A program made the position numbers and the translations under genes. 64,000 nt of DNA, taken from contig NZ_CP151273.1 of NCBI RefSeq assembly GCF_038237375.1, forward strand, positions 2,728,001 to 2,792,000, written 5' to 3'. The notes under the pieces were generated by a model. The model did not search any database, was not told the origin of the DNA, and saw nothing but the letters and a program-made list of their open reading frames with translations. Origin of the DNA: Alcaligenes sp. SDU_A2. GTDB taxonomy: Bacteria; Pseudomonadota; Gammaproteobacteria; Burkholderiales; Burkholderiaceae_B. Shown piece by piece: positions 1-64,000 of the stretch; the stretch's first letter is position 1, and each line of letters starts with the position of its first letter.

Positions 1-1
1 C

Positions 2-1021
2 GGCGTGATGCCGCTGGACATGCCTGAATCCGTGCTGGTGCGCTTCAAGGGCGACATGCAGCCCGGCGTCACCCTGCGCGACCTGGTCAACGCCATTCCC
101 TTGTATGCCATCAAGCAGGGCCTGCTGACTGTGGAAAAAGCCGGCAAGAAGAACATCTTCTCCGGTCGCATCCTGGAAATCGAGGGCCTGCCCAACCTGA
201 AGATCGAACAAGCCTTCGAGCTGTCCGACGCTTCTGCCGAACGCTCGGCCGCCGCCTGCACGGTGCGCCTGAACAAAGAGCCCATCATCGAGTACCTGAA
301 CAGCAACATCACGCTGCTCAAGTGGATGATTGCCAACGGCTACGAAGACGAACGCACCCTGGGCCGCCGCATCAAGGCAATGGAAGCTTGGCTGGCCGAC
401 CCTCAACTGCTGGAGCCGGACGCCGACGTCGACTACGCTGCCGTCATCGAAATCGACCTGGCCGACATCCACGAACCTATCGTGGCCTGCCCGAACGACC
501 CCGACGACGTCAAGACCCTGTCGGACGTGGCCGGCACCGTCATCGACGAAGTGTTCATCGGTAGCTGCATGACCAACATCGGCCACTTCCGTGCAGCCTC
601 CAAGCTGCTGGAAGGCAAGCGCGACATCCCCACGCGCCTGTGGGTCGCTCCGCCGACCAAGATGGACCAACAGCAACTGACCGAGGAAGGCCACTACAGC
701 GTATTGGGCGTGGCCGGCGCGCGCATGGAAATGCCGGGCTGCTCGCTGTGCATGGGTAACCAGGCACAAGTACGCGAAGGTGCTACCGTCATGTCCACCA
801 GCACCCGCAACTTCCCCAACCGTCTGGGCAAGAACAGCAATGTCTTCCTGGGCTCGGCCGAACTGGCCGCCATCTGCTCGCGTCTGGGCCGCATCCCGAC
901 CCGCGAAGAGTATCTGGCGGACATGGGTGTTCTGCAAGCCAATAGCGACAATATCTATCGCTACATGAACTTCGACCAAATCGAAGAGTTCAAGGAAATT
1001 GCCGACTCCGTAGGCCTGTAA
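2..1021 (+). CDS. acnB: Aconitate hydratase B, C-terminal part (5' end outside window)
   Basis: Interconverts citrate and isocitrate through cis-aconitate in the TCA cycle (AcnB also acts on 2-methylisocitrate in many bacteria). The reading frame is open to the left edge, so only about 340 C-terminal residues are present. Three cysteines expected to hold the [4Fe-4S] cluster are visible: one in an IGSCMTN context (about residue 188 of the fragment) and the CSLC pair (about 246 and 249). The spacing matches AcnB, as does the following NQAQVREGA stretch. The gene stops at TAA 1019-1021 and is followed by a strong terminator. The true start lies outside the window. Confidence 0.95.
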
Positions 1022-1041
1022 GCCGCAGGGTTTACTTGCAA

Positions 1042-1080
1042 CGCCTTCGCCGCAGTACGCGGCGAAGGCGTTTTTCTTTG
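1042..1080 (+). terminator. Rho-independent terminator of acnB
   Basis: A perfect 12-bp stem (1042-1053 with 1059-1070), a 5-base loop and then TTTTTCTTT. It lies 20 bases after the acnB stop codon. Confidence 0.9.
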
Positions 1081-1152
1081 TTTGCTCCCTATTCTCGACA
1101 CGCCCCTTCCCGGCCCGGTCTCCACCTGGACCGTGCCACGGAGTAAACTAGG

Positions 1153-2391
1153 GTGTCCATCAACCGGCAACGTATGTCAATGTCGCAACTCAATCCCAAA
1201 CTGCTCGCTCAACAACCCAAGGAAGTCCAGCGCCTGGTCAACTATGCCGACGCCCTGGTGCGTTCCGGTTCGCAAGTCGAAGACCGCTATTGGCAAGGGC
1301 TGGCTGCTCAGTTGCTGACCAAACTGTACGCCGGTCGCCGCAACAATACGGTCGAGCAGACGCTGGAGCTGCTGGGCAACCAACAACAGCATCAGCACTA
1401 CGAAATCATGATGGAGCTGGCCGAGTCCCAGGCCGAAAGCCTGCGCATCGAACACAACGGCATCCACTACGACGCCTTATTGTTCTCCGCCCCTCTGACG
1501 GCATGGACACGCTATCAACTACCCCAAGGCACCTTGACCGACACCCAGCGCCAGGAACTGGTGGCTGCATTGCAATCGAGCATTCTGGCCGAAGGCAGTC
1601 TATGCGCACTGGTCCCTGACCTGGTCAGCTACGACGAAATGCCCCAGACCTATCAACAGGCCTACGAATGGACACAGGCGCTGACGGCCAAGGCACTGGG
1701 CCGCAGCCGCGACGATGTGCGCCCGATCGCCCCGCAGGAAGCCAGCACGCTGCTGGCCGATGCGCGCTTTCTGGTGGGCGTTGCCCTGGTGCCGGTCGGA
1801 CAGGCCCTGTTTCGCTGGCAGACGCCCAGCGACAATGCCAACGCCGCCCACCTGGCCTGCATAGAACAATGGGTGCAAAAATGCAGCCCCATCCTGGGCC
1901 CCTTGTTCACCGGCTGCCAGATCCAGTACCTGGCCCCCAACGCCTACTACGTCAACACCCGCGAGGCCGACCGCGAAATCCGCCCTTTGTCGGTCCAGGC
2001 CGGCGTTACCTGGCTGCAGACCGCTGCCAATATCACACCGGACCAACTGCGCGCGGTAATCGTGGCCTGCGGCAACGAACTGGTCGAAGAATACCGCGTC
2101 GGCTTCAGCACCTTGGCCTCGCCCACCGTCATCTACGGCTGCATCTGGCCGGTGCTCAGCCAGGAAGAAGCCGAGGCCTCACTGAGCGACGACAATCACA
2201 TCGATATTCCGGACATCATCGCCGCCCTGCTGAAAACGCTGGGCGTGCAACATGTACAGCGTCTGCCCGGCCTGCATTCGACCGAAATCTGCGATGACTG
2301 CCACGCGCCTTTCTTTCCCGACATTCACGGCGAGATGCAGCATCCCGAACTGCCCGACGAAATCGACCTGGACCCGGTCCAGCTGCACTAA
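1153..2391 (+). CDS. DUF2863 family protein of unknown function
   Basis: A 412-residue soluble protein with no signal peptide or membrane segment. It resembles the DUF2863 family that I associate with Burkholderiales, often near the EF-P maturation gene; no function is known. The C-terminus carries a CDDCHAPFFPDIHGE-type segment rich in Cys, His and acidic residues, which could bind a metal (inference). In-frame starts at 1153 and at the MSMSQL methionine (1174) are both possible; Shine-Dalgarno sequences are weak. It is followed after 54 bases by earP on the same strand, so co-transcription is plausible. Confidence 0.6.
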   Translation: MSINRQRMSMSQLNPKLLAQQPKEVQRLVNYADALVRSGSQVEDRYWQGLAAQLLTKLYAGRRNNTVEQTLELLGNQQQHQHYEIMMELAESQAESLRIEHNGIHYDALLFSAPLTAWTRYQLPQGTLTDTQRQELVAALQSSILAEGSLCALVPDLVSYDEMPQTYQQAYEWTQALTAKALGRSRDDVRPIAPQEASTLLADARFLVGVALVPVGQALFRWQTPSDNANAAHLACIEQWVQKCSPILGPLFTGCQIQYLAPNAYYVNTREADREIRPLSVQAGVTWLQTAANITPDQLRAVIVACGNELVEEYRVGFSTLASPTVIYGCIWPVLSQEEAEASLSDDNHIDIPDIIAALLKTLGVQHVQRLPGLHSTEICDDCHAPFFPDIHGEMQHPELPDEIDLDPVQLH

Positions 2392-2445
2392 AGGCGTTAA
2401 GGTAGCCATCAAGGCATTCCCACAACTTGTCATTGCCCGCGTCTG

Positions 2446-3561
2446 ATGCCATCCATTGACCTATTCTGCCGTGTCGTCGATAACTTCGGCGACATCGGCG
2501 TGTGCTGGCGACTGGCCCGCCAGTTGGCCGCCATGCCCGATGTAGGCCAGGTCCGTCTGTGGGTGGACGACCTGCACAGCTTCCGGCGCATCCAGCATCA
2601 AGTGCGAGAGCAATTGGACAGCCAAGACATCCTGGGCGTGCGCATCGAGCACTGGCACGCAGCGCGTCTGCACTATCCAGAACCGTACCCACTGTTGATC
2701 GAAGCCTTTGCCTGCGAGCTGCCCGCCGCTGTCACAAAACAGTTGCGGGCTGACCGCCACGTATGGATCAATCTGGATTACCTGAGTGCCGAAAACTGGG
2801 TGCTCGGCTGCCACGGCCTGCCCTCGCCGCAACCGGGCGGTGCCGCCAAATACTTCTTTTTTCCGGGTTTTCTGCCCGGCACGGGCGGTCTGCTGCGCGA
2901 ACCCGGTCTGCTCGAACAACGCGCGGCTTTTCAACGCGACGATGCCGCCTACGACGCCTTGCTGGCCCGACTAGGTGTAGCTTTGGACAAGCGCCAGGCG
3001 CTGCTGGCCGGCACCCTGCGCCAACTATTCCTGTTCTGCTATCCCAATGCACCGGTGCAGGCGCTTGCCCAGGTCCTGGGGCAACAAGACAGGGACACCC
3101 TGCTACTGATTCCCGACTCCGTCGCGGCGCACTTGCCCACCCTGACCGGCCCGCGCCTGCACATCCAGGAAATACCCCATGTCGACCAGGCCGACTTCGA
3201 TGCCCTGCTCTGGCGCAGCGACGTAAATATCGTGCGTGGCGAAGACTCTCTGGTGCGTGCCATCTGGGCCGGTGTGCCCATGATCTGGCAGCCCTACATC
3301 CAGGATGACAATGCCCATCTGGACAAACTGGATGCCTGGTTGGACACCACCCCCCTGTCGGCCCCGGTACGGGCCCTGCATCATGCCTGGAGCAGCGCCG
3401 ATCCCGCCGCCGCCACCCAGGCGCTGCAACATTGCCTGGCAAAAGACGCGATGGCGCAGTGGCGCAACGATGCCAGAGCCTACTGTGCGCAGCAGGCGCA
3501 ACGCGCCGATCTGGCCGCCAGTCTGCTCAGTTTTTACACCCAAGTCGTCCGAAAACGCTAA
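2446..3561 (+). CDS. earP: EF-P arginine rhamnosyltransferase EarP
   Basis: Transfers rhamnose from dTDP-rhamnose to Arg32 of elongation factor P, activating EF-P for translation of polyproline stretches. The 371-residue length fits the family (formerly DUF2331). The N-terminal VVDNFGDIG motif supplies Asp12 and Asp16, and a RGEDSLVRA motif gives Glu266; these are the usual nucleotide-sugar-binding and catalytic positions. efp follows 71 bases downstream, and its acceptor loop carries the arginine this enzyme needs. It starts at ATG 2446; the preceding sequence offers only a modest ribosome-binding site. Confidence 0.95.
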   Translation: MPSIDLFCRVVDNFGDIGVCWRLARQLAAMPDVGQVRLWVDDLHSFRRIQHQVREQLDSQDILGVRIEHWHAARLHYPEPYPLLIEAFACELPAAVTKQLRADRHVWINLDYLSAENWVLGCHGLPSPQPGGAAKYFFFPGFLPGTGGLLREPGLLEQRAAFQRDDAAYDALLARLGVALDKRQALLAGTLRQLFLFCYPNAPVQALAQVLGQQDRDTLLLIPDSVAAHLPTLTGPRLHIQEIPHVDQADFDALLWRSDVNIVRGEDSLVRAIWAGVPMIWQPYIQDDNAHLDKLDAWLDTTPLSAPVRALHHAWSSADPAAATQALQHCLAKDAMAQWRNDARAYCAQQAQRADLAASLLSFYTQVVRKR

Positions 3562-3632
3562 AATAGATTGTTTTTCTTCAAAGCTCCCTGACAGCATGAT
3601 CGGCGGAGCCACCCCATTCGGAGTTTTTTTTA

Positions 3633-4190
3633 ATGAAAATCGCACAAGAATTGCGCGTTGGCAACGTCGTGATGGTCAATGGTGACCCTCTGGTCGTTCA
3701 AAAGACGGAATACAACAAATCCGGCCGTAACTCCGCAGTCGTCAAGCTGAAGTTCAAGAACCTGCTCAGCGGCTCGAACAGCGAAGCCGTGCACAAAGCC
3801 GACGAAAAATTCGACATCGTCATGCTGGAAAAGCGCGAGTGCACCTACTCGTATTTCGCCGATCCCATGTATGTCTTTATGGATGACGAGTACAACCAGT
3901 ACGAAGTCGAAGCCGAAAGCATGGGCGACGCCCTGAACTACCTGGAAGAAGGCATGGCTGTGGAAGCCGTCTTCTACGAAGGCCGCGCCATCTCCGTGGA
4001 ACTGCCCACCATCATCGTGCGCGAAATCACCTACACGGAACCTGCCGTCAAGGGCGATACCTCCGGCAAGGTGCTCAAGCCCGCCAAGATCAACACCGGC
4101 ACGGAAATCAGCGTGCCCCTGTTCTGCAACATCGGCGACAAGATCGAAATCGATACCCGCACCAACGAGTACCGCAGCCGCGTCATGTAA
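3633..4190 (+). CDS. efp: Elongation factor P
   Basis: Binds between the ribosomal P and E sites and relieves stalling at consecutive prolines. It has 185 residues, the standard length, with the three-domain EF-P fold recognisable from the start ([11 protein letters not shown]) to the [10 protein letters not shown] end. The acceptor loop reads KSGRNS, placing Arg at position 32; this is the EarP-type rather than the EpmA-lysine type, matching the earP gene just upstream. A bidirectional terminator follows, separating it from the convergent alcohol dehydrogenase gene. Confidence 0.97.
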
Positions 4191-4207
4191 GCAGGTCACA
4201 GTGGCAT

Positions 4208-4246
4208 CAAAAAAACCGCAGCGTAAAAACACTGCGGTTTTTTTTA
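4208..4246. terminator. Bidirectional terminator between efp and the alcohol dehydrogenase gene
   Basis: A-run, CCGCAG (4216-4221), a short loop, CTGCGG (4232-4237) and a T-run. The A and T runs flank the stem symmetrically, so it can end transcription from both convergent genes. Confidence 0.85.
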
Positions 4247-4283
4247 TCGCCATCAACTTGGCAAAGAGCCTTCCCGGCCGCGG

Positions 4284-5432
4284 CTACCGCTCGCCATAGG
4301 CTTCCTCGAAAATGCCAATGACTTCTTCTTTTTCCGGTTGGATAGGATTGGTCAAGCCACAGACGTCTTTGAGCGCGTTATCCGCCAAGACTGGGAAATC
4401 TTCGCGTTTGACGCCCAGCTCCGCCAGCGACTTGGGAATGCCCACGATATCGGCCAGTTTCTTGATGGCGGAAATAACATCCAGCCCTTTCAGATCAGGA
4501 TTGTTGTCCGAGAGCAGCTTACCCAGATCATTAAGCCGGGGACGCACTGCCTGCATATTGAAGGTCTGGACATGGGGCAGCAACAAGGCATTGCAGACGC
4601 CATGCGGCAGATCGTAAAAACCACCTAGCTGGTGAGCCATGGCATGCACATAGCCCAGCGAGGCGTTATTAAATGCCATGCCAGCCAAGAACTGGGCATA
4701 CGCCATTTGTTCGCGAGCCAGCTTGTTCTTGGGCTCGCGCACGGCCGTCGGCAGATACTTGGCCACCAGCTCCACCACTTTGACTGCGCAGGCATCCGTC
4801 AACGGGGTCGCAATCGTGGAAACATAGGCTTCAAACGCATGGGTCAAAGCGTCCATGCCGGTCGCTGCCGTCAAGGCCGCCGGCATGCCCTCCATCAGCT
4901 CCGAATCGTTGACCGACATGAAAGGCGTCACGTGCCGATCAATAATGGCCATTTTCACGTGGCGGCGCTCGTCGGTAATGATGGTGAAACGCGTCATTTC
5001 CGATCCGGTGCCCGCCGTGGTATTGATGGCCAGCAGCGGCAGCTGAGGTTTGGTGGACTTGTCCAGGCCCTCGTAGTCCTCGATCTTGCCGCCGTTGCTG
5101 GCAACCAGCGCAACCCCTTTAGCGCAATCGTGGGACGAACCGCCCCCCAGGGAGACAATCAAGTCGGCACCTTGCTTGCGCAAGGCATCCAGACCGGCAT
5201 TGACATTGCTGACCGTTGGGTTCGGATTGACCTGGTCAAAGATCGCCGTATCGATCTTCTGGGCCGCCAACTTTTCCGCCACCAGTTTGGCCATGCCCAT
5301 TTTGGACAAGGACGCATCGGTAATGATCAGCGCCTTCTTGAAACCCATCTTTCCGACAATCGGCATGGAACGGTCCAACGCGCCCGGTCCAAGAATATTG
5401 TGAGCCGTGATGAAAAATTCAGAAACTGTCAT
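4284..5432 (-). CDS. Iron-dependent (group III) alcohol dehydrogenase
   Basis: NAD(P)-linked oxidation of a primary alcohol to an aldehyde, or the reverse. The 382-residue protein has the [11 protein letters not shown] nucleotide-binding loop (about 96-106) and a metal-ligand set at Asp194, His198, His263 and His277, the FucO/YiaY pattern. The gene runs in the same direction as the aldehyde dehydrogenase upstream, so the two could convert an alcohol through its aldehyde to the acid. A hairpin terminator lies between them, and no -24/-12 element was seen in front of this gene; it is probably transcribed separately or by read-through. The physiological substrate is unknown; ethanol or a related short alcohol is likely. 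Confidence 0.9.
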
Positions 5433-5500
5433 TTTGTCTACCCCTAGGAAGGATTCAGAATAATCGTTGCTATCACATAGACATACAAACCCAAGTCATG

Positions 5501-5541
5501 CAAAAAAAACGCTCCCCCGCCTGGAATGCCAGGGGAGCGGT
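5501..5541 (-). terminator. Terminator of the aldehyde dehydrogenase gene
   Basis: On the minus strand a CGCTCCCCTGG arm, a CATT loop and a complementary arm with a small bulge are followed by eight T. It lies just past the aldehyde dehydrogenase stop. Confidence 0.8.
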
Positions 5542-5560
5542 CAAAACAACAGCAATCAAA

Positions 5561-7087
5561 TCAGAAAAAGCCCAGCGCATTGGCGCTATAACTGACCAGC
5601 AGGCACTTGGTCTGCTGATAATTGCTCAGGGCTATCTTGTGCGTTTCACGGCCGATGCCCGAACGCTTGTAGCCGCCGAAGGTCGCGTGCGCAGGATACA
5701 GGTTGTAGCAGTTGGTCCAGACACGACCGGCTTCCACGCCCCGGCCCACGCGATAGGCACGCGACCCATCGCGGCTCCAGACACCCGCTCCCAATCCGTA
5801 CTCGGTGTCGTTGGCAATAGCGATGGCCTCGTCTTCGTCCTTGAAGGTCGTAACTGCGGCGACCGGGCCGAAGATTTCTTCCTGGAAAGTACGCATGCTG
5901 TTGTTACCCAGCAGCATGGTCGGGCTGACGTAATAACCGCTGTCCAGGCCCTGCCCTGGGCGGTTGCGTTCGCCACCGATCAGGCAACTGGCCCCTTCCT
6001 GACGGCCCACATCGATATAGCCCAGGATGCGTTCCATTTGCTGCTCGGACACTTGCGCGCCCACCATCGTGGTGGCATCGAGCGGGTTGCCGCTCTTGAT
6101 CCGGCCCACACGTTCGATGGCTCGTTCGATGAAGCGTTCGTAAATGGATTCCTGCACCAGGATGCGCGATGGGCAGGTGCAAACCTCGCCCTGGTTCAAA
6201 GCGAACATGGTCAAGCCTTCCAGCGCCTTATCCAGGAACGCATCATCGGCCTGCATCACATCTTCAAAAAAGATATTGGGGCTCTTGCCGCCCAGCTCCA
6301 CCGTGGCCGGGATCAGGCGGTCGGCCGCTGCATGCAGAATCTGCTTGCCCACGGGGGTAGAACCGGTAAACGCGATCTTTGCGATGCGCGGCGACGAAGC
6401 CAACGCCTGCCCGGCTTCTTTGCCGTAGCCGCTGACCACATTCAACACCCCGGGCGGCAACAAATCGCCAATAATTTCCATCAGCAACAAGATGGATGCC
6501 GGGGTCTGCTCGGCCGGCTTGATCACGACGGGACAACCGGCAGCCAGCGCGGGGGCCAGTTTCCAGGCCGCCATCAGCAGCGGGAAGTTCCAGGGGATGA
6601 TCTGGCCCACTACGCCAATAGGTTCATGAAAGTGATACGCCACCGTATTGGAATCGATGTCGGAAATGGCTCCTTCCTGAGCGCGCAGGCAACCCGCAAA
6701 ATAGCGGTAGTGGTCCACGGCCAGCGGCAAGTCGGCAAGGCGCGTCTCGCGGATGGGTTTGCCGTTGTCGATGGTCTCGGCCACCGCCAGACGCTCCAGG
6801 TTTTGCTCGATGCGATCGGCAATGCGCAGCAGAATATTGGAGCGCTCGGCCACCGATGTCGCGGCCCACTGGGCACGCACTTTATGGGCGGCATCCAAAG
6901 CCAGCTCGATATCGGCGGCACCCGAACGCGGCACTTGGCAGAACACCTGCCCGGTTACAGGGGACACATTGTCGAAGTACTCGCCCGCGACAGGCGGCAC
7001 CCAGCGACCACCGATATAGTTTTCGTAACGGGACTTGTAGGGGAATTCCAGATCCAGGCCCAGGGATTTCAGGTCTGACAGATTCAT
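5561..7087 (-). CDS. NAD-dependent aldehyde dehydrogenase, AcoD/ExaC type
   Basis: Oxidises an aldehyde, most likely acetaldehyde, to the carboxylic acid. From the chosen start it has 508 residues, the length of the AcoD group. Visible motifs are IPWNFP (about 164-169), VELGGKSP with the general-base Glu264, and GEVCTCPSR with the catalytic Cys303; the CTCPSR form is typical of this subgroup. Start 7087 is preferred over an upstream in-frame ATG at 7159 because AAGGAGA precedes it and because the sigma-54 promoter (7175-7189) would leave a normal leader of about 75 bases. It is divergent from its probable activator. Confidence 0.92.
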
Positions 7088-7174
7088 GATGTCTCCTTGT
7101 TGAAATAAACGGATACGCCAACAGGCGCTCCGAGGATGAGGGTCGTTCAATGCCTTCATCTCGTTTTTATCAAA

Positions 7175-7190
7175 GCAAATAGCGTGCCAA
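7175..7190 (-). promoter_or_regulatory. Sigma-54 (-24/-12) promoter for the aldehyde dehydrogenase gene
   Basis: Read on the minus strand: TTGGCACGCTATTTGCT, i.e. TGGCAC, five bases, TTGC, an essentially perfect match to the RpoN consensus. Transcription should start near 7163, about 75 bases before the ATG at 7087. The divergent neighbour encodes a sigma-54 activator with GAFTGA. Confidence 0.92.
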
Positions 7191-7264
7191 TCTATCTAGC
7201 GGTTGTCCCGACTCGTGATAAGGGCCCTCTATCGCCATAATGTTCCAAGCAAGCGGTGCGCAAT

Positions 7265-7311
7265 GCGACAGTCCCTGTCGCGGGCCGCAACCACTGTCGC
7301 ATTCGGCGACA
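7265..7311. promoter_or_regulatory. Paired inverted repeats, probable activator binding sites
   Basis: Two inverted repeats built from the same six-base half-site: GCGACA-N5-TGTCGC (7265-7281, extended by one base on each inner side) and TGTCGC-N5-GCGACA (7295-7311). They lie about 80-130 bases upstream of the -24 element on the minus strand, a usual enhancer position for a sigma-54 activator, and just ahead of the activator's own start, so autoregulation is possible. Confidence 0.7.
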
Positions 7312-7330
7312 CCTCTACCGGAAAGACGCC

Positions 7331-9172
7331 ATGCCCTCTCCGACTTCCTTACCCCAGCGCGCGGACGATGCGCTGCTGCGCCAGTCCTGGGAACGCTGCC
7401 AGGCATTTAGCTATTCCCTCAGCCAGGAACCCCAGGACCTGAGCCAGGGCGCATTGCGCCAACTGCTGGAACAGCAGCACAATCTGCTGCACCACTCGGC
7501 GGCGGCCGTACACGAACTGGCCGTTCAGGTGCGCCCCCACCACAGCCTGGTGCTATTGTGCGACGCACAAGGCACCGTGCTGCAACAGGCCGGCGATCCG
7601 CATTTTCTGCAACGCGCCGAGCGGGTCGCATTGCGGGCCGGCGTAAGCTGGGCCGAACATCATCGCGGCACCAATGCCATCGGCACGGCCTTGTTCACCG
7701 GTCAGGCCATTCGCATACACGGCCAACAGCACTTTTTGCCCGGCAACCGCATTCTGAGCTGCCACGGCGCGCCCATCCGCAATCCGTACGGGCATATTGT
7801 CGGCGTCCTGGACATTTCCGGACCGGCGGATCTGGAACACCGCTACGCACTGGACATGGCCCGCCTGTACGCCCGCCAGATCAGTCGCCAAATGCTAAAG
7901 TCGCTGTGCTCGCCGCAACACCGCCTGCTGCATCTGCACACCGATCCCTCTCTATTAGAGGGGCCCCTTAGCGGTCGCCTGCTACTGGAAGGCGACACCA
8001 TTGTCGCCGCCGACGAATTAGCGGCCTCTCTGCTAGGCCAGGATTGGCAGAAACTGCCCGGCATGGAGTTGGACGATGCCCTGGAGCTTGCCCGTCAGCA
8101 CCAAAGATCTGCTGCTCTGCATGTACGCCCCTCGCCCACAACACGTCCGGCCACGCTGGCACGCGCGCCCCGCAGCCAAGACCGGCTTCTGTCCGACGAT
8201 CAGCAAGATGTGCTGGAGCCGGCGCTGCGTGCCATGAACATGGGCTTATCCATCCTGCTGAGCGGCGAGAGCGGTTCGGGCAAAGAAGTGCTGGCGCGGG
8301 AGCTGCATCGGCGTCACCGCGCACAGCCCGGTCCCTTCGTGGCCGTCAACTGTGCCGCCTTGCCCGAATCCCTGATCGAAGCAGAGCTGTTCGGCTACGA
8401 GGCCGGAGCCTTTACCGGCGCGCGTCGCCAAGGTTATGCCGGCAAACTGCGTCAGGCCAACGGCGGCATTTTATTTCTGGACGAAATCGGCGATATGCCG
8501 TTGACCCTGCAAAGCCGCCTGCTGCGCGTACTACAGGAGCGCGAAGTGCAGGCCCTGGGTTCGGAGCAGACACATGCGCTGGATTTTCGGCTGATCAGTG
8601 CCAGCCATCAGCCCCTGGAGGAGCTGGTGCGCCAAGGACGCTTTCGCGCCGATTTATTTTTCCGGCTGCAGGACTATATCTGCCGTGTTCCGGCCTTGCG
8701 CGAACGCACCGATCTGGGTGAACACATTCTGAGCGAACTGGCCCGCCTGAGCGAGCACCACGGCACTCCGCGGCTGCACCAAGATGCCTTGCTGCACCTG
8801 CAGAACTACGACTGGCCCGGCAATTATCGTCAACTACGCTCGGTGCTGCTGCAAATCCTGGTGCAGGACAGGCCGGGCCGAATCTGGCGCGCCGCCGATC
8901 TGCCCGCCTTGCCCCAGCTCAACCCACAGCAGACTGCCCCCGCCCCTGCGCACGCAGCCGCACCCATTGCCATTCCCACCGCCAGCAATCAGCGTGAACG
9001 CGAAAACGCCGCCCTGCGGGCAGCCCTGGCACAGCACAATGGAAATATTTCGCAGGCGGCGCGTGCGCTAGGCCTGCATCGCAGCACCGTACACCGACGA
9101 CTGAAGGAGCTGGAAGCAACCGCTACTGCAAGCGGTCATCGTCCAGAAAGTCGGGAATCGGCATGGCAATAA
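7331..9172 (+). CDS. Sigma-54-dependent transcriptional activator, AcoR-like
   Basis: Bacterial enhancer-binding protein expected to activate the divergent aldehyde dehydrogenase promoter. It has 613 residues from ATG 7331, preceded by GGAAAGA; an upstream GTG (7256) would place coding sequence over the inverted repeats and is disfavoured. Order of parts: a GAF-like N-terminal sensor, an AAA+ core with Walker A GESGSGKE (about 312-319), GAFTGA (359-364) and Walker B GGILFLDEIGD, and a C-terminal Fis-type helix-turn-helix (NISQAARALGLHRSTVHRR). The N-terminal architecture matches acetoin/alcohol regulators rather than two-component receivers. Its 3' end overlaps the convergent DUF1178 gene by 50 bases. 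Confidence 0.9.
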   Translation: MPSPTSLPQRADDALLRQSWERCQAFSYSLSQEPQDLSQGALRQLLEQQHNLLHHSAAAVHELAVQVRPHHSLVLLCDAQGTVLQQAGDPHFLQRAERVALRAGVSWAEHHRGTNAIGTALFTGQAIRIHGQQHFLPGNRILSCHGAPIRNPYGHIVGVLDISGPADLEHRYALDMARLYARQISRQMLKSLCSPQHRLLHLHTDPSLLEGPLSGRLLLEGDTIVAADELAASLLGQDWQKLPGMELDDALELARQHQRSAALHVRPSPTTRPATLARAPRSQDRLLSDDQQDVLEPALRAMNMGLSILLSGESGSGKEVLARELHRRHRAQPGPFVAVNCAALPESLIEAELFGYEAGAFTGARRQGYAGKLRQANGGILFLDEIGDMPLTLQSRLLRVLQEREVQALGSEQTHALDFRLISASHQPLEELVRQGRFRADLFFRLQDYICRVPALRERTDLGEHILSELARLSEHHGTPRLHQDALLHLQNYDWPGNYRQLRSVLLQILVQDRPGRIWRAADLPALPQLNPQQTAPAPAHAAAPIAIPTASNQRERENAALRAALAQHNGNISQAARALGLHRSTVHRRLKELEATATASGHRPESRESAWQ

Positions 9173-9587
9173 TGCCTTCCTCGGCCAGTTCCTTGTACTG
9201 CTGGAGCGTTGCCTGGCCACGGATCGAGCGTGGATGGCTTTGGCCATCGTGTATGCGTCTGGCCTCGGCCGCAAACTGATCACCGACATTATCGGACTGG
9301 CGGATAAGTGCGCGCAGTTGGGCCATCAGTTCGCCTTGGGCGGCACCGCTCATTGCGGTTTGCTGCGAAGGAACAGGCAAACCCTGGCCAGCCCTGGGTG
9401 GATCGGCCTGCTGTACCCCCACATTGATGCGTGGCGCAGACAACTTGCGGTTGACCTGTCGGCTATCGCAGACCGGGCAGCACAACACCCCCCGCTGCAG
9501 CTGCTCTTCGTAGCTGTCGCGGGAGCTGAACCAACCCTCGAACACATGACCGTGTTCGCATTCGAGATCAAAAACCTTCAGGCTCAT
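9123..9587 (-). CDS. DUF1178 family protein
   Basis: A 154-residue soluble protein. Its N-terminus (KVFDLECEHGHVFEGWF) and the CPVC pair identify DUF1178, a widespread proteobacterial family of unknown function; the two cysteines near residues 37-40, with upstream Cys and His, suggest a small zinc ribbon. The C-terminal half (ARRIHDGQSHPRSIRGQAT) is conserved in the family. The gene is convergent with the sigma-54 activator and overlaps it by 50 bases. No function is assigned. Confidence 0.8.
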   Translation of the reverse strand: MSLKVFDLECEHGHVFEGWFSSRDSYEEQLQRGVLCCPVCDSRQVNRKLSAPRINVGVQQADPPRAGQGLPVPSQQTAMSGAAQGELMAQLRALIRQSDNVGDQFAAEARRIHDGQSHPRSIRGQATLQQYKELAEEGIIAMPIPDFLDDDRLQ

Positions 9588-9687
9588 GGTGCGCTTATAA
9601 ATAACTGACCGGACCGCCCTATTGTAGACACATACCCCACACCCAGATAGTCATCCGGATGACGTACGCCGCCAGGGCGTAGTAAGC

Positions 9688-11388
9688 CTATAACCTGGGC
9701 ACGGCGGCCAGCAGACGCTGCGTCTGCTCCTGCCGGGGATGAAACAGGACTTGTTCGGCACTGCCCTGCTCGACAATACGTCCCTGCGCCATGATGGCGA
9801 TACGATCGGCCAGGTATTCCACCACCCCGAAATTATGCGTAATGAACAGATAGGCCAGCCCCAGTTCATCCTGCAACTGCTGCATCAAATCCAGAATCTG
9901 CGCCTGCACGGATACATCCAGCGCAGATGTCGGTTCGTCGCAAATCAACACTGCCGGCTCCACCGCCAAGGCACGGGCAATCGCAATACGCTGACGCTGC
10001 CCACCGGAAAATTCGTGGGCATAGCGATCCAATGAATTTCTGGGTAAACCCACCTGATCCACCAGCGTTTCCACCCGCTTGCGGCTGGCCTTGCCATCCA
10101 GATCGGGGCGCAAGGCCGACAAGCCTTCCTGAAGAATATCGCCCACCAGCATACGTGGGTCCAGCGAACCATACGGGTCCTGAAAAATAATCTGCAAACG
10201 CGCGCGCTGTTGCCGCAAAGCCTTGCCATGCGTGTTCAGCAAATCTTGACCGAGCAAGCGTGCCTGCCCGCCGATCTGCGCCTGGCTGTCCAGCAAACGC
10301 ATCAAGGCCCGGGCCACCGTGCTTTTTCCGCAGCCCGACTCGCCCAACAAGGCCAGCGTTTCCCCCTTGCGCAGTTGCAAGCTTAGCCCCTTGACCACCG
10401 CGACAGGCGGCGGACGCCGCCACCAGGAGCCGGACTGCCGGTACGCAACGGACAGATCCTGGATATCCAGCACCACGGACGCGTCCTTGTCCCGCGACCA
10501 GGACGGTCGCTTTGCCGGCGAAGGCTCCGACATAGCCGACAGCGGTCGGCCTCGCTTTTCGTAGGTTGGCACAGCACCCAGCAGTTCTTGGGCGTAGGGG
10601 TGGGTAGGCCGCAAAAAGAACTGACTGGCCAACCCCGACTCCACGATCTGACCGTGGCGCATCAAAGCCACGTAATCGGCATACTGACGCACCACCGCCA
10701 GATCGTGCGTAATGAGCAAGATCGCCAGCCCCATTTCTTTTTGTATGTCAGCCAGCAACTGCAAAATCTGGGCCTGAACGGTCACATCCAGCGCCGTGGT
10801 CGGCTCGTCGGCCACCAGCAGTGCCGGTTCGGCGGCCAGCGCAATCGCAATCATGATGCGTTGCTTCTGCCCACCGGAAAACTGGAAAGGAAAATCATCG
10901 TATCGCTGCTCGGCCGCTGCAATCCCTACCCGCTGCAACCAACGCACGGCAGCCGCTCGTTCCTGGCCCTTGGGAGCCACGCCGTGCCGCCGTATTACTT
11001 CACTGATCTGCCGGCCTATGGACATGACCGGGTTCAGACTGGTGGATGGTTCCTGGAAAATGACACTGACCCGCCGTCCGCGCACATCCTGCATCTGCGC
11101 CTCGTTCAGGCTCGGCAAATCCCGCCCGTCCAGCTCGACCGTGCCGGCCTGCATCCACGCGGCCTCGGGCAACAGGCGCAAGATCGCCATCGCCGTCATG
11201 CTCTTGCCGCAGCCGGATTCCCCGACCAGCGCAAAGGTCTCGCCGCGATGCACCGCCAGAGACAGATCGCGCACGACGCTCTGCACACCTGCGTCGGACT
11301 GCACGCCCACTTGCAGACCGTGGATGTCCAGCACACAGGCACCGCCGGATGCGGCCGGTTCCAGATCGGTTTCGGAGTTGATGGTCAT
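9688..11388 (-). CDS. yejF: Peptide ABC transporter, fused double ATP-binding protein (YejF type)
   Basis: Energises import by the YejABEF-type oligopeptide/microcin C transporter. The 566-residue protein holds two complete ABC domains in tandem: the first has Walker A GESGCGKS (56-63), the signature FSGGQKQR and the DEPTTALD Walker B, and the second repeats GESGCGKS, FSGGQRQR and DEPTSALD. This fused form is typical of YejF/GsiA-like proteins. The ATG overlaps the yejE stop by four bases (ATGA), implying translational coupling. It is the last gene of the minus-strand yej cluster. Confidence 0.93.
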   Translation of the reverse strand: MTINSETDLEPAASGGACVLDIHGLQVGVQSDAGVQSVVRDLSLAVHRGETFALVGESGCGKSMTAMAILRLLPEAAWMQAGTVELDGRDLPSLNEAQMQDVRGRRVSVIFQEPSTSLNPVMSIGRQISEVIRRHGVAPKGQERAAAVRWLQRVGIAAAEQRYDDFPFQFSGGQKQRIMIAIALAAEPALLVADEPTTALDVTVQAQILQLLADIQKEMGLAILLITHDLAVVRQYADYVALMRHGQIVESGLASQFFLRPTHPYAQELLGAVPTYEKRGRPLSAMSEPSPAKRPSWSRDKDASVVLDIQDLSVAYRQSGSWWRRPPPVAVVKGLSLQLRKGETLALLGESGCGKSTVARALMRLLDSQAQIGGQARLLGQDLLNTHGKALRQQRARLQIIFQDPYGSLDPRMLVGDILQEGLSALRPDLDGKASRKRVETLVDQVGLPRNSLDRYAHEFSGGQRQRIAIARALAVEPAVLICDEPTSALDVSVQAQILDLMQQLQDELGLAYLFITHNFGVVEYLADRIAIMAQGRIVEQGSAEQVLFHPRQEQTQRLLAAVPRL

Positions 11389-12842
11389 GCTTTGCTCTCT
11401 TGCTCCGCCCTGCGCTGGCGCAAGGGCTGGAAACGACGCGTGCGGGGATCAAAGGCGGCCTGCACCGCATCGGCAAAAATATTGGCCGACAGCACCAGTG
11501 CCAACATGAAAGCAAATGCGCCGGCCAAGCCCCACCAGATAACAGGATCGCGCGACAACTCGCTGCGCGCCGCATCAATCATGCGACCAAATGAAGGCAT
11601 GCTGGGGTCCACGCCTATGCCCAGATACGACAGCACGGCCTCATACAGCACCAGCCCGGAAAACTCCAGGATCAAGGTAATCAGCACGATATGCATGACA
11701 TTGGGCAAAAGGTGACGGAACATGATGCGCAAGGGCCGCACGCCAAAGGCCTGAGCGGCCTGCACATAATCGAGTTCGCGCAGCTTCAGGACCTCGGCGC
11801 GCAGCAGCCGGCACAGCCCCGCCCAACCGGTCAGCCCCAGAATCAGACACAACAGGAACAGGCGCAAGTCGGCCCGCGCCGCCACCGTATCGAAACTGTC
11901 GGGATGCGTATCGATATACACCTGCATCATCAAGACGCAGGCCGCGATCAGCAACACGCCGGGAATCGACGTCAGGGTGGTGTAGATGTACTGAATGACA
12001 TCGTCCACCCAACCACGAAAGTACCCTGCCGCCAGCCCCAGGATGATCGCCGGCGGCAGCATGGCGAAGGTGGTCAACGTGCCGATGACCAGCGCGGTGC
12101 GCACGCTCTTGAAAGCCTGCCACAGAATATCGTTGCCGGTGCGATCTGTGCCCAGCACATGATAGTTGGCGCTCAGGCTGATGGCCACGCACAGCACCAG
12201 CCCCAGCAGGCTGGCGCTGATCCAGACGGCGCGCCACGGCACCAGCCCCTGACCCTGCCACCAATACGTCCACGCCGCGCGCCAACCCGGCTCCAGCGCC
12301 TGACTGCGCCCCCAGACTGTCAGAAGCAGAACCAAGCACACTGCCCAGCCCAGTCCCCAAGCCAGTCCGCGCCAGGCTAATTGACGAAGGTCTCGATAAT
12401 GAGCCTGAACCGTATCCATCCCTACGCCAGCATTGATCAGCCGCGGAAAATCCCGCACCGGCTCCCCACCCACCAACATGCTTTCTTTGGTCAATTGAAA
12501 ACGGGCCAAAGGCGCGGAATAGGTTTTTTCCACATCCGACAGCCCGGCACCGACCAGCACATCGTCCAGCACGGAACGGGCCACCGGTGCGTACGAGGGC
12601 GCAGCAGATGACTGCCCCGGCGCAGGCGGCAACAGCGGACGGTAGTGAATGGAATCGAGCAGCCCCACCAAAAGAAAAAATGCCAGAAACACCGCCGCGC
12701 ATATGGCCGAAGGCGTACGCGCGACACTGGCCCAGGCCGATCGCAGACCGGGGCGGCGGCTGACCCGAAACGCGTAGACGGCCATGGCCAGAAACAGCGC
12801 CAGCACAAAGGTATCGGTCCAGAGAAAGACGAACTGTGGCAT
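11385..12842 (-). CDS. yejE: Peptide ABC transporter permease (YejE type)
   Basis: Inner-membrane permease of the YejABEF-type importer, 485 residues from ATG 12842. The N-terminal third has two hydrophobic segments plus a long periplasmic insert; the C-terminal part has the ABC permease fold with the EAA-loop signature (RAEVLKLRELDYVQAAQAFG). An in-frame ATG at 12875 would overlap yejB by 26 bases; 12842 sits seven bases after the yejB stop and is preferred. At about 485 residues it is longer than the roughly 340 of enterobacterial YejE because of an insert between the first hydrophobic segment and the conserved permease domain. Confidence 0.88.
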   Translation of the reverse strand: MPQFVFLWTDTFVLALFLAMAVYAFRVSRRPGLRSAWASVARTPSAICAAVFLAFFLLVGLLDSIHYRPLLPPAPGQSSAAPSYAPVARSVLDDVLVGAGLSDVEKTYSAPLARFQLTKESMLVGGEPVRDFPRLINAGVGMDTVQAHYRDLRQLAWRGLAWGLGWAVCLVLLLTVWGRSQALEPGWRAAWTYWWQGQGLVPWRAVWISASLLGLVLCVAISLSANYHVLGTDRTGNDILWQAFKSVRTALVIGTLTTFAMLPPAIILGLAAGYFRGWVDDVIQYIYTTLTSIPGVLLIAACVLMMQVYIDTHPDSFDTVAARADLRLFLLCLILGLTGWAGLCRLLRAEVLKLRELDYVQAAQAFGVRPLRIMFRHLLPNVMHIVLITLILEFSGLVLYEAVLSYLGIGVDPSMPSFGRMIDAARSELSRDPVIWWGLAGAFAFMLALVLSANIFADAVQAAFDPRTRRFQPLRQRRAEQESKA

Positions 12843-12849
12843 GGCGGAC

Positions 12850-13827
12850 TCAACTAAAACGAATGCGGGGATCAACCAGCGTGTAGGAGATATCGGCCAG
12901 GATCAAGCCCGCTATGTACAGCAGCGACCCCAAAAACACCATTGCCCTTACGATGGAAAAATCCTGGGCATTGATTGCATCAATGGTAAAGCTGCCCAGC
13001 CCCGGAATCCCAAAAAAAGATTCGGAAATCAAGCTGCCCATAAAGAGCAGCGGCAAGGCAGACACCGTCCCGGTCAAAATAGGCAGCAAGGCATTGGGCA
13101 GCACATGCCGGAACAACACCCAGCGTTCGCTCAAGCCTTTGGAGCGCGCCGTGCGCACATAATCCCGACTGGCCTCTTCCAGAAACAGGCTGCGGTAAAA
13201 ACGCGATTCGGCCCCCACTCTGGACAGAATGCCCACCAGCACGGGCAAGACCAGGAAACGCCAATTATCCACGCCTTGCACCCAGCCGGAAAACGGTACC
13301 CAGCGCAAAACGCGGGCAAACAGCCACTGCCCGGCAATGATGTAGAACAGCCCGGAAATCGACATCAACACCACGCACAGCACGACCGCCGAAAAATCCA
13401 GCCGGCTGCCACGGAAAAACACCATCAACAAGGCAAAGCTGACGCAAACCCACAAGCCAAGAAAAAAAGTAGGCAGTGCCAGAGCCAGGCTAGGGCCCAT
13501 GCGATTGCGGATCTGGTAGCCGATATCCTGGCCCTGATCGGACAGACCGAAATCCAGACGCAGCAAAGGCAAGGAGCGTTCGTAGAAAATGGTGTCCGTC
13601 ACGCGCGCGCCGCCCTGCGCCTGGCCGTTGTAGAACAAAGGCTTGTCGTAACCGCGCTCGGCCTTCCAGTTGTCTATGGCCGACTGGCTGACACGCTGGC
13701 CACCTATGGACAGACGCGCCATGTCGTCGGGCGTATTCACGGCAAAGAACAAAACAAAGGTCAGCAGGTTTACCCCGATCAGGATCAGGATGCCGTACAG
13801 CACGCGCCGCAGCAAATAGGAAAACAT
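12850..13827 (-). CDS. yejB: Peptide ABC transporter permease (YejB type)
   Basis: Inner-membrane permease partner of YejE, 325 residues. It starts MFSYLLRRVLYGIL at 13827, typical of DppB/OppB/YejB proteins, and that ATG overlaps the yejA stop by one base (TGATG). About six hydrophobic segments and a permease loop (YVRTARSKGLSERWVLFRH) are visible. The upstream in-frame ATG at 13935 would lie inside yejA and is rejected. Confidence 0.92.
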   Translation of the reverse strand: MFSYLLRRVLYGILILIGVNLLTFVLFFAVNTPDDMARLSIGGQRVSQSAIDNWKAERGYDKPLFYNGQAQGGARVTDTIFYERSLPLLRLDFGLSDQGQDIGYQIRNRMGPSLALALPTFFLGLWVCVSFALLMVFFRGSRLDFSAVVLCVVLMSISGLFYIIAGQWLFARVLRWVPFSGWVQGVDNWRFLVLPVLVGILSRVGAESRFYRSLFLEEASRDYVRTARSKGLSERWVLFRHVLPNALLPILTGTVSALPLLFMGSLISESFFGIPGLGSFTIDAINAQDFSIVRAMVFLGSLLYIAGLILADISYTLVDPRIRFS

Positions 13828-16013
13828 CAGGACCTCTCCTTGGGCAGGGCGACACGACGGCGACGCTGCCAAGCCATGCGCCACACAAGCAAGACCAATG
13901 CCAGCAAGGCCAATGTCAGGGGAATAAGCGGCCACCAGACAGGACGGTTCCAGGCCTGGATCAGTTGCACGCGCTGCGACGCATCGATCCGGTAATACTG
14001 CAGACTGTCGCGTATCATCAGGGACGGCTTGGCATTGCGTACCCAGGACTGATAGGCACCGCCTGCATTGGGCACATAGCCGAACATCCAGGGCGCATCG
14101 TGCTGCACGACCCTGACCATGTCGTGGATCAAGGCCTCTTTATCGGGCCCATCGTTCAGAAAGCGCATCTGCTCGTACAGCCGGTCAAATTCCGCGCTCT
14201 GGTAGTTGGCCGCATTTTCGCCGCCGTGATCCACTTTGGCCTGCGGCCCGTACAGCAAGGTCAGGAAATTTTCGGCATCCGGGTAATCGGCCACCCAACC
14301 CCACAAAAATATCTGCGCCGCCCCCCGCTTCATCTTGTCCTGGAAACGGTTGTAATCGGTGGCACGCACTTCCAGTTGCAGGCCGACCTGCGCCAATTGG
14401 CGACGCATCCAGTCTACCGTGGCGTCCGAACCCATGCCGCCCATCGAGTCGTAATACAAAATCAGGGGTTTGCCGGTGCGCTCATCGCGCCCATCAGGGT
14501 AGCCGGCCTCGCGCAGCAGCGCGCGCGCCTCGTCCAGACTGCGGCGCTGCACGGTCTGATCCTTGACGGTATACACATACGGATTGGCCCCCTGCGGCAA
14601 AGGCTGATAACCCGGCACGCCCGGCGGCAACGGACCGTGCGCCACCTGCGCCTGATCATTCATGAAGATGGACACATACTGCTCCCAGTCAAACGCAATG
14701 CTGACCGCCAGCCTCAGCTTGCGATTGCGTTCGGCTTGTTCAGGCGTATCGCCCTTGCCCACCACTGGATCGTGCCAGTTAAACCCCATATAGAACAGTT
14801 GCGCCTCGGGGGCCGTGCGCAACTGCAGCCCGAGCTTCTTGTACCGGGCTGCCTTGTCGGCCGAATCGTTGGCCGCCACCGTCATGGCTACACCGTACTC
14901 GCCCCGCTCGACCTGGGGAATGTCGTAATAACCCTGCAAAAACTTGCCCATCAAGGGCACGCTTTCTTTTTCCAACGAAAAAACCACTTTATCCAGAAAA
15001 GGCATGGTCTGGCCGCAATCGTCCAGCAAACCGGCCTGCTGGTCACCCGGCGCGCCCACGCAAGGGTAAGGTGTGCCCCGATACAGGGGATTGCGGCTCA
15101 GCACATGACGCCGATTGGTCTGGGACTCGGTCAGCATGAATGGGCCCGTGCCCACCGGCCAGTTGTCCAGCGTCAGACCGTGCTGCGCCATGCGCGGCTG
15201 GCTGTAGAAACGCTCTGCCTCCCAAGGGACCGGGGCGGTAAAGGTCATGGCCAGCCAATACTTGAACTGAGGATATTTGCCCAAGACCTCAATACGCAAC
15301 GTATGGTCATCCAAGGCCTGTACACCCGGCAAGACAAAGGGACGCAAATCCAGCCAATCGGGACGTGGCGACTGCTTGTCCGCTTGCGCCAATTGATCGC
15401 TGAACTCCTTGAAACCACGCACATGCTCGGCCATGACGGCAGAAATCGGGGAGGCCAGACGCGGGCTGGCCAGGCGCTTGAAGGCGTAGACATAATCCTG
15501 GGCGCTCAATGCACGCGATCCGACATGCTCGAAATCGCTGATGCTGAATGCCTCGCGCAGATCGGCGGCACGCATCGGGTAGTAGCGATACCGCCCGGCA
15601 TCATCCTGCGCAAACGCGGGATGGGGCTGAAACGCAATACCCGGTTTAATGGAAATATCGTAACGACTGATTGCGACTTGTTCACCCGGCACATCATCGG
15701 GCAGACGCTGTCCCTTGGCATCCAGATAGACCGGCTCTGTCAGCGCGGCGGCTGCCTTTGGAATCAGCCTGTACGGCCGGTCCAGGTAGTGGTAACCATA
15801 CAAAGGCTCGTAAATAGAATAGGTAAATGGCGTCTCGTCACCCGAATACGACAGCGCCGGGTCCAGATGATTGGGGGATCGCGTCGTAAAAGCGCTGTAC
15901 AGCACCTTGCCCGCGGCACTATGTTCTTCGTAGGGGCTGTTGACCGGCTTGCTGCATGCCGCGAGCAAAGCACAGGCCAGAACAGGCAGCCAACGCCGCC
16001 ACCGGCCTAGCAT
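13827..16013 (-). CDS. yejA: Peptide ABC transporter substrate-binding lipoprotein (YejA type) with C-terminal membrane helix
   Basis: Family-5 extracellular solute-binding protein delivering peptides to YejB/YejE, 728 residues from ATG 16013. The N-terminus has a basic start and a lipobox ending in LLAAC, so it is a lipoprotein. The body shows the family-5 pattern, e.g. LDPALSYSGDE near the start and RGAAQIFLWGWVADYPDAENF in the C-terminal lobe. Unusually, residues about 691-713 form a strong hydrophobic segment followed by WQRRRR, which looks like a second membrane anchor. The ATG overlaps the thermonuclease stop by seven bases, so the nuclease gene heads the same transcription unit. Confidence 0.88.
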   Translation of the reverse strand: MLGRWRRWLPVLACALLAACSKPVNSPYEEHSAAGKVLYSAFTTRSPNHLDPALSYSGDETPFTYSIYEPLYGYHYLDRPYRLIPKAAAALTEPVYLDAKGQRLPDDVPGEQVAISRYDISIKPGIAFQPHPAFAQDDAGRYRYYPMRAADLREAFSISDFEHVGSRALSAQDYVYAFKRLASPRLASPISAVMAEHVRGFKEFSDQLAQADKQSPRPDWLDLRPFVLPGVQALDDHTLRIEVLGKYPQFKYWLAMTFTAPVPWEAERFYSQPRMAQHGLTLDNWPVGTGPFMLTESQTNRRHVLSRNPLYRGTPYPCVGAPGDQQAGLLDDCGQTMPFLDKVVFSLEKESVPLMGKFLQGYYDIPQVERGEYGVAMTVAANDSADKAARYKKLGLQLRTAPEAQLFYMGFNWHDPVVGKGDTPEQAERNRKLRLAVSIAFDWEQYVSIFMNDQAQVAHGPLPPGVPGYQPLPQGANPYVYTVKDQTVQRRSLDEARALLREAGYPDGRDERTGKPLILYYDSMGGMGSDATVDWMRRQLAQVGLQLEVRATDYNRFQDKMKRGAAQIFLWGWVADYPDAENFLTLLYGPQAKVDHGGENAANYQSAEFDRLYEQMRFLNDGPDKEALIHDMVRVVQHDAPWMFGYVPNAGGAYQSWVRNAKPSLMIRDSLQYYRIDASQRVQLIQAWNRPVWWPLIPLTLALLALVLLVWRMAWQRRRRVALPKERS

Positions 16014-16570
16014 TTTCCACGCTGCCAGCAATGGTAGCGCCATTCCCAAGGCGGCACCGCTTTGCCCTCGGACCAGACTCCCAGGCGCGCCTCCTTGGCC
16101 TGCTGCTCCAGTCCGTCAATCCGCGCATCATACAAAAAACGTTCTTTTTTCTCGCGATTAGCCATGGCCAGACCGGCCTGCACCATTTTCTGATTGGCGG
16201 TTTCCCCGCCCTCCAGCAGCACATCGCAAATGGCCCGGCCATGCCTGTCCTGTTCCCGACAAGCCAGCCGTACCTGCTTGCCGGCCACCAGTTCGGACAG
16301 ATAACGCCGGGAAGCCTGGGCATAAGGCTGGCCGGGACGGCGCGCGTCCTTGCTCAGCTCCGGCGCATCGATGCTGGAGAGGCGCACGCGCTGCTGACGG
16401 CGATTGTCCAGCAACACCGTCAAAGTATCACCATCAGCCACCCGCACCACCTGCCCGTGCAGATCGAACGGCTCGGCCTGCGCCACCGTACTGAACAAGG
16501 CGAACAAGGCCGCCGCCACAGCGACGCCCGGCCATATCGAAAACCACTCAGGCAAAAAATGAACTCTCAT
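16007..16570 (-). CDS. Secreted thermonuclease family (SNase-like) protein
   Basis: Staphylococcal-nuclease-fold phosphodiesterase, 187 residues. From ATG 16570 it begins with a signal peptide (hydrophobic stretch ending in VAQA, cleavage before EPFD). The core has the family's VVRVADGDTLTVL and RVRLSSIDAPEL segments, with acidic and Arg residues expected to bind calcium and phosphate. A GTG start at 16600 would only lengthen the signal region. The last bases overlap the start of yejA, so they are probably co-transcribed; a functional link, such as periplasmic salvage, is speculative. Confidence 0.85.
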   Translation of the reverse strand: MRVHFLPEWFSIWPGVAVAAALFALFSTVAQAEPFDLHGQVVRVADGDTLTVLLDNRRQQRVRLSSIDAPELSKDARRPGQPYAQASRRYLSELVAGKQVRLACREQDRHGRAICDVLLEGGETANQKMVQAGLAMANREKKERFLYDARIDGLEQQAKEARLGVWSEGKAVPPWEWRYHCWQRGKC

Positions 16571-16663
16571 GGTACGGACAAGACTCCAGGAAAAAGACAC
16601 AGGCTGGCTGACAAATTATAGGTTTTGCCCACCCCCTGTCCAGCGTATTGTCCCGGGCTTGGC

Positions 16664-18262
16664 TTATGCCTGCAGACGTGGCCAACTGCGTAGCAAATAG
16701 TCGCGCGCGGCGGACACGCCCTCCAAACCGAATACAGCGCGCGGACCACCGGACAGCCTGTCATCGATAAAAAGATCAGCCAGGCCCGCCGGGGCCAGTT
16801 CCCGCATCAGGCAAGCCTGGTACAGCAGCGCCAGCGACTGCGCCCAGGCGCGCCCACCCGCCAATTCCGACACCCCCATCAAAGCCCGGGCAGCAGCTTC
16901 CAGTCGCGTATCACCAGCGCAACGCCGGCTCAAATCGTCTTGCAAGGCCGCATGCACCTGCGCTTGGGCCAAGGCGCGCTGCGCATCCAGGCACATGACA
17001 TTGCCCGAGCCTTCCCAGATGGAGTTGACCGGGGCCTCGCGCAGCAGGCGCGGCATAGGACCGTCCTCGATATATCCGTTACCGCCCCAGGTCTCCATCG
17101 CTTCGGCGCACAGCGCCACTGCCCTGCGGCAGACCCAGAACTTGGCAACAGGGGCCAGCACCCGCAATACCCCTTGCGCAGATGCATCGTCACGCCCTTG
17201 CAGCTGAACCAGAAAAAACCCCAGATGCGCCGCAGCCTCGCTCTCTAGCGCCATATCCAAAAGCACCGCCTGCATCAAAGGCTGATCGATCAAAACCTTG
17301 CCAAACGCGCGTCGATGCCGGCAATAATGCAAGGACTGGACCAGGGCTTGGCGCATCAGGGCAGCACTGCCCAGAACACAATCCACGCGGGTGCGCGCCG
17401 CCATGCCGGCCAGCATGGCGATGCCTCGCCCGGGCTGGCCCACGCGCCAGCCCACAGCACCGTCAAACTCTACTTCCGCACTGGCATTGGAGCGATTGCC
17501 CAGCTTATCTTTCAGACGCCGGATGCGCACACCGTTACGCTCTCCAGAGGCCAGCAGGCGCGGCACCAAAAAGCATGACAACTGTTCTTGATCGCGTGCC
17601 AGCACCAGATGCGCATCGGCCTGAGGCACGGAAAAAAACCACTTGTGACCAAACACACGAAAAGCTGCTGCTTCGGGCTGCGCCTGCGTGGTGCAGCCAC
17701 GCAAATCGGACCCACCCTGCATTTCCGTCATACCCATGCCCACGACCACGCTACGCTTGCTGCTCACCGGCACACTGGCAGCGTCATACTCGCAGCGGGC
17801 CAGGCGGTTGCGCCACTGGCCGAAATCATCACCCTGCAACAAAGGAGCGGCTGCCCGCGTCATGGTCATGGGGCACAAGGTCCCGGCTTCGATCTGTCCA
17901 TGCATGTAAAAACCCACGGCGCGAGCCAGATGCAAACCGGCCGACCCGGTCTGCGGCCAGACATGCAGACCGCGCTCCATCCCCAACGCCATCAAGGCAT
18001 GCCAGGCCGGATGAAACTCCAGCTGATCGATGCGTTCGCCTTGCGCTGACCAGAGCCGACATGAGGGCGGCTGAGCATTGGCCAAGGCTGCCTGAGCGCG
18101 CCACTGCGCCGAACCCAACGTCCGCCCGTAGCCTTCTAAACCATGCTGTTCCCCTGTCAGCAGGCTACGTTGCAACCAATCAAGCAGTACCGGGTCGTCC
18201 AGCAGCAAATCGTCGTCCACCAGATCCGGTACCTGGCTGCGCCGTTCCCTATCCAGATTCAT
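16664..18262 (-). CDS. Acyl-CoA dehydrogenase family protein, AidB-like
   Basis: FAD-dependent acyl-CoA dehydrogenase-fold protein of the AidB branch, 532 residues, close to the roughly 540 of E. coli AidB. The VEFHPAW-like segment (LEFHPAWHALM), GMGMTEMQGGSDLR and the ETWGGNGYIEDGPMPRLLREA motif near the active site are characteristic of AidB. AidB protects DNA during alkylation stress, although its enzymatic substrate is unsettled. ATG 18262 has GGAGG just upstream; an ATG at 18295 is rejected for lack of a site. Two DNA-alkylation glycosylase genes lie elsewhere in the window. Confidence 0.82.
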   Translation of the reverse strand: MNLDRERRSQVPDLVDDDLLLDDPVLLDWLQRSLLTGEQHGLEGYGRTLGSAQWRAQAALANAQPPSCRLWSAQGERIDQLEFHPAWHALMALGMERGLHVWPQTGSAGLHLARAVGFYMHGQIEAGTLCPMTMTRAAAPLLQGDDFGQWRNRLARCEYDAASVPVSSKRSVVVGMGMTEMQGGSDLRGCTTQAQPEAAAFRVFGHKWFFSVPQADAHLVLARDQEQLSCFLVPRLLASGERNGVRIRRLKDKLGNRSNASAEVEFDGAVGWRVGQPGRGIAMLAGMAARTRVDCVLGSAALMRQALVQSLHYCRHRRAFGKVLIDQPLMQAVLLDMALESEAAAHLGFFLVQLQGRDDASAQGVLRVLAPVAKFWVCRRAVALCAEAMETWGGNGYIEDGPMPRLLREAPVNSIWEGSGNVMCLDAQRALAQAQVHAALQDDLSRRCAGDTRLEAAARALMGVSELAGGRAWAQSLALLYQACLMRELAPAGLADLFIDDRLSGGPRAVFGLEGVSAARDYLLRSWPRLQA

Positions 18263-18313
18263 AAGGCCTCCATGCGTACGCTGCGGCCCGATCACTCTGC
18301 CCTGACAGTCAGG

Positions 18314-19318
18314 CTAGAGCCACTTGGCCTGCTTGAACTTCCAATACAAGAACCCACAGGCCCCGCCCATCAAGGACAGCGCCATGGGATAACCCAAAGG
18401 CCATTTCAGCTCCGGCATCAGCTCGAAGTTCATGCCGTAGATACCTGCCACCGCGGTAGGCACCGCCAGAATAGCCGCCCAGGCTGCCAGCTTGCGGGTG
18501 GTATCGGTCTGCTGCATCTGACCGATCATCAGCCCGCCCTCGAACGCGAAAGCCAGGGCTTCGCGCATGCTGCCGATAAATTCTGATGTACGCGAGACAC
18601 GATCGGCCACTTCGCCGAAATAAGCACGGCTTTCCGAATCGATGTAACTCAGCTCCACTCTTGAAAGACGGCGGCACAGCTCGGCCAGAGGGGTGACCGC
18701 CGTGTGGATGCGCAGCAAATCGCGCCGCAACCGATAAATACGGCGCACATCGCTTTCCTTGAAACCCCGGATCAGAAACTGCTGTTCGATGGTTTCCACC
18801 GCCTTTTCCATCTGCTCCAGCGACACAAGATACTGATCGACGATCAGATCCAACAATTCCGAGGCCACATAGTCGCTGCCGCGCTGCAACAGCTCGGGCG
18901 AGTTTTCCAGACGAGAACGCAATTCCAGATAGCTGCTGTTCGAGCCCCGGCGCACCGTCAACAAAAAACCGGGACCGATGACCAGTTGCGTACTGCCAAA
19001 GACCGGCCGCGTCTCCTTCATGCCCAGGGTAATAGCCACCACGATCAGACAATTGCTGTACTCGACCAGCTTGGGCCGACGGTGCGGAGCAAGCAGCTCT
19101 TCGATGGCTTTGCTGGGCAAGCCAAGCTGCCCGGCCACGCTCTCCAACAATTGGTCGTACGGCTCTTTCAGTCCTATCCAGACAAACCCGTCCTGCCCTG
19201 GATCGCGCGGCGGCAACTGATGCACATCCAAGGCCTGGGCCGGCTGGCCGGGTTTGTATTGAAACGCGGCCACAACGGCCGCCTGTTCGTCCGGGCTCAA
19301 GGCACCCGTCGCATCCAT
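18314..19318 (-). CDS. CorA/ZntB-family metal ion transporter
   Basis: Pentameric inner-membrane Mg2+/Co2+ or Zn2+ channel family, 334 residues. A long cytoplasmic alpha/beta N-terminal domain is followed by two C-terminal transmembrane helices with the diagnostic YGMN motif between them (IYGMNFELMPE). ATG 19318 follows AAGGAG; the much longer frame upstream has no family similarity. Whether it carries Mg2+ or behaves like ZntB cannot be told from sequence alone; the post-GMN loop NFELMPE resembles ZntB/CorA-II proteins. Confidence 0.88.
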   Translation of the reverse strand: MDATGALSPDEQAAVVAAFQYKPGQPAQALDVHQLPPRDPGQDGFVWIGLKEPYDQLLESVAGQLGLPSKAIEELLAPHRRPKLVEYSNCLIVVAITLGMKETRPVFGSTQLVIGPGFLLTVRRGSNSSYLELRSRLENSPELLQRGSDYVASELLDLIVDQYLVSLEQMEKAVETIEQQFLIRGFKESDVRRIYRLRRDLLRIHTAVTPLAELCRRLSRVELSYIDSESRAYFGEVADRVSRTSEFIGSMREALAFAFEGGLMIGQMQQTDTTRKLAAWAAILAVPTAVAGIYGMNFELMPELKWPLGYPMALSLMGGACGFLYWKFKQAKWL

Positions 19319-19409
19319 ATTCGCTCCTTGCGGGCAACGCCATTTTTTTATCCGATAATAGCACCCGATACTCTCTGCGCCGCATTGGCCGCACCTTGCA
19401 AGGATAGAC

Positions 19410-19790
19410 ATGACCCCTCGATTCGCAATTGCCGCCGGCGCTCTGCTCATGGCCTTGGGCACAGGACTGGGCGCATTCGGCGCACACGCGCTGCGCGCTA
19501 TGGTGGACGCTTCTTCACTGGCCGTCTGGCACACTGCCGTTCTCTATCAGATGCTGCACGGTTTGGGCCTGCTCTTGAGCGCATCTCTGGGCGCGTATCT
19601 GCACCCGCGCTGGCAGGCACGCAGCGCCACTTTGATGCTGGTCGGCACGCTCATTTTCAGCGGCAGTCTGTACATCCTTGTCCTCACCGGCGTCAAATGG
19701 CTCGGAGCCATCACCCCTATCGGCGGCACGGCCATGATTCTGGCCTGGCTGGCGCTGGCGATGGCCGCCCTGCGCCACGCCAGGCCCTGA
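19410..19790 (+). CDS. DUF423 small membrane protein
   Basis: A 126-residue integral membrane protein with about four hydrophobic segments. The GAFGAHAL motif near residue 22, HTAVLYQMLHGLGLL and the C-terminal ITPIGGTAMILAWLALA identify the DUF423/YgdD family; its function is unknown. The preceding AAGGATAGAC supplies a ribosome-binding site. Confidence 0.88.
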   Translation: MTPRFAIAAGALLMALGTGLGAFGAHALRAMVDASSLAVWHTAVLYQMLHGLGLLLSASLGAYLHPRWQARSATLMLVGTLIFSGSLYILVLTGVKWLGAITPIGGTAMILAWLALAMAALRHARP

Positions 19791-19813
19791 ACCGCAGCAG
19801 CTCCGTATAATGA

Positions 19814-21479
<1,666 letters not shown>

Positions 21480-21526
21480 AAAAGGTATCATTGACCCCTC
21501 GGGTCTGATGTTTTCAAGGATCACTT

Positions 21527-21838
21527 ATGCGACCTTCTTCCCTCCTGACTTTGTTGCCAACCGTCTTGCTGGCAGCCTGCACCGCCACCGGCGGTGCCTC
21601 CTCGCACACCCCCGCATCGTCGGCCCAGCCTGACGGCGGACAGTGCAATGCCGACGCGCTTAATCCCGCCGGCCAACAAGCCAGCGAAAAACACGTGCAA
21701 AGCCTGGTAAAACAGGCCGGTGCCGTCCAGGCCCGCATCCTGTACCCAGACCGCATGTACACCACCGACTACGACTCCACCCGTCTCAGCATCCGCGTGG
21801 ACGCACAAAACAATATCATCTCGGTGTACTGCGGCTGA
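21527..21838 (+). CDS. Small lipoprotein related to peptidase inhibitor family I78
   Basis: A 103-residue exported protein with a short signal ending in a LLAAC lipobox. The mature part has a Cys near the start (GGQCNADAL), the DRMYTTDYDSTRLSIRVD stretch and a terminal VYCG; this layout matches I78 elastase-inhibitor-like proteins, in which the two cysteines form a disulfide. Its probable role is inhibition of serine proteases in the periplasm, inferred from the family. It ends five bases before the thioesterase gene. Confidence 0.75.
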   Translation: MRPSSLLTLLPTVLLAACTATGGASSHTPASSAQPDGGQCNADALNPAGQQASEKHVQSLVKQAGAVQARILYPDRMYTTDYDSTRLSIRVDAQNNIISVYCG

Positions 21839-21843
21839 CCGGC

Positions 21844-22251
21844 ATGGACATTCAACAAGCGCGAGACGCCCTGGACACCTTGTTCGCCCCCTGGGTCCGG
21901 GCCCTGAACCTGCAGGTGGAACACATCGGCGATGGCAGCGCCACCCTGCGCCTGCCCTTTTCCGAGCAGATTACCCACGTCGCCGGTGTCATCTGCGGAC
22001 AGGTCTACATGGCAGCCGCCGACACAGCCATGGTTCTGGCCGTCAGCAACAGTCTGGGCCAGTTCCGCCCCATGACTACCGTGTCCCTGAACACCAGCTT
22101 CGTGCGACCAGTCAGTCAGGGCGACGTAAAGATACAGGCCCAGGTGCTCAAGCGCGGCAAGAGCTTGGCCTTCGGCGACGTCAAACTATTGGATGAGCAG
22201 AACCGTCTCGTCGCCCACGCCACTACGACTTACGCGCTGCTGCCCGCTTGA
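21844..22251 (+). CDS. PaaI-family hotdog-fold thioesterase
   Basis: Probable acyl-CoA thioesterase, 135 residues, a single hotdog domain. The VAGVICGQVYMAAADTAMVLAV segment corresponds to the central helix and TTVSLNTSFVRPV to the following strand of the PaaI/YbgC group. It follows the I78-like lipoprotein by five bases on the same strand, so they may be co-transcribed. The substrate is unknown. Confidence 0.82.
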   Translation: MDIQQARDALDTLFAPWVRALNLQVEHIGDGSATLRLPFSEQITHVAGVICGQVYMAAADTAMVLAVSNSLGQFRPMTTVSLNTSFVRPVSQGDVKIQAQVLKRGKSLAFGDVKLLDEQNRLVAHATTTYALLPA

Positions 22252-22437
22252 GGCCACACGCCCGAGCACCAGAAATCGGCAATCGGGACTGCTTCCGCCT
22301 TAGACCTCTGGCATCGCCGTCCGGCAAGCTCTATCATGCAAATTCGGCGTCCCGAGCAGGCAGGCCATTGATCAAGCTGCCGCCTTGTCCGACACCAGCG
22401 CCGCTTTCCACACGGTCACACTTTCGGAGCAGATACG

Positions 22438-23037
22438 ATGGCAAAAGTCCTTGTTCTCTATTATTCCGCCTACGGCCACATCGAAAAAATGGCGCAAGCC
22501 GTTGCCGAAGGCGCGCGCAGCGCAGGTGCCACAGTGGACATCAAGCGCGTTCCCGAACTGGTTCCGGAAGCGGTTGCCAAAGCCGCCCACTTCAAGCTCG
22601 ATCAAGCAGCGCCGGTTGCCAGCATCGCCGAACTGGAACACTACGATGCCATCATCGTAGGAACGGGCACCCGCTTTGGCCGCATCAGTTCGCAAATGGC
22701 CAGTTTCCTGGACCAGGCTGGCGGACTGTGGGCACGCGGAGCCTTGAACGGCAAGGTCGGTGGAGCCTTCACCTCCACCGCCACGCAGCACGGCGGCCAG
22801 GAACTGACCCTGTTGTCGGTGATTCACAATCTGATGCACTTCGGCATGATCGTGGTGGGCCTGCCCTACAGCTTTGAAGGCCAGACCCGCCTGGACGAAG
22901 TCACCGGCGGCAGTCCCTATGGCGCATCCACCCTGGCCGGTGGCGACGGCTCCCGCCAGCCCTCTCAAAACGAACTGGACGGAGCGCGCTACCAAGGCAA
23001 GCACATTGCCCAGATTGCCCTGAAACTCAAAGGGTAA
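22438..23037 (+). CDS. wrbA: NAD(P)H:quinone oxidoreductase WrbA
   Basis: Flavodoxin-like FMN protein that reduces quinones by two electrons, limiting semiquinone and superoxide formation. The 199 residues begin with the phosphate-binding loop [12 protein letters not shown] and contain the WrbA-specific [19 protein letters not shown] and [12 protein letters not shown] segments and the [13 protein letters not shown] loop. GGAG lies a few bases before the ATG. It is convergent with the 2-hydroxyacid dehydrogenase gene. Confidence 0.96.
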
Positions 23038-23058
23038 AACGGGCTGAGCGATGTCGCG

Positions 23059-24228
23059 CTAGTAACCGGGGCGATCGAAGATATCGGGGTTAAGCAAGAT
23101 GGAGCGATCCACTTTATCCACCGATGTACGTCCGCAGAACGCCATGGACACATCCATTTCGTTCGCCATCAGTTGCAACAAGCGCGCAACGCCCGCCTGA
23201 CCCGCCGCGCCCAGCGCATACAGGAAAGCCCGACCTATCATGGCGCCCTGCGCACCCAGGGCGCGGGCGCGCAACACATCCTGACCGGAACGGATGCCAC
23301 CGTCCAGCAGCACTTCGATGCGATCGCCCACCGCGTGCGCAATGGCCGGCAGGCAAGAAATGGATGACGGCGCGCCGTCCAACTGACGTCCGCCGTGGTT
23401 GGAAATAATCAGGGCGTCCGCGCCGCTGTCCACTGCCCGGCGCGCATCGTCTGCATCCATGATGCCCTTGACGATCAGCTTGCCGCCCCAGACTTTCTTG
23501 ATCCACTCGATATCATCCCAGCTCAAGGACGGGTCAAACTGCTCGGCCGTCCAGGTCGACAAGGAACTAAGATCGGATACGCCTTTGGCATGGCCCACAA
23601 TATTGCCGAATGTACGTCTGCGGGTCGCCAGCATATGGCGGCACCAGTATGGCTTGGTCGCCAGATTGATCAAATTGCGCAGCGTGGGCTTGGGCGGCGT
23701 GGATAAACCGTTCTTGATGTCCTTGTGCCGCTGGCCCAGCACTTGCAGATCCAGTGTCAGGACCAGGGCGGAACAATTGGCCGCCTTGGCCCGGGCGATC
23801 AGATTTTCGATGAAACCCCGGTCGCGCATCACATACAACTGAAACCAGAACGGCGTGCGCGTCGCCTGAGCCACGTCTTCAATCGAGCACACACTCATCG
23901 TGGACAGGGTGAACGGAATGCCGAAATCGCGCGCCGCCATCGCAGCCAGCATTTCACCGTCGGCGTGTTGCATGCCGGTCAGACCGGTAGGCGACAAGGC
24001 CAGCGGCATCGCCACCTCCTGGCCCAGCAAGGTCGATTTCAGGGAACGGCTTTGAATATCCACGGCCACTTTCTGACGAAACTTCAGTTTCTGGAAGTCC
24101 TCTTCGTTGGCCCGGTACGTGCTTTGCGTCCAGGAGCCGGAGTCGGCATAGTCGTAAAACATTTTGGGCACGCGGCGTTTGGCCACGAGCCGGAAATCTT
24201 CGGTGCAGGTAATTTTCGAGAGGTCCAT
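23059..24228 (-). CDS. lldD: FMN-dependent L-lactate/2-hydroxyacid dehydrogenase
   Basis: Oxidises L-lactate or a related 2-hydroxyacid at the inner face of the membrane, passing electrons to quinone. From ATG 24228 it has 389 residues; a frame extension to 24348 has no family similarity. Diagnostic segments are the N-terminal FYDYADSGSW, PTGLTGMQHADGE, the LVLTLDLQVLGQR strand and ISNHGGRQLDG, which holds the catalytic His and Arg. Homology to LldD is clear, but glycolate or mandelate specificity cannot be ruled out. Confidence 0.87.
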   Translation of the reverse strand: MDLSKITCTEDFRLVAKRRVPKMFYDYADSGSWTQSTYRANEEDFQKLKFRQKVAVDIQSRSLKSTLLGQEVAMPLALSPTGLTGMQHADGEMLAAMAARDFGIPFTLSTMSVCSIEDVAQATRTPFWFQLYVMRDRGFIENLIARAKAANCSALVLTLDLQVLGQRHKDIKNGLSTPPKPTLRNLINLATKPYWCRHMLATRRRTFGNIVGHAKGVSDLSSLSTWTAEQFDPSLSWDDIEWIKKVWGGKLIVKGIMDADDARRAVDSGADALIISNHGGRQLDGAPSSISCLPAIAHAVGDRIEVLLDGGIRSGQDVLRARALGAQGAMIGRAFLYALGAAGQAGVARLLQLMANEMDVSMAFCGRTSVDKVDRSILLNPDIFDRPGY

Positions 24229-24410
24229 CCAGTCGGCTCCAAAACAATGGCGTAATGATGCGCGTTTGTGCCACGGGGGGCAAGCCGCCTGTACGGCGGC
24301 CCGCTCCCCTCTGACACCCACCTCCCTGGGTGCAATACAGATTTGCACGTGGCACGGACCGGCTGCTCGCTGCCCTTAGCGTATATTTCGCAAAAAATTA
24401 CGTTCATATC

Positions 24411-24439
24411 GTGACACGCCTAAAAACCCGTGTTATAGT
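24411..24439 (+). promoter_or_regulatory. Sigma-70 promoter of the first tRNA-Arg gene
   Basis: GTGACA (24411-24416), a 17-base spacer and TATAGT (24434-24439). The predicted start is about six bases before the tRNA. Confidence 0.75.
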
Positions 24440-24451
24440 TCTACTTCTTTA

Positions 24452-24528
24452 GCGGCTGTAGCTCAGTTGGATAGAGTACTTGGCTACGAACCAAGGGGTC
24501 GTGGGTTCGAATCCTGCCAGCCGCGCCA
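24452..24528 (+). tRNA. tRNA-Arg (anticodon ACG), copy 1
   Basis: A 77-base cloverleaf with encoded CCA. The acceptor stem GCGGCTG pairs with CAGCCGC; the anticodon stem CTTGG/CCAAG encloses CTACGAA, giving anticodon ACG; the T-arm has GGTTCGAATCC. ACG is read as ICG after deamination. Confidence 0.97.
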
Positions 24529-24539
24529 GTTTCAAGAAA

Positions 24540-24568
24540 TCTTCCCGCCAAGCGGGAAGATTTTTTTT
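24540..24568 (+). terminator. Terminator of tRNA-Arg copy 1
   Basis: A nine-bp stem TCTTCCCGC/GCGGGAAGA with a three-base loop and eight T. Confidence 0.9.
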
Positions 24569-24621
24569 GAAGCAGGTCATAAAGAAAGCACTTGTTTTTT
24601 GCGGTTAAATCACAAAAACAC

Positions 24622-24649
24622 TTGCAAACATATCAAGATGGTTTAAAAT
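24622..24649 (+). promoter_or_regulatory. Sigma-70 promoter of the second tRNA-Arg gene
   Basis: TTGCAA (24622-24627), a 16-base spacer and TAAAAT (24644-24649), about eleven bases before the tRNA. This differs from the promoter of copy 1, so the two genes can be expressed independently. Confidence 0.7.
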
Positions 24650-24659
24650 AATCGTCTTT

Positions 24660-24736
24660 GCGGCTGTAGCTCAGTTGGATAGAGTACTTGGCTACGAACC
24701 AAGGGGTCGTGGGTTCGAATCCTGCCAGCCGCGCCA
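24660..24736 (+). tRNA. tRNA-Arg (anticodon ACG), copy 2
   Basis: Identical over all 77 bases to the copy 131 bases to the left, including the encoded CCA, while the flanking sequences differ. Confidence 0.97.
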
Positions 24737-24745
24737 AATATCATC

Positions 24746-24775
24746 AAAAAGCCACTTCTTCGGGAGTGGCTTTTT
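24746..24775 (+). terminator. Terminator of tRNA-Arg copy 2
   Basis: AAAAAGCCACT and AGTGGCTTTTT arms (24746-24756 and 24765-24775) around a short loop. Confidence 0.85.
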
Positions 24776-24864
24776 GACGTTCCAAGCCGGGCTATCCGCT
24801 TGGCTGGTATGATCTGCACCGCTTACTGTCAAAACGCAGACATACCAAAGGCCCCGTACATACT

Positions 24865-25938
24865 ATGTTCTTGCGCCCCGGAACAGCCGCTGCAGGAGTC
24901 GCTATGGTTTTAATGGCAACGCTCCCCATCGCCACCCATTCAAAAAACGCCACCCATCCCGGCAAAGCCGCCTGGCAGGCCACGCTATCGGCTCCGCTGG
25001 ACTATCCCATCGACATTATCAGTGGCGAGCTCGTATCCACCGATGCCCGGCAAGCCTTCGACCCCATCTGGGGCACCATCAATACCGGCTGGGGCCACGG
25101 CTCCGGCTTTCTGGGCCATCCAACCCAAAAAAGCACCGCCCCTGCGTCCATGACACTGACGTGGTATTCCCATGTCGAAAAAAAATTCTTCACCGGGTCC
25201 TGGAACCTGGATACACGGCGCTTATCACACTACTTCAACACAGACTATTCAGTCCGCAATCCCTACACGCAACGCATCCATAAAGAAACCTACCACCGCT
25301 TTACGATAGGGATGGCCCCTAAAGGGCACGTGCAATTATGGATTGGGGGCGATAACGAACAAAAAGAAGCGGGCACCTACCAAGCCCACGAAATCCAAGT
25401 ACGTCCCAACGCACTTGCAGAAGATGCCAAATATTTAGCCAACCCCGAATTCTTACGCCTTGTTTATCGGGATGACCTGGACAACAACGCAAAAACCCAA
25501 CGCTATCTTCAGCTTTACGGAAAAACGACACCCGAACGCCTGCAAGCCTGGAGCACCCCCAGGACATGGAAAATCGTAATAGAGTCCACCGACCAGCAAA
25601 CCATCCACCAGCCTGCCGTAGATATCTTGCACTTAATTAATGGCGAACGCATCGCCAACCTAAGCCACCCGATCTTAAACTACAAGACCGATCACCTGGC
25701 CCCACCCGAATTACTGCTCATTAGTTGGTCCGACCCGCAAGGCCGGCGCAAACGCATCAAAATGCATTTTGATGCCCAAAAAATCCAGCAAGCGATGCGC
25801 ACCCTGTCTGCCGGCAACACCGACATCATCCTGAGAGTCACCCTTAGCGATCAGCAAAGCAACGCACAAATCATGCTGCAGGCCGCTCAGGAAAAAATCG
25901 ACCCCACCCTGCTCAAACTGGAATTTGGCTATTTATAA
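24865..25938 (+). CDS. Exported DUF2931-like protein of unknown function
   Basis: A 357-residue protein with an N-terminal hydrophobic segment (residues about 9-24), probably a signal peptide or anchor. The early YPIDIISGELVS segment and the WGTINTGWGHGSGFLG block resemble DUF2931 proteins, often exported and sometimes near secretion-effector genes; no effector is visible here. A SMTLTWYSHVEKKFFTGSWNLD strand region follows. ATG 24865 lacks a clear ribosome-binding site; the next methionines (residues 14 and 17) would shorten the signal. The gene sits alone between the tRNA pair and a gene-poor repeat region. Confidence 0.55.
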   Translation: MFLRPGTAAAGVAMVLMATLPIATHSKNATHPGKAAWQATLSAPLDYPIDIISGELVSTDARQAFDPIWGTINTGWGHGSGFLGHPTQKSTAPASMTLTWYSHVEKKFFTGSWNLDTRRLSHYFNTDYSVRNPYTQRIHKETYHRFTIGMAPKGHVQLWIGGDNEQKEAGTYQAHEIQVRPNALAEDAKYLANPEFLRLVYRDDLDNNAKTQRYLQLYGKTTPERLQAWSTPRTWKIVIESTDQQTIHQPAVDILHLINGERIANLSHPILNYKTDHLAPPELLLISWSDPQGRRKRIKMHFDAQKIQQAMRTLSAGNTDIILRVTLSDQQSNAQIMLQAAQEKIDPTLLKLEFGYL

Positions 25939-26093
25939 TTCGATACAATTGCATGGCGTGGGCCATTTCCCTCCCCTTGCTGCGCGATGATAAATAAACC
26001 ACTTTTCTACGCACAAACTAATGTGGGGATACCTTTTTTCGTCTTGCATCTGCTTTACACGGTGGATTCGTCATCACAATAAGCCCTCATCCC

Positions 26094-26300
26094 CGTAATT
26101 CCGAACGCCAATTTACCAAGTCGATGACAAACTGGCTTTTTGAAGACGCCATTCAAGGCACAGCACATTCGGACGGGGTTGACGGTTTGCTGGCGTGGCG
26201 CGCCGGTGCCCTGATCGGGGCACATGGCCGGGCGTGCCGTTAACTCCGGCTATAAACGGCCTGCCCAATACGAAGAAGTCCCCGGCATTTAGCTAAAAAC
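26094..26300 (+). repeat. Mosaic intergenic repeat, copy A (deleted form)
   Basis: 26094-26250 aligns with 52723-52878 (by eye about 80% identity, e.g. the GCCAATTTACCAA and TGAAGACGCCATTCAAG blocks). It then jumps directly to a segment matching 53296-53340 (AAACGGCC...TCCCCGGCATTTAGC). Relative to copy C about 417 bases are missing. Confidence 0.8.
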
Positions 26301-26558
26301 CTTAATAAGGCGGCACCCCAGCCATTACTGACTACAAAAAACAAGCATGCTTATCTTTCTGGCAGTCAATAATGCGTGAATTTCACGAAACAGAAAAGTC
26401 GCAATCGTAACTTTTTTCCACTACAATGAAAAAATAATAAATCCAAACTATTATTGCCCATATTAATTAAAAAGATGGGAGATACGTTTCCAAAAAACGC
26501 TTATTCAAAGACGCACCTTGAATGGCGAGTTATAAAAAAAGAAACATGGAAAATAACG

Positions 26559-26599
26559 TGCCCCCGGCAAGAACCGGCCTACGGTTTCTATCGGGGGCA
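26559..26599. other. Stem-loop of unknown role
   Basis: Outer arms TGCCCCCG and CGGGGGCA enclose a second inner pairing (AACCG with CGGTT). No T-run follows on either strand, so an ordinary terminator is unlikely. It lies 80 bases before the lipoprotein gene at 26680. Confidence 0.5.
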
Positions 26600-26679
26600 A
26601 AATATCGTGCATCGCCCATCCGCTGGATAAGGCACAAAACAAACTACACCGATGCATTCATCAACTGAAGAGGAAACCT

Positions 26680-27054
26680 ATGACACGTCGTATCCTTGTT
26701 GCACTTTTGCTGTCCATTCCACTGACCGCCTGCCAAACCCTACAGGGCGGCGGCATGGGTGGCGAAGATAAATTTACCGCCTCCTATGCGCGCACGCATC
26801 TCAAAGAAGGCGTTACAAGCGTCGAGGACGTACGCCGGATTTACGGCCCTCCCCACTCGGTCGATGAAGGCCCGACCGGACCTACGATGTGGGTCTATCG
26901 GCCTGACGAAAACAACCCAACCTCGGATCTGCTCTCGACGGCCATGAATGCCCTCGGAGCGGGTGCCATCAGCACTGCCGCCCCCACAAAAAATCGCGTT
27001 TTTTTCGTTCATTTTGAACGCAACAAAGTAAGCTCTTACAGCCTGCAACAATAA
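26680..27054 (+). CDS. Small lipoprotein with a BamE/SmpA-like region
   Basis: A 124-residue lipoprotein: signal peptide with a LTACQ lipobox at about residues 16-20. The segment GVTSVEDVRRIYGPPHSVDEGPTGP resembles the short beta-helix pattern of BamE/SmpA-fold lipoproteins (G-T-x-x-E-V...G-x-P), but overall similarity is weak and no role is assigned. Its start has AAGAGGAAA upstream. A hairpin terminator follows, so it is probably monocistronic. Confidence 0.65.
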   Translation: MTRRILVALLLSIPLTACQTLQGGGMGGEDKFTASYARTHLKEGVTSVEDVRRIYGPPHSVDEGPTGPTMWVYRPDENNPTSDLLSTAMNALGAGAISTAAPTKNRVFFVHFERNKVSSYSLQQ

Positions 27055-27079
27055 AAGCGGCTTCTCCAATTTTTCACAA

Positions 27080-27114
27080 AAAAAGCCTGAGATCGGTTGA
27101 TCCAGGCTTTTCTG
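27080..27114 (+). terminator. Terminator after the small lipoprotein gene
   Basis: An AAAAGCCTG arm and a CAGGCTTTT arm around a loop of about 14 bases. Confidence 0.7.
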
Positions 27115-27136
27115 CTGCACCACAACAGGACTCACT

Positions 27137-27469
27137 ATGTTTCAGCGCACATTGCTCTGCCTGCCTGCCGCCCTATTACTGGTGTGCGGCCCCGCCGTCG
27201 CCCAGGAAGCCAATCCTTCTATTCAACTGGCCCAAATGAGCGGAGCCATGCACGCGGCCGCTCAGGTCTGCGGCGACTATAGCGATGCCCAATTGCAGGA
27301 CATGAAAAACAAACAAAAAGAATCCATGAAAGACATGGGCCTGAACGATCAGGACTTTAATGCCGCTTTTGAGCAAGGCCTGCAACGCGGCCGCAAAGAC
27401 CTGGAAGGGGCAACAGAGGCACAGCGCAAACAAATGTGCGAACAACTGCGCTCCGGCCCAAAATTCTGA
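27137..27469 (+). CDS. Small exported protein of unknown function
   Basis: A 110-residue protein with a clear Sec signal peptide (hydrophobic LPAALLLVCGPAVAQ, cleavage after AQ) and a mature helical, charged domain holding two cysteines (VCGDYSD near the start and QMCEQL near the end) that could form a disulfide. The pattern recalls small periplasmic helical proteins, but I do not recognise a family. Confidence 0.6.
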   Translation: MFQRTLLCLPAALLLVCGPAVAQEANPSIQLAQMSGAMHAAAQVCGDYSDAQLQDMKNKQKESMKDMGLNDQDFNAAFEQGLQRGRKDLEGATEAQRKQMCEQLRSGPKF

Positions 27470-27527
27470 CTGCGGACAATGCCATCGCGCCGGCCCCGAA
27501 AAAAACTCGAAACCGGCGCGCGTCCCA

Positions 27528-28964
27528 CTACAAGGCCTTGACCATATCCTCGATGGTTTTCTTGGCGTCGCCAAACACCATCATGGTCTTGTCCATATAG
27601 AACAAGTCGTTATCCAAACCGGCATAGCCAGCGGCCATGGAACGCTTGTTCACGATGACTGTCCTGGCCTTATAAGCTTCCAGAATCGGCATGCCGGCAA
27701 TCGGCGAAGCCGGATCGGTTTTGGCGGCGGGATTGACCACATCGTTAGCCCCCAACACCAAGACCACATCGGTCTGGGCAAATTCGCTATTGATGTCATC
27801 CATCTCGAATACCTGCTCGTAGGGCATCTCCGCCTCGGCCAGCAAGACGTTCATGTGCCCCGGCATGCGCCCGGCCACCGGATGAATGGCGTAACGCACC
27901 GACACGCCCTGGCTGGTCAGTTTGTCCGACAGCTCCTTGAGCGCATGCTGCGCACGCGCCACCGCCAATCCATAGCCCGGCACGATAATGACCGATTCGG
28001 CATTGCTCATCATAAAGGCGGCATCTTCGGCACTACCCGACTTGGCCGTGCGACTACCCTGCTCCGATGCGCCCGCCGCTCCCGATGCTGCCGCACCGAA
28101 CCCGCCCAACAAGACATTGAAAAACGCCCGGTTCATGGCCTTGCACATGATGTAGGACAGGATCGCCCCCGACGCGCCCACCAACGAACCAGCAATGATG
28201 AGCATGGCATTGTTCAGCGAAAACCCGATACCGGCTGCCGCCCATCCCGAATAACTGTTAAGCATAGACACGACCACCGGCATATCGGCCCCGCCGATAG
28301 GGATGATGAGCATCACCCCGAGCAGAAACGACAAGGCCAGCAACAGGAAGAACGCCCACCAGGCCTGCGTCAGCACAAAAACCGCCCCGCACGCCAGCGC
28401 CAATAGACCCAGCAGCAGGTTAAGCCAGTGCTGCCCCTTGAAGGTAACGGGAGCCCCCTGGAACAAGCGGAACTTGTATTTGCCGGACAGTTTGCCAAAT
28501 GCAATGACAGACCCGGAAAACGTGATCGCCCCCACCAGTGTTCCCAGCGCCAGTTCCAGACGGTTGCCCACCGGCAGACTCGCGTCCGCGGACGCAATAC
28601 CAAAAGCCACCGGCTCCAGCACAACAGCGATGGCAATGGCAACGGCGGCCAAACCTATCATGCTGTGCATGAAGGCCACCAACTCCGGCATTTTGGTCAT
28701 CTGCACGCGCCGTGCCATGATGGTGCCCAACAAGCCCCCCACCACCAGCCCGGCCAGCACCCGCAACAAGCCAGGCACGGCCTGCCCGGGAGCGGCCAGG
28801 GAATAAATCAGCACGCCCGTGGTCAGGATAGCCAGCGCCATGCCAACCATGCCGAACAGATTGCCACGCCGCGAACTGGCCGGATGAGACAAGCCTTTGA
28901 GCGCCTGAATAAAACACACCGAGGCCAACAAATAGCACAAAGTCACTGTGTTCATGGAGATCAT
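27528..28964 (-). CDS. pntB: NAD(P) transhydrogenase, beta subunit
   Basis: Inner-membrane proton-translocating transhydrogenase subunit that binds NADP(H), 478 residues. The first half has about nine hydrophobic segments (domain II); the second half is the NADPH-binding domain III, with IVPGYGLAVARAQ, GRMPGHMNVLLAEA and LVLGANDVVNPAA motifs. The ATG overlaps the stop of the small alpha-subunit gene by four bases. It is the last gene of the three-gene pnt operon. Confidence 0.96.
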   Translation of the reverse strand: MISMNTVTLCYLLASVCFIQALKGLSHPASSRRGNLFGMVGMALAILTTGVLIYSLAAPGQAVPGLLRVLAGLVVGGLLGTIMARRVQMTKMPELVAFMHSMIGLAAVAIAIAVVLEPVAFGIASADASLPVGNRLELALGTLVGAITFSGSVIAFGKLSGKYKFRLFQGAPVTFKGQHWLNLLLGLLALACGAVFVLTQAWWAFFLLLALSFLLGVMLIIPIGGADMPVVVSMLNSYSGWAAAGIGFSLNNAMLIIAGSLVGASGAILSYIMCKAMNRAFFNVLLGGFGAAASGAAGASEQGSRTAKSGSAEDAAFMMSNAESVIIVPGYGLAVARAQHALKELSDKLTSQGVSVRYAIHPVAGRMPGHMNVLLAEAEMPYEQVFEMDDINSEFAQTDVVLVLGANDVVNPAAKTDPASPIAGMPILEAYKARTVIVNKRSMAAGYAGLDNDLFYMDKTMMVFGDAKKTIEDMVKAL

Positions 28965-29281
28965 GGACGCTCTCCCCGGGCTGCATTTTTAGCCGGCTTT
29001 TTCTTGAACATCTCCAGCATGCGCCGGGTAACCAGAAAACCGCCAAATACATTCACAGACGCCAAGGCCGTGGCGGCAATCCCCATTGCCTGGGCCCAAG
29101 TGCTTTCGGTCAGCGCGGCAGCCAGCATGCCGCCTACAATGATGATGGCCGAAATCGCGTTGGTCACCGCCATCAATGGGGTATGCAAGGCCGGAGTCAC
29201 GGTCCATACCACGTGGTAACCCACATAAATGGCCAGCACGAAAATAATAAGATTGATAACAACAGGTGAAATGATGTCCAT
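28961..29281 (-). CDS. pntAB: NAD(P) transhydrogenase, membrane part of the alpha subunit
   Basis: A 106-residue membrane protein with three to four hydrophobic segments, corresponding to the C-terminal membrane domain of E. coli PntA. TPALHTPLMAVTNAISAIIIVGG is diagnostic. In this organism the alpha subunit is split in two genes, a common arrangement outside enterobacteria. It lies three bases after pntAA and overlaps pntB by four. Confidence 0.93.
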   Translation of the reverse strand: MDIISPVVINLIIFVLAIYVGYHVVWTVTPALHTPLMAVTNAISAIIIVGGMLAAALTESTWAQAMGIAATALASVNVFGGFLVTRRMLEMFKKKPAKNAARGERP

Positions 29282-29284
29282 GGC

Positions 29285-30403
29285 TCAGGCTCGCTGCGTT
29301 GGAAAGAGTCGTTGGCCCGCCTGCGTAACCCGACTGGCATTGACGATATCGTCATCCTCGGGGATATGCAGTTCATCGGATTGATCCTTCAGTATCAATC
29401 CCAGGAAATTGCGGATGTTACGGGCATACAAAGCCGAGGCATCGGCACCGACGCGAGCCGGAAAGTTGGTTTCCCCGACCAGCGTCACGCCATACCGCTG
29501 CACGATCTGATCCGCTTCGGTCAAGGCGCAATTGCCGCCCCGCGCCGCTGCCAGGTCCACGATCACCGAACCGGCACGCATGGAGCGCACCACCTCTTCG
29601 CTGATCAGACGCGGAGCCGGCCGCCCCGGAATCAGGGCAGTGGAAATAATCACATCAGCCAATGCGCAACGCTCGGCCACGACCTTGGCCTGTCTTTCCA
29701 GCCAGGAAGCCGGCATAGGCCGCGCGTAGCCACCCACGCCCTGCGCCGCTTCGCGTTCTTCGTCCGTTTCGTACGGCACGTCGATAAATTTGCCTCCCAG
29801 CGACTCAATCTGTTCGCGGGCGGCAGGCCGCACATCCGAGGCCTCGACCACGGCCCCCAGGCGACGGGCCGTAGCGATGGCCTGCAAACCTGCCACACCG
29901 GCCCCCAATACCACGACACGCGCCGCCTTGGCCGTGCCGGCGGCCGTCATCATCAACGGAAAGAAACGCGGATATAAGGTCGCCGCTTTGAGCACTGCGG
30001 CATAACCGGCAATATTGGCCTGCGATGAAAGCACATCCATGCTCTGGGCCCGCGTCGTGCGGGGGATCAGCTCCAGCGCATACGCGCTGCAAGCACTGGA
30101 TGCCAAGCGGTCCAGACCGGCTGTGTCGTACGGGTCAAGCAAACCCACCACCACATGCTCGGGCCGTAGCCGAGCCGGGTCCAGATCCTGTACGCCGACC
30201 ACCAGCAAGATGACCGCCTGGTAAGGATCGCCAATACGCGCACCCGAACGTTCGTAATCCTCGTCCGAACAGCCTATGCCTTGTCCCGCCCCCGATTCCA
30301 CAATTAAGACATGCCCTGACTTGACATAGTCTTTCACTGTGTCCGGTGTCGCCGCAACCCGACTTTCTCCTGTTCCCCTGGACCTGAATACACCCAATTG
30401 CAT
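29285..30403 (-). CDS. pntAA: NAD(P) transhydrogenase, NAD-binding part of the alpha subunit
   Basis: Soluble domain I of the transhydrogenase, 372 residues. It binds NAD(H) and exchanges hydride with NADP(H) in PntB, making NADPH from the proton gradient. Visible features are the RVAATPDTVKDYVKSGH start, the Rossmann loop VVLGAGVAGLQAIATARRLGA and the downstream VSDVRPAAREQ-like segment. ATG 30403 follows a GGGGGA-rich site; the extended frame to 30517 has no similarity. First gene of the pntAA-pntAB-pntB operon. Confidence 0.95.
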   Translation of the reverse strand: MQLGVFRSRGTGESRVAATPDTVKDYVKSGHVLIVESGAGQGIGCSDEDYERSGARIGDPYQAVILLVVGVQDLDPARLRPEHVVVGLLDPYDTAGLDRLASSACSAYALELIPRTTRAQSMDVLSSQANIAGYAAVLKAATLYPRFFPLMMTAAGTAKAARVVVLGAGVAGLQAIATARRLGAVVEASDVRPAAREQIESLGGKFIDVPYETDEEREAAQGVGGYARPMPASWLERQAKVVAERCALADVIISTALIPGRPAPRLISEEVVRSMRAGSVIVDLAAARGGNCALTEADQIVQRYGVTLVGETNFPARVGADASALYARNIRNFLGLILKDQSDELHIPEDDDIVNASRVTQAGQRLFPTQRA

Positions 30404-30663
30404 ATACGTCCCCCACCCATGCTGGAGCCTACATCTGCTTTCCGATCGCGCTGGCTTGCGCGCAAGAGCCAGAGACGCAACCGGGCCATCGATCAGGCCC
30501 CCGCCGGACAGGCACACGGCCTGCAGGGGCTGACGCAGCCCGATCGTTCAAACGATAATACCCCTGTGCCTGTTACACCGGAAAACAGATTGACGTCACG
30601 TGTTGCAGGACCGCGACTGATCAGGAAGGTTACAGTCAAGTACCGTAGTAAATGACGCGTAGG

Positions 30664-31254
30664 TCAGTCCTGCGGGTAGATCTGATCATCACGCAAACGG
30701 GGACGATCCGGCTCCACCTCGGTCAAAGGATGAACACGCTGCATACTTGCCAACGAACGCTGTGCCAGACGCTGATACATGCGCGTGCCAAAATGCTTGC
30801 CGTCGATAGACGCTTGGTCCAGTTCCTTGACCACTCGGGCAGGAGAGCCGGCGACCAGACTGCGCGGCGGCACCGCCATGCCTTTTTTAACAAAAGCCAT
30901 CGCACCGATAATGCTGTCTGCGCCGATATCGGCACCATCCATGACCACCGCATTCATGCCGACCAGCACATTTCGTCCGATGACACAGCCATGCAACACG
31001 GCACCGTGCCCCACATGCCCGTCCTGCTGCACGACGGTGTCCTGCTCGGGCGTGCCATGAATAACGCACGTATCTTGAATATTGGACCCGGCCATCATGA
31101 CGATGCGTCCGAAATCGCCGCGCAGACTGGCCAGTGGTCCGATATACACCCCTGCCTCAATGATCACATCCCCGATCAACACCGCTGTCGGATGCACATA
31201 CGCGCTAGGGTGAACGACCGGCACCAGGCCGTCGATAGAATAAATGTTGTGCAT
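30664..31254 (-). CDS. Left-handed beta-helix protein, gamma-carbonic anhydrase/PaaY family
   Basis: A 196-residue hexapeptide-repeat protein: repeated V-I-G-D-type turns ([23 protein letters not shown]), with histidines in IHGTPEQDT and [12 protein letters not shown] placed like the zinc ligands of gamma-carbonic anhydrases. It is closest in form to PaaY/CaiE, where PaaY acts as a thioesterase in phenylacetate catabolism, but no paa genes are nearby. The C-terminal 40 residues extend past the helix. The exact activity is uncertain. Confidence 0.75.
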
Positions 31255-31364
31255 GCCTGCCTCTTGATGTGTTCTGAAACCCGGTGCGCCGCAACCCGGA
31301 ACAAAGTGTGATCATAGACTGTTCAGGCCGATATAATGCCGCATTCCACTTTACGTTTCATGCG

Positions 31365-31622
31365 ATGAACATGTTGTATTACTGGCTCGCCTTCGCGCTG
31401 GGCATGCTGTTCTATGCCGCCTATCTGTCCAGCCCCATGCTGATTTCACTGGGCATGATCCACATGAAAGACCGCCGGGAATCGCCTTCGCTACTGTGGC
31501 TGTTTGCCCGCCAGATCGGTATCATCGCACGCCTGCTGCCCGCTTTGTTGATGAAACCCGTGCCCTTGCTGCTGTGGATGGGTGGTCTGGGCCTGACCGT
31601 CTACCAGGCCTTCGCCCTATAA
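31365..31622 (+). CDS. Small two-helix membrane protein
   Basis: An 85-residue protein with hydrophobic segments near residues 3-22 and 50-80. It is divergent from the beta-helix gene and followed within a few bases by a clear terminator, which supports it as a real short gene. The start at 31365 gives the most natural membrane protein; the preceding Shine-Dalgarno is weak. No family recognised. Confidence 0.5.
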   Translation: MNMLYYWLAFALGMLFYAAYLSSPMLISLGMIHMKDRRESPSLLWLFARQIGIIARLLPALLMKPVPLLLWMGGLGLTVYQAFAL

Positions 31623-31624
31623 AA

Positions 31625-31655
31625 AAAACAGCCCGCGCATGCGGGCTGTTTTAAA
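31625..31655. terminator. Terminator between the small membrane protein and the DUF4870-like gene
   Basis: AAAACAGCCCGC, a GCAT loop and GCGGGCTGTTTT. A/T runs on both sides allow bidirectional use by the convergent genes. Confidence 0.88.
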
Positions 31656-31673
31656 CGGTTATGTATTGCCGGA

Positions 31674-32033
31674 TCAAGCAATAGGTTTGCCATCGTTCAA
31701 GACCAACAGGCCCTTGACCAGGCGGTAGATCACCCAGACGCCCACGATAAGGGCAGTAATAAATCCAATCACAACAAACATCAGCAGGAAAGACACGACG
31801 CCGCCGATCACACCGATCCAGAACGTCTTGATCTGCCAGGTAAAGTGCGACTCCAGATAGGTGCCGCGCACGTCGTCACGCTTGATGTAATTGATGATGA
31901 TGGCCACCAAGGCGGTAATGCCGCCAAAAATGGACAGAATATACAAAGCATAAATAATCAGTGTCAGATTGCGCTGGCTGACCAATTGCTCTGTACCGTC
32001 GCGCGAAGGACGTGGACTAAGATCGTTATTCAT
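31674..32033 (-). CDS. DUF4870-like small membrane protein
   Basis: A 119-residue integral membrane protein with about three hydrophobic segments. It opens with a polar N-terminus (MNNDLSPRPSRDG) and has the conserved-looking NYIKRDDVRGTYLESHFTWQIKTFW segment between helices, typical of DUF4870-type proteins. Its function is unknown. Start 32033 is preferred to an upstream in-frame ATG at 32093. Confidence 0.6.
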   Translation of the reverse strand: MNNDLSPRPSRDGTEQLVSQRNLTLIIYALYILSIFGGITALVAIIINYIKRDDVRGTYLESHFTWQIKTFWIGVIGGVVSFLLMFVVIGFITALIVGVWVIYRLVKGLLVLNDGKPIA

Positions 32034-32114
32034 TAAATAGGTATTTCCAAGAAAATGGCAAAACCCGCACGGCCTGGCCGCGCGGGACACCATACAGGCG
32101 TGGGCGCTCTCAGT

Positions 32115-33029
32115 TTACCGCAGGCCGATGAACGGTAGAGTCGAACCGGGAATCAAACTTTGCGGCAGCTTGCCATCCCACTTCTCCACCGCATTCAGAT
32201 TGACCAAATTGGTATTTTGCGCAAGGGCCTGCGACTTGGCCCGAATGGCCTCTGCTTCGGCTTCGCCCCGCAGCTTAATGCCGTCAGCCTCGGCCATATA
32301 GCGTTCGCGCTGCGCGCGAGCTTCGGCTTCGGCCTGCACCACCTGGATCTCGGCCTGAATAGACGCGGTCTCTTTTTGTTGACGCGTCGTCTCGATCTGC
32401 ACCTGGGCCAACATGCGATTTTCGATGGACTGCTCGTAAGCCTGCGAAAAAGACACTTCTTCCACCTGCACACCCATCATCTGCAACGGAGCCCCTTCCA
32501 GAGACACGCGCATCGCATCGTTAATGTCGCCGCCCAGTTTTTCACGATTCTGAATCGATTGCGCTGCCGTGTACTTGCCGAATACGTTCTTGATGACATC
32601 CAGCGCCTTGCGCTCCAACAAGCGCGCCTCCAGCGCTTCGAGCGAACCGTACTCCGAATACAGTTGGGCCACATCACCCTCGGGCACCCGATAGGTCACC
32701 GACGCAACCATGGAAGCGGACTGCTGGTCGAAACTATACGCTTCCAGCTGCATGCGCACCGTGTGGTCCCGCACCGAGATCTTGCGCACAGAATCAAAGA
32801 ACGGCACTTTGAAATCCAGCCCGGGTTCTGCCACCCGCACCAGCTTGCCATTGCGCAGCACCACGCCGCGCTCGCCCTGATCGACCTGCAAAAAAGACCC
32901 CATCGACGCGACCAGCAACACCAGAAAAAGCACCAGGCCCAAACCCAGGAACTTCAAGCCAGTCAAGCGGCCTGCCAAGGCACCGCTGAATGCCTTCGAG
33001 CCAGGCAGCGAGTTTTTATCAACGCTCAT
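32115..33029 (-). CDS. SPFH/Band 7 domain membrane protein
   Basis: A 304-residue prohibitin/HflC-like protein: one N-terminal transmembrane helix (about 24-46), an SPFH domain beginning QVDQGERGVVLRNGKLVRVAEPGL, and a C-terminal helical coiled-coil rich in Gln, Glu and Ala (ETTRQQKETASIQAEIQVVQAEAEAR). Such proteins form oligomeric cages around membrane proteases or organise membrane microdomains. The ATG overlaps the end of the preceding short gene by eleven bases. Confidence 0.85.
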   Translation of the reverse strand: MSVDKNSLPGSKAFSGALAGRLTGLKFLGLGLVLFLVLLVASMGSFLQVDQGERGVVLRNGKLVRVAEPGLDFKVPFFDSVRKISVRDHTVRMQLEAYSFDQQSASMVASVTYRVPEGDVAQLYSEYGSLEALEARLLERKALDVIKNVFGKYTAAQSIQNREKLGGDINDAMRVSLEGAPLQMMGVQVEEVSFSQAYEQSIENRMLAQVQIETTRQQKETASIQAEIQVVQAEAEARAQRERYMAEADGIKLRGEAEAEAIRAKSQALAQNTNLVNLNAVEKWDGKLPQSLIPGSTLPFIGLR

Positions 33030-33159
33030 CGCGGCCTCCCTCGTCAGGCAACTGCGCCGGCCCTTTAGGCTGACGGCGTTCGGCCATGACCTGGCGGGCG
33101 CCTTTTATAATCAGGTAAGCCACGACCGCAGCCCCCACGAGAATCAGAATGATGCGCAT
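33019..33159 (-). CDS. 46-residue membrane protein coupled to the SPFH gene
   Basis: A short frame with one hydrophobic helix (MRIILILVGAAVVAYLII) followed by a charged tail. It overlaps the SPFH gene start by eleven bases, a coupling geometry that suggests a true small partner. It could be a small interactor of the SPFH protein. Start 33159 gives the hydrophobic N-terminus; no database family recalled. Confidence 0.45.
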   Translation of the reverse strand: MRIILILVGAAVVAYLIIKGARQVMAERRQPKGPAQLPDEGGRDER

Positions 33160-33304
33160 AACGCTTTCTCTTTCACATGATTTGAAACAGAGCAGCATTA
33201 TCGCCCAAGCATTCCCAACGGACCGGAAAAAAAGCGTCAAAACATGTCAACGGCTTCTTTTTGAACACATATGCCCAAAAAATCAGTCGCGGCCGATGTA
33301 AATC

Positions 33305-33865
33305 CTACTCGATAGACGAGAGCGCCGCATCCAGGTCTGCCATATGCGCTTGCACCAGCGGCGCATCGGGCCGCGTGGACACCACCATGCGGATGTGGTC
33401 ACGGCTGTCGTAGAAGGTACGCATGATCTGTTCCAACTCGGCCGTAGAATATTGGCGAGAATTATTCAGCAAATCCTGCTCCAGCTCGTCCAGGCTCTCG
33501 TAAAGCGCGTCCAGCTCTTTTCGTTCCTGAATATACAGCCGTGTCAGCAGAACGCGGTCACCCACCTGGGCCCACTGATCCACGCCTGAAAAACCATGCC
33601 GTTGGGCTTGCCGGTTAAGCTGATGATACAGATCCGAGTCACGCTCGATCCGACCGATATACAAGGCCTCAGGCACACCATCGGGCGCACTGTCCTGCCA
33701 GAACTGTTCACCCTGGTCCACCGACTGCAGCATGGGCAACATATCGCCAAGGCTCTGGACATAGCGGGTCACGAGCTTCTCGTTCAGGGAAAACGCAGCC
33801 TCATCCGCCATCAGGGGCAAACTGAAAAAGGCAAAACCACATATGCACAGGATTTTTCTGATCAT
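33305..33865 (-). CDS. Exported helical protein of unknown function
   Basis: A 186-residue protein with a signal peptide (MIRKILCICGFAFFSLPLMADE, cleavage near LMA-DE) and an otherwise charged helical mature chain without cysteines. Residues about 25-180 suggest a DUF2059-like or similar all-helical periplasmic domain, but the match is too weak to name. ATG 33865 follows AGGGCGAG. No partner genes are obvious on either side. Confidence 0.55.
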   Translation of the reverse strand: MIRKILCICGFAFFSLPLMADEAAFSLNEKLVTRYVQSLGDMLPMLQSVDQGEQFWQDSAPDGVPEALYIGRIERDSDLYHQLNRQAQRHGFSGVDQWAQVGDRVLLTRLYIQERKELDALYESLDELEQDLLNNSRQYSTAELEQIMRTFYDSRDHIRMVVSTRPDAPLVQAHMADLDAALSSIE

Positions 33866-34066
33866 CGCTCGCCCTGGGGAAAAAACGCCTCGCTCCTGAA
33901 CTGCGCAAAGCATGTCTATCCGATTGTAAACAGAGCGGCACTTTTCATTGCTTGTTGCTGCGCGAATAAACAACACTGGTAAACGCGAATTGCACAGATC
34001 TGCGCCAAGGAGCTTGACGAGTCCTAACCCTACAGTGGACACAGACCGACGGGCCCGTGACAACAT

Positions 34067-35302
34067 CTACACGCCGGCCACCACGCCAGCGCGCTGAAAG
34101 GCATCAAAATCAGCGGACTGCAGCTCGGACAAGGACAAGTCCCACCCTCCCTCCAGGGCCAACTGCCGACGCGCCACCATATGCGCGGCCGGACAATTGA
34201 CGGTCGCCACTGCCGCCACGCCCGGTCCCGAAAAACAATATGCCACAGCCATCTGCGCCTGCTCATCCACAAACGTGCGCACCTGGTCATAAGGCCCCTG
34301 CTCACCGGCAATCTGTATTTTCACATCCCCCTGGTCAGACCAATACCAAGGCAAGGCCTTGTACACCCCCTGTTCCTGCCCCATCAGCCGGGCCGCCAGA
34401 TAACGAGCCTGGTCATGCGCATTCTGCACAGACTCCAGCCGTCGGCTCCGGCCGTCCGCACCGCGCACGCGCGCGCAATCACCGATGGCGTAAATCCCAG
34501 GCGTGCCGGTCTGCAGATAGGCATCGACCAACACGCCATTCTGAACCTGCAATCCAGCCGCAGCGGCCAATTCATCCTGCGCATCAGAACCCACTCCTAC
34601 CACCAGCAGATCCAATGGCAAGCGCCGGCCCGACTGCAACAACAACTCGATGACCGTGTTCCCCTCGGTCATGCACTCCAGCACCGAATCGGCCAATACA
34701 AACTGCACGCCGGCCAGCTCGTGGCGCACCCGCACATACTCGCTCAGGCTTGGCGGCAGGCTACGCGACATGACACGATCGGCCGAATCCACCACCGTGA
34801 CCTGCATGCCCGCCGCGCAGGCGGCGCGCGCAAACTCCAGGCCTATAAACCCTGCCCCCAGCACCACGGCATGGCCGCACACCGGCATACGCTGCTTCAA
34901 GGCGCGCGCCTGATCCAAAGTGGCAATGGAGAATACATTTTCGGGGGCCTGGGACTGGATCGCCAAGCGGCGCGGCCTGGAACCCAGAGCCAACACCAGC
35001 GTATCGTAATTCCAGGCCTGCCCCTGCGCCGATACGGTGCGATCCGCAGGATCGATACTGTCTATACCCGCCCGGTGCAGTTCAATCTGTTGGGCCTGAA
35101 AAAAATCGGCTGGACGAAAAGCCAGACGCTCCTGCGGCACCTGTCCCAGCAAATAGCCCTTGGACAAGGGCGGGCGCTGATAGGGCAGCTCCGACTGGGC
35201 CTCCATCAGCAAGATCTTGCCCGCATAGCCATTTTTTCGGAGGGCAACGGCTAGATTGACGCCAGCATGCCCCGCCCCTGCCACAATGGTCGTGTGCGCC
35301 AT
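34067..35302 (-). CDS. FAD-dependent ferredoxin reductase (putidaredoxin/rhodocoxin reductase type)
   Basis: NAD(P)H-dependent reductase that passes electrons to the neighbouring [2Fe-2S] ferredoxin, 411 residues. Two dinucleotide-binding loops are seen: VAGAGHAGVNLA at the N-terminus for FAD and VVLGAGFIGLEFA in the middle for NAD(P)H. ELPYQRPPLSKGYL and the late IYAIGDCARV motif are characteristic of this reductase group. It follows the ferredoxin gene by 13 bases as the last gene of the carrier-protein operon, where it should supply the P450. Confidence 0.9.
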   Translation of the reverse strand: MAHTTIVAGAGHAGVNLAVALRKNGYAGKILLMEAQSELPYQRPPLSKGYLLGQVPQERLAFRPADFFQAQQIELHRAGIDSIDPADRTVSAQGQAWNYDTLVLALGSRPRRLAIQSQAPENVFSIATLDQARALKQRMPVCGHAVVLGAGFIGLEFARAACAAGMQVTVVDSADRVMSRSLPPSLSEYVRVRHELAGVQFVLADSVLECMTEGNTVIELLLQSGRRLPLDLLVVGVGSDAQDELAAAAGLQVQNGVLVDAYLQTGTPGIYAIGDCARVRGADGRSRRLESVQNAHDQARYLAARLMGQEQGVYKALPWYWSDQGDVKIQIAGEQGPYDQVRTFVDEQAQMAVAYCFSGPGVAAVATVNCPAAHMVARRQLALEGGWDLSLSELQSADFDAFQRAGVVAGV

Positions 35303-35315
35303 GCTCTACTCCACC

Positions 35316-35645
35316 CTATTCAGCGTGCTCGACAGGAATGCTCAAGCGCATGCCATCGAGCTCGGCACAGGCCATCAACTGACAAGACAGCCTGGAATTG
35401 GCCTGTCGACCCTGCGCAAAACCCAGCATATCCCGCTCCATGGCCTGCATCTGCGGCAAGCGCTCCAGCCACGACGGGTCCACGTACACATGACAGGTCG
35501 CACAAGAACAGGAGCCCCCACAATCGGCATCGATTCCCTCCACGCCTGCGCGGACTGCACTTTCCATCACACTCATGCCGGACTCGACCTCCAAGGTGCG
35601 CTCCAACCCCGTCGCTTCCACAATAAATACTTTCATCTTCCCCAT
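35316..35645 (-). CDS. [2Fe-2S] ferredoxin of the adrenodoxin/putidaredoxin type
   Basis: Single-electron carrier, 109 residues. The cluster ligands are Cys42, Cys48, Cys51 and Cys88 (C-X5-C-X2-C with a distant fourth), the vertebrate-type pattern used by P450 redox chains. The ESAVRAGVEGIDADCGGSCSC block is typical. Start 35645 is listed; an internal ATG at 35636 with AGGA eight bases upstream is an equally good start. It sits 23 bases after the hydrolase gene and 13 before the reductase. Confidence 0.93.
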   Translation of the reverse strand: MGKMKVFIVEATGLERTLEVESGMSVMESAVRAGVEGIDADCGGSCSCATCHVYVDPSWLERLPQMQAMERDMLGFAQGRQANSRLSCQLMACAELDGMRLSIPVEHAE

Positions 35646-35668
35646 CCTTTTTTATGGTCGACTGCTCA

Positions 35669-36424
35669 TCACAACTGAACGACACACGTCCCCAGTTCCC
35701 GGGCCGAAGACGGCGGCGGCGGCCTGTATGCATTTCGCCCGCTGCGCCCGCAGAACATGGCAAATGTCTTCAGATTGCCGATCTTCAGGTACACATTCTT
35801 GTCCTTGAGCGCTCCGAAGCACTGGCCGATCGGCTCCAGGTACTGATGGCCCGGATAGACCCGCGTATCCTGCGGCACGCAATCTTTGAGTCGCTGCAGC
35901 GACTCGAACATGTCCTGCACCGAGCCGGTAGGCCCACTGCACAACCCCACGCCTTCCATAAACAGGGTATCGCCGGTAAACAGGCAATCCCCCACCAGAA
36001 AGCAGCATGAACCGGACGTATGCCCCGGCGTGGGCAGAATCTGGCAAGCCAGGGTGCCGCAATACACCCACTCCCTGCCATGCGTCAGCCGCAAGGCAGG
36101 GTCCCGAAACCCGGAAACCTGTGCCTCGATATGCGACAGATAAATAGGGCAGCCCTGCAACTGCGCCAGCTCGGAGGCGGCCGCGATATGGTCGGCATGA
36201 CTATGGGTAACCAGCAGACCACGACAGTCCAGGCCATGCTCCTGCAGCAAATTCGACAGGAACACCGCGTCCCAGCCTGGGTCGATGACGACGGCGTCGC
36301 GGGACTGCGGATCAAATACCACGAACATATAATTGCGAAAAGCCGCCCGCCCTGACTCCACCACCAACAGTTGACAGGAACCAAGCTTGGCTTCGGGCTC
36401 TGCGCAGGCAAGCTGCCCAGACAT
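35669..36424 (-). CDS. Metallo-beta-lactamase-fold hydrolase (glyoxalase II-like)
   Basis: A 251-residue hydrolase of the glyoxalase II type. Zinc ligands are in THSHADHIAAASE, in TPGHTSGS and in the late YPGHQYLEP segment. In polyketide and similar clusters proteins of this fold (PksB-like) hydrolyse thioesters, so removal of misloaded or finished chains from the carrier protein is plausible, though not shown. It starts two bases after the acyl-CoA synthetase stop and precedes the ferredoxin gene by 23 bases. Confidence 0.85.
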   Translation of the reverse strand: MSGQLACAEPEAKLGSCQLLVVESGRAAFRNYMFVVFDPQSRDAVVIDPGWDAVFLSNLLQEHGLDCRGLLVTHSHADHIAAASELAQLQGCPIYLSHIEAQVSGFRDPALRLTHGREWVYCGTLACQILPTPGHTSGSCCFLVGDCLFTGDTLFMEGVGLCSGPTGSVQDMFESLQRLKDCVPQDTRVYPGHQYLEPIGQCFGALKDKNVYLKIGNLKTFAMFCGRSGRNAYRPPPPSSARELGTCVVQL

Positions 36425-36426
36425 GC

Positions 36427-37965
36427 TCAGACCTCCTGAAGCTCGGTGACCAAACTGCGGTACTGCTCCCGCAGCACGACCTTTTGTACCTTGCCCATGA
36501 TGTTGCGCGGCAGGCTGTCCACCAGCACGATCCGCGCCGGCATATCCGTTTTATCCAGCTCCGTATCCAGACGTTCCTGGATTTCCTGAACCGATACCAC
36601 CGCACCGGGCTTGGATACTACGATCGCCACCGGAACCTGCATGCCCGAACCATCGGGAACAGCAATGACGGCGCTTTCCGCCACGCCGTCGATCCGGTCT
36701 ATGCACTCCTCGATAACTTTGGGAAACACGACTTTTGTCGCCGTTTTAACGGCGTCCTTGACCCGGCCGACGATATGCAGATAGCCGTCGCCATCGAAAT
36801 AGCCATAGTCTCCGGTAATAAAGTAGCCATCGGCACGCATGTCTTCGGCCGTTTTCTCGGGCAGTTTCCAATATCCCGAAAACAGGTTTTCACCGCGCAA
36901 TTCCACAAAACCGACCTGCCCCGTCTCGGCGGCTGTACAACCATCTTCCTGCATGATCCGGATGGATACACCCGGTAATGCCAGCCCTACGCTGTTGGGA
37001 CGACGCTGGCCGTCATACGGATTGGAGGCAATCATGCTGCCCTCGGTCATGCCGTAACGCTCCAGCACCGTATGGCCGGTGCATTGCTGCCACTGCGCAT
37101 GGGTCTGGGGCAACATGGGTGCCGAACCGGAAATAAACAAACGCATAGACGCGGCCGCCGCCGCCAGGCCTTCTTGCTTGAGCAAGGCCATATAGAACGG
37201 CGGAACCCCCATCAGCACGGTGGCCTGTGGCAACAGACCCAGCACGCGCCGCACCTCGAAGCCAGGCAAATACAGCATGCTTCCTGCACAGGCCAACATG
37301 ACATTGGTCGCCGTGAACAAGCCATGCAGATGAAATAACGGCAGTGCGTGGATCAACACGTCTTTATCCGTGAAATGCCAGTAATCCACCAAGGTAGTGG
37401 CATTCGATGCCAGGGACCGATGCGTATGCACCGCCCCCTTGGGCCTGCCCGTTGTCCCGGAGGTGTAAAGAATCGCCGCGACATCCTGCGCCGCGCGCGC
37501 CTGGGCCTGAAAGCCGGGCTCAAAGCGCGCCATGCCATCGACCAGCGTACCGGTCTCGCCCACATCCAACGTCAGGCAACGGGACAAGGCCCGCACAGCC
37601 GGCAAGTCCTGGATGGTGGCGTGCATTGCGCTAGAACACACCAGCACGCTAGGTTCGGCATTATCCAAAAAGTACGCCAGATCTTCTTGTCCGTAGGCTG
37701 GGTTGACCGAAACATACACAGCCCCCGCCAACACCGTGCCCATATACAGCTCCAGCGAGGTCACGGTTTTTTCGGTGAAGTTCAGCACCCGGTCGCCCGG
37801 CCGCACGCCCAGTTCATGCAAAAACGCGGCAATACGCTCGCTGTTCTCAAAAAAGTCGCGATAACTGCGCTCCAGATTCCAGTCCACAGCGCGGATGAAC
37901 ACCTTGTCCTCCAGGCCTATGGATGGTTGTCGCAGTACGGATGCAAGGTAATTATTGGTATACAT
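36427..37965 (-). CDS. Acyl-CoA synthetase, malonyl-CoA synthetase (MatB)-like
   Basis: Class I adenylate-forming enzyme, 512 residues, that makes an acyl-CoA from a carboxylic acid, ATP and CoA. Motifs: P-loop YTSGTTGRPKG, RYGMTEGSMIASNPYDG, the GDYGYFDGDGYLHIVGR hinge and the terminal PRNIMGKVQK with the catalytic lysine. HALPLFHLHGLFTATN and the NPYDGQRRPNSVGLALPGV segment are closest to MatB-like malonyl-CoA synthetases. Its substrate may be a malonate-type or other short acid used with the carrier protein; unknown. Start 28 bases after the ligase gene. Confidence 0.85.
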   Translation of the reverse strand: MYTNNYLASVLRQPSIGLEDKVFIRAVDWNLERSYRDFFENSERIAAFLHELGVRPGDRVLNFTEKTVTSLELYMGTVLAGAVYVSVNPAYGQEDLAYFLDNAEPSVLVCSSAMHATIQDLPAVRALSRCLTLDVGETGTLVDGMARFEPGFQAQARAAQDVAAILYTSGTTGRPKGAVHTHRSLASNATTLVDYWHFTDKDVLIHALPLFHLHGLFTATNVMLACAGSMLYLPGFEVRRVLGLLPQATVLMGVPPFYMALLKQEGLAAAAASMRLFISGSAPMLPQTHAQWQQCTGHTVLERYGMTEGSMIASNPYDGQRRPNSVGLALPGVSIRIMQEDGCTAAETGQVGFVELRGENLFSGYWKLPEKTAEDMRADGYFITGDYGYFDGDGYLHIVGRVKDAVKTATKVVFPKVIEECIDRIDGVAESAVIAVPDGSGMQVPVAIVVSKPGAVVSVQEIQERLDTELDKTDMPARIVLVDSLPRNIMGKVQKVVLREQYRSLVTELQEV

Positions 37966-37993
37966 AGTCTCACTCGGTCTTGGTTTTATTTTT

Positions 37994-38713
37994 TTACGCT
38001 ACGGCCTGAGCAAGGCGGCTTTCGTACTTGCTGTAGATTCTGTTGTAGCCCATGCCAAAGCATGCGCTGTACAGATCGCCGCCATCACTGGATTTAATGT
38101 CGCAGGACAGGGAAAACGCCTTCAGGTGAAGATTGATGGACCCACACGCCAAGCCGTCCACAATAAACTCGCTTTTCAGATTCTGATTTTCCTGGAACTT
38201 CTGGCGAAAATCATTCGCATTGAAAAACGGATCGGTGGCCTTTTCCAGCTCCACATCCAAGCCAATTTGCCGTATCAACCCGGCCACCTGTTGTTTAACA
38301 TCTTCTATCCATGCCTGGACTACCGCCAGATCAGCCGACAAAAAGATGTATTCCCGCATCAAGAACGAAATCTGCCGTTCTCCAGGCGCGTAATACTTTT
38401 CGCATCTGAAGCAAAAACACTTATTACTCAACAAAGTATCTTTGTGTAATTTTTTTCCAGAAAGGTTATAAAAGACCGGATAACAGCAGGTGGGCGACAA
38501 AAGATACTTTTCTTTTTCATCTATGTCGTTCCCGACACGAAAGGCATGCTGTGAAAAAGACTGGAAATACTTTTCCGCCAAGACAAAGTCGGCCGGCAAC
38601 ATGGGCGACACACTCATATCGGTCGCCCCGGAAAAACAGGGCAGCGCCGCCAGCCAGCCATCCATGTCGGCCTCGAACTTGGGGCTGATCGCCATTGAAT
38701 TATTGAAACTCAT
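37994..38713 (-). CDS. Amino acid:carrier-protein ligase, class II aminoacyl-tRNA-synthetase-like
   Basis: A 239-residue protein matching the seryl-tRNA-synthetase-derived enzymes that attach an amino acid to the phosphopantetheine of a small carrier protein. It shows a motif 2 of the form FRCE (102-105), an LMREYI segment (119-123) and a motif 3 GMGYNR (220-225, G-x-G-x-x-R). Cys76, Glu121 and Cys218 are spaced like the zinc ligands I recall for the Bradyrhizobium enzymes (C131, E176, C279). It lacks the tRNA-binding arm. Shorter than the roughly 320 residues of characterised members. The ATG overlaps the carrier-protein stop by four bases. It is AT-richer than its neighbours. Confidence 0.72.
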   Translation of the reverse strand: MSFNNSMAISPKFEADMDGWLAALPCFSGATDMSVSPMLPADFVLAEKYFQSFSQHAFRVGNDIDEKEKYLLSPTCCYPVFYNLSGKKLHKDTLLSNKCFCFRCEKYYAPGERQISFLMREYIFLSADLAVVQAWIEDVKQQVAGLIRQIGLDVELEKATDPFFNANDFRQKFQENQNLKSEFIVDGLACGSINLHLKAFSLSCDIKSSDGGDLYSACFGMGYNRIYSKYESRLAQAVA

Positions 38714-38961
38714 CCCAGCTCCTTGTCCAGAAAGAATTTGGCGACCATCGCATCGACACTGACCATGTCATCGAGATCCAGCTCCTCAAACGCAATGCTC
38801 GTTCCCGACAACTCCTCCAGCAGCAAAACCAGATTCACAATATTCAGGCTGTCCACGATTCCGGACTCGATCAACTCCGTCTGCGCGTTGATCTCCAGCT
38901 CACGTGGTTTGATGGCCTCTTTCAAGTAATCAACAATTCTGCTTTTTATTTCGTCAGACAT
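38710..38961 (-). CDS. Acyl/aminoacyl carrier protein
   Basis: An 83-residue carrier protein from ATG 38961 (MSDEIKSRIVDYL). Helix 2 starts ESGIVDSLNIVNLVLLLEE, whose Asp-Ser-Leu is the attachment site for phosphopantetheine. No phosphopantetheinyl transferase is encoded nearby, so a genome-wide one must act on it. It overlaps the ligase gene by four bases; the partner is therefore the ligase. It is the first gene of a six-gene minus-strand operon (carrier protein, ligase, acyl-CoA synthetase, hydrolase, ferredoxin, reductase). Confidence 0.88.
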   Translation of the reverse strand: MSDEIKSRIVDYLKEAIKPRELEINAQTELIESGIVDSLNIVNLVLLLEELSGTSIAFEELDLDDMVSVDAMVAKFFLDKELG

Positions 38962-38975
38962 TTTTATCGCTCTCA

Positions 38976-39003
38976 AAAAAAAGGCCTCCTCCGATAGGCG
39001 GCC
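38976..39003 (-). terminator. Terminator after the tetR gene
   Basis: On the minus strand a GGCC/GGCC and CCT/AGG stem with one mismatch and a short loop, followed by eight T. It separates tetR from the carrier-protein operon, which should then have its own promoter. Confidence 0.65.
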
Positions 39004-39036
39004 ATCTTGGTCAACCCGTGCGAACAACAGGTTTTT

Positions 39037-39729
39037 TTAGTCGAAACTTCTGAAACAACTGTCCGCCTCAACCATGCTCTCCAACCTGGCAAGGCGCCGT
39101 TCCTGCTCGGCCGCTTCCTGTCTCAAGCGGGCGTTTTCCCCCTCCAGCAACAACAACCTATCCTGCGGCGCTGTCTGCGCCTCCTGGGCAAGGGCTCTTT
39201 GGGCAGCATCACATGCGCGCCCAAGCGCCCGCTCCATGGCATTGACATCGTCATCCACCAACAACCAAATCGAGGCTCCTTCCAGGCACGCCACCGCGTC
39301 TCTGGCGACCGCCCTTGCTGCCGGCTGCCCGACCTGGGGAGCTTGCATCAGGGCAGCCATCAAATGCGCCTCCAAAGCCACAAAAAAATGCTTGACCGGC
39401 ACATCCGTCAGAGACAGATCCAACCCGTACAGCAGGTGAAAACCAATACATCTGCGAGTGCTGCTCAACAGCCTGCTCATCTGACCAACAATGGTCTCGA
39501 AATCCCGCAAAGCCTCGCCCGTCAATACTGACGCGGCAAGCAGTTCATCCAAAACCCGTTGCAGCGCCAAGGACACCAACTGTTCTTTATTCGCAAAATG
39601 GCTATACAGCGATGCCTTCTGCAAGCCTACCGCTTTGGCGATGTCGCTCATGGACACGCCATTGAAACCCCGCTCCCGCACCAACTGCGCAGCCACATCG
39701 ACGATATGGTCTTTGCTGACTTTTGTCAT
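39037..39729 (-). CDS. TetR-family transcriptional regulator
   Basis: A 230-residue repressor-type regulator starting at 39729 (MTKVSKDHIVD). Its N-terminal helix-turn-helix is ERGFNGVSMSDIAKAVGLQKASLYSHFANKEQL; the C-terminal ligand-binding domain is variable, ending in a basic coiled region. The frame extending to 39846 would include the operator region and is rejected. Divergent from the PPOX flavoprotein gene, with a palindromic site between them; it probably regulates this pair and possibly the whole carrier-protein/P450 locus. Confidence 0.88.
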   Translation of the reverse strand: MTKVSKDHIVDVAAQLVRERGFNGVSMSDIAKAVGLQKASLYSHFANKEQLVSLALQRVLDELLAASVLTGEALRDFETIVGQMSRLLSSTRRCIGFHLLYGLDLSLTDVPVKHFFVALEAHLMAALMQAPQVGQPAARAVARDAVACLEGASIWLLVDDDVNAMERALGRACDAAQRALAQEAQTAPQDRLLLLEGENARLRQEAAEQERRLARLESMVEADSCFRSFD

Positions 39730-39738
39730 GAAAACTTC

Positions 39739-39754
39739 CGACCGTTCGGTTGTA
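39739..39754. promoter_or_regulatory. Putative TetR operator
   Basis: An inverted repeat ACCG-TT-CGGT (39741-39750), with flanking bases, just upstream of the tetR start codon and in the intergenic region shared with the PPOX gene. Short, but the position and shape fit a TetR site. Confidence 0.55.
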
Positions 39755-39811
39755 AAAATAGCGAATAAATCGTAGAATTTTGTATCCCATTTGTCAAGCT
39801 GGAGTCTTCTA

Positions 39812-40348
39812 ATGACGGATTTGAATTTTCCTACCGACTCTCCCATCGAGCACGAAGGCGAGCTGGAAATGCGACGTCGGTTTCCCAGCAGCTATCAATG
39901 GGACGAATACAACATCAAAGGAATGGTGCGCAACGTCATTCACCCCGGCTTTGCCCGCTTCATCGAAGCCCTGCCTTTTTTCTTTATTGCTACCGCCAAT
40001 CAGCACGGCCATTGCGATGCCAGCTACCGCGGCTGCGAAACATCCAAAACCGGCGAACTGCTCCCCCCGCTCAAAGTCATCGACGAAAAAACACTGATCT
40101 TTCCCGACTACAGCGGCAACGGTCTGTACAACAGCCTGGGCAATATCCTGACCAACCCGCACATCGGCATGCTATTTATCGATTTCAGCCGCCGCACCCG
40201 CGTTCGCCTGAATGGCATTGCCCATATTTTTGACGCCACTCCCGAAATCCTTCAGATCTGGCCCGACGCCCAGGCCTATGTCCAAGTCAAAGTCGAACAA
40301 GCCTACGGAAACTGCCCCGCACGCATTCCCCGCATGGCTCTTATTTAA
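39812..40348 (+). CDS. Pyridoxamine 5'-phosphate oxidase-like FMN/flavin-binding protein
   Basis: A 178-residue split-barrel protein of the PPOX class. The FFFIATANQHGHCDASYRG block and LIFPDYSGNGLYNSLGNILTNPHIGMLFIDF strands are typical of these FMN- or F420-type proteins; the C-terminus ends CPARIPRMALI. Start 39812 has GGAG seven bases upstream; an earlier TTG at 39791 is rejected. It is divergent from tetR, with the P450 gene 140 bases downstream. Its role in the locus, if any, is unknown; it may be a flavin oxidoreductase. Confidence 0.78.
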   Translation: MTDLNFPTDSPIEHEGELEMRRRFPSSYQWDEYNIKGMVRNVIHPGFARFIEALPFFFIATANQHGHCDASYRGCETSKTGELLPPLKVIDEKTLIFPDYSGNGLYNSLGNILTNPHIGMLFIDFSRRTRVRLNGIAHIFDATPEILQIWPDAQAYVQVKVEQAYGNCPARIPRMALI

Positions 40349-40402
40349 ATCCCGCCGATGACAGCAAGGCCAATACTACGCCAGGCTGTAAAAAACAAAC
40401 TA

Positions 40403-40450
40403 CCCCGCAAATACCCCACCCTATCGATTAAAAACAGGGTGCAGCCGGGG
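40403..40450. other. Nested stem-loop upstream of the P450 gene
   Basis: Inner arms CACCCT/AGGGTG (40417-40422 and 40436-40441) inside outer CCCCG/CGGGG arms. There is no T-run. It could act as an attenuator or mRNA structure in the P450 leader. Confidence 0.4.
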
Positions 40451-40488
40451 CGCTCTCAAAATCAATTATCTGGACGGAGTTTTATTTC

Positions 40489-41499
40489 ATGACCGGCACA
40501 AAAGAAATCACCATACGTGATCCAAAACACGGCAGGGAGGTGTTTACCAATGAATCCTTCCGAGTCGATCACCCTTTTCGCACGACCCGACAAATCTTCG
40601 GCCCCAATGTCTTGGATACCGAAGGCTCTGTTCATTTGAAACGTAAAAGAATCTGGAATACGACGTTCGGGCGGCGTGCCATCAATTCGGAACCGTTTCA
40701 GGAAATCATCTGCGACGCCGTTCGACAAGGCTTGATATACGCCCAATCAGCTAACAATCTCTATCTGGCCGCAACCTATATTCCGAACAAAATTGTTCTG
40801 GATGTATTGGGCTGCTCGGAGTTGGACCCATTGACGCATTTTGAACAAGTCCGGCCACTGATCGGCTTTCTGGAGTCCGGCCATAAGCCCGACGGTTATG
40901 CGCAAGCCAAGCAATACGTGCGCAATCCCATGTTCTATCAAAAAGCAGAATTTTTTGAGGGCTTGAGCGATAAAGAGCGGGAAAACGATATTGCGCTGCT
41001 GGTGGGTGCAGGCATCGAAACCACTGTTATTTCCCTGAAAATCCTGATGAGCGCCTGGGCTCGAGACCCCAACCGCTTCAAGGCCGCCATCGAACATCAC
41101 GGCGTGGAAACTTTTGTCGAACTATTGCTCAACGCCGACCCGCCGCTGGGCATTGCGACAAAATACTGTTCGCAGCCCACATCGTTCAAGGACGTGCAAC
41201 TGGAAAAAGGCGACATTGTCCATGTCAGCATTCTGGATGCCAACCAAGGCGCACAATGCCCATTTCAACACGCTGCGCCAAGCAATCAAGACAATGGCCC
41301 GGCGCTGACATTCGGCCTGGGGCGACACCACTGCCCTGGCCACCTGCTGGCCAAGGCCGAACTGGCCGAACTGGCCCGTGCGCTGCTCAAGCTAGATCCC
41401 GCCCACTTTGATTTCCTGGCACCATCCGACCCGCAAGAAAAACGCGCCCTGAACTTTCGTCATCCACCAGACTGGATCATAAGAAACCAGCCCCTCTAA
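40489..41499 (+). CDS. Cytochrome P450, short, with degenerate ExxR motif
   Basis: A 336-residue P450. The heme-binding signature FGLGRHHCPG is intact with Cys282 as thiolate ligand, and the I-helix has A174-G-x-E177-T. Two features are odd. It is about 60 residues shorter than usual, mostly at the N-terminus. And the K-helix, normally E-x-x-R, reads FVELLLNADPP, where the expected Arg is replaced. ATG 40489 has GGACGGAG about ten bases upstream, so the short start looks genuine. Electrons would come from the ferredoxin and reductase in the adjacent minus-strand operon; the carrier-protein-bound amino acid is the proposed substrate. Confidence 0.82.
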   Translation: MTGTKEITIRDPKHGREVFTNESFRVDHPFRTTRQIFGPNVLDTEGSVHLKRKRIWNTTFGRRAINSEPFQEIICDAVRQGLIYAQSANNLYLAATYIPNKIVLDVLGCSELDPLTHFEQVRPLIGFLESGHKPDGYAQAKQYVRNPMFYQKAEFFEGLSDKERENDIALLVGAGIETTVISLKILMSAWARDPNRFKAAIEHHGVETFVELLLNADPPLGIATKYCSQPTSFKDVQLEKGDIVHVSILDANQGAQCPFQHAAPSNQDNGPALTFGLGRHHCPGHLLAKAELAELARALLKLDPAHFDFLAPSDPQEKRALNFRHPPDWIIRNQPL

Positions 41500-41510
41500 T
41501 CCAGAAACAG

Positions 41511-41571
41511 AAAAAACCGCTGCAAAAGCACAAGCTCGTAAACCCGAGCACCTCTGTGCAGCGGTTTTTTT
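41511..41571. terminator. Bidirectional terminator after the P450 gene
   Basis: Perfect 14-base arms AAAAAACCGCTGCA and TGCAGCGGTTTTTT (41511-41524 and 41557-41570). The 32-base loop itself holds a small GCTCG/CGAGC hairpin. Confidence 0.85.
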
Positions 41572-41572
41572 G

Positions 41573-41742
41573 GTTCTTCGAAGAATTCCCAGAGCCAATT
41601 TACCCAGTCGATAAGGAACTGGCTTTTGTAGACGCCATTCAAGACGCAACAACCTCGAACGACGCTGATGGCTTGCCGTTTGGGCCAAGCACAACGGTGC
41701 CGTTCTCGCCAGGCCGGCCGCAGGAGGCTGACGGACGAGTCA
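41573..41742 (+). repeat. Mosaic intergenic repeat, copy B
   Basis: About 41573-41670 matches the left part of copy C (TTCGAAGAATTCC, GCCAATTTACC, GACGCCATTCAAGACGCA). About 41671-41742 matches 53101-53172 (TTGGGCCAAGCACAACGGTGCCGTTCTCGCCAGG). Relative to copy C about 290 bases between the two parts are missing. The right end lies at the broken start of the cupin gene. Confidence 0.8.
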
Positions 41743-42247
41743 GGGCCTTCGCCGCACTGAGCGCCGCAACATTAAGCGCCGTGGTATGCGCACAAACCAT
41801 TCCTTCCCCTGGTCGACTGGAAGGCACAACGGCTTTTCTAAGCCAGGCAGACACCCCGAAAAAAGCCACGAAAAGCCATCCCGAGTGGTTCCGTGGAACC
41901 GGTAAATCTACTTTGGCTCACTCGAAATGAAGCCGGGCTACACCTATCCCGCCCACAACCATCCCGCTCCGGAAATTTACTACGTCATCGACGGTGAAGC
42001 GGAGTGGTACGTGGATGACGAAAAGAAAACCGTCAAACCAGGCGATGTAATCTATCACCGCCCCTACGCTTCTCATGGCTGGACAGTCACCGGCGACAAG
42101 CCGCTTAAAGCAACCTGGTTATGGTGGTCCGAAGGCGACGGCAGCGTTCTGAGCAAAAGCGCCAAGATGATCAATCCGGAAACGGCCAGTAAAGAAGAAA
42201 CCGCCAACCCCGCTTCCGTACCGCTTCCACCCGTACGCCAGAAGTAA
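41743..42247 (+). pseudogene. Broken cupin gene, DMSP-lyase-like family
   Basis: The 3' part (41927-42247, 106 codons) encodes a cupin with the metal-binding YPAHNHPAPEIYYVIDGEAEW motif and a PGDVIYHRPYASHGW second motif, resembling the DMSP-lyase-like cupin family. The 5' part lies in another frame: it reads like a signal peptide (ALSAATLSAVVCAQ) and continues HPEWFRGTGK. Adding one base near 41902 would join it to IYFGSLEMKPGYTYPAHNH in the cupin frame, the expected continuation. Copy B of the mosaic repeat has replaced the original start. Both a frameshift and loss of the 5' end point to a pseudogene; a shortened product from ATG 41927 cannot be excluded. Confidence 0.68.
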
Positions 42248-42263
42248 TTCGATCAACAAATGT

Positions 42264-42309
42264 CAAAAAGCCAGCAGGGCCGGGAAACCGGCCCTGCTGG
42301 CTTTTTTTA
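42264..42309 (+). terminator. Very strong terminator after the cupin pseudogene
   Basis: AAAAAGCCAGCAGGGCCGG, a GAAA tetraloop and the full complementary arm, then a T-run. Confidence 0.92.
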
Positions 42310-42713
42310 ACTAACAGGTCATACGCACCCAAAAGAAACATCGGGCAGCACATAAAATTAAAACCATAACGAGCGAACAGATACGCTGTATCCCATCAAA
42401 GCAAGAAAATCGAACACTGCGATCAAGCGAACCCAATGAATACATGCCCCCATTTGCATGAGAAAGTCCGGCCTTAGCAAATACTTCCACACTAAATTGG
42501 ACATACACCCGCGCCGTGCGTATAAATTCAGGCGTTTTGAACACTACCGACGCAGGTTCTTGGCCCGGCACGGCTGAAACGGAGTGATTAGCGGTTTCTG
42601 GCGAAGTCTACCCCCTGTTTATGGGGCAAAGCCTGCGGATGGAATGGTGTAATCAACCGCGCCTGATGAACGACCCTCCCCCGTTTACGGGGTAGCGCCC
42701 AACTATTGAACAA

Positions 42714-42746
42714 AAAGAAAAAGCCCCTGAAAAATCAGGGGCTTAA
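42714..42746 (-). terminator. Terminator of tRNA-Ser
   Basis: On the minus strand AAGCCCCTGA, a short loop and TCAGGGGCTT, followed by a T-rich run; it lies just downstream of the tRNA. Confidence 0.85.
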
Positions 42747-42757
42747 TTCTATCTAGC

Positions 42758-42850
42758 TGGCGGAGACGGAGGGATTCGAACCCTCGATACGGGTATAAGC
42801 CGTATGCTCCCTTAGCAGGGGAGTACCTTCAACCTCTCGGCCACGTCTCC
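42758..42850 (-). tRNA. tRNA-Ser (anticodon GCT)
   Basis: A 93-base class II tRNA with encoded CCA. The acceptor GGAGACG pairs with CGTCTCC; the anticodon stem CTCCC/GGGAG encloses CTGCTAA, giving GCT; a long variable arm (ATACGGCTTATACCCGTAT) confirms Ser. Confidence 0.97.
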
Positions 42851-42910
42851 AGCTCTAGGAAAGAAGCTACTATAGCATTTTAAAAAAACCAATGCAAATA
42901 GCAAAAGGAA

Positions 42911-44164
42911 TTATTTTTCCTGATCCAGCTCGAATGTTTTGTGCAAGGCGCGCACCGCCAGTTCCATGTACTTATCGGCAATGATGACCGAGGTCTTGAT
43001 CTCGCTGGTGCTGATCATCTGGATATTGATGCCTTCCTGCGACAGCGCACGGAACATGGAGCTGGCCACGCCTGCGTGGTTGCGCATGCCGATGCCGACA
43101 ATGGAAACCTTGCACACGGCGTCATCAAAGACAATTTCACCGGCACCCACGGCAGGTCCGATCTGTTGGGTGAGCAAATCGCGGGTGCGCAGCGCATCGT
43201 TGCGGCTGACCGTGAACGAGAAGTCCGTGGTGCCTTGCACCGACAGATTCTGCAGAATCATATCCACTTCGATATTGGCTGCGGCGATGGGGCCCAGAAT
43301 GGAATAGGCCACGCCGGGAGTATCGGGCACGGCGCGCAGGGTGAACTTGGCTTCATCACGGCTGAAGGCGATGCCCGAAACAACGGCAGCTTCCATTTTT
43401 TGATCTTCCTCGAAAGTAATCAGCGTGCCCGAAGTCATTTCTTCTTCGAGCGGAATCAGGGGGTCTGTCAGAGAGGACAGGACGCGAACGGGAACCTGGT
43501 ATTTGCCGGCAAATTCCACCGAGCGGATCTGCAGCACCTTGGAGCCCAAAGAGGCCATTTCCAGCATTTCCTCGAAGGACACCACTTTCATGCGGCGAGC
43601 TTCTGGAACCACGCGCGGATCGGTCGTGTAGACGCCGTCCACATCGGTGTAGATCAGACATTCGGCCGCCTTCATGGCTGCCGCCACGGCCACCGCCGAC
43701 GTATCGGAGCCGCCGCGTCCCAGCGTGGTGATGTTGCCTTCTTCGTCCACGCCCTGGAAGCCGGTCACGATGACCACGCGGCCTGCATCCAGATCCTGGC
43801 GGATGCGGGTATCGTCAATCGAGCGGATACGAGCACGCGTATAGGCGTTGTCGGTCTGCACAGGAACCTGCCAGCCGGCGTAGCTGCGCGCTGGAACGCC
43901 CTGCGCGGCCAAGGCCATCGCCAACAAGGCGCTGCTGGCCTGTTCGCCGGTAGCCGCCAGCATATCGAGTTCGCGGGGATCGGGTTGGGGACTGAGCTCT
44001 TTGGCCAGGCCCAGCAGACGGTTGGTTTCGCCGGACATCGCCGACGGAACCACGACCACCTGGTGACCTGCCGCATGCCATTTGGCAACCCGGCGCGCCA
44101 CATTCTGGATGCGCTCGATCGAGCCCATCGACGTGCCGCCATATTTGTGTACGATCAGGGACAT
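42911..44164 (-). CDS. lysC: Aspartokinase
   Basis: First step of the aspartate family pathway (lysine, threonine, methionine): ATP-dependent phosphorylation of aspartate. The 417-residue protein opens with KYGGTSMGS, has the [16 protein letters not shown] and [13 protein letters not shown] catalytic segments, and two C-terminal ACT domains ([18 protein letters not shown]...; [16 protein letters not shown]-like). The length fits the monofunctional class with tandem ACT, usually under lysine and/or threonine feedback. tRNA-Ser lies just beyond the 3' end. Confidence 0.96.
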
Positions 44165-44295
44165 CTTTTACTCTGCATCAAAGGGCTTAATGTCTGGAAT
44201 AGACACCAAAACGATCTATTTTAACGATTTTCTGCTATTGCGCTTGGGCTTGAGCCGATAGACCAGAAAAAAAATCAGGATGCGGCAAAAATATA

Positions 44296-44320
44296 AAAAC
44301 TGTCGGGCCGCTGCCCGACC
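44296..44320 (-). terminator. Terminator of tilS
   Basis: On the minus strand GTCGGGC, a four-base loop, GCCCGAC and AGTTTTTAT. Confidence 0.8.
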
Positions 44321-44381
44321 AGCCAGCATCGCCCGGGCAGGAGCATTTCCTGCACAGCCCGGCTCTAGGGCGCGAGGTGGA

Positions 44382-45488
44382 TCACTGCGTCACGGAGACG
44401 GGCTCGGCCGGCTCCACTTGCACACGACCGCGTACGCAACGGATTAGCCACGGGCCATGCTTGAGCTGCAGCTGGCGATCGTGCCCCAAAGCGTGAACAC
44501 CCCGCAATTGCCGCATCAGCTCGGTCAGACGCGCCTGCGAAGGCATCCCTATCCCCTGCCCATGAAGCCAATGGCGAAGGACCAACGCCTGACGGGCTGG
44601 CTCCAGCGCACGCCAGGCCGCCAAACTGAAACTGCGACCGTCATCGCCCAGTTCCAGGGTCTGCAGGTCCTGTCGGGCAACACTGTCCAACACATCGCGG
44701 GTTTCCCGACTAAGATGCGCCTGGCGCTGCAGCACAGCCTGCCAACCCGGCCAACGCGCATTCAGCACGGGCGTCAGCAGTTCGCGCACGGCACCGCGCG
44801 TGTAATCGGGGTTCAGATTGGTGGGGTCTTGCACCGCCTGCCAGCCGCAGGCGGCCGCAAAGCGTTCGCCGGCCTGCAAAATACCGTGGCGCGGCTGCTC
44901 CAACCAGGGACGCCAATACCGTAGTCCGTCGCGCCGGGTACACGGGGACATCGCCCCCAAACCCGTCGGCCCCGCTCCACGCAACAAACGCAAGAGCACG
45001 GTTTCTGCCTGATCGTCCTGATGATGCGCCAGCAAAATATCGCCTACACCCACAAAATCGGCCAGTTCAGCCAAGGCACGATATCGGGCGTCCCTAGCGG
45101 CGGACTCCATGCCATCGGAGCTTAATGCTTGGGCACTGAGCTGCACGCGCACACTATGACAGGGACGGTACAAATACCGGGCCAAAGCATGAACCCGCCC
45201 TTGCCACTGGTCCGCCGCCATCTGCAAGCCATGATGAACATGAAAAAAATGAAGTTCGATCCCACGCTGTCTGGCCCATACATGCGCATGAACAGCCAGC
45301 ATGGCCGAATCGGCACCGCCGCTCAGACCCAGCCCCAGGCGATGAGTTGCCTTAAATGGCAGGTTCTGGGCCAAGGCCTGCAACAACGCCGGATCTGGCT
45401 CGAAGTCCAGTCCGGCCAGATCCCGCCCTAAAGGGCGGGTACGACGCACAGAGGCATCGTCAGCTGCGGACTTCCTGGAAGCGGCCAT
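44382..45488 (-). CDS. tilS: tRNA(Ile)-lysidine synthase
   Basis: Modifies C34 of the tRNA-Ile reading AUA with lysine, using ATP. The PP-loop SGGADS is at about residues 56-61, followed by the [13 protein letters not shown] and [17 protein letters not shown] segments of the N-type ATPase fold; the C-terminal part has the TilS substrate-binding region. The start is uncertain: ATG 45488 overlaps accA by 29 bases, while GTG 45449 lies just after it. The two genes are probably co-transcribed. Confidence 0.92.
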
Positions 45489-46425
45489 ACGCCAGCAAAC
45501 GCTCCATACGCTGCGCCAGCAATTGTTCGGTGGACAGGCCCGAGACCTGACGCAGCGCGTCGGCCAAAGCACGGCCCAGTTGACGCGCCATCATGGTGGG
45601 GTCGCGGTGCGCGCCGCCTATGGGTTCATTGATGACCCGATCGACCAGATTCAGCTCTTTCAGACGCGAGGCCGTAATGGCCAGCGCCTCGGCGGCTACG
45701 GGAGCCTTATCGGCGCTGCGCCACAAAATCGACGCGCAGCCTTCGGGCGAGATGACGGCATACGTGGAGTACTGCAACATGGACACCACGTCGCCCACGG
45801 CAATGGCCAACGCCCCACCCGAGCCGCCTTCCCCGATGATGGTGGAGATAATAGGCACACGCAGCTTGGCCATGGCAAACAGATTGTGGCCAATGGCTTC
45901 GGATTGGCCACGCTCTTCCGCCCCGATGCCGGGATAGGCACCGGGCGTATCCACGAAAGTAAAGACGGGAATGCCGAATTTCTCGGCCAGACGCATCAGG
46001 CGCAGAGCCTTGCGATAGCCTTCGGGGCGAGGCATGCCGAAATTGCGACGAGCGCGCTCTTTGGTGTCACGGCCTTTCTGGTGGCCAATGACCATGCAGG
46101 GCGTGCCGTTAAAGCGCGCCAGGCCACCGACGATGGCCAGATCGTCCGCATACATGCGGTCGCCATGCAGCTCGTGAAAGTCGGAGAAGATCTCGCGCAC
46201 ATAGTCCAGCGTGTAGGGCCGCTGCGGATGGCGGGCCACCAGGGCTGTCTGCCAGGGCGTGAGCTTGGCGTAGATATTCTTGGCCAATGTCTGGCTTTTT
46301 TGCTGCAGACGGCTCAGCTCTTCTGAAATATCCACAGCGGAATCAGACTGTACGTAGCGTAGCTCTTCGATCTTGCCTTCGAGCTCTGCCAGCGGCTGCT
46401 CAAATTCCAGGAATGTATTTCGCAT
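45460..46425 (-). CDS. accA: Acetyl-CoA carboxylase carboxyltransferase subunit alpha
   Basis: Transfers the carboxyl group from carboxybiotin to acetyl-CoA, with AccD. The 321-residue protein has the expected [19 protein letters not shown] start, the [20 protein letters not shown] and [21 protein letters not shown]-like segments and the [11 protein letters not shown] glycine loop. It precedes tilS with a small overlap, a frequent arrangement in betaproteobacteria. Confidence 0.97.
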
Positions 46426-46452
46426 TGTCGGGTCTTAAGGTTTGGGCCTAAT

Positions 46453-47108
46453 TTAATATCGTACAGCAACCGTGTTCAGGCTGCGCCACAGATGCCAGGT
46501 CGCCACCGTACACCACGGTGCCCAGGCCTGGGCTACTTCACGCGCTTCAAACCGGGAAACCGGCTCGCCACTGAAATAGTGCTGGGAAATTGCCTTGAGC
46601 AGACCGGCATCGTCCAAAGGCAGGACGTTGGGCCTGTGCAAGTTGAAAATCAGAAACATATCGGCCGTCCAGCGGCCTACGCCGCGAATGGCGCACAGGT
46701 CGGCAACCACTGCCTCGTCGGGCATGGCCTGCCAAGCCTGAGGGTCGATTTTACGGGCATCGAAGTGCAAGGCCAAATCGTGAATGTATTCCACCTTGCG
46801 CTTGGGCAGCCCAAGAGCACGCAGTTCGTCCGGCGACAGCGCCAGCAAAGCGGCTGGGGATAGCGGCTGCCCACAGCGCTCGAGCAAACGCTGCCAGAGC
46901 TGGTCGGCCGTGCGCAACGCCACCTGCTGACCGACGATGGAACGCGCCAGCGTCATGAAAGCGGGTGCCTGATGCTGCAACCAGTGTTCGCCATGCTGAG
47001 GAATCAGCTTGCGCAAGATGCGGTCGCGCCGCATCAGTTGCGCGCAAGCCTCATCCCAATACGCCGGCTTGCCGACCAGACGCACCTGGGAATCAGCCAA
47101 GGAGCCGG

Positions 47109-47124
<16 letters not shown>
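46453..47124 (-). CDS. DNA-3-methyladenine glycosylase II, AlkA-like
   Basis: HhH-GPD-superfamily base-excision enzyme for alkylated bases, 223 residues. The helix-hairpin-helix runs [18 protein letters not shown], and the catalytic Asp is in [10 protein letters not shown] (Asp172 by comparison with E. coli AlkA). The N-terminal AlkA domain is absent, as in the short bacterial AlkA/Mag2 type. The gene overlaps the cysS stop by 16 bases and ends 27 bases before accA, all on the minus strand. A second, unrelated 3-methyladenine glycosylase occurs at 20.9 kb. Confidence 0.88.
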
Positions 47125-48551
<1,427 letters not shown>

Positions 48552-48740
48552 GGGCTGTAATCGTCATAAAATCGAACTTTTGTGCCAGGGACTATGATGC
48601 TGGCCAGCTGTCCGGATTTCCCGCCCTACAATGGGCAAGGTTAGAATGATGGTCGTCAAGTATAGCAAGCAGACCTCGTTAAAGGCAGCAATCAACCAAC
48701 CTTCCTGGTCTCCAAGCCAGATTTTATAGGCGCTCCCGCT

Positions 48741-49445
48741 GTGTTCAGTACACCTAGACGGAATCGGTTTCTTGCTCCCTGCGCGCTAGCCCTCTTTATG
48801 GCTGCAACGCAGGGCGCAATCGCCCAGCCCCATCCACCCGCCCAGGTCGCACCCGCGCCCACCGCTGCGGATTCGCGCGTCAACGACCCGTTGCTGGATC
48901 TTCCCCGCGAACAAGAACGCGGCTGGAAAGGCCTGGCACGCGCTCTGGACGTATTGTCCCCCGGCGTGGACACATCGGTGCCGTTGGGCGCAGCAGAAAT
49001 CAGCAAGCGCATCAATCGCCTGATCGCCCAAGGTCGCTACGACGATGCGCTGCAAGCCATAGAAAACCGCCTCAAGCAACGTGAAAGCAGTGGCGAACCG
49101 GGTGCCGATGTGCAATTGCTGTTCCTGAAAGCCCGTGCCTTGTCAGGCAGCGGCCAGCACAACAAGGCCATCCGCATCTACCAGGACATGACCACCTATT
49201 ACCCGGAGCTGCCCGAGCCCTGGAACAACCTGGCCGCCGAATACATCGCCCAGGACAAGCTGGACATGGCGCTGGAGGCACTGAAAATGGCCCTGACGGC
49301 AGACCCATCGTATGCGCTGGCCCGCAACAACATGGGCGAAGTGCAACTGATGCTGGCCAATGACGCCTATCGCAAGGCGGCTTCCGAAGGCGTGTCCAAT
49401 GCGGCCCAGCGAGCAGAACAAACCAGCCGAATTCTGCAACAATAA
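48741..49445 (+). CDS. Exported tetratricopeptide-repeat protein
   Basis: A 234-residue periplasmic protein starting at GTG 48741. It has a signal peptide ([19 protein letters not shown]) and a proline-rich linker. After residue about 95 come roughly three TPR-like helical pairs ([68 protein letters not shown]). Its partner is unknown; it is close in position to the cyclophilin gene but separated by 26 bases only. Confidence 0.8.
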
Positions 49446-49471
49446 GGCTTTCACTGAACGGGACTTCCCGC

Positions 49472-50125
49472 TTGCCTATGTTTGCCACCGCTTTTCAATG
49501 GAATGCGCAGGCCCGACGCCTGCGCACTCTCGGTATTGCCGCCTGTCTGGCCATGTCCGCCATGGTCAGCGCACCTGCCGCGGCAGATTCTTCAACCCCC
49601 TCCCAAGGTACATCCATGAGCACTTCCCCGCGCGTCAAATTGCAGACGAACCAAGGCGATATCCTGATCGAGCTGAACGCCGACAAGGCTCCCGACACCG
49701 TCGCCAACTTCCTGAATTACGTAAACAGCGGTTTTTACGACGGCACCGTGTTTCACCGTGTCATCAATAACTTCATGATCCAAGGCGGCGGTTTTGAAGC
49801 CGGCATGAAGCAAAAGCCCACCGAAGCCCCTGTCAAGAACGAAGCCGACAACGGCCTGAAGAACAACAAATACACGCTGGCCATGGCGCGCACCTCCGAT
49901 CCCCATTCGGCCACGGCCCAGTTCTTCATCAACGTCGCCGACAACGACTTCCTGAATTTCACCGCTCCCACCTCCAATGGCTGGGGCTACGCTGTCTTCG
50001 GTCAGGTCATCGAAGGCACGGAAATCGTGGACAAGATCAAGACCGTGCGCACCGGCAACAAAGGCTTTCATCAGGACGTGCCCGTTGAAGACGTCGTCAT
50101 CGAAAAAGCCACTGTCGCTGAATAA
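49472..50125 (+). CDS. Peptidyl-prolyl cis-trans isomerase, cyclophilin type, with two possible starts
   Basis: Cyclophilin of the PpiA/PpiB group, 217 residues from ATG 49472: a signal peptide ([17 protein letters not shown]) and then the catalytic domain with [43 protein letters not shown] and [12 protein letters not shown]. An internal ATG at 49617, preceded by AAGG, would start the catalytic domain directly (MSTSPRVKL) and give a cytoplasmic form. Co-transcribed with lpxH, whose start lies inside its last codons. Confidence 0.92.
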
Positions 50126-50927
50126 GCAAGTCCTGCCCGGTATCGTCTGGATTGCCGCCGACCTGCATCTGGGTCCGGACAATCCAGCGACTATCCAGGA
50201 CTTTCGTGCCTTCCTGGACAAGGCACAGGCACACGCCGATGCCTTGATCCTGTGTGGCGACATCTTCAACGCCTGGATAGGCGACGACCAGACGGCCCGA
50301 CCTGCCGCCTGGCTTAACGAAGTCAGTCAGGCGCTGCGCCAGTATGGCGAACACCGCCGCCTGTACCTGATGCGCGGCAACCGCGATTTTCTGCTGGGGC
50401 AGGCCTATGCCCGCCATGTTCATGCCACGCTACTGCCCGACCAGATCTTGCTGGACACCAGCGCAGGATGCATCCTGCTCTCGCATGGCGACGAATACTG
50501 CCTGGACGACCCCGCCTACCAGCGTTTTCGCCGCTGGGTGCGCAAACCCTGGCTGCAAGCCCTTTACCTGGCCTGCCCCTTGAGCCTGCGACAGCGCATT
50601 GCCGACACGGCGCGCGCGCGCAGCCGGCAAGGCAATCGCTACAAGGCGGACAGCATCATGGATGTCAGCCCAAACGCCATCGAACATGCCGCAGCCACCC
50701 ACTCCATCGTCGCTTTGGTACACGGCCACACCCACCGCCCGGCTCGCCACGCCATTGCCGGCCAGCCCGGCACACAACGCTGGGTACTCCCCGACTGGGA
50801 CCACCCCAACAGCCATGCGGCACGCGGTGGCTACATCAGCATTGACGGCACCCGCGTGTGCCTGCATCAATGGGGCCAGGCCGATCTGTGCCAGACCATG
50901 ACAACCGCTAGTGAGCAGCCGGCCTGA
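50085..50927 (+). CDS. lpxH: UDP-2,3-diacylglucosamine diphosphatase LpxH
   Basis: Fourth step of lipid A synthesis: hydrolyses UDP-2,3-diacylglucosamine to lipid X and UMP at the inner membrane surface. The metallophosphatase motifs [30 protein letters not shown] and VHGHTHRP are all visible. No ATG or GTG is available near the expected start; the frame has TTG at 50085 with AGGA nine bases upstream, which I chose, or CTG codons around 50118. Either way the gene starts inside the cyclophilin gene. Confidence 0.9.
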
Positions 50928-50931
50928 TTCA

Positions 50932-52230
50932 TCAGCGCGTCAACGCCAATCCACCCTGCAGGCGCTCCATGACGGAGCGTTGCATAGACTCGGGTGCGTC
51001 CTTGAGCAAAGCCGGCCATTGCGCTTGCGCCTGGCGCACCCGCTCGCGCGCCAGACGTACGTAGTGCGATGCCCGCGACACGCCCGCCTTGCGAATCAAG
51101 GCTTCCAGGTCATTCCAGCTGAACTGGCGCAACTGCTGATCGATACGTCGGTTGACCGTGTAATCTTGCGCCCCTACCGACTCGAAAAAAGCAGTGACGC
51201 AGACTGGATCATAAAGCGGGGCAAGCTGGGGTTGACGAGCATCCGGGTAGACCAAAGCCCAATTCTTTAAATGCGCATCGGTATTGCCCAGCAAAATAAA
51301 AGCGACGAAACGCAGGATGAACTCTCGCAGATCGTCCACCCGCTGGCTGGACACTGCATCGAGCACCCGCAAAATATCGGCATAATCATCCAGGCCACGG
51401 CCATATTTATGTCGGGGCGAGAACCCCAGCACTTGAGCAAACTCCTCCATATGGATGCGTAGGCCATCCGCCCCCCGATCAAAACGAGGCACCGCCAGAA
51501 TATGCTCGAATGGCACGGCCTCGGGCAGCTCGGCCTGTGCCCGCGAAATAATGCTGGCTTGCGCGCAATCCAGCCCCAAAGCCCGACACAGCTCGTAGCC
51601 CGAATACTCGTTGTGCACCAGATCAGGGTGGCGTGACGTCGGCAATTTCAGGATGGTGGACCCGGCCAGCCCGTGGCGACGCACGATATAGCGACGGCCA
51701 TCGTAAACAGCCGAAAATTTGGTTACGACCCCAGGCAATGCAGCAGCATCCTCGACCGGATCTTCGACAAAGCCAGGTTCCAGCACATCCAGCCCCAGCG
51801 CGGTATGCCACAGCCGGACCGCATCGGGGATGCCCTCTCGCACAGGCACGGGTTCTACTTCCAAAGCCCCCATCAAATCATGGCCCGCAGCCGCCAGTAA
51901 CTCAAACTCGTCATCGACCGAGCAATGGCGCTCATGCGCCAGACGGTCACGGTTGTGGCCTTCTGGCAGCAAATTGGCAAAATAACTGGGCCAGCGCCCA
52001 TCCGTGCGAACCAGACGAGTATCGCGCGGCGCAGCCAAAATAGCCTGTGTCGCCGCCTCGTCCTGTCCGACATACGCCAGTGACAATACCGGACGCATGG
52101 GATCGGCAATATAGTCCTCATCAAATGACACCCGCAGAATATCCCCATACTGGGATAAGTACCCTATCGGGCGGCGGCGGCGATCCGGCAAATGCATCCA
52201 CATCCGCAGATACTTGATCGAGGTACTCAT
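50932..52230 (-). CDS. hipA: HipA-family serine/threonine kinase toxin
   Basis: Toxin of a type II system; HipA kinases phosphorylate targets such as glutamyl-tRNA synthetase and cause dormancy. The 432-residue protein has the N-terminal barrel (VGYLSQYG...; FANLLPEG), an ATP-binding SGAAIKFS-like region (LPGVVTKFSAVYDG) and LLGNTDAHLKNWALVY, which holds the catalytic Asp, then APLYDPVCV with the metal-binding Asp. Its start overlaps the hipB stop by four bases. It is convergent with lpxH, ending five bases from it. Confidence 0.92.
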   Translation of the reverse strand: MSTSIKYLRMWMHLPDRRRRPIGYLSQYGDILRVSFDEDYIADPMRPVLSLAYVGQDEAATQAILAAPRDTRLVRTDGRWPSYFANLLPEGHNRDRLAHERHCSVDDEFELLAAAGHDLMGALEVEPVPVREGIPDAVRLWHTALGLDVLEPGFVEDPVEDAAALPGVVTKFSAVYDGRRYIVRRHGLAGSTILKLPTSRHPDLVHNEYSGYELCRALGLDCAQASIISRAQAELPEAVPFEHILAVPRFDRGADGLRIHMEEFAQVLGFSPRHKYGRGLDDYADILRVLDAVSSQRVDDLREFILRFVAFILLGNTDAHLKNWALVYPDARQPQLAPLYDPVCVTAFFESVGAQDYTVNRRIDQQLRQFSWNDLEALIRKAGVSRASHYVRLARERVRQAQAQWPALLKDAPESMQRSVMERLQGGLALTR

Positions 52231-52532
52231 GATTTTTTCCGCAAGCTATCGGCCAGAGACAACGGTGCTGCCGCACCGACATCCTGCGCCAGATACCGCC
52301 CACCTGAAGCCAGAAAAGCTTCCAGCTCCTTGCGCAGGCCTTTAGGGACCACCATGTAATGAGCGCCCAGCACACGCGCCAGCTCCTCCAGGGTAGACAA
52401 TTGCGGATCTACCTGGCCGCGCTCAATCTTGCTGACCGTCATCCGCGACAAACCGGCCAGACGAGCCAGTTCCGCCTGCGTCAAGCCGTGCGCCTTGCGG
52501 AGCCGTATCAAATCCTGAATTAAGCTAATCAT
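52227..52532 (-). CDS. hipB: HipB-type antitoxin, XRE helix-turn-helix
   Basis: A 101-residue DNA-binding antitoxin that binds HipA and represses its own operon. The helix-turn-helix is LTQAELARLAGLSRMTVSKIERGQ, followed by STLEELARVLG, and the C-terminal tail is rich in Ser and Ala. ATG 52532 is preceded by AGGAAAAG. Three GATAA-N6-TTATC sites in front are its probable operators. Confidence 0.92.
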   Translation of the reverse strand: MISLIQDLIRLRKAHGLTQAELARLAGLSRMTVSKIERGQVDPQLSTLEELARVLGAHYMVVPKGLRKELEAFLASGGRYLAQDVGAAAPLSLADSLRKKS

Positions 52533-52551
52533 GGATTGCTTTTCCTATTAT

Positions 52552-52641
52552 TTGATAACCAAGATTATCAACACAGGAACAACAAGTCAAAAAGATAATC
52601 AAGACTATCAAAATATCAAAAAAGATAATCTAAATTATCTT
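52552..52641. promoter_or_regulatory. Three-site hipB operator array
   Basis: Site 1: TTGATAA-N6-TTATCAA (52552-52571). Site 2: AAGATAA-N6-CTATCAA (52592-52611), imperfect. Site 3: AAGATAA-N6-TTATCTT (52622-52641). Centres are 40 and 30 bases apart, nearly whole helical turns, so all lie on similar faces. This is the layout expected for cooperative HipB dimers. Confidence 0.82.
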
Positions 52642-52703
52642 TTATAGGAAAATACAGAAAGACCATCAGGACTACAACGCGCTCTCCCTTCGGTCTACGC
52701 AAG

Positions 52704-53352
52704 ACAAAAAAGGCTCTTCGAAGAATTCCGGGAGCCAATTTACCAAATCGATGAGGAACTGGTTTTTTGAAGACGCCATTCAAGACGCAGCGCGCTCGGA
52801 CAGGGCTGATAGCTTGCCGGCGCTGCGCGCCGGTACCCTGGTCGGGGCGCATGGACGGGCGCGTCGTTAACTCCGGCGGGTTACTTGTCCGCCGGACAAG
52901 TAACAAGCGCCGCCGTCAAACAGAACGACGCTTGCACCCCGTCCCCACGCCCCGCCTGCGGCAAGCCATCCGACCCGCCCCGCCCGAGCGCGCTGCGCCT
53001 TAAACGGCTCAAAATACCGATGACATCGCCCCGGCTATACATAGTCATACCCAACAGACCATTAAACGGATGGCTGATATCTTGTACGACATATACGGAC
53101 GTCCTGCCACTTGGGCCAAGCACAGCGGTGCCGTTCTCGCCAGGTCGGCCACAGCGGGCCGGTGGACGAATCACCCGGCAAGTTCACGCCCCGGCATCCT
53201 GACCAGGGAACCCGCGCGCAGCGCGGGCGAAGGCCCCAGCCAAGCCGGCCTGCTGCCGTCGGCCTGGCGAGAACCCAAGTTTCTGTCCGTTTGGCCCAAA
53301 CGGCCCGCCTACTACGAAGGAATCCCCGGCATTTAGCGAAGAACCAAAAAAA
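52704..53352. repeat. Mosaic intergenic repeat, copy C (fullest form)
   Basis: About 650 bases between hipB and uppP. The left block (52723-52878) matches copy A and part of copy B; the block at 53101-53172 matches copy B; the right end 53296-53340 matches copy A. It also carries internal inverted partners: 53101-53157 against 53262-53305 (CCGTTTGGGCCAA...GTTCTCGCCAGG), 52786-52820 against about 52966-53003, and 52819-52850 against about 53197-53229. Minus-strand fragments such as GRPGENGTAVLGP look like former protein-coding sequence. No intact gene is present. Confidence 0.72.
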
Positions 53353-53385
53353 ACCCAAGCAGACTACCGCCTGCCTGGGCTTCAA
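53346..53385 (-). terminator. Terminator of uppP
   Basis: On the minus strand CCCAGGCAG, a loop, and CTGCTTGGG followed by eight T. Confidence 0.75.
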
Positions 53386-53422
53386 TAAGATGACGGGCAG
53401 GCCTACCTACCCGCAGGAAGAA

Positions 53423-54286
53423 TCAACGGGCCAACAACCAGATCAGCACGACCACGCCCAAGGCAATCCGATACCAGGCAAAAGGCCGGTACGTGTGGTT
53501 GGAGACAAAGCGCAACACCGCTTTGACCAGCACTAAAGCGCTCAGAAAAGCAGCAACAAAACCCACCACAATGGCCGAGGTCTGATCGGCGCTCAGCGCC
53601 GAACCATTGCGATACAAATCATAGACAGTCGCTGCCAGCATCGTAGGCATGGCCAGGAAGAAGGAGAACTCCGTAGCCGTCTTGCGTTGTATGCCTGCCA
53701 ACATGCCGCCGATAATCGTGGCACCTGAACGGGACGTACCCGGCACCATTGCCACGCACTGCGCAAACCCCACTACCAATGCTTGCTTCCACGTAATTTC
53801 TTCCAGCGCAAACGCCGTGGCGCGCCTGGAGGTCGCCGTTTCTCCATCAGCAGGCGCAGGCGTATTCTTGGCAAACTCGGGCTTGCGTTCCACCCACAAC
53901 ATGAGCAAGCCACCCAAAACCAGGGTCACGACAAACACAATCGGATGGTGAAACAACGCTTTGACATATTTGATGGTCAAAGCCCCGATGACAGCCGCCG
54001 GCAGAAAAGCAATGAGCAGATTACGCGTGAACATGAGCTCTTTGCGTTCGCCCCGCAAGGTCCCCCCAATCAGTTGGATAAGACGCGCGCGGAAAATCCA
54101 GATAACCGCAAGAATAGAGCCGAACTGGATGACTACTTCAAAAACCTTATCATCCCCCGAGGAAAAATCGATCCAGCTTCCCAGTATCAGCAAATGCGCC
54201 GTACTGGATACCGGGATGAATTCGGTAAACCCTTCAATAATCCCCAACAGCAGAGCTTTCAGCAAATACAAAGTGTTTTCTGTCAT
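53423..54286 (-). CDS. uppP: Undecaprenyl-diphosphatase
   Basis: Recycles undecaprenyl pyrophosphate to the carrier lipid used in peptidoglycan and other polymers. The 287-residue membrane protein has the BacA/UppP catalytic motifs EGFTEFIPVSSTAH near the N-terminus and PGTSRSGATI in the second half, each within a helix turn of about eight hydrophobic segments. It is a stand-alone minus-strand gene with its own terminator. Confidence 0.96.
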   Translation of the reverse strand: MTENTLYLLKALLLGIIEGFTEFIPVSSTAHLLILGSWIDFSSGDDKVFEVVIQFGSILAVIWIFRARLIQLIGGTLRGERKELMFTRNLLIAFLPAAVIGALTIKYVKALFHHPIVFVVTLVLGGLLMLWVERKPEFAKNTPAPADGETATSRRATAFALEEITWKQALVVGFAQCVAMVPGTSRSGATIIGGMLAGIQRKTATEFSFFLAMPTMLAATVYDLYRNGSALSADQTSAIVVGFVAAFLSALVLVKAVLRFVSNHTYRPFAWYRIALGVVVLIWLLAR

Positions 54287-54309
54287 GTGGCTTGAAATAA
54301 GAAAAAAAC

Positions 54310-55890
54310 TTAAACAACCGACTCGTCGGCAAACATGGCCGGATCAGCCGGCAAGCGCTCCAGGCGCACCAATGCAATGCGCCGACCATCCAGCCTGTCG
54401 ACGGTGAAACGATACAGCATACCTGCTTGCACCAACTCGCAACAATCACCCGCCTCGGGCAGATGCCCGAAACGCTCCAGCAAATAACCCGCCAGGGTCG
54501 CGTATTCTTCGTCCTCGTCAACCAGCCCGTCCACGCCCAGGACCTGTTCCAGATGATGCAGGTCGGTAGATCCGTCCAGCAGCCAATGATCCGGGGACTG
54601 CTCGACAATATCCGGGGACTCGTCCTCGTCGGGAAAGTCCCCCGCGATGGCCTCGAAAATATCCAGTGGCGTAACCAGACCTTCGATGGCACCAAATTCG
54701 TCCGTCACCAACACCAATTGACCACGGCTTTGCTTGATGGTTTCCATCAACTGCAAGATCCCGATGGACTCGTGTACAAACAAAGGCTGGCGCAATTGGT
54801 CCACACGTATGTGCCCATGAACCAGCAGGTCGCCCAACATTTCTTTGGCGCGCCCTATGCCGACCACCTCGTCGATCCCGCCACGGCATACCGGCAACAT
54901 GCTGTGCGGCGCGGCAGTGATTTTTTCGCGCAGCACATCCGGGGCGTCCTGCAGATTGATCCACGTAATATCGTTGCGCGGCGTCATGACCGAGTGCACA
55001 TTACGTTCGGACAGCGTCAACACGCCGCTGACCATATTGCGCTCCTCGTCCCCAAAGACCATTTGCGCGCCACTGGGCAAGCCCGGACCGGCCACCGCCG
55101 ACTCAAAGATGGGGCGTTTACCCAACATGCGCAGCACGGCTTCGGCCGTACGTTCACGCATGGGGCGGCGCGCCTCGGCCAGCCGCAATTTACGGCGCGC
55201 CAACTGATTGATGACTTCGATAAGAATAGAAAAAGAAATGGCCGCGTACAGATATCCCTTGGGCACATGGACGCCGAAGCCTTCGACCAACAGGGAAAAG
55301 CCGATCATGAGCAAAAAGCCCAGACACAGAATGACCACAGACGGACGGCTGTTGATGAACGCCGTCAACGGCTTGGAGGCGACCAGCATAATGCCGATGG
55401 CAATAATGACCGCCGCCATCATGATGGGCAGATGGTCGACCATGCCTACCGCGGTAATGACGGCATCAATCGAGAACACCGCATCGAGCACGACGATCTG
55501 CGCGACGATGACCCAGAAACTGGCGTACATGCGCGAACCCGACGCATGCGCCCCCCGGTTGTCGATACGCTCGTGCAGCTCCAGCGTGCCTTTGAACAGC
55601 AAGAAGAAACCGCCCACGATCAGAATCAGGTCGCGGCCCGAGAAATCCAACCCGGCCACCGACAGCAAAGGATCAGTCAGTTGCACCAGGTGCGAAATGA
55701 CCGTCAGCAGCCCCAGGCGCATGATCAGGGCCAGCGACAGCCCGACTATCCGCGCACGGTCGCGCTGGTGCGGCGGCAGCTTGTCGACCAGAATGGCAAT
55801 GAAAACCAGATTATCGATGCCCAGGACAATTTCCAGGACCACCAGCGTCAACAGCCCGACCCAGGCCGTCGGGTCCATCAGCCACTCCAT
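54310..55890 (-). CDS. TerC-family membrane protein with CBS and transporter-associated domains
   Basis: A 526-residue protein in three parts: a TerC domain with about seven helices ([20 protein letters not shown] near the start, with acidic residues in helices typical of metal exporters), a CBS pair ([22 protein letters not shown] and later [19 protein letters not shown]), and a C-terminal CorC/HlyC transporter-associated domain. E. coli YoaE/YegH have the same order; involvement in Mn2+ or other metal export is inferred from TerC relatives. Confidence 0.88.
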
Positions 55891-55920
55891 GTCAGTTCCC
55901 TTTCCCCGTCATTAAAAAAG

Positions 55921-55942
55921 AACACCCCGGCAAGCCGGGGTT
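55921..55942 (-). terminator. Terminator of suhB
   Basis: ACCCCGGC and GCCGGGGT arms around two bases (minus strand), followed by a short T-rich stretch before the TerC gene. Confidence 0.7.
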
Positions 55943-55949
55943 TTGTATT

Positions 55950-56741
55950 CTAGTCCTGCAGATGCGCCAACATCTGGGTAAAGATCTTGGGGCTGGCCGC
56001 CAGCACATTGCCGGTTTCTTTCCATGTCTGTTCGCCATCGAAATCCGCGACCAGGCCGCCGGCCTCTGTGACCAACAGCGAACCGGCCGCCAGATCCCAG
56101 GGCTTCAGATTAATGGCGCAGAACCCATCCAGACGGCCGCAGGCCACATAGGCCAAATCCAGAACCGTTGCGCCGACGCGACGCACTGCCGCGCAGTCGG
56201 CCAGCATATCCGCAAACGGCGAGGTGCTTTTGACGCCCGCGCCTGAATCGGGGACGTGCGCGCCGATCAGCGCATCGTGGTAGCGGGTCAGGCCCGAGAC
56301 GCGGATACGCCTATCGTTCAGGAACGCACCGCCACCCCGTGTAGCCGAGAAAATCTCGTTACGCGTGGTGTCGAAGATGACGGCTTGCATCGTCTGGCCG
56401 CGCTGCTGCAAAGCGATGGAAATCGCATAGGCAGGAAAGCCGTGGATAAAGTTCGTTGTGCCGTCCAGCGGATCGATGACCCACTGAAATTCGGGTTCGC
56501 CTTCGCCACGCGGCTCCAGGGGAGGACGCACACCCGATTCTTCGCCGATGAAACCGTGGTCGGGGTAGGCTTCGCTGAGGATCTCGACAATGGCTTCCTC
56601 TGCTGCGCGATCCACTTCCGTGACATAATCTTTGGGGCCTTTACGCGCAACCGACACGTGTTCGAGATCGAGACTGGCGCGATTGATAATGGTGCCGGCA
56701 CGGCGAGCCGCCTTGATGGCGGTATTGAGCATCGGGTGCAT
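55950..56741 (-). CDS. suhB: Inositol-1-monophosphatase family protein SuhB
   Basis: Mg2+-dependent phosphatase; in enterobacteria SuhB also aids rRNA transcription antitermination. The 263 residues contain the metal-binding WVIDPLDGTTNFIHGFP motif, the GEESG loop and the C-terminal PWDLAAGSLLVTEAGG motif. All catalytic positions appear present. It is divergent from trmJ. Confidence 0.94.
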   Translation of the reverse strand: MHPMLNTAIKAARRAGTIINRASLDLEHVSVARKGPKDYVTEVDRAAEEAIVEILSEAYPDHGFIGEESGVRPPLEPRGEGEPEFQWVIDPLDGTTNFIHGFPAYAISIALQQRGQTMQAVIFDTTRNEIFSATRGGGAFLNDRRIRVSGLTRYHDALIGAHVPDSGAGVKSTSPFADMLADCAAVRRVGATVLDLAYVACGRLDGFCAINLKPWDLAAGSLLVTEAGGLVADFDGEQTWKETGNVLAASPKIFTQMLAHLQD

Positions 56742-56849
56742 GGAAATTCCGTTTTTTTAACAATAATTGAGCCTGCCTTGCTCGCCCTGACGCAGGACAC
56801 GACTGCGTGGGCGAGCACAGGAAGTGCTGCTTCAAACCAGCTATTTTAA

Positions 56850-57695
56850 ATGACTCAGACGCAAGCATCGGCATTTAACGATAATTTTGACCGGGTTCGC
56901 TTCATTATGGTGCAACCCAGCCACCCCGGAAACGTCGGAGCGGCGGCGCGCGCCATCAAGACTATGGGTTTTGGCCAGTTATGTCTTGTCGATCCCCAAG
57001 ACCCACACGTCCAACACGATCCGCAAGCCATCGCGCTGGCCAGCGGCGCAACCGATGTGCTGGCCAGTGCCCGCATTGTTCCCACCCTGGCCCAGGCCCT
57101 GGAGCCCGTTACCCTGGCCTTCGCCCTGACTGCGCGGCCCCGCTACCTGGGCCCGCCGGCTGCCGATATACGCCAGACCGCCGAACTGAGCCGCGATCAC
57201 CTGCGACAGCACACAGGCACCGTCGCCATCGTGCTCGGCACCGAGCGTGTCGGACTGGCCAACGAACACATAGACCAGTGCCAATATGTCTGCCATATCC
57301 CGGCCAACCCTGAATACAGCTCGCTGAATGTCGCCCAGGCGCTGCAATTGGCTGCCTGGGAACTGCGCTACGCCCTGATTGCCGATCACGGCGAACTGAT
57401 TCCACACACTGAAGGCAAGGCCGACCCAGGCAAAGAACTGGCGACCCAGGACAAAGTGCAAGCCCTGATGGCCCACTGGGAGCAAGCCATCGAAAGCGTC
57501 AAGTTCCTGGACCCGCGCCACCCCAAGAAACTGGTGCCGCGCATGCGCCACCTGTTCACTCGCAAGCAACTGACCGTGGACGAGGTGGACATGCTGCGGG
57601 GCCTGTGCACGGCCATGATCAAGACCGCCCACGCAGCCGGTTTCCCGGTTCCCGAGGCGGCTTCTCCCAGCACGCCGCAAAGCATGCAAGAATAA
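56850..57695 (+). CDS. trmJ: tRNA (cytidine/uridine-2'-O-)-methyltransferase TrmJ
   Basis: SPOUT methyltransferase that methylates the 2'-O position 32 of tRNA, 281 residues. The knotted domain opens with MVQPSHPGNVGAAARAIKTMGF and has GTERVGLANEH and IPANPEYSSLNVAQALQ; the C-terminal part is the TrmJ extension (KKLVPRMRHLFTRKQLTVDEVDMLRGL). It ends six bases before cysE on the same strand. Confidence 0.94.
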   Translation: MTQTQASAFNDNFDRVRFIMVQPSHPGNVGAAARAIKTMGFGQLCLVDPQDPHVQHDPQAIALASGATDVLASARIVPTLAQALEPVTLAFALTARPRYLGPPAADIRQTAELSRDHLRQHTGTVAIVLGTERVGLANEHIDQCQYVCHIPANPEYSSLNVAQALQLAAWELRYALIADHGELIPHTEGKADPGKELATQDKVQALMAHWEQAIESVKFLDPRHPKKLVPRMRHLFTRKQLTVDEVDMLRGLCTAMIKTAHAAGFPVPEAASPSTPQSMQE

Positions 57696-57701
57696 GCACC
57701 T

Positions 57702-58544
57702 ATGCTTAAACAGTTACGCGAAGACATCGCCTGTATCCTGCAGCGCGATCCAGCTGCACGAAGCACGCTGGAAGTGCTGACCTGCTATCCCGGCCTGCAC
57801 GCCATTCTGGTCCATCGTCTGGCCCACCGCCTATGGAACAACAACTGGTTCTGGCTGGCGCGCTTTTGTTCGCACCTGGGGCGAATGCTGACCAGCATCG
57901 AGATCCATCCGGGCGCGCGCATAGGACGGCGTGTCTTCATCGATCACGGTTTCGGCGTTGTCGTCGGGGAAACGGCTGAAATCGGCGACGACTGCACCAT
58001 TTATCAGGGGGTGACGCTGGGAGGGACCCGCCTGTACAAAGGCGAAAAACGCCATCCCACCCTGGAGAGCGGCGTAGTCGTAGGTGCAGGCGCACAAGTG
58101 CTGGGCGGTTTCACGGTCGGCTCGGGCGCGCGCATCGGCTCGAACGCAGTTGTCGTCAAACCCGTCCCCGCCGGAGCAACCGTGGTGGGCAATCCGGCAC
58201 GCCTCATTGTCAAAGACCAGCCCGAGCAGGCCCAAAAAACGTCGCCCGCAACGGACTCCCCTTGTCAGACCTCTGTCTGGGACAGCGAGCCGCTACAAGA
58301 CCTTCTACGCCAACGTCGCGCCGAGCCCGACATGAGCAGTGACCACCCTGCCTTTGAGGCCTACGCGGTCGGCGGCTCCAGCGACGATCCGGTCGCCAAA
58401 GTGCTGCACGAGCTGATAGACCACACGGCACGCCAGGACGCGCGCATACACAAACTGTGTCAGGCACTGGAAGAGCTCGGGCAACGCGTCGAAAATGGTC
58501 AGCAACCCCTGGACGCAGAGCGCCTGAACAAAATGGTGCAGTAA
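57702..58544 (+). CDS. cysE: Serine O-acetyltransferase with long C-terminal tail
   Basis: Makes O-acetylserine for cysteine synthesis. The hexapeptide beta-helix ([41 protein letters not shown] and [20 protein letters not shown]) is of the short-N-terminus EpsC/NifP type. After the family's usual end near residue 175 there are about 105 further residues ending in a coiled-coil-like segment ([31 protein letters not shown]). This tail is longer than the E. coli enzyme's and may mediate oligomerisation, though similar tails are known in Burkholderiales. Confidence 0.9.
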
Positions 58545-58678
58545 AGCACCGGCAAGGCAGATGCGCAGCACAAGGTCCCATACCCCGCAAAACAGACGAC
58601 CACCTGATGGACACCTGAGCCCGACGCGTTTATTCTTACCTAAACCATTTTTCGGTCAGCAACAGCGCGTTTCTATTC

Positions 58679-59449
58679 ATGGACACATCCGATATCGTCG
58701 AGCCAACGGACATGGCTGGCCCCCGCACCTTGCAACGCGGTCTGCTGGTGCTCAAGACGTTGCAAAATCATCAAGGCAAAGGACTCAGCGTAACCGATCT
58801 ATCGCGCGCTACCGGTCTGCAGCGCCCCACCATTTATCGCCTTCTGGCCGCACTGATGGACCACGATCTGGTCCAGAGCAGCACCCATAGCCGGCGCTAT
58901 ACGGCCACCCGCCAGGATCATGGCCTGCTGGGCCTGGACCCCCGGGTCACGGTCATGCAACCGATCATGCAGGAACTGGCTCAGTTGACCGGCGACGCTG
59001 TTTTTCTGGTGGGCCGGGACGGCGACGATTCCATCAGTCTGTGGCGCGAGATCGGCCCTTACCCGGTACAGATTCTGGCCACCTACGCGGGAAAGCGACA
59101 ACCGCTGGGAGTGGGTTCGGGAGGGATGGCTTACTTGGCCAAACTAGGCGATGACGCCGTCGACCAGATCATTGAGCGCAACACCGGCCTGCTCGATCAA
59201 TACGGCGGCATGACTCAACGTGAAATGCGCCAACTGGTGGCCAACACCCGCATACGTGGCTACTCGGTCGTAGGCAACTATGCCGTGCGCGGTGCCCTGG
59301 GGGTAGGCGCGGCCTTGTGCGACCATAAAGGACGCCCGATTCTTGCCATGAGCATTACGGCCATTACCGAACGCATGCCGGCACCCCGCCAGAAAGAAAT
59401 CGCCAGCCTGCTGCGCGATGCCCTGGATTCGGTGGCAGGCAAGTTCTAG
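58679..59449 (+). CDS. IclR-family transcriptional regulator
   Basis: A 256-residue regulator with an N-terminal winged helix (RGLLVLKTLQNHQGKGLSVTDLSRATGLQRPTIYRLLAALMDHDLV) and a C-terminal effector domain with PLGVGSGGMAYLAKLG. Target genes are not visible here, and a long leader (134 bases) separates it from cysE. Its effector cannot be predicted. Confidence 0.9.
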   Translation: MDTSDIVEPTDMAGPRTLQRGLLVLKTLQNHQGKGLSVTDLSRATGLQRPTIYRLLAALMDHDLVQSSTHSRRYTATRQDHGLLGLDPRVTVMQPIMQELAQLTGDAVFLVGRDGDDSISLWREIGPYPVQILATYAGKRQPLGVGSGGMAYLAKLGDDAVDQIIERNTGLLDQYGGMTQREMRQLVANTRIRGYSVVGNYAVRGALGVGAALCDHKGRPILAMSITAITERMPAPRQKEIASLLRDALDSVAGKF

Positions 59450-59510
59450 CCTGATACCACCCGACAGTTGCTCTCTGTGGCCCTGCAGGAATAATCGGAA
59501 CGGGCCACGC

Positions 59511-59541
59511 ATAAAAAAACCTCGCCCATATGGGCGAGGTT
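59511..59541 (-). terminator. Terminator of the mscS gene
   Basis: AACCTCGCCC, an ATAT loop and GGGCGAGGTT (59518-59541). The seven T lie on the minus strand after the MscS stop. Confidence 0.85.
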
Positions 59542-59558
59542 GACAACAACAATAACGA

Positions 59559-60392
59559 TCAGGCCGCTTTTTCGGACACCGGCGATTTCAGGATTTCGCG
59601 CACCGGCACCGGCGTCTGCAAGCCGGCGCGATTCAAGACCTGTACCGCCTGACGATACAAATCGTGGCGCAAGGCCCAGAAATCATCCGCCGTCGCCCAG
59701 GCACGCATATTCACGGTAATGACGCTGTCCTTGTATTCCATGGCCATGACTTCCGGAGCCGGGTCTTTCAGAACCTTATCGTGGCCGTCGAGCAGTTCCT
59801 TGAGCAGATCGATGGCGCGGTCCAGATCGTCCCCATAGCGCACGCCTACGCCAATATCCAGGCGACGGGTGGCATTGCGGCTGTAATTGATGATGGGATT
59901 GCCCCAGATCAGGCTATTGGGCAAAGAAAAATGAATGCCGTCCACCTGCACAAAACGGGTCAGGAAAAGTCCCACTTCCTGCACCGTGCCATCTCCCTTG
60001 CCCACGACCGACACGAACTCGCCGGCCCGCAAAGGACGCAGCATCAAGAGCATGATACCGGCCGCGATATTTTGCAGCGTTCCCTGCAAAGCCAGGCCAA
60101 TTGCCAAACCGGCCGCGCCCAGAACAGCAATGATGCTGGCGGTCTGCACGCCAAAACGCGCCAGCACAGCCACCAACACAAAAATACGTATGGTCCAGAC
60201 CGTCACGCTCTTGCTCATGGGCACGATCGTAGGATCGATGCGCGGAGAGCTTTTCGCCAAGCGCTCGATGGCACGCCCGGCCATGGACGACAGCCACCAA
60301 CCGATGATCAGAATCAACAGGGCGATCACCAGATTCAGGGCAATGGCCTCGACGGCGGGAAACTCCACCATCCATGCTTTGAGTTTTTCCAC
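59559..60392 (-). CDS. Small-conductance mechanosensitive channel (MscS family)
   Basis: A homoheptameric inner-membrane channel that opens on membrane tension, 277 residues. Three N-terminal transmembrane helices end in the pore helix with its glycine/alanine pattern (AVLGAAGLAIGLALQGTLQNIAAGIMLL), followed by the MscS beta domain (FVSVVGKGDGTVQEVGLFLTRFV; NSLIWGNPIINYSRNATRRL). This matches the short YggB/MscS type. Confidence 0.94.
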   Translation of the reverse strand: MEKLKAWMVEFPAVEAIALNLVIALLILIIGWWLSSMAGRAIERLAKSSPRIDPTIVPMSKSVTVWTIRIFVLVAVLARFGVQTASIIAVLGAAGLAIGLALQGTLQNIAAGIMLLMLRPLRAGEFVSVVGKGDGTVQEVGLFLTRFVQVDGIHFSLPNSLIWGNPIINYSRNATRRLDIGVGVRYGDDLDRAIDLLKELLDGHDKVLKDPAPEVMAMEYKDSVITVNMRAWATADDFWALRHDLYRQAVQVLNRAGLQTPVPVREILKSPVSEKAA

Positions 60393-60499
60393 TATCGACT
60401 CTCCTTGGCAATACAGTCATAAGGATCGCAGGGGCGATCCGACAGCCGCCATCATAGCCTTTTGGCCCCCCAGAACCCAAGCCGCCACCAGGCCTGGCC

Positions 60500-60569
60500 T
60501 TACCCACAAAAACTGTGGATAGATCACAGGAAAAACTGGGTAAATCGACAAAAGACCATTACAAAACAA
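60500..60569 (+). repeat. DnaA-box repeat unit 1
   Basis: A box pair TTACCCACA (60500-60508) and TGTGGATAG (60514-60522, reverse orientation) separated by five bases. The unit ends with CATTACAAAACAA (60557-60569), 57 bases after the box start. Each box has one mismatch to the TTATNCACA consensus. Confidence 0.75.
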
Positions 60570-60622
60570 TGAACTATAAAAACAGAGCAGCAAACGACCA
60601 AACCGGGAAAAACCCCGTGCTC

Positions 60623-60645
60623 TTATCCACCCAAAATGTGGACAA
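60623..60645. other. Middle DnaA-box pair
   Basis: TTATCCACC (60623-60631) and TGTGGACAA (60637-60645) with the same five-base spacer. Each box has one mismatch. Confidence 0.65.
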
Positions 60646-60773
60646 GTCGCAGGATAAGCCGTGCAACACCCACATTAATCCTTTTATATCAACAAGCTAC
60701 AACCCATGATCATAAAAAAGACAATTTTTGACGTTTTCATGACTGGCGGCAGGTTTTTTTTAGCAAGCTGGCT

Positions 60774-60843
60774 TATCCACAAAAGGTGTGCATAAAATCC
60801 GGGAAAACCCTTGGAGTAACAATAAATATCATTACAAAACAAG
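60774..60843 (+). repeat. DnaA-box repeat unit 2
   Basis: A box pair TTATCCACA (60774-60782, perfect) and TGTGCATAA (60788-60796, reverse, perfect to TTATNCACA), again separated by five bases, followed by CATTACAAAACAA at 60831-60843. It lies exactly 274 bases from unit 1. Confidence 0.8.
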
Positions 60844-60884
60844 CGATTGCTTAGACGGGTCAAGAAATCACCAGCGTGCGTCGT

Positions 60885-61493
60885 TCAGGGCAGACTGCGC
60901 CACACTGAAGCCAGCCACGGCTGTTCGTGGCGCGGCTTGCCTTCGGGCCGGTAAAAATGACGCACCTCCTCGAACCCTGCCTGCCGCATGCGCAGCGCCC
61001 ATTGCTCCCAGGAGTAATAGCAACCATACCGTTCGCCATGCCAGCCCTCCTCGCCTTGGCCGCGCGGATTAGAAGCGAACAGTATGCCGCCACTGCGCAA
61101 GCTGCCCCGCAAACTGGCCAACACCTGGGGCAGATCGGCGCTGGGCACATGAAACAGCACGGCATTGGCAAATACGCCATCAAAGCCAGCCTGGGGTAAG
61201 TCCATATCCAGAAAATCCTGCAAAAGAACAGTCAGCCCGGTTTCACGACGTGCCATCTCCACAAAGGCGGGGCAGGCATCCAGGCCTACCGGCCTGTGCC
61301 CCAGCGCCTGAAAGGCCAGTAAGTCCCGCCCTGGTCCACAGCCCAGATCCAGAATGTCGTATGGACCAGAGCCCGGCAAGGCATCGAGCAACGCCTGCCG
61401 ATTCTGGCTGACATCGTGATCCCAAGTGCCGTCTCTGAAGGCCTGGGCATGGCGTTGATAATGATCCACGGTACGGCGGCTGGTTTCTTTCAT
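60885..61493 (-). CDS. Class I SAM-dependent methyltransferase
   Basis: A 202-residue methyltransferase of the UbiE/Methyltransf_25 type. Motif I DILDLGCGPGRDLLAF is followed by VGLDACPAFVEMAR and the VFANAVLFHVP post-motif region. ATG 61493 follows GAAGGGTG. The substrate is unknown; a DnaA-box-rich interval lies downstream, and the luciferase-like gene is divergent. Confidence 0.85.
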   Translation of the reverse strand: MKETSRRTVDHYQRHAQAFRDGTWDHDVSQNRQALLDALPGSGPYDILDLGCGPGRDLLAFQALGHRPVGLDACPAFVEMARRETGLTVLLQDFLDMDLPQAGFDGVFANAVLFHVPSADLPQVLASLRGSLRSGGILFASNPRGQGEEGWHGERYGCYYSWEQWALRMRQAGFEEVRHFYRPEGKPRHEQPWLASVWRSLP

Positions 61494-61580
61494 GATCACC
61501 CTTCTCTGTCCTGTGGGCTTGCTTGACGCCCCCTAACTATGGGTTGACTATATCCCGAATCCCCGCCTGAACATTACGCC

Positions 61581-62579
61581 ATGAAGCCTAGCTACCCACT
61601 CTCCGTCCTGGATCTGTCCCCTGTCACCCAAGGCTCCACGCCAGCGGAGTCCTTTCGCCGCTCCGTCGATATCGCCCAACATGTGGAAAACTGGGGCTAC
61701 CATCGCTACTGGCTGGCCGAACACCACGGCATGCCGGGCATTGCCAGCGCCGCCACATCGGTGCTGATCGGTCATATCGCCAGCCAGACCCGCCATATCC
61801 GCGTCGGTGCCGGCGGCATTATGCTTCCCAACCATTCGCCTTTGCTGATCGCCGAGCAATTCGGCACGCTGGAATCCCTGCACCCAGGGCGCATCGACCT
61901 GGGCCTGGGACGCGCGCCCGGCTCGGACCCCGACACGGCCCGCGCCCTGCGCCGCAACCTGAACAGTGACCCCGATCAGTTCCCGCGCGATGTCATGGAG
62001 CTGCTCGATTATCTGTCCGACGAACCGCGGAACCGCATCCTGGCGGTGCCGGGCAAAGGACTGAACGTGCCGGTATGGATATTGGGCTCCAGCCTGTTCG
62101 GGGCACAGCTGGCCGCCGCCCTGGGCTTGCCTTATGCCTTTGCTTCGCACTTCGCCCCCGCTCAGTTAATGCCGGCCATCGACATTTACCGACGGCAGTT
62201 CCAGCCCTCCGCCTATCTGACCAAGCCCTATGTCATGTTGGGCTTTAACCTGTTTGCCGCCGACTCTCAGGACCAGGCCCAGTGGCTGGCTTCATCCTGG
62301 CAACAATCGTTTGTCAATCTGCGCAGCGGCCGTCCCTCGCAACTCCCACCGCCCGTAGACAACTACTACGAACAATGCAGCCCGCCTGCCCAAGCCCTGC
62401 TGGACTCTTTGCAAACCTGTAGCGCCATCGGCGATCCGGCACGCGTGCGCGAACAGATGCAAGCCTTCATACGGCTGACCGGTGCCGACGAGCTGATGCT
62501 GAATGCCAATATCTACGACCACCGGCAACGCCTGCGATCGTACGAAATTGCAGCCGAACTGCGCAGCACGCTGACATGA
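61581..62579 (+). CDS. Luciferase-like (LLM) flavin-dependent oxidoreductase
   Basis: A 332-residue FMN-dependent TIM-barrel enzyme of the bacterial luciferase/MsnO8 group. Features: [84 protein letters not shown]. These enzymes oxidise small substrates with reduced flavin; the substrate here is unknown. Its stop overlaps the LysR start by four bases, so the regulator is co-transcribed with it. Confidence 0.92.
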
Positions 62580-63487
62580 ACGCGCGCCGCCTGCAGGAAA
62601 TCGCCCTGCGCTATTTTCTGGAGGTCGCGCGCTGCGGGTCCATTTCCGAAGCGGCCGCCAATCTGCATGTGGCCGCCTCGGCCATCAGCCGCCAGATCAG
62701 TGGCCTGGAAGAGAATCTGGGCACGCCGTTGTTCGAACGCCACGCACGCGGCATGACCTTGAACGCTGCCGGTGAACTGTTGGCCGCCCACGCACGGCGC
62801 AGCGCCCTGGATGCCGAGCGCACGCTGCACGACATCGCGGCCTTGCAAGGTTTGCAGACCGGTCTGGTACGCATCGCCGCCTCGGAAGGCGTGGCCGCCC
62901 AGCTTCTACCCCATTGCATCGGGCAGTTTCGCCAGGCCCACCAGGGCGTGCGCTTTCAACTGGATGTGCTCGGGCCCCAGCACATTTCCATGCTGCTGCT
63001 CAGCGGCCAGATCGACATAGGCATCAAATTCACCCAGACAGCGGAAAAAGACATCAAAGTCCTGTTCCGACGCGATGCTCCTGTTATGGCTTTGGCCGCT
63101 CCCGGCCATCCACTGATGCGCACACAACGCATCAGCCTGAAAACGCTGCTGGCCCACCCCTTGGCCCTGCCTGGCCCCGACACAACGGTGCGGCAAATGC
63201 TGGATGTGGCCTGTAGCGCACAAGATCTGGACTTGCGCCCGGTACTGAGCAGCAACCATATGCATTCGCTGCACCAGTTCGCTCTGTCCGGTGCGGGGGT
63301 CACCGTATCGGCCGAACTGTCGGCCAGACACCTGATCGAGCAAGGTTTGCTGCAAGCTTGCCTGATTCAGGAACGCGTACTGCTTAGCCGCCAGATCGAG
63401 GTCCAGGCCCTGGCGGGACGCCGCCTGCCACCCGCCGTGCGCAGCTTTGTCGACTTCCTGTTGCCGCGCCTGGACAGCCCGGCTTAA
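62576..63487 (+). CDS. LysR-family transcriptional regulator
   Basis: A 303-residue regulator with the N-terminal winged helix ([39 protein letters not shown]) and a two-lobed effector-binding domain. It overlaps the monooxygenase gene by four bases (ATGA), an unusual same-strand arrangement for LysR genes. It may regulate the luciferase-like gene or the Bug-family receptor gene that follows 93 bases downstream. Confidence 0.93.
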
Positions 63488-63580
63488 CCATTGCCGAAAA
63501 GGCAAACCTGTCCTGCTTATTTCTTGCTGGTTCGGCATCAGTGGCTTTCCTATCATCTCTTTATTACTGGAGGAGCCCTG

Positions 63581-64000
63581 ATGACCACCACACACCCCAC
63601 ATCACTGCCGCCCGGCCAAGCGAACCGACGCAGCCGCTGGTTACGTCCCCTGCGCGCCCTGGCCGGCGCACTATTGGCCAGTGCCTGCCTGAGCGCCCAG
63701 GCCGGCAACTGGCCCGAACGCCCCATTCGCTTGATTGTGCCCTTTCCCACGGGGGGGGCCACCGATGTGATCAGTCGTCTGATCGCCGAGCAAGCCGCCA
63801 AAGAACTGAACGCCAACATCGTGGTGGACAATCGTACCGGCGCAGGCGGCACCATAGGGACTGGCGAAGTAGCCCGCAACAAAGCCGATGGGTACACCCT
63901 GTTGCTGACCACCAGCAGCACGCACGCCGTTGCCCCTCATCTGTACAAATCATTGCCCTATGTGGTGGAGCGAGACTTCACGCCCATCGCTCACTTGGGC
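63581..64000 (+). CDS. Bug-family tricarboxylate-binding periplasmic protein, N-terminal part
   Basis: The frame stays open to the right edge; about 140 codons are present. A signal peptide (LRPLRALAGALLASACLSAQA) is followed by the Bug signature WPERPIRLIVPFPTGGATDVISRL and LNANIVVDNRTGAGGTIGTGEVARNKADGYTLL. These proteins bind small carboxylates for TctAB-type transport or signalling and are hugely expanded in Alcaligenaceae. ATG 63581 is preceded by TGGAGGAG. Confidence 0.95.
   Translation, partial: MTTTHPTSLPPGQANRRSRWLRPLRALAGALLASACLSAQAGNWPERPIRLIVPFPTGGATDVISRLIAEQAAKELNANIVVDNRTGAGGTIGTGEVARNKADGYTLLLTTSSTHAVAPHLYKSLPYVVERDFTPIAHLG

Follow-up and report, generated by a model that had tools for sequence, protein, structure and literature searches.

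A conserved gene set joining an amino acid:carrier-protein ligase to a short cytochrome P450 in Alcaligenes sp. SDU_A2: a candidate pathway for amino acid oxidation on a carrier protein

Mocibob reportedly described amino acid:[carrier protein] ligases in 2010 and 2013, in work cited in PMC9437257; Bll0957 of Bradyrhizobium (PDB entries 3MEY and 4H2S) is one of these enzymes. In the NikP1/NikQ and NovH/NovI systems, an amino acid is tethered to a carrier by an A domain, is oxidized by a P450 and is then released, whereas in the locus described here loading would fall to an enzyme resembling an aminoacyl-tRNA synthetase (aaRS) and the P450 lacks the ExxR motif. P450BioI (3EJB, 3EJD and 3EJE) likewise acts on a carrier-bound substrate, as is proposed here, although its substrates are fatty acyl chains and it shares ~18% identity with the present P450. 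In the dob cluster, which features loading by an adenylase, a hydrazone is oxidized on the carrier, with an FAD enzyme alongside the AurF/CmlI-like Dob3 (PMC12154687); the likeness lies in a stand-alone carrier protein on which a small unit derived from an amino acid is oxidized, and the part of that paper available to us is without the words aminoacyl or tRNA. For the amino acid:carrier-protein ligases, the available parts of PMC2922099 and PMC9437257 give biochemistry or a predicted role and no worked-out pathway. The canonical ligase branch is predicted, in the note in proof that forms part of the text available from PMC2922099, to be linked to a Rossmann-fold enzyme and to lipo-/polysaccharide genes; compared with that account, P450, ferredoxin, PPOX, MatB-like and SolJ-like genes are found here instead. 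No description of this gene set, or of an association of AurF, carrier protein and ligase, was found in the open-licence literature as far as its text was available, which does not prove absence from print.

The gene set lies in a stretch of 64,000 nucleotides (the window; NZ_CP151273.1, positions 2,728,001 to 2,792,000) and comprises the following features.

34067..35302, minus strand: ferredoxin reductase, putidaredoxin-reductase-like by domain content, 411 aa (Pfam Pyr_redox_2 and Reductase_C)
35316..35645, minus strand: [2Fe-2S] ferredoxin, putidaredoxin type, 109 aa (Fer2)
35669..36424, minus strand: metallo-beta-lactamase-fold hydrolase, SolJ-like, 251 aa (Lactamase_B, HxHxDH, NF041804)
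36427..37965, minus strand: MatB-like acyl-adenylating ligase with altered A8 loop, 512 aa (NF005702)
37994..38713, minus strand: class-II-aaRS-like amino acid:carrier-protein ligase, 239 aa (NF005479, structure model)
38710..38961, minus strand: stand-alone carrier protein, 83 aa, DSL serine (PP-binding)
39037..39729, minus strand: TetR-family regulator, 230 aa (TetR_N)
39738..39749, no strand: CCGA-N4-TCGG inverted repeat between tetR and the PPOX gene, weak candidate TetR operator
39812..40348, plus strand: PPOX-type FMN flavoprotein, 178 aa (PNPOx_N, TIGR04025)
40489..41499, plus strand: short cytochrome P450, 336 aa (PF00067)
33950..42717, no strand: insert adjoining tRNA-Ser(GCT), approximate extent relative to congeners

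All nine named genes at 34067–41499 are backed by Pfam/NCBIfam scans, and the minus-strand operon with adjoining tetR, PPOX and P450 genes stands as the first-pass annotation had named it. The tight packing that it described is borne out by intergenic gaps of −4 to 28 bp from the carrier protein to the reductase, with tetR 75 bp upstream of the carrier-protein gene, which is best read as 38710–38961 (83 aa); the carrier-protein and ligase genes overlap by 4 bp, as they also do in each of the two orthologous loci. The genes of the ligase end are indeed AT-richer, the GC content being 48.1% for the ligase and 48.8% for the carrier protein against 58.8% for the window (P450, 53.0%; PPOX, 54.0%). 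The claim that no NRPS or PKS module is present holds for the ten window genes scanned with Pfam, among which no NRPS module or condensation domain was found and the sole AMP-binding enzyme is of the MatB type, whereas the genome carries NRPS condensation domains elsewhere, at 3.316–3.356 Mb and 3.617 Mb (the window spans 2.728–2.792 Mb). A cupin gene at 41927–42247 has no match in either orthologous locus and was left out of the gene set.

Scanning one genome per species with a ligase profile (84,980 species) gave 73 ligase loci, among which only two orthologues of the ligase (~55% identity) were found, in Sagittula marina and Fulvimarina pelagi, which are marine alphaproteobacteria of different orders. 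Both of these loci (L062 and L063) hold the P450, PPOX, carrier-protein, MatB-like, hydrolase, ferredoxin and TetR genes, with only the reductase missing, and no NRPS/PKS family was found among the five flanking ORFs of each. All three genomes in which this ligase clade occurs thus hold eight of the nine genes together, each in an arrangement of its own (in L063 the PPOX gene is split from the P450 gene); the clade has a support of 100/100 and all of its members are accompanied by the P450. The protein identity between the window and the orthologous clusters is 35–59% (PPOX, 52–59%; ferredoxin, 40–50%; P450, 40–42%; hydrolase, 40–41%; TetR, 35–38%). The recurrence of eight of these genes in two other genomes, from different orders, makes the gene set more than a chance adjacency. 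The first-pass annotation had called for a check of conservation and had named as its counter-case orthologous loci in which the P450 is never beside the ligase and carrier protein; the three genes were found together in 3/3 loci. Its view of a dedicated redox chain as a core feature is not supported, since the reductase is missing from the other two clusters: no match to it was found in L062 or L063, homologues with 37–38% identity are encoded elsewhere in both genomes, and by sequence comparison the reductase appears to be accessory and outside the core set.

The full set is known from these three genomes only. Ligase matches were obtained in 9/300 genomes of an order-level sample, 5/250 of a family-level sample and 44/398 of a phylum-level sample, the genome studied here being included in each, and no other orthologue was among them (best other match in the phylum sample, 92.7 versus 473.3 bits). 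No other P450 of the window type was found in samples of 369, 295 and 199 genomes (seed, 602–779 bits; next, 43–53 bits). In a plasmid collection, ligase relatives occurred in 86 records, each below 60% identity among the 40 matches listed, and the P450 search gave three weak records.

The ligase has no Pfam match and scores 83.1 bits against NF005479 (orthologues, 86.8 and 84.4 bits), all below the 357-bit cut-off, and by this measure it is far from the biochemically tested family (83 of 357 bits). Its structure model is best matched by the Gly:carrier-protein ligase 4h2s_B (Z 26.3 over 235 residues, 2.7 Å), with ProRS as the next other family (Z 21.8), and Foldseek ranks 1–10 are all members of the amino acid:carrier-protein ligase family; as modelled, the enzyme has a class-II aaRS catalytic core. 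This core, the positions of the Zn triad and a partner carrier protein are common to the Bll0957-type ligases of Bradyrhizobium and the window ligase, which differs in its length of 239 aa, its 22–23% identity in the structural alignment and its P450-centred cluster. Residues C77, E121, C218, R103, E105 and R225 are invariant in a 37-row alignment. The Cys/Glu/Cys positions (C77, E121 and C218), presumably Zn ligands, and R103 and R225, the motif 2/3 arginines, were aligned to Bll0957. Two motifs of the ligase depart from the tested family: motif 3 reads GYNR rather than GLER, and HLKA replaces HRNF. The carrier protein reaches 21.2 bits for PP-binding (cut-off 20.8), and its D37 and S38 are invariant in three rows.

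An AurF-type oxygenase gene adjoins the ligase (within 5 kb; about 1 kb) in 61/73 loci of the species-wide scan, a proportion inflated by a biased sample, since ligases of the AurF branch made up three of the four sequences in the alignment used for the scan; neither oxygenase was found in 10/73 loci, and an NMO-family protein stands beside AurF in 26/73. In the less biased order and family searches AurF was near the ligase in six of 13 loci and absent from seven, and it was near in two of the four plasmid loci read. Of the 11 short loci read in the phylum search (the best of 44 genomes) one has AurF, and this (L140) belongs to the already-counted genome of L048. AurF was found in none of 39 P450 and eight lysC control loci, which were shorter (~3–4 kb). 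These clusters tie one branch of the ligase family to oxygenases, as would be expected if the loaded amino acid is oxidized on the carrier. An association of AurF with 'short-form' ligases by length was set aside, as L048 has AurF together with a 333-codon open frame. The AurF-branch loci likewise combine an aaRS-like ligase with a nearby oxygenase gene and usually a carrier-protein gene (for example, in Streptomyces NBC_01431), and they contain a diiron oxygenase in place of the P450, ferredoxin, PPOX, MatB-like and SolJ-like genes of the window. AurF is absent from the loci of the P450 clade (the ten window proteins, L062 and L063); elsewhere in the genome of the window AurF has a strong match at a distance of ~1.6 Mb and a weak match, below the cut-off, at ~0.6 Mb.

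On balance we lean towards a small thiotemplated pathway that dispenses with NRPS modules, in which the P450 oxidizes a carrier-bound amino acid, with reactions, substrate and product all predicted. The aaRS-like ligase would adenylate a small amino acid and attach it to the stand-alone carrier protein through its phosphopantetheine; the putidaredoxin-type ferredoxin, supplied in this strain by the linked reductase, would feed electrons to the P450, which would oxidize the amino acid on the carrier, taking the place that the AurF-type diiron oxygenase has in a large branch of these ligases. A further redox step may be carried out by the PPOX flavoprotein, the MatB-like enzyme may activate an acid of the malonate type, either derived from the oxidized unit or to be linked to it, the metallo-hydrolase may clear or release the carrier, and TetR would control the pathway. 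The first-pass reading thus stands for the conserved gene set and for the association of ligase and oxygenase, and is not supported for the redox chain as core. The small number of apparently soluble proteins makes the idea of a ligase–oxygenase pair testable. A wider proposal, which we offer as tentative, is that bacteria possess an A-domain-free family of thiotemplated pathways in which aaRS-like ligases load stand-alone carriers for a dedicated oxygenase, usually of the AurF type, and that here a P450 clade without ExxR took over this step, possibly nitrogen oxidation, coupled to a derivative of MatB from which malonate goes to an acceptor other than CoA.

Somewhat improbable, yet the most serious of the alternatives, is that the substrate of the P450 is a free intermediate late in the pathway or an acyl group derived from malonyl, the carrier-bound amino acid being only an amide or ester donor. 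The P450 and PPOX genes are on the opposite strand and are apart from each other in L063, and R303 of the MatB-like enzyme, a MatB-specific arginine kept as in both solved MatBs (4FUQ and 3NYQ), would point to a malonate-type acid. Ranks 1–11 of the Foldseek matches of the P450 model are complexes of P450BioI with ACP, which would favour the main reading of a carrier-bound substrate; P450BioI is not among the 50 VIA-align rows, which tie at Z 23–24, and for this reason the Foldseek ranking is weak and is not used as a main argument. The AurF-branch oxygenase beside the ligase in 61/73 loci is more readily explained by oxidation of the loaded unit than by late tailoring.

The MatB-like enzyme scores 607.5, 594.7 and 587 bits in the three clusters against the malonyl-CoA synthase model NF005702 (cut-off 558) and 474 bits against PDB 4FUQ. 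The glycine of its A8 loop is lost in all three clusters (Thr, Ala and Glu instead) and is present in 4FUQ, in 3NYQ and in the 16/16 other AMP-binding ORFs compared, so that transfer to CoA may be impaired; the second basic residue (LPKF/LGRF in 4FUQ/3NYQ) is Gly in the window and Lys and Arg in the orthologues. It offers a MatB derivative of natural origin whose transfer loop is changed. The hydrolase, with a conserved HxHxDH in three rows, would be a thioesterase or an editing enzyme. Its nearest curated model is that of SolJ (NF041804), with scores of 184.6 bits in the window, about half of the 350-bit cut-off, and 154.4 and 173.3 bits in the orthologues, all below it. SolJ is encoded in the PKS/NRPS cluster for solanimycin, and its deletion left bioactivity unaltered, according to the available part of PMC9765074; a link to solanimycin was ruled out, because the 12-gene table in that part lists PKS/NRPS and no such ligase. 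The PPOX flavoprotein scores 78 bits for TIGR04025, below the cut-off of 170. In a specific form of the favoured pathway, serine or a similar residue would be loaded and oxidized by the P450 on the carrier to a unit of the aminomalonyl type, which after release by the hydrolase would be turned into its CoA ester, or passed on, by the MatB-like enzyme. The carrier protein, P450, hydrolase and MatB-like ligase would then act in sequence, in keeping with the NF005702 scores; nevertheless, we consider this route unlikely, as Gly, Ala and Ser are all listed for such ligases in the part of PMC9437257 available, the loss of the A8 glycine bears on the CoA step and no user of an aminomalonyl unit is among the genes scanned. 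No condensing or amide-forming enzyme for the MatB product was seen.

The P450 scores 29.2 bits for PF00067 (cut-off 22.8) and is without the first ~30–45 residues of most aligned chains, and a P450 fold is present in its model (pLDDT 79.9; VIA-align Z 23–24 over 312–329 residues). The heme-thiolate loop FGxGxHxCPGH, with an invariant C282, and the I-helix ETT are intact in the three orthologues, in all of which the K-helix ExxR is absent, the aligned residues being ELLL, ATNM and LRLL; three comparison P450s have EELLR (twice) and DEAMR (once) at this place. In this respect, as in the A8 loop of the MatB-like enzyme, the proteins are more unusual than the first-pass annotation saw. The missing ExxR and the lack of a conserved reductase in the clusters might suggest that the P450-like protein is no oxygenase and serves instead as a heme sensor or as an isomerizing or peroxide-driven enzyme, the set making a simple aminoacyl/malonyl conjugate. 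This is also unlikely, given that the heme Cys loop and ETT are accompanied in 3/3 clusters by a cognate putidaredoxin-type ferredoxin, with C42, C48, C51 and C88 invariant in three rows (a profile of the three sequences has ferredoxin 3hui, ferredoxin VI and putidaredoxin as its best matches in the PDB), and that the CYP157 P450s also lack ExxR, as stated in the available part of PMC3599690. The present clade adds a second P450 group of this kind besides CYP157.

The gene set is contained in an insert of ~8.7 kb adjoining tRNA-Ser, is missing at that site in 7/7 congeners read and has apparently been acquired. That the genes are unrelated, and stand together by chance or as a decaying island, would agree with the position beside a tRNA gene and the uneven GC content, but is very improbable given that the set recurs in two genomes in other arrangements at 35–59% identity. 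No att-like direct repeats were found at the insert ends, in that the tRNA region shares no exact word of at least 11 bases with either tested stretch. The CCGA-N4-TCGG repeat is possibly a TetR operator, though a weak candidate by its sequence; it has six further matches within the window and none in the orthologous clusters (L062 has one match and L063 two, all outside the clusters). The other two genomes carrying the set are alphaproteobacterial, while the window aspartokinase shares 67% identity with Neisseria and 54–56% with alphaproteobacteria among the matches listed from plasmid records, and in these records it is nearer to gammaproteobacteria than to alphaproteobacteria.

The host genome is a single contig of 3.65 Mb, with the window at positions 2,728,001–2,792,000. 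Pfam and NCBIfam assign the minus-strand genes of the cluster (34067–41499) to a ferredoxin reductase, a Fer2 ferredoxin, a metallo-hydrolase, a MatB-like ligase, an amino acid:carrier-protein ligase (37994–38713, 239 aa; below, the ligase), a carrier protein and a TetR protein, and the plus-strand genes to a PPOX flavoprotein and a P450; the match of the ligase to the amino acid:ACP ligase model was weak. Judged from sequence, the simplest account would be a minimal thiotemplated pathway, in which an amino acid would be loaded onto the carrier, oxidized while bound to it, then modified and finally released; its main support is the link between oxygenases and one branch of the ligase family. 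Amino acid:carrier-protein ligases have been described biochemically (PMC9437257, available text) and, in the accessible part of a 2010 note on the canonical sugar-linked branch, a linked redox enzyme is predicted to modify the aminoacyl moiety, with monooxygenation as the probable reaction (PMC2922099); because of this prediction, oxidizing a loaded amino acid is not new as a general idea. The P450/ferredoxin/PPOX/MatB-like/SolJ-like set and the association with AurF, a diiron oxygenase, are not named in the available portions of PMC9437257 or PMC2922099.

GTDB species genomes were scanned once with a four-row ligase alignment, which matched 164 stretches, and a ligase relative was encoded in 73 loci, mostly actinobacterial for those at 26–39% identity. 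Two of the 73, from Sagittula marina (Rhodobacterales) and Fulvimarina pelagi HTCC2506 (Hyphomicrobiales), encode orthologues of the ligase with ∼55% identity. The first-pass annotation had suggested checking related genomes for conservation of the gene set. Eight genes are conserved and lie together inside ∼6–7 kb in both loci: carrier protein, ligase, and, with identities to the window in S. marina and F. pelagi, respectively, TetR (38 and 35%), P450 (40 and 42%), PPOX (52 and 59%), MatB-like enzyme (52 and 53%), hydrolase (40 and 41%) and ferredoxin (40 and 50%). The ferredoxin reductase is in neither orthologous cluster, homologues being encoded elsewhere in both genomes. The gene order takes three arrangements across the three loci, and no biosynthetic assembly-line genes were apparent among ten scanned ORFs flanking the orthologous clusters. 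Further members of the P450 clade were not found by profile search in samples of 295 and 199 genomes or with a single-protein query in a sample of 369, nor were further ligase-clade members in a sample of 398.

Neighbouring genes in the 73 loci were called with small HMMs built for this analysis. In 61 loci an AurF-family diiron oxygenase lies no more than 5 kb from the ligase, and the actual distance is never above 1 kb; 26 loci additionally have an NMO-family protein. Some of the contigs are short. The share with AurF is inflated, as three of the four query rows are AurF-branch ligases. The window-type P450 is near the ligase in the two orthologous loci only, and ten loci have neither oxygenase. 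Searching the order and the family gave 13 loci, six with AurF near the ligase and seven without it; AurF was also there in one of 11 short phylum loci (the genome of L048, a locus already found) and in two of four plasmid loci; in short control loci it was found in 0 of 39 for P450 and 0 of 8 for lysC. Pfam confirmed AurF in four loci (L043, L047, L048 and L057). When 83 ligases were placed in a tree, the three sequences linked to a P450 formed a single, fully supported clade on a long stem. L047, from the host's own family, represents a second kind of cluster there, with an O-methyltransferase, carrier protein, AurF, NMO-family protein and ligase encoded consecutively (6210–10171). L056, a locus on a plasmid of Streptomyces sp. 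NBC_00335, carries the ligase, a carrier protein and a diiron oxygenase (2991–14410) together with three genes of ketosynthase type, two PPTase genes and one for an MBL hydrolase, possibly for a larger AurF-branch product.

The predicted ligase model (pLDDT 86.8) has the Bradyrhizobium Gly:carrier-protein ligase as its best structural match. Cys77, Glu121, Cys218, Arg103, Glu105 and Arg225 are invariant across 37 sequences, and the first three align with the Zn ligands of the Bradyrhizobium enzyme; outside the invariant residues the window ligase clade diverges. In the P450 (model pLDDT 79.9), the heme Cys loop and the I-helix ETT are retained in all three orthologues, and the alignment shows no ExxR in any of them, as is also reported for CYP157 in the available text of PMC3599690. 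The top Foldseek rows for the P450 model are P450BioI–ACP complexes; P450BioI was not among its VIA rows. The MatB-like enzymes score above the malonyl-CoA synthase model cut-off and retain Arg303, which is shared with 4FUQ and 3NYQ. The 16 other AMP-binding ORFs compared all lack this arginine and all have the A8 glycine, which the MatB-like enzymes lack.

In congeners (seven loci compared, of nine other congeners), the gene to the left of the cluster lies ∼0.2–0.4 kb from a conserved lysC/tRNA-Ser block (ARAGORN identified the tRNA-Ser in the window and in each of the three congener loci scanned with it), with no cluster genes between them. The cluster region is an insert relative to these seven congeners; none of the nine gave a ligase match. 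Elsewhere in the window, two tRNA-Arg(ACG) genes (24452–24736), 131 bases apart, adjoin an AT-richer stretch at 24–27 kb (GC 0.50–0.53). Beyond the P450 lies a further frame:

41927–42247, plus strand: cupin ORF of 106 aa (Cupin_2; the DMSP_lyase model matched in the C-terminal part only).

It has in-frame stops upstream and no match in either orthologous locus, and is either a small cupin or a remnant.

The NRPS genes of the host, with open frames of up to 5650 codons, lie far from the cluster at 3.316–3.356 Mb (16 condensation matches) and 3.617 Mb (one match). Two PPTase-family genes are likewise distant, and one of them could prime the cluster carrier protein. The hydroxylamine oxidase DnfA is AurF-like. 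Far from the cluster, the host genome has a strong AurF-family match (172 bits) at 1085385–1086236. DnfA has been reported from Alcaligenes ammonioxydans (PMC9478400), and the available text of that paper names AurF 18 times.
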